From Fusarium oxysporum f. sp. lycopersici 4287 (taxonomy: Eukaryota; Ascomycota; Sordariomycetes; Hypocreales; Nectriaceae): DNA of 64,000 nt. A program made the position numbers and the translations under genes. The DNA lies in NCBI RefSeq assembly GCF_000149955.1, contig NC_030989.1:4901188-4965187 (forward strand). The letters are read 5' to 3'. The notes under the pieces are model-generated. The model worked only from the letters and a program-made list of their open reading frames with translations, was not told the DNA's origin and made no database searches. This document shows, one piece after another, positions 1-64,000 of the stretch (positions are counted from its first letter, which is position 1; each line of letters begins with the position of its first letter).

Positions 1-414
1 GGGCCCATTTTCCTGAAACAAGCCGATCATGGAACTGCAGCCGGGTCCACCATTGAGCCAGAGGGCTAGTGGAGCTGTTTTGGCATCCTTGCGTGACTCA
101 AAGAACCAGAAGAACATGTTCATATTGTCCCCTGAAGAAATTATCAGTCAGAAGTTGCCAAGGGAATTGATGAGAACAAGGTACTTGCCGACGGAGAAAT
201 AGCCAGAGTGCTGGTTAACACCAGGTGTCGTCTCGCAAATTCCAGAGTTCGAAACAATCTTGGTCTTGGAGCCAGTAGCAGCATGCTCGAAGACCTTGTA
301 CTTGATGCCGCCGTCTTCTTGCAAGTACCTCTTATCGAGGCTGGCTGCAGGTGTGCAGCTGCCTTGGCCGACAAGGGCAAGCGCCGTGAGGACACTCAAC
401 AAAGCTGTCTTCAT
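1..414 (-). CDS. Secreted serine carboxypeptidase (S10 family), 5' part only
   Basis: The gene runs off the left edge, so only about the first 119 residues are present. It starts at 414 with a hydrophobic signal peptide (about residues 1-20) and a KR at residues 28-29 that suits propeptide cleavage. Exon 1 (189-414) ends in GYFSV; exon 2 (1-131) continues [13 protein letters not shown] and then [11 protein letters not shown]. The GGPGCSS segment belongs to the substrate-binding region of S10 carboxypeptidases; the catalytic Ser, Asp and His lie beyond the edge. Only a GC-AG intron (132-188, donor GCAAGT) keeps the reading frame into DNMNMFF; a GT donor four bases downstream would put the second exon out of frame. 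The enzyme would release C-terminal residues from peptides in the vacuole or outside the cell. Confidence 0.85.
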
Positions 415-2038
415 GGTGATTGAGGATATCGAAGTTGGATGGAAGAACCGTGGTTGTACAAGACAAAGACTGCCAAGACGGGAGGATGAAACTACATATT
501 ATATAGATCTAGGCGGTCTCGATCGGGCGCTACTATATCCCCGGACAGTCCGCATTCCATACACTTTACTATAGCCGTATGTTATACCAGTAAAGTTGAC
601 AAATTGTCTTATCGCTGTGAAAGATTAATGCCACCTTCCTGATTAAAGGGGGAGATCTTTTGTAATGCCAAAGGTTCCTGATGATCCGGAGGTAGGATTA
701 GCCAATACAGCGTGGGAGTCAGGCGACAGTGGGCAGTGGGTACTGTCGATCTCTAGGTCATCCTGGGCTTGTGAAACAAGACAGTGTCTTGCTTACATTG
801 GCCAGACGGAATCACAAGGCAGACAAACATACTTCTCTTTAATCCAAAGCTTCAACCGTCTCGTAAAGATTCAAATTTACGCTCTCCCGTATTATTCATT
901 TCGGTACATGCTGTGTCATACAGATTTAGGTGCAGAAGCCCATCTTATCAAGCCTCATCTCGACCTTCCAGAACAAGCGATCTCCCGAGCCACGAGATCT
1001 AGGTTTCGGCACTTTTTAGCCGTTAATTTGGTGACGGTGCATGCATGCTACTGCCGCTGACTTGCCGAATATCCGAGCTCAGGTCCTCTGATTGGCGCAC
1101 GAGCTTATCGAGAATTCATGCTTAGAATTAATTTTCTCACTAACTAAACCCAATATCGCAATGGTATGCAAAGATGTCGTACTGAATAACCAATTGCTGC
1201 CCTTGAACTTATGTAAATTTCCGCCTATAGATCGTCCTGAAAATGGTCCTTGTTGTTATATAGTACTACTTATAGAAGTTATATTATATACGTGACAGCA
1301 AGACTCTCCCTGTTTGCAAACGACAGAGATTGAATACATAGGGTAATGATAAATCTATTATTTGTACTTGACATCATCCTTGGATTCGATTTCAACCTTT
1401 TGGCCGTCAGCGAATGTGTATCGCTGTAACTGTACCCGGTTTATGATCGGAAGCGATACTGGTGTTTCTTGTTCCATGGCACTGCTACGATAATTGACGT
1501 CTGAGGTGAATACTTGCAATGTACATCTTAGCGGTCAAGCCCACGCGCATGCCAGGTTTATCTTGTGTCTTTGCTGAAAAGGCTACGCGACTGCTTATAT
1601 TAACGAAAATATGTCATTTCCATGTATATGATAGCCCCAGTAAGTATTTGTTGGCACAAGATCAGCCTGACAATGCTTGGGAGAGGCTCCCTGGATCAGT
1701 ACCTATTGCAGGATATAATCCCTGCAGATCCTCGTTTAATTCCGAGCCAAGCCCCAGGCGGCGTCAAGTATGGTAACAGAGACAGCCAATGATCATGTTC
1801 AAGGTCAACTTGCAATTAAAACTTCTATAAATTCATTGAGATGTTTCCCAAGGCGAATTTCCAAATACTGAAGGTACTACCGATATCTGTTTTCTTTCAA
1901 CTAATAAAATCATCGAAACGTCAGCCGTTGATTACATAACCCTGCAGGGCTTGGCATTTTCAACACAGCCTCAATAATCAATAATGTTGTTTCGGGCTCC
2001 CTCTCACGACTTCCAACCTCAACCTTTTCATCGCCACG
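415..2038. other. Intergenic, no gene seen
   Basis: The open frames here (for example 665-1060 and 1519-1776) show no recognisable domain, no credible splice structure and no good start context. The first 150 bases hold the carboxypeptidase promoter, with a TATATA run near 500. The right end is the RhoGEF leader. Nothing else was seen. Confidence 0.6.
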
Positions 2039-4764
2039 ATGTCTGATCCTCTGAGTGTCGCCGCTTCGATCGCAGGACTAATCTCAATCACGGTAGAGGC
2101 CGTCAAATTCCTCAGCCCATATGTCTCAGCAGCGAAAGAGACCCCGCAGGTCGCGGCGCACGTCTACTCGGAAGTCCAGAGCACCCAGGTCATACTGATG
2201 GGGCTTCAGAGCCTGACAAAGAATCTCGGATCTGTCAAGGCTCAGCATGCCGCGCTCATTGGGGTGAACCAGGTCGTGGCGATCCTCACAGATGGGGTGC
2301 TTCTTTACTCGGAGTTGCATAAGGAACTTCAGTCATTGCGGGCGAAAGATGGCGCGGAAAAGGTGCCGCTTAGAGGTCGTTTGCAGTGGGCATGGAAGGA
2401 GAGTACGTTTGTTACTCTTCTCAATAGACTGCAAAGTTTCAAAAGCTCAATGACACTTGTCTTGATGATTCTGCAAAGGTGCGTGTATCATGCGATTACT
2501 GGTTCGATATCTGACTCATTCTCAGTGACGCCGCTGAAACCGCAAAAGAACATCAGGAGCAGCTCTCCAATAATGTCAAAGTTCTTCTAGACAGCGACGA
2601 CGACCTATCACGTCGGCTGATGAATATTGAGGACGTTTTGGATGCTCAGACAGTTATTTCAAGGCGCATGAGCATTCTCTCACTGAGTGCATCTCCATCT
2701 CAAAACACAAGTCAGCAACCAACTGCGGAATCACCAGCTACATCCATCAGCACCGATAACAGCCTTGCTATATCCAAGTTTGACTTTGAAGACGACCTTG
2801 AGTCATCACGCGTATATCGCCGTGCAGTGAGAGAAACCATGGACTATTCATTCCGAAGCTCAGTTGCAAGATCACAAAACTGGTCTGTCTTCTCAGGCCT
2901 GAGTCTAGGAGACATCTCTATCATGTCTGTCATCGCATTGCCTGTGTATCAGGATGACATCACCAATGCTGAGCACTATGATTTTGGAGATGAAGCTGCT
3001 CCCACTTCTGAGTCGCCTGGGCCAGTTACAGACCAGCCTTTGCTGATGGAATGCCTCGAGCTAAGGCTCAAGCTACTTACGATACCGGGAATGCAGAAGT
3101 ATTTTGACATGTCACGTTACGCACCTGACGATTTCCTCCGTGTCTGGCATGTCTTTGAGCAAATCACGCCACTGGTAACCCTTGTTCGGGGTTTAGACAT
3201 GAATGTCAACCTGGATATCGGTCAACCTGAGGACCTCACCATCTCTAACAGGAAGGAAATAATACTATGGTTTGCTCAGTACTGCCACGATATTCTCAAC
3301 GTAGAGACAGGCAATTTGATCACAGTTGAGGACCTAATGGGGGGCGGCTACCACGGGATTCTAAGAGTAAGATGTGCGATAAAATATTGAAGAGCGACTC
3401 GAATACTAACGGTAATCCAGGTTATCTCACTCGTTTCGAGTATTACTAAGGGCCGTGTGATCATCGGTCCCCCTATAAACGACTTATCATTAGTCAAAGC
3501 ACGGGTCAACGCCCTTTCTCCGGAGCTTCGAAGCTTTCTGACCAACCAACGTCAGTTCGTTCAAAATCTCAACGAACTCCTTGAGATCAAGGATCAACTG
3601 GAGATGGATATGAAGTCAATATTTCAGGACATCAGAGAGCTTGTAGATTTTCAAATTATCTTCCTCATTACCATGGAAAGGTTTATTCTCGGTTCCTCGG
3701 CAGAGCATGAGTGGGCTCCATTATTCGATTATCTCCTCAGGAATATCGAGGTGGAAGCTGTGTCATATGCCGCCGAAGGGACTGCCAGAACCAGAATACA
3801 ACTTTGGCTGAAAGAAGGACATTTCAGAGATAAGGATAGGATAAGAACACTGCTGGCAAGATGTCTCGATATTCTGCCCACAAGAGCTAAACGTGTTTCT
3901 GCCCTCTTTCAGTTTGCCGAGGTATGGACAAATTTATATCTGATTCCTGATGCTTTGTTACTAACAGCATGGGTAAAGTACTTGAAAAGCCAGCCAGTTA
4001 TCTCACAAGCGCAAAAACAAGACAACGACAGCGCCCTATCATCCATATCTAACATTATAGTTCGACTACAGGAAGAGGATAATTCTAAGGATACTAAGGC
4101 GCTTATCGAAGTCCTTAAACAAAGAGTGCAAGACTGGAAATGCATCGACCCAGATGGCCTCGGCGAGTTGATTCTCTCCAAGACACTTTATGTGATAAAG
4201 GATTCCAAGAGCACACTGGTAACCGGCATTAGAATGTGTTTCGCTACTAGACTAGACTGACGCGTGCATGATAGTACCACGGCTACCTCTTCCAGGATAT
4301 GCTCCTCCTTTGCAAAGAATCTCTCGGGTTACCTATAGGAGGCCGGCCGTTTTATAGGTCGAAATCCTTATCCGAAATGAAACAAACAAAGCTGCTACTG
4401 AAAGGGCGATTGTACCTGAGGCAGTTTCTCTCTGTCACCCCGACTCCTCTGCATGGTATGTCTTCGCCCTCTTTCAGGTTCATCCCATTCACTAATGCAA
4501 GTAGATACACATATATGCGAGGTCCAATGGGGCGCGGACAATAGCAACAAATCAAAATTCTCACTTGTGTTTCCAGTCGAGTCTGAAATGCGAGTATGGG
4601 CATCAAAGATCGATGAGTATAGAATGATGGCAATACTCATGATGAAACCAAAAGGTGATCCAGAAGAACTGGACTCACCAATAGACGAGAACACAGATGA
4701 ACCTCTACCTGAGGATTGGGTGGTACGTATGGAGTCATGGAAGCGCTATGGGGTAATAAAATAG
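2039..4764 (+). CDS. Cdc24-like Rho guanine nucleotide exchange factor with a fungal STAND/PigL-type N-terminus
   Basis: Five exons (2039-2478, 2526-3366, 3421-4218, 4275-4455, 4505-4764) give 839 aa. The introns are 47, 54, 56 and 49 bp, and the second has a perfect TACTAAC branch site. Residues about 1-180 (MSDPLSVAASIAGLISI...) resemble the helical N-terminal domain of fungal NACHT/STAND and PigL-type proteins. Residues about 315-410 (LRLKLLTIPGMQKYF...DFLRVWHVFEQITPL) resemble the Cdc24 calponin-like region. Residues about 455-640 (SFLTNQRQFVQNLNELLEI) resemble a divergent DH/RhoGEF domain. Residues about 690-800 (YHGYLFQDMLLLCKE ... FSLVFPVESEMRVWASKI) form a PH domain. No C-terminal PB1 domain follows. 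The inferred role is activating a Rho/Cdc42-type GTPase, but the DH core is divergent. A possible donor at 4721 makes the extreme C-terminus uncertain. An apparent intron at 3922-3967 was rejected because splicing it creates a stop. Confidence 0.8.
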
Positions 4765-4842
4765 TCAATTGGGTTTCTTTAACGCGTCGGCTTGGTATAT
4801 CTTGGGGTATTATAAGCGTTACAAACCGATCAATGAGTACCA

Positions 4843-5763
4843 CTAAACAACTTCCTCGAACGTCACCGCATCGACATTGGCCTCAGCGTTGGCGCAGCTA
4901 AATCCAATAGAAACACTAAGATAGCCATACTGGGTAAGCTTATCCTCCGTAATTGAACAAGTAGTATCCAGAGGAGTCCATTGCCCGGCAGCAGCGTCGG
5001 CGCTGACTGTCACCGAGCCACCTTGGACAGGAACTATGTTATTAGGGTCTCCATAGTAACAGCCGACTGCCATTGCATTGCACCCATCGCCGAACTGGAT
5101 ATTGGTCGCAAAGTTGACTCGGAGCTGAGCAGAGAGACGATAAACGCCTGTCTTGAGAAGAGACTTGTCGATCTTTTGGTAGACTCCATTGTTGTACGAC
5201 TCGCCATCGGAGATCCCGAACTGGAGGACTGCGTAGGCTGGACCTTCGTAGGGGGACGAGGAGCCAAGTTGAATGGCATCGTTTCTCGATAGCCAGGGAT
5301 CTACTGTTCCGAGATCGAAGTTCCCGTTGATGAGAAGTTCTGTTGGCTCTGCCTCAGCGGTTGTAGTGGTTGCAGTCTCGGCGACAGTCGTCGTGCCTTC
5401 AGTGGTGGTTGGTACTGTAGTAGCCTTGCTGCTGGTGACTAATGTAGTGTCGATGCTACTGACGACTGTCGTACTCCCGCTGATGGCGATGGTCGTTGAT
5501 GCCTCGGTCGCAGACGTGCTCAGAGTTGTTCCATCCTCAGTCAATGTGGTAGTTGTCTCTGACTCGGTTGCCGTCTCGGTCTCACTGATCGCAGTACTGG
5601 TCTCGATGGTAGTGGAAAGGGCAGTAGTAGTGTCGGATTCAACTGTGGCAGAGGCAATTTCAGTGGCAGATGTCACGATGCTCTGGGGCTTGCAAGGGCC
5701 AGCATTAACAGAAACCAACAAGGCCAGGTTTGCAAAGGTCACAATTAGCTTGTTTGAAACCAT
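4843..5763 (-). CDS. Secreted Ser/Thr-rich protein with a C-terminal carbohydrate-binding-like domain
   Basis: Single exon, 306 aa. The N-terminus (MVSNKLIVTFANLALLVSVNA) is a clear signal peptide. Residues about 25-140 are almost entirely Thr, Ser, Ala, Val and Glu, a mucin-like linker expected to be heavily O-glycosylated. Residues about 142-306 begin ELLINGNFDLGTVDPWL and contain GVYQKIDKSLLKTGVYRLSAQ. This is the pattern of CBM4/9-like jelly-roll modules common in fungal surface proteins. Four cysteines in the last third could form disulfides. No GPI signal is visible, so the protein is probably released or held in the wall. No catalytic domain is present. The module assignment is by pattern only. 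Confidence 0.8.
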   Translation of the reverse strand: MVSNKLIVTFANLALLVSVNAGPCKPQSIVTSATEIASATVESDTTTALSTTIETSTAISETETATESETTTTLTEDGTTLSTSATEASTTIAISGSTTVVSSIDTTLVTSSKATTVPTTTEGTTTVAETATTTTAEAEPTELLINGNFDLGTVDPWLSRNDAIQLGSSSPYEGPAYAVLQFGISDGESYNNGVYQKIDKSLLKTGVYRLSAQLRVNFATNIQFGDGCNAMAVGCYYGDPNNIVPVQGGSVTVSADAAAGQWTPLDTTCSITEDKLTQYGYLSVSIGFSCANAEANVDAVTFEEVV

Positions 5764-6231
5764 TTTGGCAGACTTCTAAAAATGCAGGTAAGGAAAAGGG
5801 AAACGAGCGTGGTGGGTTTGTGAAAACGAATGAACCAAAGGAGAATCAACAACAAGAGGAAAAAGAGGACATTCACCAGTTTCAATCCAGTACACTACTG
5901 TGAAGTGGCTCAGGGGCATACACTTACTATTGGAGCATTAGCACGGTTAATGGTCGTGGCATCCGATAGCGTCTCAATAGCGCTGAAATCTCCCCCCGGT
6001 AAGACCAATAACGTTCTCAGCTTCACGGCTGGTTCTATAGATTAAATGAGAAATAAATTAAAAAAGTAAGCTTGTATTAGGTGGTGCTTTTCTCTTTATT
6101 CGTACTTTCCCTGGCTTTGTAATCGTTGAACAGGGCGGGAGCTAATCATATCCAAGACTTCCACGTTGGCATACCCTTCATTGAGCCCTTGTTCTGTTGC
6201 CTCGATAGCTTGTCAACATTACGATACCACT
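5764..6231. other. Intergenic, no gene seen
   Basis: Contains the promoter of the secreted protein on the left and the 3' region of the transporter on the right. Nothing else was seen. Confidence 0.5.
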
Positions 6232-7867
6232 CTAGTCCTTCAATGCTTCACCAAACGATCCCTTGTATCCATTCTGCTCCAAGTACAACCGAAATTGTGC
6301 GTCTTCGCTCTCAAGCTCCTTGTCCTTGTCTGGGATCAGAAACCAGGCAACAAGTCCACCGACAGCAGCAAAAGCAGCTCCGATGAGAAACACCGCTTGA
6401 ATACCTCGCTGCTTATCGGAGAAAGAGTCTTGGATAGGTGTAAATGCCTGTGTTCCAATCGCCGCTCCCGCCTTGCCCATTGCTGCCGCAAAGCCTAAGA
6501 AGTGGCCTCGGAGAGGTGTTGGGAAAGACTCTGCAGCACAAAGAAACGTGGCGACCTGTTTCATAGTTAGCATGTCTCCAGGTAGCTGTACTGTCAGTGG
6601 TTAGGACTTACACCAGGACCCATCTCTCCGAGTGCGTTGAAGATGCCATACAGCACGATGAACAAAGGGAACACGGACTGGATCGGGGAAAGCGCACCAC
6701 CGATAATAAAGCCTAAGATCGTCCATCCAAAAAAGCCCAAAGTCATGGTTTGTCTGCGACCAATGCGGTCCATGAGTAGTCCTCCAACAACGCAGCCAGG
6801 GAGGTAAAAGCAGTTAACAACAGTACCAAATCCAATATTCTGTTGAAGGGTGTCGTCGGGATTCAGCGTAGCAATAATTGTCGAACTAAAGATTCCGAAT
6901 GGATATGTCTGTGTCATACATGAGTATAAAGGCCGAGGCTCAGCTTGTGTATTTATAGCATTGTGCTTACCACAAAGTCGTAAAAGAACCAGGCCAGTGA
7001 TGTTCCAAGCATTGGCTTCCAATATCTCTTGATTACGAGCAGATATGGTATGTCATACTTGATCGCATGTTTCTTGTATTGCGTTGAGTCAAACTGACGA
7101 AGTCGAAGAAACAGAAGAGTGACTGGCAGGATAAATCCGATGCCAAAGTTTATTCGCCAGACACCGTCACCGACATGTTGATGATACGCTGCGAGGACTA
7201 TCAATGCTACGACACCTGCCATAACGAATCCGAGATCGATGGAAAAGTCTGTTGCAGCAGCGACTAAGAGTCCGCGTCGGCGTCTAACAAAGGAAGTTTC
7301 GTCAGAGGCTTCGGTACTGCCTGTACCGCAAGTCGGGTATTCTCCTATCGAGGCCATCAATTAGATCTTTATCTCAAATCAAGTCCCTTTTCGGTCCTTA
7401 CCACCAGCACCAAATCCTGCGACACCTCTTCCAACAATCATCATCCAAAACATGCCCAGCTCAGTCTTGCCATGCGCCGCAGTCGCGAGTATAATACCCA
7501 GCACCAGGAACAAGGTAGCAAACACAATACCAGTCCGTCTGCCAAGTCTATCAATGGCGTAGCCAAAGAAGAGCATACCGAGGACCTCGCCGATGAGGAA
7601 TGCATTGGAGAGTCGAGTCTTGATGGAGCTGGAGAAGCTATCTGGGTATAATTTGGCAAAGACAGGATTCATGTATCCGATGATCTGCGCGTTGTATCCA
7701 TCAGAGAATAGAGCTAGTCCGCTTGTCAGTACCGTTGTGATGGCTGACATACGAGACTTGGTAGTGATTGCGACGTCTGTGGTATTGATGACGGTGTCGT
7801 TTTTGAAGAATTCATCGTCTTGTTGGCTCTTTGGAGCAGGCGTGTCGTGAGAGACTTTGTTATCCAT
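6232..7867 (-). CDS. MFS transporter of the Git1 (glycerophosphodiester) / phosphate:H+ symporter type
   Basis: Four exons (7402-7867, 6971-7344, 6612-6908, 6232-6555) with introns of 57, 62 and 56 bp give 486 aa in phase. The start MDNKVSHDTPAP precedes a cytosolic tail, then SGLALFSDGYNAQIIGYMNPVF, which matches the first helix of the yeast Git1/Pho84 group (SDGY with a following acidic loop). IDRLGRR and MDRIGRR are the paired MFS loop motifs of the two halves. Twelve hydrophobic segments are present. Git1 proteins import glycerophosphoinositol and glycerophosphocholine under phosphate starvation. Its position beside PhnY- and PhnZ-like genes suggests uptake of a phosphonate or phosphodiester. 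The substrate is an inference. Confidence 0.85.
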
Positions 7868-8753
7868 GATACTGATCTTGTAGTTGATAGTATTAAAAGG
7901 ATCTTAATTGGAAGCCTCTATCTTAGAATATGCTCGAGAGGTCTTCAACTTATATACATGAAAAGACAGCGCCTCCAACTTGTGTTCAAGGATGTCCTCG
8001 ATTGCAACACCCTTCTTCACTCAATTCCAGCGTAGTTGGAATTACAACAAAGCCAAAAGAGAGACTCCTGCGTGCTCTTACTATGGAACATTATTGGATA
8101 TTGTCCCGAAATTCTTTATCATTTTGAACAGCCGATAGCTCATTGTGTGCACGTGCGCAATATCCTTGAGTTTGGTTGGGTTTGATGGTCTTGATACCCC
8201 GAAAAAGCCTTACCGACGACACTCATATGGATCTCCATGTTTTCTTCCAGCAAAACCTTCCTAATTCCCGCTTGATGGGCCTTGGTTGTAGCTTAGGTCC
8301 TGTAGGTCTGATCTGAAGTGGGCCATACTACTGTATCAAGTCGAATGCAGCCATAAAACAGTACTAGTCTCGGTTACTCGGCATACTACAGTTGCATTTT
8401 GCCATTTACCCTCCATACATGCTGCGATTGCCCAGTCTTATTGCTGGAGCAAAAGTGCCCGTAGCGTGGGACTAATGTGGCTAGTGAGCGATAGCCGACA
8501 GAGCTCGATATCTTATCTCGAGCCGAGTAGCGAGCAACACAAGGCTGATAGCAAATGAGAATGAGCGTGGAGCTCACGAGACATATATTTCAGTGTGAGT
8601 TGGGGACCAGAAGGTTTAAAAAGTCTATAAGAAATATAAGTATAAACAATACTTGGCCAAATCGATCAATTCGCTGCATACAGCTGAGAAATCAAGACTT
8701 TGTTATTCCCACTCAGACTTTTCGCATATATTCATCACGCACAACCTTTCAAG
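7868..8753. promoter_or_regulatory. Shared divergent promoter of the transporter and the PhyH dioxygenase
   Basis: This 886-bp stretch separates two divergent start codons and holds no convincing gene. A perfect CACGTG palindrome lies at 8150-8155, inside GTGCACGTGCGC. CACGTG is the core site of the phosphate-starvation activators Pho4 (yeast) and NUC-1 (Neurospora), so phosphate control of both genes is plausible. The hexamer also occurs elsewhere in the window, so this is suggestive only. Confidence 0.45.
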
Positions 8754-9733
8754 ATGGTGGTCACTGATGATCAAATCTCCTTTTTCAAGAAGAACGGCTA
8801 CTTGATTGTCCGCGACTTACTGCAGCCTGAGCAAGTCAAAGACCTCCAATCATGGGCCGAAGAAGTCCGAAACTGGAAACCAACTGAAGATTCAGAATTC
8901 ATGCCCTACGAGGTTTGAGATGACCCAAGTCGCGTTTATTTGAGATGAAGCAATTAATTGTCGAATAGGAGGTTAATGACAAAGGCCAAACTGTTCTCTG
9001 CCGAACTGAGAACTTTGCCGATTGTCACAAGGGTTTCAGCAATCTGCTCCGAAGCCCAAAGTTGCTTGGTCTTCTGAATGATCTTGCGGAAGAGCCTATG
9101 CTTTTGTTCAAGGAGAAGATTAATTACAAACTCGCTGGAAGCGGTAAGCAGCATGCCTATTGACATATGCCCATCATTGCCTGGAACTGACAGTTGACAG
9201 GCGGATTCGCACCGCACATTGATGCTGTTGCCTACACGCACATCAAAGATGTCAAGCACTTGACAATTCTACTGAGTGTGGATCCTTCCAATATTCGCAA
9301 TGGAGGACTTGAAGTTGTTGATGGAAGCCATGAGATGGATGTTCCTATTAACATGGCTACCAACTGCATTGAGTCGACTTGGGTTGACTCTCACACTTGG
9401 ACGCCTGTTGAACTAGAAGCAGGTTAGTGACCCATGTTTCGCATCGAAATTACCATCACTGATCTCTAGCAAGGCGAGCTACTAATCTTCACTTCTTACC
9501 TGGCGCATCGCAGTGGTGCTAACAAGAGTAGCTCAGACCGCAAGGCGATCTATGCAACTTACAATCGGGCTTGCGAGGGGGATCTGCGCCAGGGTTACTA
9601 CGAGCATAGAAAGCAGGAATGGCCGGCTACACATATGCGAAAGGCTGGGAAGTCTTATGAAGCGGGGGCGTTGACCTATGGCTTTGGATCTCCTATGCTT
9701 AGTGTGGAGGCTGGAAAGCAAGTTACCTTTTGA
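8754..9733 (+). CDS. PhyH-family Fe(II)/2-oxoglutarate dioxygenase, PhnY-like
   Basis: Four exons (8754-8912, 8969-9143, 9201-9422, 9474-9733) with introns of 56, 57 and 51 bp give 271 aa. The start is in CAAGATGG context. The N-terminus (DDQISFFKKNGYLIVRDLL) is typical of the phytanoyl-CoA dioxygenase family. The iron triad is visible as H117-x-D119 (in APHIDAVAY) and H197 (in YLAHRSG), with R208 placed to bind 2-oxoglutarate. PhnY is a PhyH-family enzyme that hydroxylates the alpha carbon of 2-aminoethylphosphonate, preparing it for PhnZ. A PhnZ-like gene 690 bp downstream on the same strand is the main reason for this reading; without it the substrate would be open. The last acceptor (AAG at 9473) was chosen because it restores VELEAGELLIF. 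Confidence 0.82.
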
Positions 9734-10423
9734 GTAGCGGTGTTTTGTTTAGGCTGTGACCTGTCATTGTAGCTCAACTTTAATTTGGCTCTAGTTTCAA
9801 ATCATCTCGGTTTTCTTTAAATTTCCTGTCGATGCTCCATTAAGCTTGTGAGTTGTGAAAGTCAAGGTTCAACGCATGCGAATGAGACCGAGGCGCAGGT
9901 CTTGAAGCTGAAATCTGTTATCTTGACGTGATTTCTATAGGCATTTATCTGTAGGACTGCAATATACTGAACAACGATCGCATTTTATGGCATATGGATG
10001 CTGCGATCTCCGCTCATTGATCATATCAATGAACTCCATGCACAATTCCACAGACTGCACTAAAGATATAAGCGCTATCATAGCCTACAGGGACCTTTCA
10101 CCACTAGAGTGTACTAAGAGGTAAATGGCTCGCCTGGATGCCGGACCTATGTGACCCACTCCAAGCGACAGGCGAGAACCGAGAGCCGAGAATCTTGGGA
10201 ATGTCGCAGATATGCAACGCATGGAACCTCATTGGCTCTAAACCCATTGATTAGGGATGCGGAATTTATACATTAGGAATTTTTAGTCGCCTTAACTAGT
10301 AATACTTGTGGAAACGTCAAAGATTCAGCGTTAGTTTATAACTTGGACTTGTTTTCCCACCATGCCAACCCTTCAGTGCATATTAATCACCATCACTTGA
10401 ATATCTACACAGTCAACGCAGTC
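9734..10423. other. Intergenic, promoter and leader of the PhnZ-like gene
   Basis: No protein-coding gene was recognised. The last part is the presumed 5' leader of the HD-domain gene and contains a short upstream open reading frame at 10362-10400. No CACGTG is present. Confidence 0.5.
10362..10400 (+). promoter_or_regulatory. Upstream ORF (12 codons) before the PhnZ-like start
   Basis: The first ATG reading towards the HD-domain gene lies in CCACCATGC, a strong start context. It opens a 12-codon frame that ends in TGA 23 bases before the real start at 10424, in a different frame. If it is in the mature leader it would damp or regulate translation. The transcription start is unknown. Confidence 0.35.
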
Positions 10424-11065
10424 ATGGAACTTCCAACAGTCCCCACGCCATCTTCCGTGGCTGAGTACGTTATATCGGTTCTTCAAGCCTCCGAAAACAC
10501 ACCATACATTGGAGAACCTATCTCTCAACTCCAGCATTCCCTTCAATGCGCTGCCCAAGCTGCAGCAGCATCACCACCAGTAGACGAAGCCACACAAGTT
10601 GCCGCGTTGCTCCACGACATCGGTCAATACGCACCCGCCAAAGACCTCCGCAAACTCACCGGAGGTGAAGCCAAAAACCTCGGCGGACAAGCAACAGGCA
10701 CAAGTGTTGGTAGAGTCGGCCATGAGACATTGGGTGCACAATTCGTTCTTGCGCTGGGCTTTTCTGAGAAAGTTGCCCGTCTTGTGGAATCACACGTTGC
10801 TGCCAAGCGGTATTTGTGTGCAGTGGATAAAAGGTACTTGGGCAAGCTTTCCGATGCAAGCAAGAAGAGTCTTGCCTATCAGGGTGGACCGATGAACGAT
10901 GATGAGATGGGTGAGTTTGGTTCTGATAAGTGGTGTAAGGAAATGTGCCAATTGAGGTTATGGGACGACGAAGCGAAGATCGAGGGGCTTGCGGTCAGAG
11001 ACTTGGCTAGCTGGAGGCCGGTATTGGAACGACAGTTAGAAGGAAGACAGGGCAACATGATATAG
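10424..11065 (+). CDS. phnZ: HD-domain mixed-valent di-iron oxygenase, PhnZ-like (C-P bond cleaving)
   Basis: Single exon, 213 aa; bacterial PhnZ is about 190 aa. The active-site signature is complete. Y28-I-G-E31 followed by H38 has exactly the spacing of Y24, E27 and H34 in PhnZ. H64-D65 (LLHDIG), H100 (VGHETLGA), H124 with K128 (ESHVAAKRY), and R178 with D181 (LRLWDDEAK) supply the remaining iron and substrate ligands. PhnZ oxidatively cleaves (R)-2-amino-1-hydroxyethylphosphonate to glycine and phosphate. The Tyr/Glu pair that gates the second iron separates this branch from ordinary HD phosphohydrolases. The frame is open upstream to 10343, but the first in-frame ATG is 10424. Residue numbers for PhnZ are from memory. 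Substrate identity is inferred. Confidence 0.88.
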   Translation: MELPTVPTPSSVAEYVISVLQASENTPYIGEPISQLQHSLQCAAQAAAASPPVDEATQVAALLHDIGQYAPAKDLRKLTGGEAKNLGGQATGTSVGRVGHETLGAQFVLALGFSEKVARLVESHVAAKRYLCAVDKRYLGKLSDASKKSLAYQGGPMNDDEMGEFGSDKWCKEMCQLRLWDDEAKIEGLAVRDLASWRPVLERQLEGRQGNMI

Positions 11066-11703
11066 ACACGTAAGTTCTGCATAATATTTATCATGCCCAT
11101 AAAATATGTATACCTTTGTTCATTTCGACGGTAGAGTGGGTCATGAAATAGAACAAAACAGATTCGAGACTCAACCAGAAAAGATTCATGAAATCTCAAG
11201 GATTATAATAAAGCGCCCAACGTACCAGTAGATGAAAGCATAAGAAATATAATAAAACCCACTTTTAATTAATATCAAAGATCGTTCATACGAATCTTCC
11301 CTCTGGTCCTGATGGGTACGTGAAATACGTCGCTCTTACTTCCGTTCTGCAGGGTAGTTTCGCATCCTTGAGGTTATTCCAACCCGAAGTGGGGCAGTAA
11401 ACGACAAAACAGATAAGAAAGAATCTTGCCTCTCGCTTACAGATAAGGATCGTCGCTTGCAGATAAGCCCCGCAATCTGCACTTCTCCTCTGAGCCTATC
11501 AAACACGCACATGGTCATCGCCCAGGGTTCGATCTGTTACGCGCAAGGCTCGTGATGGGGAATGAATTGGATTGACGATATCATGAACCTCTTCATCTCG
11601 TTACGAGCACTGCAGCGGAATCTCGGCACGCAGCCGACCCGCGTTGAGGTGTTGGGCCATTTTTAGTGCGCTCCTCTTCAGTCTATAACGACGACCGACA
11701 ATC
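11066..11703. other. Intergenic, no gene seen
   Basis: Contains the 3' region of the PhnZ-like gene and the promoter of the downstream regulator. A near-direct repeat (CTTACAGATAAGGAT and CTTGCAGATAAGCCC) lies near 11437-11470 and carries two GATAAG motifs. Nothing else was seen. Confidence 0.45.
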
Positions 11704-13437
11704 ATGCAGACAACGAGGCACCAAGGCTATCGTGGTCGGGTCCGGAGTGGCTGTCTCACTTGCCGAGCCCGGAAAGTCAAATGCGACGAGGCCAAACCTG
11801 TCTGTAATAACTGCACGCGGGTACAACGTCAATGCACATACAAGCCCCGGAGAGTCTTTCGGCAGACTGCCAGCGCCGATAACTCGCCACCCGGTCAACC
11901 ATCATCATTCCACTTTGAGGGTATACCTCAAGCATCGGAGGCACATGATATCAACCAGTCCCACTCAAGTCCATCACTTATAGATGAGTACGAGCTTCAA
12001 GGAACATCAAGGGTGCTCTCGACTGAGAGAACGAACCAAACCCCTTTTCTATACGAGGGCAGGACAAATGTAGATGTCACTGCTTGCTTACAGAAAGCTC
12101 TTCAATGCCGAAGTGCAGTTCCTATCGTGGACGACAACTACGAGCGCGATGAGTCGCCATTGAATTTGATATCACGAGATATTGAGTTGACTACAACGCT
12201 TGATATCCTTACCCTCCGCACCCAGTCCCCGTACATGACGGAACTCTTCCTTGATACCGTAGAATGCCCTGGAATCACGCCATTCGACCCTATAAACTGG
12301 AAACTAGCAAAGCAGCATATCGTACATCTGGGAAAGTCATGTCTGGCTATTTCTTCCGGTATCACAGCTGTCGCAACTCTATGCAGTGGACACGTCTTTG
12401 CGCTTTCGACGTCTGAATCACTATCTCACTATCACTCCGCGAGGAAGAATGTCGAAGAGCTCTTGGAAGATGACGGCAAGGACTTTGACCTTGTCTTAGT
12501 GGCCGTCTTTCTGTTGTGTATGTTTGAGTTAATGCACTCTGGAGATATCGTGCCATACCTGAGAGAGCCAAGATTGATCTTCACTCAGAGGCTGCAAGCT
12601 TGGACACAGAATCAGTCTTCACGCTCGGAGCTTTGCATCCGCATAGTTACCTGGTTGAAGATTCTCTATTCAGCCTCCTTTCGAGGTGGAGCAATGGGTC
12701 TGCTATCCGAGAGGGTAGTTAGTCTTCTCCCTAATTTCACGAGCCCAATACCGATCCTCAGGCCTCCTGTCAGCCAAGAGCCAGAGATATCCAACCATTT
12801 ATACGAGGTCTTGAGCGGTCCAATATTCGACTTCTATTATCAACTTCAAACGTTATCTGGAGAAATTGCCAAACTTTCACTTTACCATCGTTCACGCACG
12901 AAACGTAAAGACCAGCAGGAGGTTGTTGAGCGTATGGCAAGTTTAAAAGCCCGACTTCGAGCATTGTGGGAGAGACGGTGCGCCACGCAGTGTCAATCCC
13001 CAGAGCATTTGCGCTCTCAAATGGTTCCCCGAATCGCAAACATGATTTCAAGTCTCATCAATGTTTGTGAGGCTGCATATCATGCTGAGTTCATTGATAT
13101 AGGCAGACAACTCGGCGATCCCGTGTCTCAGACGGCAGATTCGAGGAATGCTTTACACAGGATCAAGGAGATTCTGGACGATTGCGAGGGTGAATCAGGG
13201 GGGATTAATCCTGGCTATCTGAGACCATTATTCCTCTGTGCTATAGAAAGTACAGACAAGGAACAGACCAACTGGGCCGTGGAGAAGCTTGCTAAAATCC
13301 AGAATCGTGTCTATCGGGGAGAGTTTTTCTCGGTGTTTGCAAAGGCACTTTTGGAGGCACAAACACGTAATGACAGAAGGGTTACCTCGAGGTATTTCTG
13401 TATCTGGTATTTCGGGATCACACCACCATTCCTGTAG
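11704..13437 (+). CDS. Zn2Cys6 transcription factor
   Basis: Single exon, 577 aa. The binuclear zinc cluster is complete at C17, C20, C27, C34, C37 and C44 (GCLTCRARKVKCDEAK), followed by basic residues (PRRVFR). The rest matches the loose helical fungal regulator type with a C-terminal acidic/aromatic tail (YFCIWYFGITPPFL). The DNA-binding domain is intact. It lies 640 bp downstream of the PhnZ-like gene on the same strand, so it is the obvious candidate for a pathway-specific regulator of the transporter/dioxygenase/HD set. Nothing in the sequence proves that link. Confidence 0.85.
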   Translation: MQTTRHQGYRGRVRSGCLTCRARKVKCDEAKPVCNNCTRVQRQCTYKPRRVFRQTASADNSPPGQPSSFHFEGIPQASEAHDINQSHSSPSLIDEYELQGTSRVLSTERTNQTPFLYEGRTNVDVTACLQKALQCRSAVPIVDDNYERDESPLNLISRDIELTTTLDILTLRTQSPYMTELFLDTVECPGITPFDPINWKLAKQHIVHLGKSCLAISSGITAVATLCSGHVFALSTSESLSHYHSARKNVEELLEDDGKDFDLVLVAVFLLCMFELMHSGDIVPYLREPRLIFTQRLQAWTQNQSSRSELCIRIVTWLKILYSASFRGGAMGLLSERVVSLLPNFTSPIPILRPPVSQEPEISNHLYEVLSGPIFDFYYQLQTLSGEIAKLSLYHRSRTKRKDQQEVVERMASLKARLRALWERRCATQCQSPEHLRSQMVPRIANMISSLINVCEAAYHAEFIDIGRQLGDPVSQTADSRNALHRIKEILDDCEGESGGINPGYLRPLFLCAIESTDKEQTNWAVEKLAKIQNRVYRGEFFSVFAKALLEAQTRNDRRVTSRYFCIWYFGITPPFL

Positions 13438-13673
13438 GATTATAGGTAAAGCCAGGGCTGAGAAAGACTCCATAATTGCAAGGGGGATTTAGCCAACCGT
13501 ACTGTCGAGATAGCTGCCGCAGATAGCACAGCAAAGGCAGTAGATAATGTAATAAATGTAACTAGTCCAGCTGGCAAGAGGCGCGCAAATTGGATGCAGT
13601 TATATTTGAAACAGCGTATATTACCGTCTTTGAAATCAAGCCTATAACCCTAATTAAACAGCCCTTGCTCTAG

Positions 13674-15069
13674 CTACGAAACTGCGAGTAAAGCCTGGTG
13701 CTTCTCTTTTTCCAAAGTCCTATTCTCGACTAACAGCTCCTCACCTTCCAGCATTGACTTTGGTCGTTTGGGAGCCTTGGTCTTATCTAGGTTTGCGGCA
13801 AACTGCGACTCCAACGCCCCGGCATTCTGAAGAAGCACTTTGCAATTAGCACAAGGAGCCATTAAGTTCTTCCAAACATCACTGGTAGAGTATTCTTCAT
13901 AGTCGGGATACTCCGCCTTTTCCATGAATTTGCTTTTGAGAGCGAGGCCAGTCATTGAAGTTTGGTTTTGCTTTTTATCTCTGGGAACTGATTAGCAATA
14001 GAAAAGAATCTCCGCGATGCGAGCATACATACGCCAAGAATCTGATAGCGAATGGGTATGTTTCGGCGCAGTTTCCGTACGGTACCATGTTGCGATCGGC
14101 CTTCTTCTCCATGTTGGGAGCTGCCTTGTTTTTGAAGTCGTTTACCTGAACCATGGGCACTTTCTGACATCTGAATAGCATATCAAAACGGGCCTCTTGT
14201 GCACGCTCCCTCCAGGATCCCGTATATGTGTCAAGCTTCACATCCGTTTCGAACTTGTCCCCGGCATTGGATGCCCCCAGAAAGTATTGCCCCCAATGCT
14301 GCTTGGTGGTCTTGTCGACTTCAAGATACCATGTACATTGGAAAACAAACGGCAGATCACCCTCGCCTTGAATACTTGGCTTCCACTTCCAATTAATATC
14401 TATTTCGCCCGCGATACGGGAACACCAACGCCCGTAGACTGCTGTGAGAGGGAGGTAGAAGTTGTTTTTGTCAGCAGAGGCCGGCGCTGGTCCCAGGAGG
14501 CTAAGGAAAAGACCAAGTAGATCGAAAGGGCACCACCATTGCGGTACTGGACCTAATGAAGCCCGTGGACTATGCCTGTAGTACCAACCACTGACGATGA
14601 ATTTGGATGATGTTTCATCATCCTTTTTCCAGTCACGGTTCATCAGTCGTGCAATATGCGATGATGGTTGCTTTGTTATGTCCTTGTACAGACTCCCCTT
14701 CTCGAGCCTGTTGCCTTGGTCAGTAATTAGGCACTGAAATCCATAAATGTAGGTAAAAATGTGCAAGACTTACGAAAGAAGGACCACACGATTGTGAATT
14801 TCCGTAAGGAGAGTACCTAATTCTTTATCTCCGGGTTTGATTCCACCTGCGTCAGCGGTCTCCTTCATCCATTCAAAGATCTACTACAGCATTAGCCTTG
14901 AGCCCATCCTGAAATAAAGGCATGAGAAAGAGATGGAGCCTAGTGCAAGTACTCGGCTAGAGGCTACAGTACACACCTTGTCTCTATTCCATTTATAAGC
15001 TGCACGGAACCAACCTTCCCCCGGATTTGCCCAACGAGGTTCCAGAAGGGCGAATGGTTGGCCTGGCAT
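13674..15069 (-). CDS. Uncharacterised protein with a C-terminal cytidine-deaminase-like fold
   Basis: Four exons (14977-15069, 14774-14880, 14033-14707, 13674-13980) with introns of 96, 66 and 52 bp give 393 aa. The C-terminal third has the zinc signature of the deaminase superfamily: C280-A-E282 (in GNCAETYPF) and PC335-x-x-C338 (in APCANCK), about 55 residues apart. The Cys-Ala-Glu form, with Cys for the usual His, is known from deaminases of the polymorphic-toxin type and related fungal families. Residues 1-250 are Trp-rich (WFRAAYKWNRDK, PQWWCPF, WKWKPSI) and not recognised. No signal peptide is seen. The substrate (free base, nucleotide or nucleic acid) cannot be told. The C-terminus is basic and helical. 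It is divergent from a small gene at 15373. Confidence 0.75.
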
Positions 15070-15372
15070 GCTTATGTTCTTGGTGGATGACTAAATAAAA
15101 GTGAGATGAGCCCTAATTATCAGGATTCCTACTGCTGTCTGTGGATAAAGAGAGGTAGGAAAGAACAGTTTCGCTTTTAAAGCTGTGGCATACAATTTCG
15201 CCCCTTCCCCCTTTGACAAATGCACGTGATAAAGATTTGCACATAAATACAGGCCCCCGTTCTTCATCTTTCCGATCTAACTCTTCTCTTGCAAGCATAC
15301 CTCACCCCCCTGGTTCAGCCCGAGCCGCAACGAGAAGTACCGACCCGTTGAACCAATCTCAGCTGCCCAAGA
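15070..15372. promoter_or_regulatory. Divergent promoter between the deaminase-like gene and the small orphan gene
   Basis: Only 303 bp separate the two divergent starts. It contains CACGTGA at 15222-15228 and a TATAAATA-like run (ACATAAATAC) near 15240. A shared promoter suggests coordinated expression. Confidence 0.4.
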
Positions 15373-15789
15373 ATGGTATGTAGGATCAACTCCCCCTTGC
15401 ATGTCTTGGGTCTGTATTACTTGCTGCACAGTACAAGCTTTCTCTGACCGGCTCACCAGTGTATCCCCACAAATCTTGTCCCCGACGACTGGACTACTGA
15501 CCCCGAAGAGATGGAGAAGGACTTCTACTGGGGGGACAAAGGGAGTGGTAGGTTGGCTGCAGCCGCTGTCGGTATCACCAACCCGGAGGGTCTTATGATC
15601 AAAGACAGGGAGGAAGGAGGAGACGCCTACCTGTTCCAGGACGCAAATGGAATCTACATGTGGAGTATGCCCACGAATGACGTGTACAAGTACACCAAGC
15701 CTACTAGTCGCGATGATATTCTAGCCGAGATGCGCAAGCCCGCGGGTCGCGGAAAGGTAGAAATGACGTTGATGCCTCGACGTTCTTAG
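15373..15789 (+). CDS. Small orphan protein whose first coding exon is only the ATG
   Basis: Exon 1 supplies only ATG (15373-15375), immediately followed by the donor GTATGT. The intron is 84 bp (15376-15459) and exon 2 runs 15460-15789, giving 110 aa beginning MCIPTNLVPDDWTTDPEEM. The phase is exact and both sites are strong; the CTGACC branch sits 15 bases before the acceptor. The protein is soluble-looking and acidic in its first third (KDFYWGDKGSGRLAAAAVG, then DAYLFQDANGIYMWS). It has no recognised domain or signal peptide. An internal ATG at 15511 could give a shorter form. Its divergent pairing with the deaminase-like gene hints at a functional pair. Confidence 0.65.
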
Positions 15790-16790
15790 ATTGGTGCATG
15801 AGCAGGGTGCTTACTGTATGGAGCTTAATCGAGATAGCAATGATATGACATGAAAAACGGTTGACACCTGGTTACCTTTGCTTTACTGCTCATGTAGTAC
15901 ATGTCACAAATGCAATGTCTGCATACAAAAAGTTCCATACATCGATCTTGGCATGCTCTTGGCCCAGCTCTTCGCTTTACTGCAATCGGGCATGGCTGTA
16001 TTACAAGCTCTGTGCGCTTGCAGTCGGCACAGGGAATCGAGTTAGCTCCTGTATCAGACGGAGTAATAGCATAGGCTGCCAATCAATGGCTGAGACATGC
16101 AGAAAAACATCTGCCGTGTTTCAGACGGGTGGTTGGAGCATCTGCATAGTCACCGACGGACCGCATATGTATAGTCACTCTTTGCTAGATCAGGAACACC
16201 GACTACTGGCATGTATTGGAAAGAAATGCAACATATCATCGTTGCGGCTGAGCAGGGACACTTGTATGTCTCTGGACCGTGGGGGATCTGCAACTCATCA
16301 CAACATCATGATCTGAACACCCTAGATGTGACATGTGACACATGCAGGTCTATGGCCGAGGAAGTCTTATGCAGTAGATCAAAAATGGACAGTGTCGTCT
16401 GCAGATGTGAGACAAAGCGCCCGTCTCACGATACCCTTATAGGCAAATGACTCCCAATCCTTTAAACGAGGTTTACCAGTTCTTGGCGCCGACGGAATGT
16501 AGGTGACCTGAAGTAGCAATGAAACAGAGAGAAGAGAGAATCTCCATTTTTAATACCACTGCTCTGCTTGGGTTCAGTTTGGTGTCTATTAACAGGTACA
16601 GCAGAGACTGATGGTTAGATGTAGCGCGTGAAAATGGCTGTTCACTTCTCGAAAACAGGCGTTTTGTGTATACAATTTCTTAAAGGAAGTAACAGAATCC
16701 TAGGAAAGACCCATGATTGTAATACAATGGCGAAAGCCCAGCATTTCGATCCTTTTACTGACAATACGAGACCACTTCTTTCCATTCTCC
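15790..16790. other. Intergenic, no gene seen
   Basis: About 1 kb with no convincing gene. The open frame 15861-16316 has no domain and no codon pattern like its neighbours. The right end holds the 3' region of the 1231-aa gene. Confidence 0.5.
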
Positions 16791-19700
16791 CTAATGCTTA
16801 ACCACTTCCACAGATAGAGGAGGATTGTCCACTATCATCACGTTCGGCTCCACCAAAGGGAGTGCAGGATTCCTGCAATATCTCGCCCGAGACTGGATAG
16901 TCGCAGTTGCGGTACCACGCCCTGGAGTATTGATACTAGCCAACCCAAGCAGAAAGCTCAACTCAGGGACAGCCGGCGCCATGACCCAGCCCTTCTCAGC
17001 CCTAGGAAGTAACCGAATGCGCAAATAGTACTTATCCTGATTCTGGTCGTAAAAAGTCGTTGGAATCACATTGAAGCGCAGGTTCGTCAACATATGTGCA
17101 CCAGGTCCAGTGTAGTTCGACATCAAAGCGTATGTGGCATCGTTTGGTAAACCAAGTGCTATGTCAATGGTGACTTCCATGAGTAAGTACTGGTTGATAT
17201 CGCTTTGTTTAAGGACGATTGAGAAAATGAGGTCTTGGGGAAGATTGAAACTATCTAGGACGACTTGGCTGTGATTGTCGGCTAAGTTGCTGCTGACGCG
17301 TATGAGGAATCGGGGTGCTGATGCGGGCTCGGATCCAGGTGGTCTGGCTTTATAGGTACGAGTTCCGACTTGGCTCTGATGGGCGTTGGTGGGGATGTTG
17401 TCTGGGTCGCTGACACTTGGGCCTTGATGAAGTGGCATCGCTCGAACATGAGGTGACAGGTAGTTTGAGAGCACATCAAGTGGAGAAACGTAGTCCGCAG
17501 CTCTCACGAAGCTATCTTCATGACTTGAATCATTGTACTCATCTTCATCATCTGGATCATTCTCTACTGGCGCTGCAGAGACGTCCGCACCACGGGCAGA
17601 AAGGTTCTTGACCCTAACGGCTTCCATCATGTTGATAGTTCTCAACTCCGGGCTTCCGTCTCCCAAGTCAGGAGGAGCCAAGCCTGCTATCGCCTGCGCA
17701 GCCGTAGCACGCTTAGCCATGTTGATGGTCAGGTTATAAATGGGATCGTTGAGTTGCATTGCAAACAGTGCAGAAGTCGAAGCGTCATCAGCAAAGTAAG
17801 GTCTGCCAGTTCCTTCTTGCTTCCCCATCATATCTTGCAACACTTTGAGCTGTACATCTGCAAACGCGGGAAGGCGTAGTATACGCAAGTCATTGAGACT
17901 TTGGTTGGGTACAGAGTTCCATATGAAGATGTTTTTCTCCTCGGCTGGAGTGTATATGATCTCTTTGAGTGCCTTGTGTCTGTCCTTATCTGTTTCCCTA
18001 GTGCTTTGGTCAACAGTATACTGCCGTCTGATATTTACCTTGACCTCGGCAGTGTCAAGGCCACGAGCAACAGCAAACCGCTGCTGGTGCGCCGGCTGCG
18101 TGAACACGAGGGATGAAAACTGAGCAGAACCAGGGACACGGTCCATGAACGCCATCATGACGCCATCCGCAACAATCTCATGCCGCAAAAGAGGTGCACC
18201 AGCTGGGGGATCCTGACCAGCGGCTTTGAGGGCGCTATCGTTGGACAAGACCTCGACGCGCAGATCGGGAAACATGGTCACCAGGTCTGAGCGGAGGTAG
18301 AAGCCATAAGCAGGTATTTGGACACGATGGCCCATTCCATCAGGTGTACGACCGATGTAGTCATTGAGTGCTTTCTTGATAGCGACGCGGTCCTCGTCAG
18401 TACCGAAATGGTTGCCGAGGGATAGAGCGCCATCGATGAGGGCGTCGACCCAGTTCCTGTCGATATGGAAGAAGCGTAAGTTCTCGGGCTGGAGGTAACT
18501 CGGATCAGGTATGAGATAGTGCGCTGGTACACCGGCGAGAAACATCCTGTCGATCAACCATGAGAGTACCGTCATCCAGTCTGAGGATTGCGGATCATTT
18601 GTCTCATCGTAAGGGTCGCCCGATCGACTTGAAGCCAGTTTGCGAACAGAATCCAGCGCAGCAGCTGGGTACTTGTCCTCAAAGAGAGGCGAAGCAAAGG
18701 AGAGCGTCGGTCGATCGCGACGCTGGAGCTTCTTGTGATGCCATCGACGCTTGGCTCCTCCATGCCTGAACACGGGTCTGCCAGGCTTTCTCTGATCAGG
18801 TGCTTCCCCAGGCTCTTGAGGCTCAGAACCACGCTTCTGAAGATGGATATCTGCAAGTCCCTTGACCATGGAGGAAAGATCCTTGAGAAGATCATCGCGA
18901 GTGCGAAATGCAGTATCCTTAACCTCCTTGACGGCATTGATCTTGACTCGCTTCGCTGCGGCGGCGTGCACTGCTGTTCTGACACGTCCCAGCGCAGCAA
19001 CAAAGGCTTGATCACCGAGGGCCATAGTACGGCCAACCTGCCAGGCCACAGAGTATGTCACATCCATGATGCCCAAATTCTTGTCAAGAATTTGCAAGTC
19101 CACGCCCGAGGTTGAGCATTTGGTCAGATGCTCCAAGGTAGGCACATAAGTGGGAGTGAAAGGACCTCGATACAGCGCTACAGTTGCCTCGCCTGTTTGA
19201 ACGCGGTATTTGACCAAAGTATAACCATCGCTCAGACGGCGACCAACAAGCTGCTGGGCTTTGTCTGCAGACGCTTTCAGAGGCGCTATGACTTCATCCG
19301 GGGCTCGCAACACATCGAGAGTGCGACCCAGATTCTCAAAAGCATCTGGTACGTTGAGTGTATTTGGTGGGAGGACTGTATAGTTCCAGCTATAAAGGGA
19401 GCAGAGGGCAACATAGCGGTGGTTCTGGCCCGGATAACTCATGGCCTCCACGCCTTCGATGGATACTAGATGTGCGCACATGGTGGTTGGAATGACGTTG
19501 TCAAGCGGTCCCGATCTGTTGCCGACGACGATGCTAAAGACAGCTGTGTCCTCAACACCAGCGAGAGCCATTCCAGAGCCGTTGATCTTGCGCACGTGGG
19601 AAAGGTATTTGTACTGTGATGTATCCGGCCCACTGCCCTTGACTCGATTACCCTTATCGTCAAATGTCGAGAAGAGACTGGTGAAAAGCCCTGGCTGTAC

Positions 19701-20486
19701 GAAGATGAAGTCCCCACGGCTATCTTTCATAGAAGGTGGTCCGAGTCTGTCAGTGATTGGTGTTGTCACATCAGACTTTAGCTTCCACAAGTCATCGATG
19801 CTCATGTTGACTGTCATTGTGGATGACTGCTTGACGGGCTTGAGAACGCCATCGCTAGTACCGCTGAAGATACTGCCTGCACCGTCCAGATCCTCCGGGG
19901 GCAGTCGAAGCTCGTCTTGGGAAAATGCAAGCACGACAAGCCATGGCACACGGTTGCGCGGTATGCTGCTTGCCTTATCCGCGCCCAAGGCTACTCTCTT
20001 CATCTGCGCCTTGAGATCCATGTTGGTCCCGCCCTTTGGACTTCCCAACCTCTCCCACGGGAGGTGCGGATCTGTCAAGACGACATGCGGCAGGATTCTA
20101 TGATCATCGCTGTAGCCTGCTGGAGGATATGTCGAGTGGACGCTTCCATCCGGCAGGGAGAATTGCGGTGCATCAACGTAGAAAGGCTGCTCTGCCTCCA
20201 AGTTGAGTTGTTCGCCGTTTGCTTGGATGGTTTGTTTTACTGAGATGATGTGCTTGGGGCCCGCTTCGATGCCTGGGGCCCAGAATGAATTCAGCTTTTG
20301 TTCGCCTGGGGGCAATGGATCAATCTCATCCTCGACGATCTTGCCGTCTGCGAGGACGGTCATGGACTGGAAAGCGTTGAGACGGGCATCAGCGCGATTG
20401 GCGGCGACAACGCGGCGAGAGTGCCGTATTGTTAGATGGCGAGGAGAGTCTATGCGTGTACTCTTGCCTCCTGGATAGATGCCCAT
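16791..20486 (-). CDS. Very large uncharacterised protein of bacterial-like type (LPWER family)
   Basis: One uninterrupted exon encodes 1231 aa. The frame is open further upstream, but ATG at 20486 in ACACCATGGG is the best start. About residue 130-145 reads ILPHVVLTDPHLPWERLG. About residues 645-690 read GVPAHYLIPDPSYLQPENLRF and then DRNWVDALIDGALSLGNHFG. I recognise these from very large uncharacterised bacterial (mostly actinobacterial and myxobacterial) proteins, where GVPFxYLVPDxxxLPPESIRFF is typical. This is memory, not a search. A basic linker (KRRWHHKKLQRRDRP) splits the two halves. No signal peptide, transmembrane segment or catalytic motif is seen. The absence of introns over 3.7 kb stands out. 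The function is unknown. Confidence 0.8.
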   Translation of the reverse strand: MGIYPGGKSTRIDSPRHLTIRHSRRVVAANRADARLNAFQSMTVLADGKIVEDEIDPLPPGEQKLNSFWAPGIEAGPKHIISVKQTIQANGEQLNLEAEQPFYVDAPQFSLPDGSVHSTYPPAGYSDDHRILPHVVLTDPHLPWERLGSPKGGTNMDLKAQMKRVALGADKASSIPRNRVPWLVVLAFSQDELRLPPEDLDGAGSIFSGTSDGVLKPVKQSSTMTVNMSIDDLWKLKSDVTTPITDRLGPPSMKDSRGDFIFVQPGLFTSLFSTFDDKGNRVKGSGPDTSQYKYLSHVRKINGSGMALAGVEDTAVFSIVVGNRSGPLDNVIPTTMCAHLVSIEGVEAMSYPGQNHRYVALCSLYSWNYTVLPPNTLNVPDAFENLGRTLDVLRAPDEVIAPLKASADKAQQLVGRRLSDGYTLVKYRVQTGEATVALYRGPFTPTYVPTLEHLTKCSTSGVDLQILDKNLGIMDVTYSVAWQVGRTMALGDQAFVAALGRVRTAVHAAAAKRVKINAVKEVKDTAFRTRDDLLKDLSSMVKGLADIHLQKRGSEPQEPGEAPDQRKPGRPVFRHGGAKRRWHHKKLQRRDRPTLSFASPLFEDKYPAAALDSVRKLASSRSGDPYDETNDPQSSDWMTVLSWLIDRMFLAGVPAHYLIPDPSYLQPENLRFFHIDRNWVDALIDGALSLGNHFGTDEDRVAIKKALNDYIGRTPDGMGHRVQIPAYGFYLRSDLVTMFPDLRVEVLSNDSALKAAGQDPPAGAPLLRHEIVADGVMMAFMDRVPGSAQFSSLVFTQPAHQQRFAVARGLDTAEVKVNIRRQYTVDQSTRETDKDRHKALKEIIYTPAEEKNIFIWNSVPNQSLNDLRILRLPAFADVQLKVLQDMMGKQEGTGRPYFADDASTSALFAMQLNDPIYNLTINMAKRATAAQAIAGLAPPDLGDGSPELRTINMMEAVRVKNLSARGADVSAAPVENDPDDEDEYNDSSHEDSFVRAADYVSPLDVLSNYLSPHVRAMPLHQGPSVSDPDNIPTNAHQSQVGTRTYKARPPGSEPASAPRFLIRVSSNLADNHSQVVLDSFNLPQDLIFSIVLKQSDINQYLLMEVTIDIALGLPNDATYALMSNYTGPGAHMLTNLRFNVIPTTFYDQNQDKYYLRIRLLPRAEKGWVMAPAVPELSFLLGLASINTPGRGTATATIQSRARYCRNPALPLVEPNVMIVDNPPLSVEVVKH

Positions 20487-21515
20487 GGTGTCTTGTTCTT
20501 GCTCAGTTGTGTGGGTTTGCCTATGGTGGACGTGTCCAGGAGGTTTCTTAGCTGGGACTTGGGGAGAGACTCTAGAGACGCGGTATAATTGCCATGAAAG
20601 TGAGCGATGTAAAACGGCCAATATTTGCTGCCCGCTCTTGGTCAGAAAAGCCTCCTGTGCACAACGCTGCTTCACCTGTTGTGGCAACGGTGGATACATC
20701 CACGATGAACAATTGACCCGTTTCAAGCATTATCTGCATATTCTAAATCTCATTAACGGGGTGTAGGTGTCGGGAGGCATTGCAGAACTGCTGCGTCTTC
20801 GGGGTACAGCAAATGGAGGCCTGATGCATATTTTTACAGGCTGTGCGATTGTAGTTTATCATGCTAGAGGGGTGTCTGTATTGCCCAAAGCTATATGGGC
20901 AGCATAAACGTATCGGATGAAAGCCCCAGAGACATTTCATGCATAGCACCATCAATGTTCCGACCTGCAGATGCGGCCCGGGCGGGGTAAAGTGACAACG
21001 AGATCGAAATATGTAACCTATTCCTAATCGAGCAAGGACTATCGAAATCATGATCTGATCTGATATGCAGGAGATGAAAAAGGGACTTGTCAAGTGAAAC
21101 ATGCGCGAAACATACGTAATCATTCATTCGGCCCGACGGCGCCGCTGTGGATTAGCACAGATCGTTTCTCTGCCGTTTGTTTCACATGCCGTGTCTCACT
21201 TACTGTACCCATTCTACATCCCAGACTATATGCTTTGATGCCAATGGCCTTATCGGTTATACAGAAGTGGGGTAAAGCCTACCGAGAAGCAAAGGTTGTT
21301 CAGCTCATGCAGTGTGCGTATCTCGACTTGGTGAGGTTACGAAAGATGCATGCGGTGAGTAAAGCCAAGATCGTGACGAGAGAATGAACGGCATTGAGGA
21401 AAGAGGGAAGAAGAACGGGGTTCTTGGACTGCCCACCCAAAGTTACAGGAGACTTCATGAGTTCTCCTTGAACGAAAAGCCTCTCACCCTAAACTGCCAC
21501 GAAACCAAGTAAATT
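20487..21515. other. Divergent intergenic region between the 1231-aa gene and the lectin-like gene
   Basis: About 1 kb. The open frame of the 1231-aa gene continues to 20726, but that stretch is probably its 5' leader. The remaining open frames are short and unsupported. The region would carry both promoters. Confidence 0.45.
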
Positions 21516-22509
21516 ATGGCTCCCATCACTACAGTAATCGACAAGACCACCGCCAGCGATAGCGTCGTTAAACTCTTCTACTCCACCGGGAAAGCCCAGC
21601 TCGGTCTTGCGTTATGGTCAGGCACAAAAGATGCAGATCCTGAGAACCCCATTCAGACGCCTCAGGAAGTTGGAAATGACCAGTACATCCTCAATCCATC
21701 TCAGATGGCAAGCGTCAATTCCCAAGGCGTAGAAAGGGTCTTTGCTCTTACAACAGACAACCCTTTCAAAGTCACCCCAAATGATTCGTACAGTCTATCA
21801 GAGATTTCCGAGTCAAACCAGAAGGAACTCCAGAGTGTGTCCATTGGCAACACTACGCTGGCTGCCTGTGGGGATGGTGACAATGCTTGGGTCTACTATA
21901 GCAGGTGAGTGAGGCACCGATATGGACTGGAAAGAAGTCGATTGCTAGACAGCTAACAACCTTCAACAGGAACATGGGTAACGGCAGAACCCTTGTAGAA
22001 TTGGACCTCCAGACTTCACGGAGCACTGACCTCACATGGACCCATGATCTCTGGATCAACTCTTTCGCCGCTGCTTGGTACGATGACACAACTGGGAAAC
22101 GCTGCGTAATTTACGAGGGAAGTTACCTTGTAGATTATGTCGTCGACAGCGGCTCACGTAAGTATCTCGCTCCCATCTTTCGAAGACTTCTGCTAATTGC
22201 CTCAAAGCCGGCACTGCAATATCCTCAACTGGAGACATGCAGCGCAACACTCCAGTAGCCGTCGCATTTGACAATAGCAAAGTCTTTCTTTACTACTGTG
22301 GCAGAGGCGCCGCCGGTGGCATTAGGCGCACCATCAGGACTGACAATACTTGGGGTACCTCTACACTTATTGATAGTCGTACCATTTCTCAGGATAGCCA
22401 GCTCACTGTGGTGAGGGCCAATGGCATTAATCATTTGTTCTTTGTGGCGAGGGATCAGAATGAGGAGGAGGATGATTACTTTGTGCATTACCCGGATGAG
22501 ATCAATTAG
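21516..22509 (+). CDS. Lectin-like beta-propeller protein (fungal fucose-lectin type)
   Basis: Three exons (21516-21904, 21970-22157, 22208-22509) with introns of 65 and 50 bp give 292 aa. Repeating strands of the type VKLFYSTGKAQLGLALW, AWVYYSRNMGNGRTLVEL, VFLYYCGRGAAGGIRR and NHLFFVARDQ recur about every 45-60 residues, each with an aromatic pair followed by a variable loop. This is the look of six-bladed fucose-specific fungal lectins and their relatives. No signal peptide is present, as in many cytosolic fungal defence lectins. It sits inside the block of giant genes and converges on the 1398-aa gene with 222 bp between stops. The sugar specificity cannot be read from the sequence, and another propeller family is possible. 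Confidence 0.7.
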
Positions 22510-22731
22510 TTTGCATAGCTGGCAATCAAAACTCATAGAGCAGTTGGACCGTCTTGTGAATGTGACAAACAACATCACATACATAAAGAATATGCACAGA
22601 TATGAGATAAAACGATGATAACCTTCTGTTATGAAGCTGTTTGTGGCCCTTCTCATATTGACTGCAATTAAAAGAAACATACTCCATATTGACCTTGACT
22701 TGCTGGACTAGAGTAAATACAAATTGACCAT

Positions 22732-25700
22732 TCATGCATTCTGAGGATTACTCGGAGCAACGATCGGGTTTCTTAACTGCAAGAACCCCTCAACGGCAGC
22801 ATACGGTCCATCCTGGAACGCAGGCTTAATCAAATCACCCTTCTTCTCAATACCAAATGCATTATAAACAGCCTGTAGATCCTCATCTCCCCCTTCCGCG
22901 ACCTGGTCCTCAGCATACGGCTGAAACCAACTCCAGTCTCCTCCACCAAGAGAAGGCAGCAGTAAGTTACGCTTTGGGATATCCCGAGCGTTCTTACTCG
23001 TCAGCTTCTCTGCTTCAAGATACCCAGGCACATCGTTGACGGGCATGGTCAACGGCCCTGCGTGGAAGAAGGCTGTCATGGTGTCCATGGCTTTTTGCCA
23101 CGTCCACGGTGGTAGGAGCAGCTCTGCTGCTGGTAGGAAGGATGAGTACGCGTGTACGGGTGTGAAGGGATCTAGGATAGCGCCGAAGATTGACATCTGG
23201 GCGTTGCGTTGGTTCTCATAAGCTTGAGGCTCAATGGCGGGTGAAGAACCGGAGAATGGGGGCTGCCAGAAGGGACTGAAGATTGGATACTGGTCGGTAT
23301 CAAGACGAATCAATGGATCCGTAGAGTTGCCATCTGGAGTGAAGAAGGTCTTGATCTGATCATAGTTCAACTCATCAGACCCAGGACCCGTTGTGTCAAA
23401 GTAACCGACAAGTCCATCGTAACCTGCCTCTTCATTTCCGAGCCGTAGCTGGAGCTCATAGTATGGGGTTTTGTCATCAGCATCCGATGGCTTCAGGAGT
23501 GTGCGCTCAGGATCAACCACCTTGACCTGAGTACTTTGGATATCAAGAGGCGGTCCGCTCAGCTCAACGGACCAGCCCGTATTGACGAGGGCAAGTGGCT
23601 TCCCTACGATGGAGTTGAGGAACTGCGCGTATGAATCAGGAGCTGGAGGGAGCTTCTGCTGCGCCGTCGTTATCATGCCCCAGAACCCGAGGAGATATTT
23701 CGGATCAGCCAACTTGGAGATGAGGATATCAAGCTCTCGTGTATCAGGAGTGGGCTGTGCATCTGGATCAGGACTGAAGGGTAGCCATTTGGGTGACTGG
23801 AGAGTCCCCAGAGGACCGCCGACGCGAACCTCACGGTAGAATGTACCGTCTGGGAGAAAGATCTGTATACCGTAGTCGGCATAGTTGGTGATGACCCAAC
23901 CCCATATTGGCGTCTCCCATTCCGTGACAGGGCGCCATGTCGCGGCGCCTGGAGAAGCTGGGCTGCCACTTGGATCATCAGCGATGCGTCTGACAAACTT
24001 GGCGTTGACGCGCGCCGGCTGATTCATCTGCGGTTGCAGCTGCAGAAACTCAGACTGCTCCGGGTTATCCTTGATCACCGTATTCGCGTACTTCTGCCCA
24101 TCTAGTGTGACCTCTTGCGGCGCGTAAAAGTTGCTTATGCAGGGGTAAATTGGCGGTGGCCCATCCCTTCGTGGTCGCTGATCAATGGCCATGAGCGACT
24201 GGCCAAACTTGTCGATGACGTTGAACTTGCGGAACCGGAACTGGCCGTGCGTCACAGGCTTGAAGGGGCAGTGCTCACTGTCGGTGAAGTTGACCAACGC
24301 GGCGTACGGGGTAAGCGCTGAGTTACCGTCGATGAGCTGCAGTTTGTCCTGTGTCAGGCCAGCGGGGTCAAAGGTTGCTGCTGTGAGGACAGAGCTTGAC
24401 TCTCCGTCGCGACCGACGACTTTGTTTTCGGGCTTGAGATGACTGCCCTCTGCTTGCGTGACGAGGCCACTCATGAAACCCGAGAGTGGTGATGAGAGAT
24501 AGGACAATTCACTGATGTTTGCAAGGAGATTGTCTCGATCCTCTTCTGGAAGATACTCGTCGAGAATACTGGGCGGGGTGTTCTGGAAAAGCTGCTTGAT
24601 CTTGGCACCCAATGCAAAGCTGGGCTGAGGCAGAATCAAGACACGGCCAGACAAGACGCGAATGTCCTGCTTCTTCTCGCCCTGCCACTTGGACAAAGCA
24701 TCCCAAAGTGGTGGAGTTGTGTCGCTATCAGAGGGAACACTGATTCCATATCTGACCAGCTTGTTCTCGGAGTGACGGGCGGTGTGTTCATCTAAGCTCC
24801 AGAACTCAAACGGAATGTGAGTGTATTCCACCTCCCACTCAGCGTAGAGAGGAAACCATGGCTGTCTGTCACCCCATTGGTCACGCCAGCGCTTGTCGGT
24901 AGTCAATTTGTCATGGAATTGAGGATAGAATTTGCCTTCGCCTGGTGTACCTGAGTCATTGCCTCCAGGACGGAGAGCGTGAAATTCGGTGATGAGTGCT
25001 TTGGCAGCTGCTGTCAAGACAGTGGGCAGTTTGTTGTCGACCAGACTTGAGATAGTGTTAAGGTTGCTGGGTAGATCTTGATCGTTTTGAATGGTCTGAT
25101 ATGGGGCCCGAATAGCGAGATTATCGAGATAATCAAGCGCCCAACCAGATGGGATACCACCGATGAGAACGGTGGGATCATTTCCACCGTAGAAGACAGG
25201 CTCACTTGTCGACTCCACCGTGGCCAAGAGGCTGTTTCCTAACAGAGTGGCGACCTGTGATTCAAGCTGTCCGATGCGGGTTTGGAGTCCATTAATACGG
25301 CTCGAGATCCTGCCAGCTTCAGCCTTGAATGCTTCATTCTGGTCATTTCCTTGATTATCACTCTGACCTAGATCACTTGCATATTTCCACCAGAGAGAAA
25401 ACATGTCCCAGCGATACTGCAGCATCGCTCGGTTGCAAGAGTCTAGCAGGGCCTGGGTGAGGTTCAATTGATTGATACTCTGGATGGCTAGAGGGTCAGG
25501 CTCCTTGGGCTGGTTCGTGCTCTTATCATCAGCCTCCGCGAAGAAATATCGCGTGCCACCTGGAGAGCGATCGTAGGACCAGTTGTAGACTGAGTCTTTG
25601 GCCTCTCTCTGACCCTCGACACCATCATCGCGCGATTGAAGGAGAGATTCAAGGGCCAGGATATCTTCCTCTAGTTTAGCGACATCCTCTGAATCCCCGC

Positions 25701-26928
25701 TGGCGTCGCCGCGTGCGTGACAATAAGCTAATAACGCATCCATTGGAGTGGTGCCAACTGCGACTGCAGCCTGTTTTGGATCGCGCAGACGATCGTTGAA
25801 TCCATCGGCTGGGACAGTCTTGGGTTTGTTCTCGTGATCCCAGGTCACGTCGTACATGCAACCATGACAGAGGATGCGGATTTGACTTTTGAGATCCATC
25901 CATGGGTCGGGATTTGCTTCATCTGTCCCTTGAAGTGTCATGAATAGCGACTGCAGGTTCTCTCCATGAGTAAACTCGGCACCCGCTTTCCATAGGGGAT
26001 CAACGGCATCTTTCCAATGCCATCCCAGCACGTAGTAGCTGGATTTGGCGTAGTCCAGATACGATGGCTCCTCTTTATCTCCATATTCGAAGTTGTCCAA
26101 GATGCTGAAGACATTGGCATTGTGCATCTGGAAGTCAGCAAAGAGCTGGTTTCCACTTCGCAGGAGACTGATGTCTGGAGGCTCAACAGTGGGGTTCGGA
26201 TTCTCAGTCCACTCAGCCAATGGTGTCTTGCGCCCGATAAAGACCTCAGCTTGCTCATTGATGTTGACATCAGTGCCGGCGTGTCCGAGCACGAATGGCG
26301 CTACATCAGTCTGTAGATCTGCCTGGATGGGGATATCTTCCAAGGACCAGACATAATCGCTCTCAACGACCCAAGCTTCGTACTCTCGGCCTTTGAAAGC
26401 ATCTTTGGCACTCGATGGCTGGATGCTATCCAATTCGAGCTTTCTTATGACGATCCAGCGTGTTGGAGGCTGTAGAAAGTCTGGGGTTTGATGAGGGGAG
26501 TTGTCACTGGCCGTGGTGGTTGCAGCATCAAGTCCCCGTCGCATTCTCTCTCTCTTCTTTCTAGATTCTGGTACAGAATCGGTTGAGGAGACTCCCGATC
26601 TGTAGAATCGGGGAAGTGTCCAATGGACATAGACGCCATGACGATGGCGGAGCGGTTTTGGCTCCGGACGACCACCCAGGTCAGTCAAGCGGGAATTGAT
26701 AGAGGCTGGGGCGGTATTGTGCAGAGCGACGTGATTTTGAACATCACTCTGGAGCAAGAAGCTATCAAGCCTCAAGAAAGTGTAGTTGGGTTGAGTGATG
26801 GGACAGATGCGCGCCGTAGTGTCTTGATCACTGCCCGTACCGCATACAGCTGGATTCAGGACGAATGCATCCAGTTGCATGGGCACCAAGGCGACTTCAA
26901 AGTCCTTAATTCCAGTATCTTGAGTCAT
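22732..26928 (-). CDS. Very large uncharacterised protein of bacterial-like type (HWxLP family)
   Basis: One uninterrupted exon, 1398 aa from ATG at 26928; the frame is open nine bases further but only from TTG. Near residue 100 is HGVYVHWTLPRFYRSG and near residue 158 PPTRWIVIRKLEL. In bacterial counterparts I recall GVHLHWALPDALT followed by FPxVPNRWLV, so order and spacing agree. Residues about 540-575 form a heptad-rich coiled coil (ISSRINGLQTRIGQLESQVA). The C-terminal third has Pro-rich segments and PFxPVHAYSSFLPAAELLLPPW, a candidate packing or interaction surface. No signal peptide or membrane span is seen. Strand alternation with its neighbours means it can share a promoter with the DUF6603 gene, whose start is 867 bp away. 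The function is unknown. Confidence 0.8.
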   Translation of the reverse strand: MTQDTGIKDFEVALVPMQLDAFVLNPAVCGTGSDQDTTARICPITQPNYTFLRLDSFLLQSDVQNHVALHNTAPASINSRLTDLGGRPEPKPLRHRHGVYVHWTLPRFYRSGVSSTDSVPESRKKRERMRRGLDAATTTASDNSPHQTPDFLQPPTRWIVIRKLELDSIQPSSAKDAFKGREYEAWVVESDYVWSLEDIPIQADLQTDVAPFVLGHAGTDVNINEQAEVFIGRKTPLAEWTENPNPTVEPPDISLLRSGNQLFADFQMHNANVFSILDNFEYGDKEEPSYLDYAKSSYYVLGWHWKDAVDPLWKAGAEFTHGENLQSLFMTLQGTDEANPDPWMDLKSQIRILCHGCMYDVTWDHENKPKTVPADGFNDRLRDPKQAAVAVGTTPMDALLAYCHARGDASGDSEDVAKLEEDILALESLLQSRDDGVEGQREAKDSVYNWSYDRSPGGTRYFFAEADDKSTNQPKEPDPLAIQSINQLNLTQALLDSCNRAMLQYRWDMFSLWWKYASDLGQSDNQGNDQNEAFKAEAGRISSRINGLQTRIGQLESQVATLLGNSLLATVESTSEPVFYGGNDPTVLIGGIPSGWALDYLDNLAIRAPYQTIQNDQDLPSNLNTISSLVDNKLPTVLTAAAKALITEFHALRPGGNDSGTPGEGKFYPQFHDKLTTDKRWRDQWGDRQPWFPLYAEWEVEYTHIPFEFWSLDEHTARHSENKLVRYGISVPSDSDTTPPLWDALSKWQGEKKQDIRVLSGRVLILPQPSFALGAKIKQLFQNTPPSILDEYLPEEDRDNLLANISELSYLSSPLSGFMSGLVTQAEGSHLKPENKVVGRDGESSSVLTAATFDPAGLTQDKLQLIDGNSALTPYAALVNFTDSEHCPFKPVTHGQFRFRKFNVIDKFGQSLMAIDQRPRRDGPPPIYPCISNFYAPQEVTLDGQKYANTVIKDNPEQSEFLQLQPQMNQPARVNAKFVRRIADDPSGSPASPGAATWRPVTEWETPIWGWVITNYADYGIQIFLPDGTFYREVRVGGPLGTLQSPKWLPFSPDPDAQPTPDTRELDILISKLADPKYLLGFWGMITTAQQKLPPAPDSYAQFLNSIVGKPLALVNTGWSVELSGPPLDIQSTQVKVVDPERTLLKPSDADDKTPYYELQLRLGNEEAGYDGLVGYFDTTGPGSDELNYDQIKTFFTPDGNSTDPLIRLDTDQYPIFSPFWQPPFSGSSPAIEPQAYENQRNAQMSIFGAILDPFTPVHAYSSFLPAAELLLPPWTWQKAMDTMTAFFHAGPLTMPVNDVPGYLEAEKLTSKNARDIPKRNLLLPSLGGGDWSWFQPYAEDQVAEGGDEDLQAVYNAFGIEKKGDLIKPAFQDGPYAAVEGFLQLRNPIVAPSNPQNA

Positions 26929-27795
26929 GATGATCAATTGGCGTACGTTTTTTGTTCTCGGTACGGCAACGATTGTATCTGAACAAGGCCGAGTTCAAAT
27001 CAAGTCTTCGATGGGGGAGCTATGGCGATGGTCTATTCCAACTACCGCATCTCATGATGAGACCAAGACAACGTTGAGCCAGAAGCCGGCTAAAATTCCT
27101 TCTCCATCTGGTAGACCAAATTAGAAACCAGTCTCGCAAGTACTGACGGATTCACATGTCCCCTCATCATGCCTTGATTTCTCAGTCGATCTCATCTTTC
27201 CTCCCCCTCTTTTCTCTTTTCGGGCCAAGCCAACACGGCCCGTATCGCATGCACGGCAGCAGATCTGGATCTACCCGCATTCTTGTGTCACAACCTGTCC
27301 AACAATCGAGATGTGGGGGTTTTGAGACAAACCTGATAGTCGCATGCAGCATGCAGATGAGGTGGAGACGCAGTGAGACAGGCCTAAACACTTCTCACGC
27401 CCCCCATCAACCAAACGTACATGCATTGATCCACATGCATTTAACGGAAAGCTGTAATGGCAACACCAAGTTGCTGGCCTGCTTGAGAGCGTATTCGGGA
27501 ACATGTTTCTCAGGGTCTATCATGGTCCCCAGCACTGAGCACGACAAGAATCCTAATGTCCTTCCTTTCTCCTGCGTATTCTAATCATTCGCTGTTTCAT
27601 CTTTCTATTCTAACCTTTTGTTAACTCCCCAATTCTCTGCCAATTCATATCACAACACTACCCTTGAACCTTCAATACTATCTTCTCAGTTTCCTGGTGC
27701 AAGAGGAGCAAGCACCCACCGCGTCTTGCATTCAGTACGCAAGACACAGAACTTCTCAGTTCTTTCTTTAGATATTTTTCCCCTTGGCCAGCAAA
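26929..27795. promoter_or_regulatory. Divergent promoter of the 1398-aa and DUF6603 genes
   Basis: 867 bp with no supported gene. The last 200 bases before 27796 are pyrimidine-rich (CTTTCTATTCTAACCTTTTG), typical of strongly expressed fungal leaders. Coordinated expression of the two giants is plausible. Confidence 0.45.
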
Positions 27796-30700
27796 ATGAC
27801 TATTTCGTCAGACTCCAATGATCGTAATCCTTCTAACAGGGCTTTGAGGCCATCCGACGCTGCAACTTACAGCATCTATGCCAGCTCTGCGGGTCAAAGT
27901 CCCGGTGAAAATATTCAGGTTTTGGCAGCAGGAAGTAACCTGGATAAGTTCGTGGCTGGCTTAAACTCCAACCAAGTCATCACTTTATCCAACGCGCCAA
28001 ACCCAACTGCCAATTTCAACGATTCTGACGAGACCATAAAATGGTTTCAGAACCTTGATGCCGATGCCAGTGGCTCCATCACCGTCGATGGGTCAGCAAC
28101 AAAGAGCATTGAAAGCTTTCAATTTTCCCTCTCTCAGCCCTGGCCACTCGAATTCAGCTCCGCCAGCGATGTTCTGCTCTTCACATTTGGGTCCACCGGC
28201 CTTCTGGGTGGCGATGACACAGGGTCCCGAATTGAAGCACCTGGCATTGACTCTACTGGCAACATGCTGATTTGTGGTCTTGACTTTGCCAACATGGAAG
28301 ATATCACCGGGTTCACAGTAAAGGACGTCTTCAAGAACGCTAATCAAGAAGGGATGACTGATTACATCCCTCTTGTCATCCTGGGCCTCGAAGTGACATT
28401 GAACAAGCCTCCCGCTGACGCAAAACCCAAGAGGAACGCTCTGTGGTTCGTCCCATCAGCGGATAAACGGCTCGAGACCCGTCTACAGTTCCAGTTGTCA
28501 GAGTTCGACGACTTGCAGAAACTCTTCTCAATTGCCTTAAACGGCCTGGTGATTGAGAGCGCAGACGTCGTATACAAGAGCAAAATGCTACTGGCTGTGA
28601 CAGAAAACGGCGAGCAGCCTCTCTTCGATGGTCAAGTGACATTCAGTATCGAATGCTCCCTCAATAGCGCTGGAGGTACAGTCTCTATGCTCGCAGGCGT
28701 CGAATTCACTGCTACCACGATTGACTTTACTTTCATGTTCCTCTCCCCAGATCCACTGGCTGGAATACTGAGCTGGCTGGCTGGACTTGCGGATGATGAA
28801 GAAGTTGAGACGATCGTCAATGAAATTCTGGGCAAGGAAGAAGGTGGACAAAAGGTTCTGCCGGCCGCCAATTTGCGAAGACTGCGCATTGGACTTGATA
28901 CAAGAAAGGATCCGCAGAATCCCAGACTCGGGTCCTTTTCTTTTGACATCGAGGTCTCTGCGAACTTTGGCCGTGGTGAGAGCACTGATACTCCTGTCTT
29001 CTTGGTCACGTACAATTGGAATCGGTCTAGCGGTACTTATGGTACTCTTTCTGGACAGCTATGGAACGGTAAGTGGTACCATGTTTCGGCAATTCTCCAA
29101 ATTCGTTGCTGATTGAGACCATCTTCTAGACTTTGACACATCCGATGACCTGGACCTGGAACCAGAAGGAGAGAAGTGGGCTATTTTGAAGCCACTGACG
29201 GCTTCACCTGCGTTGTCTATCGAAATTGCCACTCTGATCCCTGGCCAGACAGTGGTCGATATCCCTGACACCCTGCCTTCCCAGATAACCGTTGCGTCCA
29301 TTGAGTTATCACAGGAATCGTTTTCCCTTAGCTGCCAAGCGACTGCAAACCCGCCATCTCCAGGTTCAGCTCCTCAACCCTATCTCGGCGAGGTTGTTCT
29401 CGCTGCCTACTTCAACTGGGGCAGCAACTCAGGGTTTACCTTTGACTTTGGGATATCAGTCCTGATCGACCCTCCAGAGGATTCTGAGTTCGATCTTCCT
29501 GCTTCCTTTGTCGGAACTCTCGGGTACAACTCTGCTAAGAAGTCCTGGGAGCTCACAGCTTCCATCAATGGATTGTATGCAGCTGTGCTAGCCGAGTTCT
29601 TCCACGATGATGAGAAAGACCATGTTGGACCGCTGATCAATTCCATTGCCATTAATCCTTTGTCTGTTGAGTACCCCATATGAGCAACAGAGCGGTAATA
29701 ATACACAAAATCTGTGAGCAGCAGGTTCGCTATCTCTGGCGACTTTGGTCATTTGCGGGGTTGAGACTAAATCTCGACTTCACCTACACGTCTAGTGGCT
29801 TTTGCTTTCTCGGCAGCACTCAACCCAGCTGAGAGGAATGCCACGATCGGCGACATCTTGACAGATCTTCTTGGTTCTTCGTTTGACATACCAGACTTTG
29901 TCTCCGACACCTTGATTGTCGGCGACAATCAGGACGCGTTCCGTATCAACATCCAGAAGATGAAAGACGATTCCAACATCGAGTCATTCCAGTTCCTTGC
30001 CAGTCTCAAAATTGGCCAACTTCAATTCCTATTCTCCCAGCTTCACAGCACCAAATGGGGTCCCAAGGATCCTTCAAAGCGACTATTCAAAGCAGCCATC
30101 TATGGCTTTGGGAACATGAAACTTGAGATCCCTCTCGTCGGTACGCTGTACCAGCCACTTGATGAGCTGTACTTCCTCTTCGCCCAGGATCCCAAACCGC
30201 CAAGAGCACCTGGACAGCTCACTGGGCTCACGCGAGAGGATATTGGTCTACTCAACAGCGGCGTATTGAAAAGCGATCAGCTGCTTGTTGCTGATAAGAT
30301 TAAGCCTGACAAGGCACAGCCAACCGACCTTCTAGTGCCGTCTGGATGTCACTTCGCAGTCATTATTCGCAACATAGCCAAGGGTGAGCGCGCGTGTCTG
30401 CTCAGCTACGGTTTCATGACACCCAAACCTTCGTCCTCCCAAGCCCTGGTCTCTGGTGCCGAGCAAAAGGGCAGAAGGCGCACCGAGGAAGAAATGGACG
30501 ATGGAGGTCCCAGTGCCCAAGCGCCATTCAAAAAGGATACAGGGCCGGTGGCCATCAGCAACGTTAGTCTCAAGTACAAAGCGAAGACACTGTCGATCGT
30601 CTTTGACGCTACCTTCCAGCTTGGACCGATTGGATTCTCTCTTCTTGGCTTCACCCTCAACACCCGATTCAAGACACTGGACGAGTTACCAACAATCAGT

Positions 30701-32855
30701 GTCAACATCGATGGCTTGGCAGCATCCTTTGACAGGCGTCCATTGACAATCGCTGGTATCATCGTGCACGGCAATGATGGCGCCATGGATTACTACGCCG
30801 GTGGTCTGATCATCGGCTTCCGTCCCTATCAGTTCCAAGCAGCCGGCTTCTACGGCGTCATCACGCTGCCAAACAGCAGCAAAAGTTTCCAGAGCGTGTT
30901 CGTGTTTGCAAAGCTCAATGGTCCACTCATGACGCTTGCGTTTGCTGAGATCAGTGGAATCTGCGGTGGTTTTGGATACAATAGCAGCGTCAAGTTGCCT
31001 TCAGTGGACCAAGTGTCGGATTTCCCCTTCATCAACAGCGGTCGTCTCAGCGATAACGAGAATGCGCAGCAAGTGCTTATGGAACTCGTGGACCCCTCAG
31101 CTGGTGGATGGTTTCAGCCACTTGACAGCACGTACTGGGGCGCGATTGGCATGAAGCTCTCTGCGTTCCGCATGCTGAGCGTTGACGCAGTGGTCGCTGT
31201 ACAGTTCGGTGACTCGGTCAAGCTGGGCATTTTCGCTGCAGCAGTCTGCGACATTCCGTCTTCCAATTCACGACTCAAGCTGGCCCATGCTGAACTGGGT
31301 ATTGCAGCTGTCTTGGATTTCGACTATGGATTCCTCAAGATCGAGGCGCAGCTATCACCCCGCTCATACATCCTCAGTCCCAACTGCCATCTTACCGGCG
31401 GCTTTGCTCTCTGCTACTGGTTTGATGCACCGCTCGCTGATCGGGCCAGAATAGGAGACTTTGTCTTCTCCTTGGGCGGGTACCACCAAGCTTTCCGCGT
31501 TCCTGTCGGTTATCCTAACCCCCCTCGGCTAGGTATTAGCTGGGACCTGGGTGGTGGCTTGTCCATCTCTGGAGAAGCATATTTTGCCATCACTACCAAG
31601 GCATGCATGGCTGGTGGACGTCTCCATGCTGCGTTTAAAGCAGGACCTCTCTCTGCCTGGTTCGATGCCTTTGCCAATTTCCTTATCAATTATCGGCCCT
31701 TTTACTTTGACATGTCAGCTGGTGTCTCAGTCGGAGTCGGATTCAGCATCGATTTCTGGTTCATCCACATTCGCATTTCAGTCCAAATTGGTGCTGAGTT
31801 GTACCTCTGGGGACCACCTGTTGCTGGTCGCGTTCACGTTGACTTCTGGATCGTTGCTTTCGATATCAATTTTGGCGATCACCACCCCAAGATCGACCCT
31901 GTCAGCCTGTCCGAGTTCTACGAACTTGTTCTTCAGGACTCGCCTGCATCATCCTTTGCCTCTGCCTCTGCCCTGGTTACAGGGAAACAGCAGCAGGAGC
32001 CCATTGTAGCGTCCACTTTGACTAGACCCAAGAATGAGGCACATAACTTCCTTGCTGAGTCTGGATTGTTGAACCCTGATGACCAACCAGAGCGAGGACA
32101 GGAAGACCCCTGGACTGTCCGAGCTGGTGCTTTTGTGTTTGTTGCAGAGTGCAAGATGGCCATAAGTACGGTCAAGACAAGCGAAAGTGGTACTCCAATC
32201 TTTCAAGGCAGTGACGTTTTCAGCAAGCCAATGGGACTGACAACACCCATGAGTTCGACCCTCCAAATTCAAGTGATCCATGAGGATGGAATCGACCGCG
32301 AAGAGGACTGGCAGTTCGAGAGATATACCCAGATGCTTCCGAGCGCTCTATGGGCAAAATGTAAGTTCTCTTTACCGCTTCGGAAACCCTAGCTGACCCA
32401 TCCCAGATGACCGCCGGACTGATCCACGCCAGAGTGGAAACAACGTCGACGATTTGCTCAATACCAATGATGGCAGCCCTCCTCTCATGACAGGCGTGAG
32501 AGTCACTGCACCCAGGCCTACCATGTCTCCTGATCCATTCCCAGCTTACAAGGTTGCAGACGCAGACCTCCAAGAGCTGACCGCAGAGCGGAAGTTGCCT
32601 GTCATGGTTACCGCTGAGAATGCATGGGAACCAGTTAAGCCGAATGATGTTGTGAAGCAGCGATACGAAGACATTCATGAGGCTTGGGTGAACCCTTCGC
32701 TGAAAGAAGAGGGACAGCAAAGCTTCGTGGGCGCCTTGGCCGAGGGCTTGGGATGGAGTGACGTGGGTCAGTTGAAGAGCCTTGCTGGAATTCCGGGTAG
32801 GCTGAAGAGGGGCTTTATGAACATGTATGTCGCGTCTCCATTACTGACTGCTTGA
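27796..32855 (+). CDS. DUF6603-type giant protein
   Basis: Five exons: 27796-29068, 29130-29670, 29725-29747, 29796-32360 and 32407-32855, giving about 1616 aa. The third intron is ambiguous: a 48-bp form with weak donor GTCATT at 29748 and a 36-bp form with donor GTTGAG at 29760 are both in phase. ATG at 27796 is the first in frame. The C-terminal half contains SAWFDAFANFLINYRPFYFD, then FSIDFWFIHIRISVQIGAEL, LWGPPVAGRVHVDFWIVAFD and INFGDHHP, which is the DUF6603 hallmark block. It has many alternating hydrophobic strands, suggesting a long beta-rich or lipid-contacting fold. No signal peptide is present. A donor at 32824 might extend or change the last residues. DUF6603 has no known function. 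Confidence 0.8.
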
Positions 32856-33265
32856 CTTGGATGATACTGCGTGTATTGCTGCTTTTATTCCAAACATGAT
32901 GACGGGCAGTAGCAAGAATAAATTGAGAATCACATGTTCTTGAGCCTATTAATTTTTCATATGTGCATGGTTCGTCTCCAACTTTTACTGTAATTCAACC
33001 CTTATCTAGATGCCAATAAAGCATTATATAAAGAAGACCAGTCGGAGGTCGAGCTGCTTGTGCCACGCCACGTTGCGCATGAGGCACCAAGATCTTTGGT
33101 CCAGTTCACGTTGTGCATATCAGAGATGAAAGGCTGAGCGCAAGGCAGATCAGCACACCCCATGTCCCTGTATCCCATTTGCCCCTATTTCCAAAGGCAC
33201 TGTATACCTCGAGGCACAGCTTCTCAGCGTGGCCCTTGGTGCACATGCGTTAAGGAAAACTTGTC
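32856..33265. other. Intergenic, no gene seen
   Basis: Contains the two facing 3' regions of the DUF6603 and MAPEG genes. Nothing else was seen. Confidence 0.5.
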
Positions 33266-33703
33266 TTAAACCAAGAGCTCCCAAGCTGCCTTGGCAGTAA
33301 TGCCCAAAAGCACAAATGAACTTGCGGCAAAAGTGGGGAAGCGCAGGTTAAGGTTGTTGGTCGTGACGTGAAAGATGCTGTGAAGGAATCTCAGACCGAC
33401 ATAGCCCCACGCCAGGCGCACCGTGACCTTGTCCTTAACACCCAACAAGGTCAAAGCAAGCATTACGGCATAGAACTGAGTAGGTTGCTCGAGCAAGTTA
33501 TTGAAGTTATCAGCCGGCCACTGCACATAAGGAGGCAGTTTTTCTGCTTTCTGCCTCTTAACAGTGGCGGGATCGAACGTGACGTCGTACTTAGAAAGCG
33601 CTGGAATTCGGCGTGCATACAAGAGGCCTTCCATTGCGAATGTCCAAGTGCTGAGGCCGACCAGAGGACCCAGGAGCGGCAGATTGTGAATAGAGGGAGA
33701 CAT
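33266..33703 (-). CDS. MAPEG-family membrane protein (glutathione transferase/eicosanoid type)
   Basis: Single exon, 145 aa, the usual length for the family. Four hydrophobic segments are visible: about 8-28, 75-95, 97-115 and 122-142. The segment DNFNNLLEQPTQFYAVMLAL matches the MAPEG signature (RxxxNxxEQPxxF), with conserved Asn, Glu-Gln-Pro and aromatic positions. It is an endoplasmic-reticulum-type integral membrane protein. Fungal members are thought to handle glutathione or lipid peroxides, but many are uncharacterised. Confidence 0.85.
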   Translation of the reverse strand: MSPSIHNLPLLGPLVGLSTWTFAMEGLLYARRIPALSKYDVTFDPATVKRQKAEKLPPYVQWPADNFNNLLEQPTQFYAVMLALTLLGVKDKVTVRLAWGYVGLRFLHSIFHVTTNNLNLRFPTFAASSFVLLGITAKAAWELLV

Positions 33704-34494
33704 GATGCGTATCGGAAAGTTGTTTTATAGATGAATGAGTAGGTGTAATTGTCTCGGTATAGGTATGCAGTCAAGGGAAGAGCTGCGCATCTATGATAGT
33801 GATTCAATAAGTAATAAAGCAGAAATTATAGAGATTTATATATTTATCGCTTTGCTATGCGAATATAACCTCAAAATGGTAAGTGGTACATAAATCCGTT
33901 AAGTCCGCCAAGTCCGTCAAGCTTACTAAGTACCAACCGCTTAAAGAATTTTCCTACTCAAATTTATAATCAATTCAGCCAAACTGACTCAAGAACTTAA
34001 ATTAATCTAAATATGGAACATTTCTATCGCGACTCTATCCACATGCTGATGGATATGCCAAGAAGGGTGTATTATGTCGCGCGATGAGATTGTCACTGTT
34101 AAAGGGGTCTGCTGAACCTCGAGCTAAACCTGTTTCTTAGTGGATCTATTACGCCTGGTCTCGCCATGACTTATGCAATGTAGGATTTGCCAGTATTCTA
34201 AGGATTTAACAAACTTACTATATCCTCCTTTCGGGCTCCAGAGTGTCGGCTTCCATTAATTTGCAGAGCACGCGGCCTATGGATAGCCTTTTGCGTGTAG
34301 GAAGAAGCATTGAATATGGTACTAGGCGTACTTGGCAATTAGCACCATCTCAGCTGAGGATCTTTATTGCTTTTCTATTCTCTCTATGATTGAACTTTAA
34401 GCTGGGCTGTAGGAATACTTGAGTATTTCTATCAAGACCTATCAGATCGGTCTGTTTAGTGTTCACACACACATATATATATACTTATACCTAT
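33704..34494. other. Intergenic, AT-rich
   Basis: Contains the MAPEG promoter. A triplicated nonamer-like run (AAGTCCGCC, AAGTCCGTC, AAG) lies at about 33901-33922, and a CA/TA microsatellite (CACACACACATATATATATA) at about 34462-34482. No gene seen. Confidence 0.5.
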
Positions 34495-36070
34495 TTAATT
34501 ATAGATAGGTTCCCTACTAGGCCCTGCCTTTTCCTTATCTGCTGATGTCGTACTTCCATGATGGTCTTTAGCTCCAAGCTCAAGGTCTTGACTGTGTAAA
34601 GACTCCCCTCTGCCTTGTATACTTCCAGTCCCATGTGCATGGGCTTCGCAGGGACCAAGAACATAAGCATCTTCTCCATGGACTGCATCATCTCCCAAAA
34701 GCAGCTGATCCTCTGTCATTCTAAGTGGAATTCGTAGCACATGCTTAATAAAGAGCATGATAAGGCTGGTCCAGACAAGGTTCCAGCCGATTATAAAGCA
34801 TGCACCCGCCATTTGGTACCCAAGCTGCATACCGTTACCAGCGATGGCTCCTCCGGGATTGGTCAGACCAAAGGCTGCGCAACCATCCACAGTGGCCCAA
34901 AGACCTGTACCAAACCCTCCAACAACACCAGCCACCATGTGCGTGTGCATGACACCAAGTGTGTCGTCAAAGTTGCGCTCCAGGAAGGTCATCTTCTTGG
35001 CCAAGACGTTCATGGTGAACCACGGAACGGAGCCTGAACCAACACCAAGAAGAATCGCGCCCCAGCCGGCGACAACGCCAGCGGTTGGTGTGATGGCAAC
35101 AAGGCCAGTGATCATTCCCTGCACGGCTCCAATGACGGAAGGCTTCTTGAAGTATGCAATGTCCAGACCCGTCCAGACGAGAAGCGAGACAGCAGTGCAA
35201 AGATTCGTGTTCAGCACTGCGACTCCTGCGTCGGCAGAGGCTGCGTAAGGATCACCACCATTGAAGCCGTTCCAGCCAACCCAGAGGATGCCCGCTCCAA
35301 TGAGAACTGCCAGAATATTGCTTGGTCTGGCATCTGCACGATCACTGCTGAGTCGTGGTCCGATCCAGTAGCTACCGATAAATCCTGCTGTACCCGAGGA
35401 CAGATGGATGACATATCCTCCAGAATAATCGATAACTCCGAGCTTGAAGAGGAAACCTCCTCCCCAGATTGAATAAGCCCCAACAGTGTAACATAGAGTC
35501 AGCCACAGAGGAACATATATCATCCAGGCGTAAAAGTTCATCCGACCGAGGAAAGCTCCGGCAGTAATGACCAAGGTGATGGCGGCAAAGACGAATTGGA
35601 AGTACACCATAGTGGCCATGGGGAACTGCTGACCAACGCCGATGGAAGGAAGGTATGATTGCTTCAGCATCGTGTCAATGCCGAGGACATTTCCGGGTTT
35701 GGCAACGAATGGAAGCATATACTCTCCAAAGGAAGCCTTGTAACCCCAAAGAACCCAGCAGAGCAGCACTGAGGCAAATGCGTATAGGGCCATGAAGGCA
35801 CTATTAATGGCCCATTTTCGTTTCATGATTCCTGCATAGAGGACCAAGAGACCGGGGATCGATTGTAGCGCTACGAGAGAAGCGGCTGTAAGTTGCCATG
35901 CATTGTCACCTACGCGACGTCAGCCATTGAATGCATGAACGAGAGATGGTTGCCCTCTTGGACGATAGAATATCTAACCACTTACCACTTCCAACACCGG
36001 CTTTGGGGTCTGGTGTCCACCAAACGACGGACGAAGTGGCTGCAGCAGCCGAAGACGTGGTTGTTGCCAT
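34495..36070 (-). CDS. Ammonium transporter/permease (AMT/MEP family)
   Basis: Two exons (35986-36070 and 34495-35909) joined across a 76-bp intron give 499 aa. The start MATTTSSAAAATSS leads to DNAWQLTAASLVALQSIPG, the first helix of Mep proteins, then VLYAGIMKRK. Family hallmarks are present: DYSGGYVIHLSSGTAGF, WVGWNGFNGG, NTNLCTA, and HTHMVAGVVGGFGTGLWA with the pore His, plus twin-His positions. Eleven transmembrane helices are expected. The long hydrophilic tail (ELGAKDHHGSTTSADKEK) is typical of fungal Mep proteins and is a likely site of regulation. It imports ammonium at the plasma membrane. GATA-type motifs upstream fit nitrogen control by an AreA-type factor. Confidence 0.92.
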
Positions 36071-38364
36071 AGCTCACGCTATTAAGCACCGTACTGCGTA
36101 CAAAAAGAACACAGTCTTATGACGTTCCAGCGCAGGCCCACGGGAGAGTCTTCAAGTGCCGGGAATAACGTTTGGGGGTTTTAAGAGCTGGAATCAATGG
36201 TGTTGGGAAGGAGTATTTATTCTGATTCCAATTGGAAGCGTCACCATGTGGATCAGCTTTATTATAGCCAATGTCAGTCACGTACATGCCAATGGCTTGA
36301 GATTGCGAATTTACGTAAGTCGAAAATCATCAAGATTGTCGATAAGTATTATCAAGAGCATGCAGAGTGGGTTTGTGCCGAGTTGCCGCAACTGTGTGGT
36401 ATGTTAAGCTTCTAAGCCAGAACAAGGTTATCGCAGCATTGTGGTTGGCGACTGCGTGTTCGATCTTTAGCCAGAACACCTGTCAGTCTAATAAAATTAG
36501 ACCAAGCCAATAATACGTCAGAAAATAACTTTGATTGTGTCTGTGTGCGCCCAAGTCTTGAATGCTTGGGTTAAGTCTTACCTTTTCCAAATCTGTCGGG
36601 GCTAACAACCTTTCTGAGTCTTTATATTATATAGCTTTGGTAAGCCAGTCAGATAGATAATGAGATTGCCCGTGGGGAAATGTCTTGGCAAAAGCTTGTC
36701 TGACTCTAAATATAGATCCAAGCATTATATGTGCAAGATCGGACTAGTCGTGGTAAATTGCTCAAGACCTACTCCGTAACGCTATCTTATCTCGGCTTAG
36801 ACGGCAGCTACATCGTGGCGTCAGCAGAAGCTAGTCTAGAGGTTGACGAAACCGAACCTACTGTGGCTTGTGAACTGATAAGATATATCGAATAAGTGGA
36901 TAAGACTCTCATGAGATAGGGGATTACTAGGTGATGGATGGTATGTCGTCTGGGGAGGGAGATGGTTGGGCCAGTAAACGGCGTTTGTCTTATCTGGCGC
37001 TAGTACATAATTAGCTCTCCCGAGCCGATATAGCCGAGTTATACAGATATGTCTTAAGACATGTATCCCAAGCGTGTATTTTCTCTTATTAATTCCTAGT
37101 TCCCTTTCTCGAAGGTAATTATCTTTAAAAACTAACACCAGGGCAAGTTTGTTTATTGTTAGTATCATTAAATACTGCTATAGTATTTATTAATCTGATT
37201 ATTGTGCCTCTCACTTTCTAGTGAGCTTGCCATATGTCTTTAATTGCAAGTTGGGAAATGCTTTATCTTTAAATTAACACGCAGGAAAATATTACAAATA
37301 TATTTGTATGGACCTTGACCTGAGTTATGCTCTTGGGTGGAAATACCCTTTTTTTTTAGTAGAGTATAAATCAGCGACCTTTTCTAATTGTAACCATTTT
37401 GAAGGTGAAGAGCAACAACAAAAAAAAGACTGCACAAGACGATATCTTCCAATACTCTCAGCTGCAAGCTAAGTGTAGGCTGCCAGCTAGGTTCAATCAA
37501 GAAGGGGTCTTCGTCATAAGATAGAGAATTAAACAAGCAGTTCAATGATATCAAAAATACGAAGTAAAAGAGTATAAAATTGTATATGAAACAGCATGGA
37601 AAAGCTAAAGTCCTAAGGGAGATCCGTCCCTTTGTGTCTGTCGCCACAGACATCCATCTGACCCTACCGAGGCTAGACCTCTTACCCTGGAGTGCTTGCC
37701 ACAACCGTGATAATATTTAATGAAGACTAGTTTATAGACAAAAGCTACCTACTGCATGCTTAACAAGATTAGACTTACCGAGAGTTGGGCTATTGAAATT
37801 GCTGCTGGTATCTTCTAAAGACTACTCCGTACTTGTGCACGACTAGACAAGCTTTCTTATAGGCGTGAAAGTTGTCATCTTACGTCTAGCCTAATCCCAG
37901 AAGAAAGCCCATAACTTGTAGACAAAGCGGCGGAGCCCGGAACCGGGAACCAATGTATTGGGTCAGAATATCTTATTCCATTACAATACAGGTTGCACAG
38001 TCTTCTTCCATGTCTTCCGGCTTTCAGTGGCTTCCAAATTGCTATTTGCCGTTGGTACCTCCCGTGCCTATATTTTGACGGTGACTGCGGGGCTATTCTC
38101 CTGATGCCACTTCGGCACTTCGTTTAGGCGGATAGCCCGGTGTTGACTCGCTATCGGTATAAAGCGGAAGGGTTATCTGCTGAACGATAGTTACGAAGTA
38201 CCTGATGTGCCCGGCTCGTCGCTGATACTTCATCTTTGCAAATATTGCTCCATCCAAATTAACTCTCCAACCTAACGCTTTTCTAGAGGCTCCAGTACAA
38301 GCTGGTCATATACACGCACTCTTCTTTTTCAACCTAGTTGCTACTCCTGTGCCCGACGGTGCAC
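36071..38364. other. Long intergenic region; GATA motifs near the permease, no gene seen
   Basis: About 2.3 kb with no convincing gene. Upstream of the ammonium permease there is GATAAG at 36341-36346 with a second GATA on the other strand a few bases on, GATA on the minus strand near 36428, and GATAGATAATGAGAT near 36652. Such pairs are the usual targets of AreA/NIT2. The middle (about 36600-37800) is AT-rich with short stop-filled frames. The right end holds the monooxygenase promoter. Confidence 0.45.
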
Positions 38365-39669
38365 ATGGCGCCATCTGTTGAACACTTCAAATTCCGTATT
38401 CTTATAGTGGGCGCCGGACCCGTCGGGTTGACCGCGGCTACAGCACTCAGTCAAGATGGGCACTCTGTAACTGTCCTCGAACGACATCCTGACCTCCAGG
38501 CCCAAGGTGGTACACTTACGGTTCAACCAGCCGCCGCACGAGCGTACACGCACATTGGGCTCGGCGCAGCTCTGGCAGCTATCAGCATAACTGGCCATGG
38601 CCTCCACTTTTGGTCGTATAAGGACTCCTCTGGGCCTATAGGTGTTGTGTCTTACGGGAACATGAAAGCGTTTATGACTGAGAGGCCAGCTGTGCAACGG
38701 ATGGCTTACGATGCGTCGATCGTAGCTGGAGCGACTGTTTCGTTTAATTGTCATGTCATCGGGCTAGACCAGAACGCGTTGCCCGTCAGATTGTGGACGG
38801 CAGATGGCCGAGAATACACCGCCGACCTCATAGTTGCAGCGGATGGAATCAAGTCTAAGATTCGGCAGATGATATACCCGGATAGAGATGTCGAGCCAGT
38901 CCCTACTCGCGAGTGCATCTTTCAATCCCAGGTACCTCTTCACATCCTCATATCAGACGATCGCGTGGCTCCCTACCTCGCACCAAATACCGCCCACGGC
39001 ACACTGGGTCCCGGCAAGTTCTCCATCTGCCGAGCGACAGCAGACGGCAACTTGGCAATGACATCAATAGCGATGGATTACGGACCGCCACCCGCACAAG
39101 GCGATATCAACGCTAGTTGGACCATGCCTGGCGATCCTGATGAGCTTCGAGACATGTTCAAAGCCTTTCCGGTACCGCAGCGCGCCTACCTGGAGCACGT
39201 AAGCAAATGCACGAAATGGCGTATTGCCATCGCTGCCGAGATTCCCAAGTGGATCGGCAAAAGCGGCCACGTGATCCTTGTCGGCGATGCGGCTCACGCC
39301 ATGGTTCCCCACGCTGCGCAGGCGCTCAGCCAAGGCATAGAGAGCGTCGTAGGTCTCGCGCAGATCTTACGATGGGCGCGGCCAGAGCTGAACGGTACGG
39401 ATCTGCCGCAGCTGCTTGAGCGGTTTGAGAAATTGCGGCGGCCTAGGGCTGATAAGTTCATCAAGTTGAGTTTGAACAATGCTGGGAATCACAGTCTGCC
39501 TGACGGGCCGCAGCAAGAGGCAAGAGATGCGCAATTGAGGAAACTCGGTGACGAGCAGCCAAACGTTGATTGGGATGAGGTCGTGATAGACATTGATGCT
39601 CCAGAGAGGAGCATGGAGTTTACCAAGTGGGTTAGGGACTATGACATTGTGGCTGAGGTTAGTATATAG
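38365..39669 (+). CDS. FAD-dependent monooxygenase (salicylate-hydroxylase type)
   Basis: Single exon, 434 aa; ATG at 38365 is the first in frame. The Rossmann motif is FRILIVGAGPVGLTAATAL near residues 10-30, with the FAD ribose Glu in VLERHPDL. The middle DG motif is LIVAADGIKSKIRQ, and the second FAD motif is VILVGDAAHAMVPHAAQALSQG, so all three class A flavoprotein signatures are intact. These enzymes hydroxylate aromatic or polyketide substrates using NAD(P)H and oxygen. No biosynthetic genes flank it, so a catabolic or detoxifying role is as likely as secondary metabolism. The substrate is unknown. Confidence 0.88.
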   Translation: MAPSVEHFKFRILIVGAGPVGLTAATALSQDGHSVTVLERHPDLQAQGGTLTVQPAAARAYTHIGLGAALAAISITGHGLHFWSYKDSSGPIGVVSYGNMKAFMTERPAVQRMAYDASIVAGATVSFNCHVIGLDQNALPVRLWTADGREYTADLIVAADGIKSKIRQMIYPDRDVEPVPTRECIFQSQVPLHILISDDRVAPYLAPNTAHGTLGPGKFSICRATADGNLAMTSIAMDYGPPPAQGDINASWTMPGDPDELRDMFKAFPVPQRAYLEHVSKCTKWRIAIAAEIPKWIGKSGHVILVGDAAHAMVPHAAQALSQGIESVVGLAQILRWARPELNGTDLPQLLERFEKLRRPRADKFIKLSLNNAGNHSLPDGPQQEARDAQLRKLGDEQPNVDWDEVVIDIDAPERSMEFTKWVRDYDIVAEVSI

Positions 39670-41236
39670 CATATTCACTTAATCACGAGATAGCTAATGA
39701 GCAGCAGGTGAATCAATTTATGACAGCAAAGCAGTAGTCGGAATATTATACAAGCTTCATTTCCCCTTTATGAGAATAACTCCACTAATCTGTCAACACT
39801 GATATTTGCATACTCTCCGCCTTCAGGCAATGCTATACCCACAAATTGGGATACTTGTTTAAACGTCCAACTTTCAGCTTTCTTACGCCAGGCGTAGACT
39901 CGATGTACTCGCCATTTCAATAGTCCGAGAAGTGGCGGCGCCACAATGAAACTCTGACCACAGTGCGGACACATCCTTCCGACAGCGGGAGGAGGATCAC
40001 AACCCGTAGTGGCTAGGATTAAAGCCACTGAACAGCCAACGGTAATTTCCGCCGTTACTCTGATGCAAGAGTGAACAGTGAGTTCGGTGGTCTTGTGTGA
40101 GAGGGAAGAGATGACCTTTGGATGCTGGTCCCAGTTGCACACACAGCAATTGCCATCCCCAATGCGTTTCATAAGTACTGCTTGGTTTGAGACCCTTGAT
40201 AGTTACTCCAATCTCGTGCAAGGGTTCGGCATTCAGCTGACCAGCCATTACTATCATTGTCTCACAAATGATATAGCACGGAAAATGAATTCTCTCGAAT
40301 TTTACCTGAATAAGGAAGTGATTTCTGCATTGGGCTCATTTAATTGACGCCACGCAAGCCATCAAACATTCTTATTGCACCACAGGTAAAAGTTTTAGCA
40401 TACATTGATCCACACTTGTTCTCGATTGAACTGGGCTTTCAAGGTGTTTGATAGACCAGTCTACAGTAGCGGAGACGATACGTACGTTCCAAAAACGTTA
40501 CACCTAACAGATGATACCCCAACCTCTGGCGAACCTGAACATTTCCGCTCGCCACCAGAGTCACGATGGATGGATAATAAGCCAGGTCCTGATTCCAGGC
40601 TGTTGTGTTCGATATTCATGTGCGAAGAAGCTAAGGTTGCAAAAGTCTAACCGACCTTTCCTCCCGAGTTTCAGTGAGGCTTTCTCTTAGTTATGCTGAG
40701 AAGTCTGCCTTTGAAGCAGGACATTGCAAAATAGAAATATGTGAGAGCATTGAGCACGGTCTTTAGAAGTCAGAAGATCATCAATGAGCAGGGCTGAAAG
40801 CCCCTTTTGCACACGGACATTAGATTCAGTTGGGGGGATCTTAGACACCCAGTATGCTCTATTTGATGCAGTATCAGAAGCTAGTTACAGATATCTTGCT
40901 GCATGGACAAAATATCGAGGTTCTCGAACTGTAGCCGATATGTGTTATTGGTTGTTGAGCTTTGCGGCTGAGAGGATTTTCCTCCCGCGTGATATTATGT
41001 GCAAGGTATTTATGCAAGCCACCTCAAGTCTAGATTCTCGGCCTTCATGTTGAGGTTGCTAAACGAGTGATATTTAGTTGAGGCGGGGTTCCGTCCTTTT
41101 GCCTTCCTTGCCCCTTCACCTCCTCTATTAACGCGTATTGAGCAGAAGGCATTACTTCCCTCTCCAAAAAGGAAACCCCATATTCTTGACACCAAACAGA
41201 GCTGCATCCGAAGGGAGACGAATGCTATAAGTCACA
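39670..41236. other. Intergenic; one weak minus-strand frame
   Basis: About 1.6 kb. A minus-strand open frame at 39768-40172 (134 codons) contains CPHCGQSFIVAPPLL and KWRVHRVYAWRKKAESW, which looks somewhat protein-like, but there is no family, no good start and no splice structure I trust. Other frames (40405-40650, 40784-41053) are unsupported. Confidence 0.3.
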
Positions 41237-42289
41237 ATGACCACTAATTTGCACAAACCCGATCCTGTGCCTCAGCCACCGGCACAGAAGCTAGCCCGAC
41301 GAGACGATATTGAGAAGCTGATCTCTGGCACACTTACCCTGACAGTTGCCCCAGATCCAACATGCGGATATGGCGCGTTTGGCCAAGATTGGTTATGTCC
41401 GTTGGGGGGGCGCTGTGTATGGGAATCAGGCGAAATCAACCGTGCGTGGTGCGAATCAGGCCGCCCGCCCGCAACTACGTGTTTTGACAGCACCGACTAC
41501 TACGACCCAGCCAAATGTAACATTGAATGCCAAAACAACGTCTATAATGTTTATTGGTGAGTTCAAATATCTTTTATTTCTTTTGGCAGTTGGTTTATTC
41601 TGACACACTGTTATATCTGTAGCGGTTCGGCTGCCGCGCCCTTGTGCGGTACCTTTGCATTTAGCAACGGCGTTCTCGCCTATGGGTGCAGTATATCCGC
41701 ATTCACTATCTTATACGATAGTATAACTTCTCTATACCCTCGCGAACTTGACACCGTGGTCGTTGTGGATGGGCATCAAGTTACGGGTGAATCAATGAAT
41801 TCGAATTTGGCAATAACTATAACAAAACTAGTATCTGCCACAAAGACAAGCCTCCCGATTGCAACATCTGTACCTGGATCTACGTCTTCCAGCCATAGGT
41901 CAGGTACTAATGTTGGTGCGATCGTTGGTGGTGTAGTTGGCGGCCTGGCCGTCATCGTTATAGCAATTATTGGGTTTATGTTTCTCCGCCGCCGACGAGG
42001 CAGAAGGGAGAATGGATCTGGGTTGGACTCAGGCTCGTCACCCCAGCCTCAATTCATACCTAACATACAAGACATGGCCCAAGCCGGACACCAGTACGAT
42101 ACCGTGCCGGTTCAATCAAGCCCTGCACCCCCTTATCCAAAGTCGCCTCTTGTTGAGGCAGCCAGCCCCTCATCTCCTCATCCAACGTCGCTTTTTGTTG
42201 AGGCACCCGGTCCGGATACTGTATGGAGTCATGAGCTTGACAATGGGAGGACGGGTCATCATCGTGGGTCGATTCAGGAGATGGGTTAG
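41237..42289 (+). CDS. Single-pass membrane protein with a Cys-containing ectodomain
   Basis: Two exons (41237-41556 and 41623-42289) across a 66-bp intron give 328 aa. Residues about 45-130 hold many Cys in short spacing (CGYGAFGQDWLC, CNIEC, YCGS). A Ser/Thr-rich stalk follows (about 165-200), then one transmembrane helix about 204-228 (IVGGVVGGLAVIVIAIIGF) with RRRRGRR as a stop-transfer signal. The Pro/Ser-rich cytosolic tail contains an imperfect repeat (PLVEAASPSSPHPTSLFVEAP). The layout matches fungal surface sensors of the WSC/Mid2 kind, though no named domain is recognised. There is no signal peptide at the chosen start, so an upstream exon may be missing. Confidence 0.7.
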
Positions 42290-43078
42290 GATTTTCAATT
42301 TCAAGTCACGGTTTGGGTTTTTTTGGTCGATGATTGTTCCAGATTGAATTTGAATGTGTGAAGGGTAGAATAATTACATTTGCAGTGAAATAATACGTTC
42401 CGGGACTGTTAAGAACTGACAGGTCTACTAATTGTGGGATCTACATGGAAGTATTATCCAGGCAATAAAGACAGAGTTTAAGTCATAATACACGACGGAT
42501 CGCCTAGCAGATTATGATTTAGATAGGACCCTTTGATTTTAGTAGTGCTACCTGCTCTCGCGAAATAGCACAGAGCCGGGGCTACCTTATATATATGGCT
42601 AAGTAGTTAAGGCTTATGCTAATAGAAACTAATTATAGTAATATTAACTTAATAAAGCTTTATTTACTAAGAGGTAATAAATATTTAAGTTATATTAGAT
42701 TTTAAGAATACTTAGTTATATTCTTTAAAACTAACTTATGAACTTTAAAGAAAAGATTTTTTAAAGATTTTTATTATAAAAAAGATAACTATTTTACTAC
42801 TTTGAGAAAAGGTAAATTATAAGCTATTAAAAAGTTAAATTAGCTAATATATTATAATAATAAGTAGTAAGGTCTTATATTTCGCATAGGGGCGCCTAGC
42901 TTGAGCTAACTATTTTCCTTGGCTAATGCTATGCTATAATGTCCGAGGTGACTTACTAGATCCTCTCTTATAAGATGTGTTCTTGCTGACGATTATATAA
43001 ATCAGACCTTAAACTTATTGGCCAGGTGTTCCATAGCCTGGGTTTTAACTGGGCAAACCAATGTCTAGAGCCCTCATC
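42290..43078. repeat. AT-rich, TpA-dense tract, probably RIP-degraded
   Basis: From about 42540 to 42900 the sequence is extremely rich in A, T and TpA, with hardly any CpA or CpG and stops in all frames. This is what repeat-induced point mutation leaves in Fusarium-like genomes. The original element cannot be recognised. Confidence 0.5.
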
Positions 43079-44153
43079 ATAATAACCTTACGAAGAAGTC
43101 AACGAGGAGCGCCCCTGGAAGAAATGGGCTGCTGAAGAAGTTTATCACAGCGCGCTTGTTGGCCACTACATTCTCGACGGCCAACTAAGCTATCTCTCAG
43201 GTCAACCAAGAGCTGGTACACTACATGCCATAGATACTGTCAAGCTTTCCGCTTGTTTAAAGGCTTTTAAAGCGCGGGATGCTCAGGAGTGGCGCCGAGC
43301 GATGGCCAAGAGCAATCCGAAGGGCCTGTGCTCTTTCAGTGATATTTATCACGAGATCTTCACCATTAAGGATACGCGTAAAAGCATCACTAGATGTACA
43401 TGTTGTACTTGAATGTCTACACACGTTGGTCCGACAGAACCGCAAGGCACAATCTTCAAAGTCGATCGTCAAAATACCAGCACTCCCCGATGTGAAGCAA
43501 GCTCCAGTGCGAGTGTTCTAGCTTTTAAACAACACATAGTCCTTTGGTGAGACCGAGCGCCTAGAGTTAATGATTAGATAGCACTTTATCTGCCTTGACC
43601 TGTTCTGCGACTCCATGGAACCTTTTGACCAAATCTGTCGACATCTTCAGATTGACCAGCACATTTTTAAGTCATCAAACAGCGGCAAATAGCTTAAGAA
43701 CTCGATGGAGTGGATCAGAGAGTCTACTGATGCCAGATGTGCCCTTTTACACGCCTTTGCTATACAGGACAGCGTCAATCGACTCCCATTCAACCGCACA
43801 ACACCTTCTGGGTGCCCTTGTCTATATTCGCCGCCTCAGTCATTTATTGGCTTAGTCTTCTAAATGGTATGATATCTATGTCTGTGCCTGCATCGGTACA
43901 CTTGGAGTCTACACTGATTGATCAGACAAACACCGGGAGCTTAGGGCAAGATGTCTCTTTGAGATTTAACGTCATAAAGGCCTGGGTCTTTTTCCAAAAG
44001 ACAAACTACGGTACAGGACCAACCCGAAATCTGCCATTTGAGGTGAGAAAGATGCAGACTATAATGCATGGGCTTGCTGGCCAATGGGGCATGCCTGTCG
44101 AGGTGGCAACCGTTTTGTCACAACTAGAAACTTTGAAGCCGATGGAAGATTAA
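43079..44153 (+). pseudogene. Broken remnant of a fungal regulator gene (C-terminal fungal transcription factor domain)
   Basis: Translated pieces in different frames resemble the C-terminal domain of C2H2/Zn-cluster fungal regulators. At about 43130-43230 is WAAEEVYHSALVGHYILDGQL, followed by SYLSGQPRAGT. At about 43260-43390 is KARDAQEWRRAMAKSN and SFSDIYHEIFTIKD. At about 43780-44153 is SIFAASVIYWLSLLNG and WVFFQKTNYGTGPTRNLPF. Stops and frame changes separate them, and no DNA-binding domain is present. The identification rests on pattern recognition; ends are approximate. Confidence 0.5.
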
Positions 44154-44278
44154 GCAAGAACCCATCAAGTTCTTCGTCCTCTGCGAAGCGGAGATAGGCT
44201 GCAATAGTATATATGTATTTGTGAAATAGCTATGTGTTTGTGAACAAGATGTATCGCTATTCGGCGCCAATGAACTTT

Positions 44279-44796
44279 TTATGCATGCTCGCAAGGGTCA
44301 TTAACGTGGCGAAGCATAGCTTGGAGATTCAGACCAGTGTCGCCGTGACAGATTGCGTCGCCGATGCTATTTAAATGTCAGATCTAGTCGTTGTCAAATG
44401 GGGGCCATATTGAACTTACTGTGAGCTGCACTTGTCACGAATATAGCTGACAACCCAAGCTGCCTCGCTCATCTTGAGGTGAGTATTCTGGGCGGCCCAG
44501 TACTCATTCGCTACACAGATCTTGGCCTGGCCCCATCTATATTCAAACTGCCATTGCTGGCCGCTAGTTTGGAAATGGAGAAGGAATGTGTTATCGCCAA
44601 TCTTGTAAAGTTGATCAATCAGTCCTTGGATGTCCTGCGAAGGAATGGATCGCCAGCCGCTGTTATTGCTGCCCGTGTTATAGCAATAGTCGCCTCTTTT
44701 GAAAATTCCTTCGGATTCATGCTCGGGTTTCGATATGGCGGCGGCCATGGCGGCTGGAAGGCCGGCGATTAGGGTTAAGACTGAAGGGAGATGCAT
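44279..44796 (-). CDS. Small secreted Cys-containing protein (effector candidate)
   Basis: Two exons (44420-44796 and 44279-44366) across a 53-bp intron give 154 aa. If unspliced, translation stops inside the donor (CAGTAAG), giving 126 aa. Splicing adds 28 residues with two more Cys, and the phase and CTGAC branch support it. The signal peptide is MHLPSVLTLIAGLPAAMAA. IFKR34 is a Kex2-type site, giving a mature form starting GDYCYNTGSNNSG. Five Cys remain in the mature part. No domain is recognised. ATG at 44796 was preferred to one 78 bases upstream because only it begins a signal peptide. It lies between decayed AT-rich segments, a common setting for effectors. Confidence 0.7.
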
Positions 44797-46492
44797 GATG
44801 TTTTGATATGGAAGATTGATGAATGCAGAGAGTGCTAATGGTTGCTGAGAAGCCTGAGAATTAAAAAAGCACATTCAAGATGCGTTTATATATAAGGACT
44901 ATATGGTTTAAACCTCGGCCGGGTGTTTAGAGTACCATATCTCATGTGTTCAATAGGTGGATAAATTACAGCTGACTAAGTGCATGTGTAATGACTTGTG
45001 ATGCTTATGAAAGCCTTTGGTTATATAGAAATACAGAAAAAAGAGACAAGGCTCAGGTAACACTAATGCATGTAGTATGGTAAACGAAATATCCTCGTAT
45101 TTCGGCGGGGATTTTGGCGGGCCAAAGTGGGCTTTGACCCGTTATATTCCTTTCCAAGCATCGGCACTCAAGTGGCACGGCGAAAAAGGCCCGAAGCGGC
45201 CGCCGTAACTTAACTTCCTTTTAAAGTTAATTATATATGTAAACGGTCCCGTAAGTACCATTGTCATTGGTGGAGTACAGTCCAACGATGTTATTCGCCT
45301 TAGCTTCCAGCTATTGGCGCCATACTATGGCGGCCATAGGACTGTGACAAACGGCCTGAATCAAATTCTCAATCCCTACTGATTTCCACATTCATACTCC
45401 AGCATGTCATTTCGAACTTATCATCGGAGCCCATAGGCAATACCCATCAATGTTCTTTAGCAGAACCTTCATTGGCTTCGCTCGTTAACTTATTTTCGTT
45501 ATCTCCCTGAGACACCTTCTTTTCATCCCATTTAAGTAAGTCCTCGTTGCTCTTGTGCGTGGATGGGTCGGCCTGTGGGCCATCTGTTAAAATCAGTCTC
45601 AATGGGGTATGTGACAGTTATGAAAAATTTGTAAGACTACTTCTAAATACCCTAGAGTCCATTTGGTAGACTTTTTATAATGGCTGAATACTTCTTCCAT
45701 ATTGAAACATCAGAACTTTCCTTACTATCCCCACGCTAATTAGGCTCTTTATCTGCTACTGTGTTATCACCTGATATCTAAGAAGCAAGCTCCTACAATG
45801 GTTCATATAGCGAGCAAACTAGCCTTAAGTACTCCTACTGAGTCAAAATTGGAAAAGGATTGCCAGAATTTCCAAAGTCAATATTATAGCAATATTATAG
45901 AAATGTATCAAATAGTCAATATGGACTTTGCCGTAGATGCGAGGTCCCTCGATCTCTAGTTTATATAATATTTTACTCCTGATGTGCAGTTGATGAGCCG
46001 TATACTTTACGCTTGATAAGTTGATCACGCAACAAGCTGCGGTCTTCCTTGATTTGGTGACTTCACCAGCAGGCATAAAATGAGAATGGCAGGCTGCGAC
46101 ACCATTTGAAGTGAAAAACCAGTATAATAGAACACGGAACCTGCCACATCTCAAGCCAGATCCAGAGCACGTTATCCAATACGCTCAACGCGCACTTCAA
46201 GGAGTGAATCAACCAGTCATCGGAAAGGGTAAGGGCTCCGTGGCGAAGGACAAGATTGCTTAGGCTCGCCTGTCCGGTTTCCCTCACTGCTCCCTAGAAT
46301 CCCCTCTTTGACTACACCCAGTGACATTGCTCAGTGAAGTGTTTCCGGGGGCTACCATGTCACTACTGTCCATCCCCCTGTTGCGGGGCCGACGTCCGTG
46401 TTGAACCCCCCGATCCTTCCTTTCCCCCCAGCGTTTCTCCGTCTTCCAACTTTGTTCTTGTTACCCCGGTTAGCCTGGAGCTTTGCGCACGG
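44797..46492. other. Intergenic, AT-rich, no gene seen
   Basis: 1.7 kb without a credible gene. Stop codons are frequent in all frames. Short frames such as 45843-46154 on the minus strand have no support. The right end is the former promoter of the transporter pseudogene. Confidence 0.5.
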
Positions 46493-48000
46493 ATGTCGAC
46501 TGATAATAGGTCACTCTTATCAAATTCTCTTTCTTACTCCACTATGCAATTTTTTCGCAAGACTTCTCTATCCCGACCGGAGGGCGAAGCAGGCAAAACA
46601 TGGCCAGCCATTGCCATGGGCTTCTTTGTTGCATTCGGAGGAGTACTATTTGGTTACGGTGTGGCCCTATGCTTATTGTACAACCTCTCCCAAAGCTGAC
46701 TTCTTGTCCAGATACTGGAACCATCTCGGGTATTCTCGCCATGCCCTACTGGCAGCGCCTTTTCAGCACCGGCTTTGTTGACTCCGATGGCAAGCCGAAC
46801 ATCACTACCAGTCAAGAGTCAACTATTATCTCTATTCTCTCGGCCAGTACCTTTTTCGGCACTCTTAGTACAGCTCTATTTTCTAATTATCTCAGTTATC
46901 GACCTAGTCTTATAATTACTTGCTAGGTATTTAACCTTAGAGTTATTCTCTAGACTATTATAACTACTATTCCTATGTTTATTACCGGCAGATTCTTTGC
47001 TGGTTTTAGAGTTAGCCTTATTTCTACTATAAGTAAGCCTTATTTTATCCCTATATCTACCTCTAAACACTAATAGCTTTTTACCAGTCCCCCTTTACTA
47101 ATCCGAGACTGCTCCTAAGTAGATTCGAGGCGCCATCATTAGTGCTTACTAGTAGGCTATTATAATCGGCCTCCTCCTGGCGGCCGTCGTTAATAATGCT
47201 ATAAGCATAAGGAATAATACAGGCTCTTACCGTATACCTGTTGCCGTCTAATTCGCTTAGTCGCTTATCCTCTTTATCGGGATGCTTATTCTTCCTGAAA
47301 CCCCCCGTTTCCTTGTTAAGAAAGATCAGCTAGAGAAGGCTGCTTACTCTCTCGACTAAATCCGCCGTCTTCTATCTAATTACCCTACCGTAGAGGCTTA
47401 GTTAGCTAAGATCTAGGCCAGCTATAATTATAATAAGAGTCTTAGAGAAGTATCCTACTTAGACTGCTTCTGCCTGCCTCTGCTAAAACGCCAGTATATA
47501 GGCATGGCTATTTAGGCTTTGTAGTAACTTAGTGGGGTAAACTTTAATTTTATATAAGTAGAGCTATTCTAAACTAAGAAGATTTAATGGTTAATTAAGA
47601 CTTAGTATTATATTAAATACTTCTAAAATTCTGGAATCTTAAGTGGCTTCGTGATATCTATAATTACCTGTGCTATAAATATTATATTAATAATCCCTGG
47701 CATATATATAATTAATCAGTGGGGCCGCCGACCTCTTCTCCTATAGAATACTAGATTATGATTTTATTTAATTTATATATTAGCTTTTATTATAATAGAT
47801 TTATTTTAAACTTTTAATTATAATTTCAACCTATAACTAAAATCTTACCAAGATATCTATGACTATTCTAACCCTGCCCCTACTTATAATATTTATCTAT
47901 TTTACAGTAACTGGCATAGAGCCTTAAGAGTAAGTGGCTTTCAAGGTTTTACAGCCTCTTCTTGGACGTCTCTAAACAAGGTTTTGGACTATACTTCTAA
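46493..48000 (+). pseudogene. MFS hexose transporter pseudogene with RIP-like stop codons
   Basis: The first part is intact: start at 46493 or 46544, exon 1 to 46658 (WPAIAMGFFVAFGGVLFGY), a 53-bp intron, and exon 2 from 46712 (DTGTISGILAMPYWQRLF). After about 46870 the reading frame persists but is peppered with TAG/TAA. MFITGRFFAGF, RGAIISAY followed by two stops, GLLLAAVVNNA, GMLILPETPRFL and, near 47720, WGRRPLL can all be read, with stops where Gln (CAG/CAA) is expected. Gly codons have become AGA/AGC, as in GFRVSL for GFGVGL. This is CpA-to-TpA change on both strands. The right end is uncertain because decay becomes too strong after about 47780. Confidence 0.8.
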
Positions 48001-48478
48001 TTCAAGTCTAGACCGCCAGCGGCTGATTAATGCAAATCTCCTACATCCAATTAACATCAAGTTCCGTCATCATAGCACCCTCTCGATCATGCGAAGATCC
48101 AATGTTCTCATTATCCCCTGTGAATCATCGGCACGTCGGTGGCTGCTATAGGGATCGAGAAGAGACTTTGGCTTTAGGGCTAGAAGTGCACCTTTATACC
48201 TGCTAAGTAAGTGGCTTGGGAAAATGATTATTTAATTACGTGAACCACTTCACTGTTTCTGGCAGTCTTATTTATATAAGTTTTACCTTTTCAAGTAATA
48301 AGAAAATATATTAATAGTAGATATATATAGTTAGCCTCTCGGATAGTATATAAGACCTATTATCCCTAGCCCTTTCAAGTTTTAATTTTCTTTAACTACT
48401 TTTTATCTAAAATCTATTATTAAGATTAAATAAGCTTTACCCTCTGGATCAATACTCGGTTCAGTCCTCCCTGTTACC
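48001..48478. other. Intergenic, AT-rich
   Basis: A TA-dense tract (about 48230-48430) precedes the next gene. No gene seen. Confidence 0.4.
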
Positions 48479-49082
48479 ATGTCTTATCGAACTAAGCCTT
48501 GCTTCGTTGGTTCTTTCAAAGGGTGGGATGACAAGGCGCTGGAACATCCTACTTTGCGGTACTTGAGCAACTTCAACACTGACTTCTGCGAGACCAAGGT
48601 CTCCCAGTCGGGGCCGCATACTAAGTGGTTCACGCAGGACTTTGAGTTCCAAACCCAAAGCGGGCAGACCCTCAGAGGAGAGGAGGCCTGGAAGAGGCTA
48701 ATTCATACAACCCGGCTCTATGACAAATTTTCAATAGAGCCCCTCTCTGCTTTTATCCAGGATACGGAAGACGGATATAATGGCATGGTGTATGCGAATC
48801 TATACACTAACTTCGTAAAGCCAGGAGAGAAGAACTGTTCGGATAAAAGGGGAATCAATTGGGAGCTACGTGTGAGTATCGTTTGGCATGTGCAGATACG
48901 CCAGCCAAGTACTGAACGTGATTTAGATTCCGAGGGCTTATTATCTTACTTTTGTAAAGGATACCAGCGGGCTACACGGCCTGAAAGTCAGTAACCTGGT
49001 TATCGTTGGGGATGCCTTAGGCACTATGGCGGCAGCGGTTCGCAAGGGGATGGTTTCGCAGGAGAATGCGTTCAGATTTTAG
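48479..49082 (+). CDS. NTF2/SnoaL-like small protein
   Basis: Two exons (48479-48871 and 48927-49082) across a 55-bp intron (donor GTGAGT, branch TACTGAA) give 182 aa. The middle contains TKWFTQDFEFQTQSGQTLRG, EEAWKRLIH and LSAFIQDTEDGYNGMVYANL, the helix-then-strand layout of the NTF2/SnoaL cone fold, where such proteins act as small enzymes or carriers. The end, LVIVGDALGTMAAAVRKGM, looks like a terminal helix. No signal peptide is seen. The gene is intact although it follows decayed DNA. Family placement is by fold impression only. Confidence 0.65.
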
Positions 49083-50789
49083 GTGAACACAATGATCCAT
49101 TACTCTACATACCAAAATGCTCTCCTATCTGTTCCTGTCCCTTTTTCTTTCCCATATCTCGGAGAATTGCCGCTTGTGGCCGAATAAACGCCTCCACCTT
49201 GATCCCCTGCGTCTGCTCTTGAACGTCATACCGGGGGAGAAATCCATAGGGCTAATAGCCTGGCTCGTGTTTTTGCACGAACCTTACATTACTGGAGTGT
49301 TATTGGCTCCAGTTAGGATGTGTTTGGACAAGTAACTCTCCGATACAGAGCAGTCGAGACTTATAATCTCTGTCCGGCATGTTCCGGCTTGATCTCCGCA
49401 GGAAAACGGAACGGATTCGGAATGTGAGACTATCAAAAAGATCTATCATATTTAGCATAAAACCACAGTAATTTACTTCGTATTTCAAGCTTATTTGGAC
49501 TTTTGAATGTAAGAATTACACATGCTATATCACTTTGGCTGGTCTAGACAAATCTAGTACTTGAGTTGCGGGGGTCCTGTAGTTGGCTTTCCGATGGGGA
49601 ATTCCACTGTGATTTGCTCACCTACACACCATCTTAGAAGCTTAGCCAGTCACGGTTTGATAATCGGTTGGGTGACTATCTGCGTCCCTTGAATTTTGAG
49701 ATAACACTGCGAGAAGTCTCGAAGTCACGTCGAATGTTCCAGATTACAGGTTTTTAACAATATGAAGATTGATATCGTAATGATCATGTTGCGATCCGCT
49801 TATGCAAGCTAGCAGACTTTGTATCAAGCCTTGCCATTGACTTGATAAGTAATTGGAACCGGCCTCCAGTGACTTGTGATATATATACTGTGTACCATAT
49901 GAAGGCATCTTTACTGCTTAGAGCTGCTCAGCTCAGCCAGCCACAAGCGGGGTACCAGACATTTCCATTATAATCCACTATTCACATGCCATCGACGTTC
50001 AGCCGCAAGCCCCTATCTCTGACTGGAATAAGCCTCCAGCGGGGTCACGACAAGGGTGTAAGACCAATCAAAATAACCAGAACTAAGGATACCTTTAAAC
50101 ACACCTAATTTGGTGTGTAATATAAGTACCAGCAGGTCTTTGTTATAAATAGCTAAATCACACAACTGGCTACAGGTATTCTCCACCGGGTCACGGCCAG
50201 ATGGCAAGTCATCAATGGTAGCCCACCAGTACTGCCCTGGTGTTCGTTTTTCTACACCTTCTAGATGAAAGTGTAAAAGCCGAACCCGCCTCCTTATACT
50301 TTCGGCACAGACATCCATGGGTGAGCTTTATCGGCCGAACGCTGTTAAGTCCATACAATCTCCCTACTCTCCTATTGCTGATCGTCAAGTACCCCTGTCT
50401 ACTTTGCATATTTGAAAGTATTTCCAGTCTACGTGTCTATACTGCAGCGATCCAAACTGTGCCTAGGCTATCTTCACTACCCAGCGCTGCATACTTCGAG
50501 ATTTCAGGTGTACAGCAGTACACATATGCTCATCGGCGCCCTCGACCTTGAAAGCAAGTTTATGAACCAACGAATACCCGATTGATTTGGACCTTGAAGA
50601 TTTTGTCCCCCACTACGACCGATATATAATAGCCATAAGAGCCCCTTAAATCTATCCTATCCACGCGTAACAGGTCCGAAAATTAACACTTGGATCATGC
50701 ACTGTAATTACACCGAGAAAGTCTTTCATCCATCCTTTTATGACAAGCATCCAGACTACATTTATCTATCCATGTACCAAAAGGTGTAA
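49083..50789. other. Intergenic, no gene seen
   Basis: 1.7 kb. Frames at 50013-50318 and 50240-50551 lack domains and credible starts. Nothing else was seen. Confidence 0.5.
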
Positions 50790-51353
50790 TCAAGCTCCCA
50801 CGATAGCGACGAGATCCATCTCAACTTTTGCGCCGGCTGGGAGAGCGTTGACAAAGATACAGCCTCTTGGGGGCTTAGGATCCGGGATCATCTTGACAAT
50901 CACGACATTAGCAAACTGCAAGCCTTATGGTACACGAGCTACAAAGACTTACCTTTGAATATATATCCGAGAACCCGCTATAGTCCGATGGCTCCACGAG
51001 ATAGACGTTTATGCGAAGGATATTCTTTAAGCTTGAGCCGGCAGCGATCAGAATAGCCTCGTGGTTCTTCAAAACCTGCTCCTTCGACGATGGTCAACCT
51101 GCAATTCCTTGAGAGTATAGAAGGGACATTGGGAGACTTACTGTCTGTTTTTCAATTGTAGTACCAACTATCTTTCCCTCCGTATCTAATGGAATCTGCG
51201 CAGAAGCGTAAACAAGACCATTATCGAGAACCCGTGCATGGGCTAATAAGCATTAGCATAGGGGAGATTGAGAGCCAGACAAGATGACCTACAGAAGTTT
51301 GCAGGAGCTTGGAACACATCCTGGCTAAAAACAGTCTTGAATCCGGAAGTCAT
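50790..51353 (-). CDS. RidA/YjgF family protein (enamine/imine deaminase)
   Basis: Four small exons (51293-51353, 51142-51242, 50953-51081, 50790-50891) with introns of 50, 60 and 61 bp give 130 aa, the normal RidA length. Splice sites were chosen to restore family motifs: QTEQVLKNHEAILIAAGSSL, then INVYLVEPSDYSGFSDIYSK, then MIPDPKPPRGCIFVNALPAG and VEMDLVAIVG. The Arg that binds the substrate carboxylate is present in PPRGC. RidA proteins hydrolyse reactive 2-aminoacrylate-type imines formed by PLP enzymes; some members act in specialised catabolism. It is divergent from the shikimate-dehydrogenase-like gene, with 570 bp between starts, so it may belong to that cluster. Confidence 0.85.
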
Positions 51354-51923
51354 TGTAGTGCGTTCAGTGGCTTGTGGCTAACATGAACCAGCTTGAGACT
51401 GAGTAGAGAGCGAGGGTATTAAAGTTCTAGATAATTGCATAAACAATGAGCCGAGGAAACTAGAATAATAGTTAGCCGGCAGATTAAAGTGTCATAGCAA
51501 TGGTGCGGGCCAGATTCCGGAATCAGGTCGCCGGAGTTAGAAAGGTATATCCACGGCGGAGAATTCAGCCGCGTTGCTTACCCGACAGTCAACATCTCAC
51601 GCCAAACCTCCGCATTCACATGCCGAATCATTTTGTGGGGACAAAGTCGAGAATGATTTGTCATGTTTGGTCAATGCCGTCCTTGAGCAGTGCTGTGAGG
51701 AAGAAGGAGAAAAGGAAGACTGGATTTTTTTTCAATGATAAGAGCAGTACTAATCCCACTAGGCTGCTCACCTGGTGTTTTCGAGGCACAAATCATTATA
51801 TTCATTAGTCGGGCATACAACTGATCCTCACTGTAGTCCAAACTATTTCTACACCACTCTCTCTCCTCTTACAGTCAGAACCTACAGACATCCATCTTGC
51901 CCTACCAACGAACGCACGCCGCC
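51354..51923. promoter_or_regulatory. Divergent promoter between the RidA and dehydrogenase genes
   Basis: 570 bp with no supported gene. The right end is pyrimidine-rich (ACTCTCTCTCCTCTTACAG) next to the dehydrogenase start. Confidence 0.4.
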
Positions 51924-52874
51924 ATGAAACCAGCATCCGACCAACGCATCATCTATTTTGTAGGCACAAATCTAGGCCACGCAGTCACCAACCAAATCCA
52001 CGACATAATTGCCCAAGATCTTTCTCTCAACTGGCGACTTCAAGCAATTGATAGCCCTTCACTCCAGGAGTTCTTGGGATGCATGCGAGGGCATCAGTTC
52101 GGCGGTGCTGTAATCACCATCCCCCACAAGATCGCCATCATGTCTCATCTAGACCTAGTCGATGACATAGGCTCCCTTTTAGGGGCCTGCAACAACGTAT
52201 ACAGATCATCTAGGGGACTCCTCGTGGGCACCAACACTGATTGGATCGGAGTGCGCGACTCGCTATTGCAACTCGTCCAGCAGCATAGCTCAATCAGGGT
52301 GGCAGAGGCTGTCAACGATGGTGCAAATACTCCGAGAAGGAATATGCCAGCATTTGTCGTCGGTGCTGGTGGTGCTGCAAGGGCTGCAGTGTACACTCTA
52401 CATTCTGAACTCGGTGCAAGTATGATTTACATCATCAATCGGGACGACAGCGAAGTTGAGTCCTTGGTCAACGACATAACAAAAGGGTATAAGAGGTCGT
52501 CTCTCGTGCCGCCGACTATAGTTCATCTAAGAAACCTGGATGAGGCGTCATGTGTTGAGGGTGCATTCTATGGCGTAGGGACAGTACCTGACTTCGAGCC
52601 CAAGACGCCAGAAGAACTTACCGCCAGAGATGTACTTGAGAAGGTTCTGAGCAAGTCACAGGGCGTCTTCCTCGACATGTGCTACAAGCCTCGCGTAACT
52701 AGAAACATACAGCTAGCAAGACAGAAAGATTGGACTACAGGAGATGGAGGACAAGTGGTAGGATGGCAACTGAAGGCCCAATGGACTCTTTGGGCCGGAA
52801 GGAAGACGGGCGAGGCGATTGACCTGGATAGAATGATTGGGACAGTTCACGAGATAGTTGAGACCCTCCCTTAG
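51924..52874 (+). CDS. Quinate/shikimate dehydrogenase-like protein
   Basis: Single exon, 316 aa; ATG at 51924 is the first in frame. N-terminal substrate domain: IIYFVGTNLGHAVTNQIHD, then FGGAVITIPHKIAIMSHLD with the catalytic Lys of the PHK motif. LLGACNNVYR and LVGTNTDWIGVRDSL follow, containing the conserved Asn and Asp of the family. Nucleotide domain: FVVGAGGAARAAVYTL near residue 146, and IYIINRDDSEVE. C-terminal: FLDMCYKPRVT and DGGQVVGWQLKAQWTLWAG. The active-site residues look intact, so it is likely an enzyme. In fungal quinate clusters (QutB, QA-3) it oxidises quinate or shikimate. Context with a QutD-like permease and QutA/QutR-like regulators supports this. Confidence 0.85.
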   Translation: MKPASDQRIIYFVGTNLGHAVTNQIHDIIAQDLSLNWRLQAIDSPSLQEFLGCMRGHQFGGAVITIPHKIAIMSHLDLVDDIGSLLGACNNVYRSSRGLLVGTNTDWIGVRDSLLQLVQQHSSIRVAEAVNDGANTPRRNMPAFVVGAGGAARAAVYTLHSELGASMIYIINRDDSEVESLVNDITKGYKRSSLVPPTIVHLRNLDEASCVEGAFYGVGTVPDFEPKTPEELTARDVLEKVLSKSQGVFLDMCYKPRVTRNIQLARQKDWTTGDGGQVVGWQLKAQWTLWAGRKTGEAIDLDRMIGTVHEIVETLP

Positions 52875-53358
52875 TTCGTCTAGTAGTGTTCATGCACACT
52901 TTTGTTCAATTGCATACGATTCCTCAGGAGCTTTCTTTTACCAACATGGAGCGTAGATACGCGGCGCAATGTGTCGCATGGGTTCTCAACCAGGCGGTCG
53001 TGTCGCTAGCAGTGGTAGGTAGTCCGACACGTGTCGCGTATAGTGTCACTGTAGGCCTAGTCGGAATCATCGGTTCTCGGTTATATGGGCCCGGGTCGCC
53101 GGAGTAATGATTATGAGGAGACAAACCCCAGGCCTTAGGCTCAGCCGGGGCTCAAGTCCGGGGAAAACATGGGGAAAGTGGACTCGGATTAAAGCTAACA
53201 TCAGCACAAAGGACTTGGAGCTAATATCATGGTAGTAGTATAAAATATGTTATCTTGACCTCGTCTAATTTATGATTTCCCACTCAATTTTGACTTAAAT
53301 TGATTCACACTTCAACAGACATTTATCCATTGCCTATCTAGAATCGCTACCGCAAAAG
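52875..53358. other. Intergenic, promoter of the permease
   Basis: 484 bp without a credible gene. It contains a CACGTG within GACACGTGTC (53027-53032), on an imperfect palindrome. Confidence 0.4.
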
Positions 53359-55211
53359 ATGGCTCGTATCGATGGAGAGACCAGTGACGCACCCCGCGAG
53401 GTCCACAACTGGAGAATCTATGCCCTGGCTGTATGCGCCTCTATGGGGTCTGCCATGTTCGGATATGACTCCGCATTTATCGGGGGAACAATGGCTCTTC
53501 CATCCTTCCAATCCCGCTTTGGACTCAGTGACGTCTCCGGAACGACCCTCGCCTCCTTGAAAGCGAACATTGTCAGCACATTCCAGGCGGGATGCTTTTT
53601 TGGCGCTATTCTTTGTCACGGAGCCACTGAGAGACTGGGTCGGAAGTACACCCTTGTGGCTTGCGGGATAATCTTTGACGTAGGCGTCGTCTTGCAGTTG
53701 GTTTCATCTGGTGAGTGACCTTTCCTTAGGTTTTGGGGTTGTAAGCCCGATCTATGCATCATGAATTAACCGCTACCTATCACTAGGTCATATCGGGCTC
53801 ATATATGCCGGGAGAGCCATCACAGGACTCGCTGTCGGTGCGTCGTCACTCCTCGTGCCTGTTTATATATCTGAATGCTCGCCTCCCGCTGTCCGAGGAA
53901 GGATGGTAGGTATATTTGAGATATTCCTCCAGGTGTTCCAGGTAGTCGGTTTCTGGATGAACTACGCCGTCAATATACATCAGTCACCTACATCGAATAG
54001 CCAGTGGCTCATTCCGTTCGGCTTCCAGCTTTTACCAGGCACTGCGCTTGCCTTGGCCATGCTCACACAGCCAGAGAGCCCACGCTGGCTTATCAAAAGT
54101 GGTAAAACGTCACGGGCAAGAGAAATTCTTTCCAATATTCGGAATCTTCCCCAAGACCATCCTTATATCCAGGATGAAGTGCAGAGTGTTGAGTGCCAGC
54201 TCGAGAATGAGACCCGAGGCACGTTAGGGCAAACTCGGGGATTTATTGGCATGTGCCGTGAGTTGGCTGCCCCAGGCGTCAGGAATAGGCTGCTGCTCGG
54301 CATGTCATTCATGATGTTGCAGAATTTGGTGCGTCTCAGATCTACCTTCTCTCCGTTGTTCTCGTTTATAAACATTGGCTGATATATAGTTATGAAACTA
54401 CAGGTTGGAGCCAACGCAATTAACTATTACTCCCCCAGCATCTTTGCTTCAGTCGGACTCTCAGGCCGCAGTGTAGGGCTGCTGGCTACAGGTGTCTATG
54501 GTATAATCAAAGTCGTCGCGACGTCATTGTTTATAAGATTCATTGTCGACCGTTTTGGGCGCCGTGTTCCTCTACTCATCGGATCTGCCGTGGCATTGAC
54601 TAGCATGCTATACCTGGGCATTTACTGCGCAGTGTCTGATGCTTTCAGTGGTGGAGCATCTCAAGGTGCTGGGGGGTATGTCGCGGTCGTTTTTGTTTAC
54701 ATCTATGCAATTGCATTCTGCTGTTCCTGGAACAGTATCGCCTGGATATTCTGGTACGTGATTCCTTGGCTAGTTTCTGCGGGGAACGTTGTAAAGAAAA
54801 CACGAATGATAACCATTGCACAGCGCTGAGATCTTTCCTCTGGGGGTACGTTCAGTCTGTTTAGTAGCAACCACCTGTTGCCAGTGGCTCGGCCAATTCA
54901 TCGTGGTGTACTCAACACCTTACATGATGGAAAATATTAAATGGGGTACTTTTATCTTTTTCGCAGCCTTCATTGTCGTCGGTATTTTCTTCGCCTACTT
55001 TCTTGTACCAGAAACGGCCAGATTGACGCTTGAGGACATGGATATTCTGTTCTCGACAAAGGGGTCTGCTAGGCACAAGAGGCGCGCCGTCGATGCTATA
55101 CTTCAGAACCGCCAACAGAACGACGAGTTCCACGACGACTTCATGGTAGAGGATCCTGCAAAATCGCAGCTTGAGCCGACCTCAAAGCACGTTGAAGAGT
55201 CTAGGCTGTGA
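53359..55211 (+). CDS. MFS quinate-permease-like sugar transporter (QutD type)
   Basis: Four exons (53359-53710, 53787-54328, 54404-54753, 54824-55211) with introns of 76, 75 and 70 bp give 543 aa. The N-terminus NWRIYALAVCASMGSAMFGYD is characteristic of QutD/QA-Y quinate permeases. MFS sugar-transporter motifs follow: ATERLGRK, GRAITGLAVGASS, VPVYISECSPPAVRG, PESPRWLIKSG, NAINYYSPSIF, VDRFGRR, CAEIFPLGVRS and VPETARLTLEDMD. Twelve transmembrane helices fit. It probably imports quinate or a related acid at the plasma membrane. It stands directly upstream of the activator and repressor homologues, as in known quinate clusters. Confidence 0.88.
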
Positions 55212-55247
55212 GTAGGCGGGTCTTAGGTAGTGCACCTTGAGAACCCT

Positions 55248-57876
55248 TCATGGATCCGATGCTCTCGTTATCCAGTCATCTAATAAGTCCTGGAGGATAT
55301 CTATATTTGTCTCTGGCTGTACCAAAGGATCAGGGTCGGTCTGATTCTTTGACAGAGCGTCCAAAGGCTCATTTGCAGATGAATGTCGCACTCCACACCC
55401 AGGACGAACGAAGCCTAATTTATCCATAAAGTCCATGAACTGCTCGGGATCGCTACTATGAAGATTGTCAGCAAACGAACGACATAGCTCGTTTGGGAAA
55501 GCGCCGTGGGGAATGGGGTTGGGGGAGGTTGGTCGTTGGGCGCTCTTTCAATATCCGCAAGTTCCGTACGTACTCCATATAGTCAAGTAATCCTAGTGAT
55601 GCTAGATCTGCACTGCCCTCAAAATTCGAATTATTCATGTCTTCCGTTGAGTCCATGTCAAGTCCACTAGCTGTAGGAGTCCATAACTCCACCCTAGTTG
55701 TGTTCATGGTGAGGTCGCTGGCTTCGCCTTCTACTGAGGGCCTACCTACTATATCCGTACTATCTATTGCGCCATCCTCATCTACCTCGGTAGTATCGTA
55801 ATAATCTGGGGACTGGGTCTTAGACTGACTCCTTGTTTCCTGATTCTGGCCTGCAAAAGAAAATAATGATTGCTTGATGTTTTCGTTGAGCGCTTGCTTG
55901 TGCTGTTGGCCAGATGTCCATTCTTCTGGCTGGCGAGCAAGCTGTAAAATGAGCTCCATGAGTGGATTGGAAGACTCATTTCCGTATTGAGCTGAATGTA
56001 GTTGTAGTAACCTGTTAATACAGCTTGAGGAAGTGGCAAGTCGATGTGATGCGGCATCCATCACAGAAGCTTGAGGCCTCTGCTTTGTCAACGGTCCGTT
56101 AAACGACAGAGTCTTATGGCACGAGAAGCTGACAAATGAATGATATGCCAGATTTAGACTCAAAGTATAGGGAGCCGAGTCCGTTGGCAACTCGACAGAT
56201 GGGTGGCGGTCATCGATGTCCCAAATCATGAGGTCCTTGAGATGATCAGGGAGATCACAACTCCAGCCTTTGAAACTGGTGCATAGTGACCGGTAGGCAG
56301 ATATCGCGGTGCTGACTCTGGCGCTGTAAGATTCGCTATCGGGAGAGGAATAGTATAGCGTAACACTTGATATGTATGTGTTGAAGATGTACACGAGTCG
56401 AATAAGTTGGTTGTAGGTAGATGCAATCCTCGCAGGGGCCTTTTGCCTCATTGGATCGCCAGGAAGTGCCCAAGTATCCCACTCCTCCCAATCGTCTTCC
56501 TGAATTAATGGAATCGAACAGTTCTGGGACCTTAGCGAAGGCAACAGCCCGAGCTTGGAAGCCAAGAGTGTGTCCAGTATGAAGCACGCTGTCCAGGCTC
56601 TCTCCTGGTGCTTGGTCCTCCAAGCAACGCTGTTATCTCCGCCATGTAGCGACCGTGTGCTATCAAATAATTTCCGATGGAATGCCCAGTCGCAAAGCAC
56701 TGTGACGACCTCCCGTGCTGCAGTCCAAGAGCGGTCATGTAACAAGTTCAAGGTGAACAAGATCAAAGACTGTATTCGTGACGCTTTACATTCCATGTCG
56801 ACCCGGGATGATGACACCAGCTCCGCGATGTAGGCATACGACCGCACCCGAATATCGTTCTGGGGATCCTTATGAGCTAGTGCACAGGAAGACCAAATAA
56901 TAGATAGCTTCTCGCGGGACAGAGGACTCTGTTGTTGGTCGATGGTAACGTTGCACCCGTAGTGGAAGAATTGTAATAGATCGATCTTATCAAGCAGGGG
57001 TATCACACTGTGTATATTGGTGAAGTAACGGCGCAAGAGTACAGCTCCATTTTCTGGAAAGGCTTCCTTATCGAGAGGAACCGAATTACGCAACAGTGAT
57101 GAGAGAAACAACATGATCTCGATATCTGGCCTGCCGTCCTCTTTTGAGGGTAACAAAGGCAATGGTCTCCTCGTTGCAGGTAGCAGATTAACTCGATCAA
57201 GACCTTCGATGTCTGGAAGAGAATTCTGGACATTGTTAAATGGACACGAGTCTAGGGGCTGCGACTGTGAAGTGAAGCCAAGTGTTAGAGCGGCAGAAAA
57301 GTCTTGTCTTGTAGGCCTATATATCAGCGCCGGAGTATTCCCCTGAAGGGCCGGGCTTATCGTGGGCGACGAGCGATTTTCTCGACTTGTCTGAGTTGCT
57401 TGCGTCTTGCCCGTATCATCGGTAGGCCTGTCAAGGTTACTCTGTGAAGTCTCCAACCCCAGGCTTATAACAGACGTTTGTTCAGCTACCAGCCCCCCAA
57501 AGCTCTGATAGAGTGGAGAGTTCCTCCAAACTCCTTGGTAACGATCGTAATCAGCTCTGCTATCAGCGTCTAGACACTCCAAGGCACTTTTGATCGCCCC
57601 TTCAATGTCGGCCACTTGAGAAAGAAGATATCCCAGCAAGAATTCGGTCATGGCCTGGTGCCGTAGGAGATGCTGAAGTTGTCCAGCTGGAACTCCGCGC
57701 TTTCTACTACGTTGTGGATAGTCACAAGCAGCGCCGTATAAGCTGCAGGTGGAGCACTTTGGCTCCGCGCCATCGCATTTGATCTTCTTGGTGCGGCAGA
57801 AGTTGCAGGCGAGCGTGACGCGGCGGCGCTTTGTTATGCGGGTGTCTTGTCCGCTGTCGACTGAATTGTTGTCCAT
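55248..57876 (-). CDS. Zn2Cys6 activator, QutA/QA-1F-like
   Basis: The zinc cluster has C24, C27, C34, C41, C44 and C51 (ACNFCRTKKIKCDGAE), followed by YPQRSRKRGVPAGQL, which is like the KRGLPTGY linker of QutA-type regulators. A fungal regulatory middle domain follows (AWTACFILDTLLASKLGLLP). Two C-termini are possible. Unspliced translation ends at 55468 (802 aa). Splicing a 118-bp intron (55456-55573, donor GTACGT, branch GCTGAC, acceptor CATAG) joins exon 55248-55455 in phase and gives 836 aa ending DILQDLLDDWITRASDP; I prefer this. It is divergent from the repressor homologue. Its presumed role is inducer-dependent activation of the local genes. Confidence 0.82.
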
Positions 57877-58276
57877 GTGTCTAGATATTCACTTGCCACC
57901 AGAGGAGAGAATGTGAGTTCAAGGACAGGTAATGCCGCGTTATCTTGTGGACCTCCAATCTGAACGATGATCTACACTACTAGGCGTGTACCTGGCGTCA
58001 CGACGCTTGCCTGATTGGATATGGTGACCTCGGCTTTTCTCCCGGCAAAATCTATACCCGAGTGCCATCACTGCTATTAACAGTCTAGGGTGGTCTCATT
58101 TGTTCTCTAGTTCCGCTCTCGTATCAAAAACTTTGGATCTGTGCGGATCGATTGTCGAGTTTGAGCTTAAGTGTCGAGAGTAGCATTCTTCCCCAACAAT
58201 CAACCTTCCTTACGTCAAGATCAGACATTGATCCCGCCCTCTCAGCAATACACAGATTTATTTCTAAGAGGAAGCC
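57877..58276. promoter_or_regulatory. Divergent promoter of the activator and repressor homologues
   Basis: 400 bp between divergent start codons, the arrangement in which the QutA and QutR homologues could be controlled together. No specific operator was identified. Confidence 0.4.
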
Positions 58277-60686
58277 ATGGTTTTCAACAAAGGGCCCAGG
58301 TCCAGAGATGGTGCGTCGATTGCACTCGTAGGGTTACCCGGGGCTGGCAAATCGACCCTCGGTGTCATTGCTTCTACATCTCTCAAGATGAGACTGGTCG
58401 AAACAGATCGATGTTTCTGCACAATGGCTGGGTCAACAGCCGTGGAATTTCTCAAAAAACACGGAAAAGAAGCCCTCCAGGCCAGAGAGACAGAAATACT
58501 GCAGCATATACTCGAGAAACACGCCTCCAACACCATCATTGTCGTGGCCACCCGAACGACCGATATACCAGCTTGCCGGGCCCTTCTCCAACGGTTCTCG
58601 GAAGCGCATCCTGTCATACACATATTGAGACACCAAGACCAAGTTGCGCAGCACCTGGAAGGTCGAATAAACCGTCAAGATGTACAAAGGATGTATAGTG
58701 TTGCAGTTCCCCATTATCGGTCGTTCGCAAACTACGAGTTCTTCGTCTCTGGTACTTCGCCGGATTATCTTACCAGCCGCACAACTTCTGTCCCGTCGTT
58801 TCTATCTCTAAAGGGTGTTGAGCGTGACTTTCTTGGATTCTTACGATTCATCCACGGACAACAGCGACACACCGGGTTTCTGTTACCTCCTGAGGATACT
58901 GAACTCTCTCGGATTCTTGTGGTTCCATTCCCTCCACAGGGAGAGTCGTTGCAGGTAGAACAGATCCACGGCGTTCACGCCATTCAACTGCGCCTCAGCT
59001 TCCCGTCTACTCTCAATATTGATTGGTGTGCTCTCCTTAATCATATCTCTTGCATCTCTGCGAGCGTTCGGTCAGGGTGCGGCTACCCACTTGCTTTCTG
59101 CGTCAGCCAGGCATTTGATCCCCTCACGGGAAAGCTGAAACACGAAGCCCGATATTTCGCACTTCTCACACACGCCATCTCGCTGGGATTCGAATACTGC
59201 TATTTGGACCTGCACGTCCCTCGCCGCAACACTGTGGAACTCGTGCAAAGGGCCGCTACAACGCGCATCATAGGCACCTGGCACCACCACACTAGGGTTA
59301 CCGGTTCAGTGCCTGGTGATTGGTGGACAAGCCAGGACTGCATCTCAACCTATTGGATGGCTGTTGATCTGGGATGTGCAGTAACGCAACTAAGTGCTGG
59401 ACCAGCGAGAGCGTTAGAAGATGACTTTTCCGCCATCGCATTCGCCCAGAGTCTACGTCAGACGGCCGCACCTGGACCAACACGCATATCTGTATTCAAT
59501 ACAGGAGATAGCGGCAGACTCTCTCGGGTTCTGAATCGTGTCTTGACACCGGTTGTTCTGTCCACGGACAAGAGTACCAGGGCGAATGCAATGCGGTTCA
59601 TAGAAGAAGACCCCGAATTCGATGGCATCATCACTCTTCAGCAAACTCGAGAAATGGGCAGCTGCACTCTCATTGCAAGGAGTCTCAGATTCTGTAGCTT
59701 TGGCTCTGTTATCGCACATTCCATAGCACCGTCCGTACATAACGCTGCTTTTGCCGCACTGGGGCTTTCGCATTGTTACGGAGTCACAGAATCAGACGAC
59801 TTGAATGAAGCTTTGGCTTTCATGCATGCCAGCGATTTTGGGGGACTAGCATGCGCAAATCCATATAAGCAAAGTATGATTTCCTTGCTGGATGAAATCT
59901 CTAATCACGCACGTGCTATCAATGCCGTGAATACAGTTTACCCACGTCGAACGCCGTCCAGGGATGAGCCACTGCTTTGCGGCGAGAACACAGATTGGAT
60001 TGGAATTGTTTCTTGTATAAAAAATTATCTAAGTCCAATCAATACTGTGACGTTAAAGACGTCGGCACTCGTGATAGGTGCTGGGGGGATGGCCCGCGCC
60101 GCTATCTATGGCCTCCTACATTTGGGCGTCACCACAATCTTCATCTATAACCGAACAGTAGAAAGGGCTGAGATTCTAGCACGACATTTTAGCCATATCG
60201 CTGAGACACTTGGTGAGAAACTAAGAAGCACGGACATGAGGCCGACGGAAGAAAGGCACTGCCGTTTCACGATAATCCGATCACTCGATAGTGCATACAC
60301 TTTCGACAATGAAGTATGCCCACCATCCATAATCATAAATGCTCTTCCTGACGGGGAAAAAGAGCCAGTTTCCTCCACTCTTGACTTACCATTGGCGTGG
60401 TTTAGCCGTCCTACAGGTGGGGTCTACATTGAGGTTTGTCATTCTCCCCTAGGATAGTAAGCTTAGACATGATGGTTCAAAGAGCTAACTGATAATCTTC
60501 CAGGCTGCTTACAAAGTACAAAATTCGGTATTACAGAAAAGGCTTTGTAGTCTAGAGTTAGACAATTGGGTATATGTAGGTGGAAAAGAACTTTTCGTTG
60601 AACAGGGACTCCCTCAAATCGAGTTGTGGACTGGAATGCTTGCTCCACGGAGGATAATGCGAGAAGCGGTCAGCTTAGAAACATGA
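58277..60686 (+). CDS. QutR/QA-1S-like repressor: kinase, dehydroquinase and shikimate dehydrogenase homologous domains
   Basis: Two exons (58277-60433 and 60504-60686) across a 70-bp intron give 779 aa. Residues about 13-190 resemble shikimate kinase with an intact P-loop (GLPGAGKST, residues 19-27). About 215-450 resemble type I dehydroquinase. About 470-779 resemble shikimate dehydrogenase (SIAPSVHNAAF, GENTDWIGIV, IGAGGMARAA) and end EQGLPQIELWTG then APRRIMRE. In the dehydroquinase part the position of the Schiff-base Lys (DIVKLV in AROM) reads CAVTQLS, so it cannot be catalytic. This three-domain order is that of the AROM C-terminus and of the QutR repressor. I infer it represses by binding the activator and senses a pathway metabolite. 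Confidence 0.85.
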
Positions 60687-61041
60687 ATTATAAAAGAGAA
60701 ATGGGGAGCCATGGTCCTAGCATAAATGTCCATATCATAAATACAAGGGTGACAACCCAAAGAGGCACATAAATGTCGTGGGCATGATAGTATTTGATCT
60801 CACGACACCAAAGAGGACAGTGGAACTAAGATTATTATTTAAGAATGCATCTTGGAACGCAATTCCGGTACTTCAAGTGAGTGTTCTTACCAGCAGTTAA
60901 AGCTACCTTCTGGGAGGAACAGATACTCTTAAGTAGGAATCTGTTCATTACCATTCCCTACTACAAAGCTATCCTCTTTGCCTATATCGGGCTCAGTATC
61001 CCAAAATCTTGTTTACCTCAGACACTAGTCTCTCCTTCTCC
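60687..61041. other. Intergenic, 3' regions
   Basis: Two converging 3' ends meet here. No gene seen. Confidence 0.5.
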
Positions 61042-62894
61042 TTAGTTGTCTCTGAAGTGCTGAAAGGGCTTAAACCCATCGCGCGCTTTCCCAGAGTCAC
61101 TGAAAATGTCCTTGGTGGTGGCCTTGTCAGAGAACTCGGACTCTCCGGCACCACCGGGGAAGTCAGGCGGAGGAATTCCCTGTAGGAACGCATCCCTTTG
61201 CTGCGCGACGTAATGCTGAGAATAGTTAGCAAAGGGCTCTTGTCGAAGTGTATAAAACGTCATACCGCGTTGCTGGGAGTCAGTGGGACCGATGGAATAT
61301 AGAACACGCAAGCGTCTACGTCGCCTGTGTTGTTGTTCTCTGTACCGTGGATAGTATCCGCGCTCCAGAACACTGCACAAGTTAGCGTTTTCCCGCTTTA
61401 TTTCAAGTGAACCAATTAACAAAACTCACCGGTGTCGCCGGGCTCCACAGTAGGATATGGGATCATGGTCTCGCTCAATCGGAGGTGAGGGTGGTGGTCG
61501 GGGTTGTGCTCCTGTGCTGTTCCGGGGTTTGCGCCGTGAAGGAAGACGTTGCCATCGTCATCATCGAGAGAAAACTTCCAGCCATCCAGGGAACCGTTTC
61601 GAGTAGGCCTGAAGAATGGTCGAAGCATCCAGTAGGCTGTAGAAGGCTGCAGGATGGGATGGACAACCAGTGTTCCTAATCTTGTTAGTGACACTTTCAT
61701 CAATCAAAACCTGGATAAGTACCTTGTTGAGGTCCATGGCGAGATAGTCCAAGCCAGCCCTGGAAGGTTCGGAACACAGAACATCCTCCTGGCCCATCGT
61801 ACATGTTCATGTTGGCGTCGAGTCGACCAGTGAGATCCCATGGGTTATACTCGTTCCACTGTGTAAAGTCAGCTACGCTCCGGCTCCAAAAGCTTCCATT
61901 ATTATTGTACCTTTCCTTGGAAGATCTTTCGGTAGACGTGGTTGTAGGATTTGTCCTCCCACCTTTCAACACCTCCGCCATCTACATGGGGCGAGAGAGC
62001 AAATTGGGTATCTCCAGGGGGACGAATCTGAACTCGGTCGCAGTATGAGAGGGGAGTGTTGAGATCAACTGTCAAAACCAGGTCAGCTCTTGCATCAGCC
62101 CAAGTTGTATTAGAGTGTGCTTACTCTTTTGATCAGCGTCAGCAGTATAGAACTGGTTCATCCACGTCTGCGTAGCAAGCATGTTGGGGTGCGATCGTGC
62201 CTTGACCTGAGATGGACTCCAGTAGGACTCATAAACAACCTAACAAATAGAGATTAGAATCAGTTTTAAAAAAATATTAGTAATTCTTGGAGACCAACCT
62301 TTTTATCTGAGTCCGCAGGGAAGCCCTTGAAAGCATGTCTCGAGAAGTAGCCACGGACGTCTTCAAGAAGCGCTTCAGTAGAGTCCTTGGGCATGACGCC
62401 CCTGATAACAGCGACACCAGTCCTTCGAACAGCCTCAATGCTCGAGGAGGGTACAGTGTTGGCCTGGATATCGGAGAATTGGACCTGAGGAATGATCTAT
62501 TGTTTTATGTTCTATTAGCACCGAAACTTGTCTTGGAGACAGAGAGGTAATTAGTTCTTTAACTTACAGCTTCCCGTTTTGTAGCAACCTCTTCGGTTCG
62601 GATCTTGAGAACTTCAACTAGATCATCCCACGACTTTTGGATCTGCTCCTCAAACCCAGTAGTAAGATGTCGCTTGAGGTCTCGGTATCTCTCGGGGAGC
62701 GGTTCGGCCTTTCGACCAGAAAAAGATGTGAAGACAGACGAAATATCTCCCTCCTTCTTGTTCTTCCGAGTGGGAGGCACGGCTTCTGTTGCCATACGTC
62801 GTTTGTTGGCGATGGTTCCCGCGCATTTGCCAGCCTGGAATGCCGGGCATTTAAGGCACTTTGCGGCCACGGGTCTGGTTGAGAGGATGCTCAT
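61042..62894 (-). CDS. DUF1479 family protein, predicted Fe(II)/2-oxoglutarate oxygenase
   Basis: Eight exons give 486 aa: 62568-62894, 62299-62496, 62125-62239, 61911-62068, 61723-61858, 61430-61675, 61266-61372 and 61042-61215. All seven introns (47-71 bp) keep phase. Family landmarks: TGVAVIRGVMPKDST, NTPLSYCDRVQIRPPGD, FALSPHVDGGGVERWED (the H-x-D iron pair), FRTFQGWLGLSRHGP, LRPFF, then EPGDTVFWSADTIHGTENN with the distal His and FYIPSVPLTPSN. The jelly-roll oxygenase fold of DUF1479 is thus complete. It starts MSILSTRPVAAKCLKC with Cys-rich residues that are not a signal peptide. Related bacterial YbiU is uncharacterised. The substrate is unknown. Confidence 0.88.
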
Positions 62895-64000
62895 GGTCGT
62901 CTCAGTTGTCTGTGAGATGTGTATTGAGATGATGATATCTTATTCAAAGTTGGCGAGTCTTGGGCTCTTATAATCCCAACCTCTCTTCGGACTGGATAAT
63001 ATGTGGTAGTGGAGTATACTACTCTTGACGTAGCCATTGAATGATTCAGTGCATCTTTCCTTCTGTTTCCGAATAAAATATGGAAGCTTTGTCTAGGTGG
63101 AGCCTTAAAATCCCACGATTAGAACATAAACCAGACCGAAGTTGATCAAGTGATATGGGGAAGCTCCGGGGTAGGCACTAGCGGAGCTACTCACTTAGGT
63201 AGCGCCGCTAGGCAGATACCAAATCTAGAAGGGCCGCACCGTGGCGGAGATGACTTCAACAGACAATAAGTAGCTCAGATTGTCGTTAAGTAGGCAGCTG
63301 GTGCTAATATGTACTAATCTAGATACGGCCCGAAAGGAAAAAGGTCTGTATCAGCCATTAAGAGGAGGAGAAATCTGCTGAAAGGCAAATGCAGCTGATG
63401 CGCCTTAGCAAAGCCTATGTAGCTATGTGATATGGACGATGTTGTTGCCATGTTAGTCCACATTGTAGGTATTGGTATAACCTAGATGGAAAATGCTGTA
63501 GTGACACACAAATAGACACAGGCCAATAGCTCTCACCTCCGTCATTCACGAGGTTTCGAGTCGCTCCCATCCCCTCGTTTACGTCATCCATCTCTACCCA
63601 TCTGCAAGCTGCTGCAACAGTAGGAACAAGGCAATGACCACTGTAACACATATACCTTGTGAACTTCTTTCGACGTGCGGGGCCCCGCGATAACGCTTGC
63701 CATGTAATGCCGATCCCGCGTCTCTGCGTCAGAAGCTGGCAAGTCCATGAGAGAAAGTACTTGCCACCGGTCATTGGATATTATGGAATTGGGGTCAAGA
63801 GATTAGCTTCATCTTTTGCTTGGTTAGTAAATCCATACAGTACGCGCAACAAAGCAGTTGGCCGGCGTGTCGATGGCTGGCGGAATGTCCGAGTCTGGAA
63901 CAGAGAATCTCGTCGCTAATACGGTGTTTTCTTATAGACATCCTCCCTTATGTTAACCCAGGACCAAACGAGCCGGGTCAGTGTGCCACAACTTGCGAGA
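62895..64000. other. Intergenic to the right edge, no gene seen
   Basis: About 1.1 kb. Frames at 63415-63774 (minus) and 63659-63919 (plus) lack domains and overlap each other. A gene crossing the right edge cannot be excluded. Confidence 0.5.

What the first reader, a model, noticed from the sequence alone, without database searches (positions are those of the whole stretch)
16791..32855. Candidate undescribed system: two intronless bacterial-like giants, a lectin-like propeller and a DUF6603 giant on alternating strands
Three very large proteins (1231, 1398 and about 1616 aa) plus a propeller protein of 292 aa occupy 16 kb with strands - + - +, so two divergent promoters could drive all four. 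The 1231-aa (LPHVVL...LPWER, YLIPDP...NWVDALIDGA) and 1398-aa (GVYVHWTLP, RWIVIR) proteins have motifs I know from large uncharacterised bacterial families, and both are intronless, unlike most neighbours. DUF6603 proteins have long beta-rich strands. None has a signal peptide. A secreted or intracellular assembly, for example for membrane binding with the lectin as targeting part, is possible but purely speculative.
Basis: partly seen in the sequence, partly recalled or inferred. Interest (0 to 1): 0.9.

Follow-up and report, generated by a model that had tools for sequence, protein, structure and literature searches.

The report
Cross-kingdom giant three-protein membrane machine
This fungal stretch carries three giant uncharacterised proteins whose genes also stand side by side in many distant bacteria, so they likely work together, and one of them is predicted to act on membranes, which would make them parts of a cellular machine not yet described.

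Summary
The window (Fusarium oxysporum) has single-ORF genes A (1231 aa) and B (1398 aa), a three-exon 292-aa gene and a DUF6603 gene D, on strands - + - +. For the three giants, the "system" guess is right. In this genome B occurs at three places, each with A and D within about 17 kb, in different gene orders. In bacteria the same genes form an operon, usually D>A>B. Among 80 loci found through D alone, A is beside D in 80 and B is present in 76; three of the other four run off the contig and the fourth probably does. They span at least six phyla. Gene C follows B in 62 of 80: a conserved head with variable tails, some of recognition type. A metallo-beta-lactamase-fold (11) or DNase-I-like (4) gene can precede D; one fungal copy has the former. 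D's predicted core is a long amphipathic beta-meander resembling porins and ApoB; the A model has no clear PDB match. I propose a soluble, receptor-aimed, membrane-acting complex. Assembly, membrane action and payload are inferred. The propeller is not shown to belong. D's frame is interrupted near 29.7 kb, unresolved. No paper searched names DUF6603.

The parts
16794..20486 (-). Gene A, 1231 aa, single open frame (stop codon at 16791-16793)
   Evidence: orthologues of the same length; profile match to the bacterial A family E = 1.6e-156
20487..21515 (.). Divergent gap between A and the propeller gene; possible shared promoter (inference)
   Evidence: sequence
21516..21904 (+). Propeller gene, exon 1
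21970..22157 (+). Propeller gene, exon 2
22208..22509 (+). Propeller gene, exon 3 with stop; membership in the module not shown
22732..26928 (-). Gene B, 1398 aa, single open frame
   Evidence: profile match to the bacterial B family E = 3.1e-221
26929..27795 (.). Divergent gap between B and D; possible shared promoter (inference)
   Evidence: sequence
27796..29068 (+). Gene D, exon 1 (intron 29069-29129, GTAAGT...TTCTAG)
   Evidence: intron 1 step, before the script stopped
29130..29671 (+). Gene D, second coding stretch; the frame is interrupted after this
29672..29795 (+). Interrupted stretch of D: weak introns or damage, unresolved
29796..32389 (+). Gene D, main coding stretch
30530..32140 (+). 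DUF6603 domain (PF20248), the amphipathic beta core
   Evidence: model and strand analysis on a bacterial relative
32400..32852 (+). Gene D, last open stretch (exact intron before it not fixed)

Best explanation
A, B and D are the fungal version of a three-gene module found from bacteria to fungi, and they likely form one soluble complex in which D is predicted to engage or perforate a membrane through a large amphipathic beta-sheet while a separate recognition protein would aim it at a target surface. Shown: the three genes stay together across phyla and through rearrangement; in bacteria they form an operon; in most of those operons gene C follows, with a constant head and exchangeable tails, some of recognition type; some operons begin with a hydrolase-fold gene (metallo-beta-lactamase or DNase-I-like). 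Predicted: D's core is a meander of about 20 long, strongly amphipathic strands. Inferred: D oligomerises or opens at a target membrane; A and B are scaffold or housing; C (in some fungi perhaps another surface-binding protein) gives specificity; the hydrolase, where present, is cargo. As no secretion signal is evident, release by lysis or an unknown route, or action inside the producing cell, must be assumed.
Against: No experiment, expression or complex prediction. D's fold matches are loose (TM-score at most 0.28 in the rows listed, rmsd about 12 A for the VIA rows), and an amphipathic sheet can also be a soluble beta-sandwich or a lipid belt. B was not folded. Eight of 12 scanned C tails had no Pfam domain above cut-off; 18 of 80 loci lack C; 65 of 80 have no detected hydrolase directly upstream of D; the C8 MBL is below Pfam's cut-off. 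DUF6603 also occurs without A or B detected (6 of 13 plasmid records with D, half of them haloarchaeal; one D of Streptomyces genome G001), and P. sonchi has A and B without D. The 80 loci were chosen by likeness to D proteins of module loci. The window's own D frame is interrupted.
Confidence: 0.42

Rival explanations
1. Lipid-carrier or storage particle: D is an ApoB-like amphipathic belt that wraps or moves lipid inside the cell or to its surface; A and B shape the particle; C attaches it to a surface.
For: ApoB100 is the top Foldseek hit; no secretion signal evident; intact in Gram-positive bacteria and fungi.
Against: Does not explain collar- or tail-fibre-like tips, or hydrolase genes at the head of some operons; fold match loose.
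Confidence: 0.2
2. Cell-surface or matrix assembly for adhesion or cell-cell recognition: A, B and D are structural and C is the adhesin.
For: Repeat-rich C with F5/8C, PLAT, Kelch and collar tails; a LamG-like gene between B and D in a cyanobacterium; D also hits the outer-envelope protein SlpA.
Against: No signal-like N-terminus seen by hydropathy in most members; hydrolase neighbours unexplained.
Confidence: 0.17
3. Intracellular conflict or anti-phage system: the complex senses an invader and the MBL or DNase-I-like enzyme is the effector.
For: The Embleya MBL beside D matches PADLOC models LmuA (E = 2e-13) and RTasMBL (2e-11); one Streptomyces plasmid locus lies near CATRA/CHAT conflict genes.
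Against: A, B, C and D match no PADLOC model (7 proteins); hydrolase present in a minority; tail-fibre-like C tails do not fit.
Confidence: 0.1
4. Ordinary old fungal genes that happen to be neighbours; no system.
For: Fungal A and B each form one well supported clade.
Against: Linkage kept in 80 of 80 (A) and 76 of 80 (B) bacterial loci and in three paralogous fungal copies with different orders.
Confidence: 0.02

Closest known systems
DUF6603 (Pfam PF20248)
   Same: D carries the whole domain at E = 7e-157.
   Different: Pfam states no function; the partners A, B and C are not part of the family entry, and some DUF6603 proteins have no A or B detected.
Tc (ABC) toxin complexes
   Same: Design: several giant subunits, a membrane translocator, variable payload (abstract and passages of PMC6868009; the rest recalled).
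   Different: No Tc, SpvB or RHS-type Pfam domain in the A, B or D proteins scanned (Tc domain names recalled); different gene set; also in fungi.
Extracellular contractile injection systems (eCIS)
   Same: Target-binding fibres with phage-tail features; reported in environmental microbes (passages of PMC8213781).
   Different: No sheath gene within 170 kb of D in 18 genomes, and 11 of 18 have no sheath match at all; far fewer genes than the 15-28 of eCIS operons.
Outer-membrane beta-barrels (porins, LptD, FhuA) and ApoB100
   Same: Fold resemblance of D's core.
   Different: No sequence match to PDB chains; hosts include Gram-positive bacteria and fungi; loose superposition.

Membership tests
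DUF6603 (PF20248) | Match above Pfam's gathering score | tested here: met
   523 bits against cut-off 27
D-A-B module | A and B families next to DUF6603 | tested here: met
   Window, C8 and C10 in this genome; 76 of 80 bacterial loci with all three
D-A-B module | Gene C with conserved head, as in 62 of 80 bacterial loci | tested here: not met
   Only a weak match, inside A of the C10 copy (E = 0.01), nothing in the window; hhalign probability 3.7%
Tc toxin complex | Tc, SpvB or RHS-type domains (names recalled) | tested here: not met
eCIS | Phage sheath gene in the same locus | tested here: not met
   PF04984: 14 matches in 7 of 18 genomes, none within 170 kb of a D locus
Phage structural module | Relatives of D or B in phages or viruses | tested here: not met
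   D patterns: no relative in viral contigs; one bacterial B: no match in 50,697 phage records
Known anti-phage defence systems | PADLOC model match of the core proteins | tested here: inconclusive
   None for two A, two B, one D and two C proteins; the MBL neighbour matches LmuA and RTasMBL models
Membrane beta-barrel | Closed transmembrane barrel | tested here: inconclusive

The most novel reading that the evidence does not exclude
A new class of receptor-aimed membrane-translocating machine, unrelated to Tc toxins and to phage-tail injectors, is shared by bacteria and filamentous fungi: D makes the membrane passage, A and B the housing, C or a lectin-like protein the exchangeable aim, and MBL or DNase-I-like hydrolases the payload.
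Probability: 0.28. Interest if true: 0.93.

Novelty: categorically new. Interest (0 to 1): 0.83.

Why it matters
The same set of giant proteins is kept together from cyanobacteria, Bacteroidota and Streptomyces to Ascomycota, so it most likely does something that needs all three, yet only one part has even a placeholder family name. If it is a targeted membrane machine it would be a delivery platform of a new kind, whose recognition parts evolution already swaps. The compact bacterial operons make that directly testable outside any pathogen.

Tried and rejected
Bacterial scan with the fungal B alignment: its two peptide patterns found no relative, although bacterial B exists. The patterns were too fungal, so this is no evidence of absence.

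Fusion of C's head to the tail of fungal A: considered, not accepted (E 0.0015-0.01 for one of three copies, hhalign probability 3.7%). The propeller as a relative of bacterial C tails: no hit. Phage or eCIS origin of the core: not supported.

Papers: 'DUF6603' and 'PF20248' are in 0 papers of the held library. Broader searches listed nothing on this set by title or the start of the abstract or returned 0 papers. Most subscription papers are not held.

Full report
What is in the window. The window belongs to Fusarium oxysporum: B is 99% identical to a protein of strain Fo47 and A 99% to a protein of f. sp. matthiolae. The own genome is held (61.2 Mb, 71 contigs). D carries DUF6603 at E = 7e-157. 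A and B match nothing in Pfam or NCBIfam at E <= 0.1. D's frame between about 29.67 and 29.80 kb is unresolved.

Recurrence inside the genome. Six-frame searches of the whole genome find D at five loci (six matches), A at four and B at three. The three B loci (window, C8, C10) each also hold A and D within about 17 kb, in different order and orientation: window A- B- D+, C8 D- B- A+, C10 D- A- B+. C8 has an MBL-like gene between D and B; Pfam's own match is below its cut-off (18.7 against 22.7 bits), but a profile of the bacterial operon MBLs matches it at E = 2e-10. C13 keeps remnants of D and A with stops. C9 keeps D in separate frames and a 52-residue fragment similar to the C8 MBL. The propeller has no other copy.

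Recurrence in other assemblies. Locus tags are often 1-6 apart, e.g. CDD83_511/513, DCS_00099/00101, TOPH_07324/07326, and ESCO_005589 (B), 005590 (D), 005595 (A). D shares fewer contigs with A (7) and with B (8); its list was limited to proteins up to 1.75 times the length of the exon used as query, which leaves out most full-length fungal D proteins.

Recurrence in bacteria. tblastn of the fungal proteins against 72,556 plasmid records found A in 8 and B in the same 8; 7 of these also had D, in the order D, A, B on one strand. The eighth, Paenibacillus sonchi, shows no D even against the P. polymyxa D, and its B seems to be in pieces. D without A or B was found in 6 further records, 3 of them haloarchaeal. 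With five D proteins of module loci (alignment A5), the scan of 84,980 species genomes confirmed 114 relatives, of which the best 80 loci were returned. Profile searches of these found A in 80 and B in 76. Three of the four without B end within A at the contig edge; in the fourth, L082, the cyanobacterial-type position of B would lie beyond the edge (and inference). Spacing is tight and on one strand: 71 in order D-A-B, 5 with B upstream. NCBI phyla: Actinomycetota 52, Bacillota 8, Pseudomonadota 7, Cyanobacteriota 5, Bacteroidota 4, Gemmatimonadota 1, unassigned 3. The sample is chosen by likeness to module D proteins, so it does not measure DUF6603 proteins in general. Of 20 loci given, 19 lie in 18 held genomes: there 25 of 26 D loci have A beside them, and A occurs elsewhere only as one 144-bp weak fragment. 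In four of the Bacteroidota, gammaproteobacterial and Lachnospiraceae loci read in detail A is two genes, and D reaches 2000-3200 aa.

Further operon members. Gene C was detected in 62 of 80 loci, starting within about 0.2 kb of B's end; it has a conserved head of about 250 residues and very different tails, many with tail-fibre-like repeats. Of the 18 loci without C, 6 end at the contig edge, 6 are of the cyanobacterial type, 5 are Lachnospiraceae and 1 is L113. Of 12 C proteins scanned against Pfam (4 from plasmid loci, 8 from the 80), 4 had a tail domain above cut-off (F5/8C in L016, PLAT in L017, Collar in L058, Kelch in L096), 2 had sub-threshold Collar matches and 6 none above cut-off. 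Two collar-type C proteins also match PHROG tail-fibre families. In cyanobacterial locus L094 a protein with a LamG-like domain lies between B and D. Directly upstream of D lies an MBL-fold gene in 11 of 80 loci and a DNase-I-like (Exo_endo_phos) gene in 4 of 80; Pfam supports 2 of 3 DNase-I-like and both MBL proteins scanned.

Descent. Quick maximum-likelihood trees of A (52 rows) and B (53 rows) put the 15 fungal rows, including the three paralogues of this genome, on one side of a fully supported branch (SH-aLRT 100). This fits one origin in fungi followed by duplication, with the cluster kept. Direction of transfer was not tested; the trees are unrooted and carry long-branch warnings.

How it most likely works. 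A soluble complex is made in the cytoplasm. D carries a large amphipathic beta-sheet that would meet or cross a membrane. A and B are the invariant partners, best seen as housing or scaffold. C, where present, would aim the complex through changeable tips, and the optional hydrolase would be carried or act beside it. Linkage, operon and tail variability are shown; the sheet and its amphipathicity are predicted; assembly, membrane action, export and payload are inferred. The window's propeller could be a fungal aiming part, but only its position ties it to the trio.

Comparison. The set fails the tested features of Tc toxins and eCIS, and no relative was found in the viral contigs (D) or phage records (B) scanned. 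It resembles them in design only: Tc from abstract and passages of PMC6868009, eCIS from passages of PMC8213781. No paper of the held library contains DUF6603 or PF20248.

Noticed in passing
window 51840-60454: Shikimate/quinate-type genes (Shikimate_dh_N; a kinase-dehydroquinase-dehydrogenase fusion) with a Zn2Cys6 regulator at 55471-57888, probably a quinate-use cluster.
   Followed up: no
window 13975-14643: Reading frame on the minus strand with a 'GNCAETYP' motif that recalls deaminase-type sequences (from memory); no Pfam family.
   Followed up: no
window 29672-29795: D's frame is interrupted where orthologues are open; weak introns, assembly error or damage.
   Followed up: partly
L031 (own genome C13:372001-382000) and L034 (C9:62001-72000): Decayed copies: remnants of D and A with stops at C13, D pieces at C9 with an MBL fragment nearby.
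   Followed up: partly
L014 1-6200: VgrG-like baseplate V genes, DUF4280, a pentapeptide-repeat and a GH-E nuclease gene some 8-13 kb upstream of D on a Paenibacillus polymyxa plasmid.
   Followed up: no
L096 3716-13405; L107 3950-13282: Single ORFs of over 3100 aa whose DUF6603 part is towards the C-terminus; the long N-terminal part of L096's protein has no Pfam family.
   Followed up: no
L020 and L021: Haloarchaeal plasmid DUF6603 genes next to other large unknown genes; their neighbours were not compared with A or B beyond tblastn.
   Followed up: no
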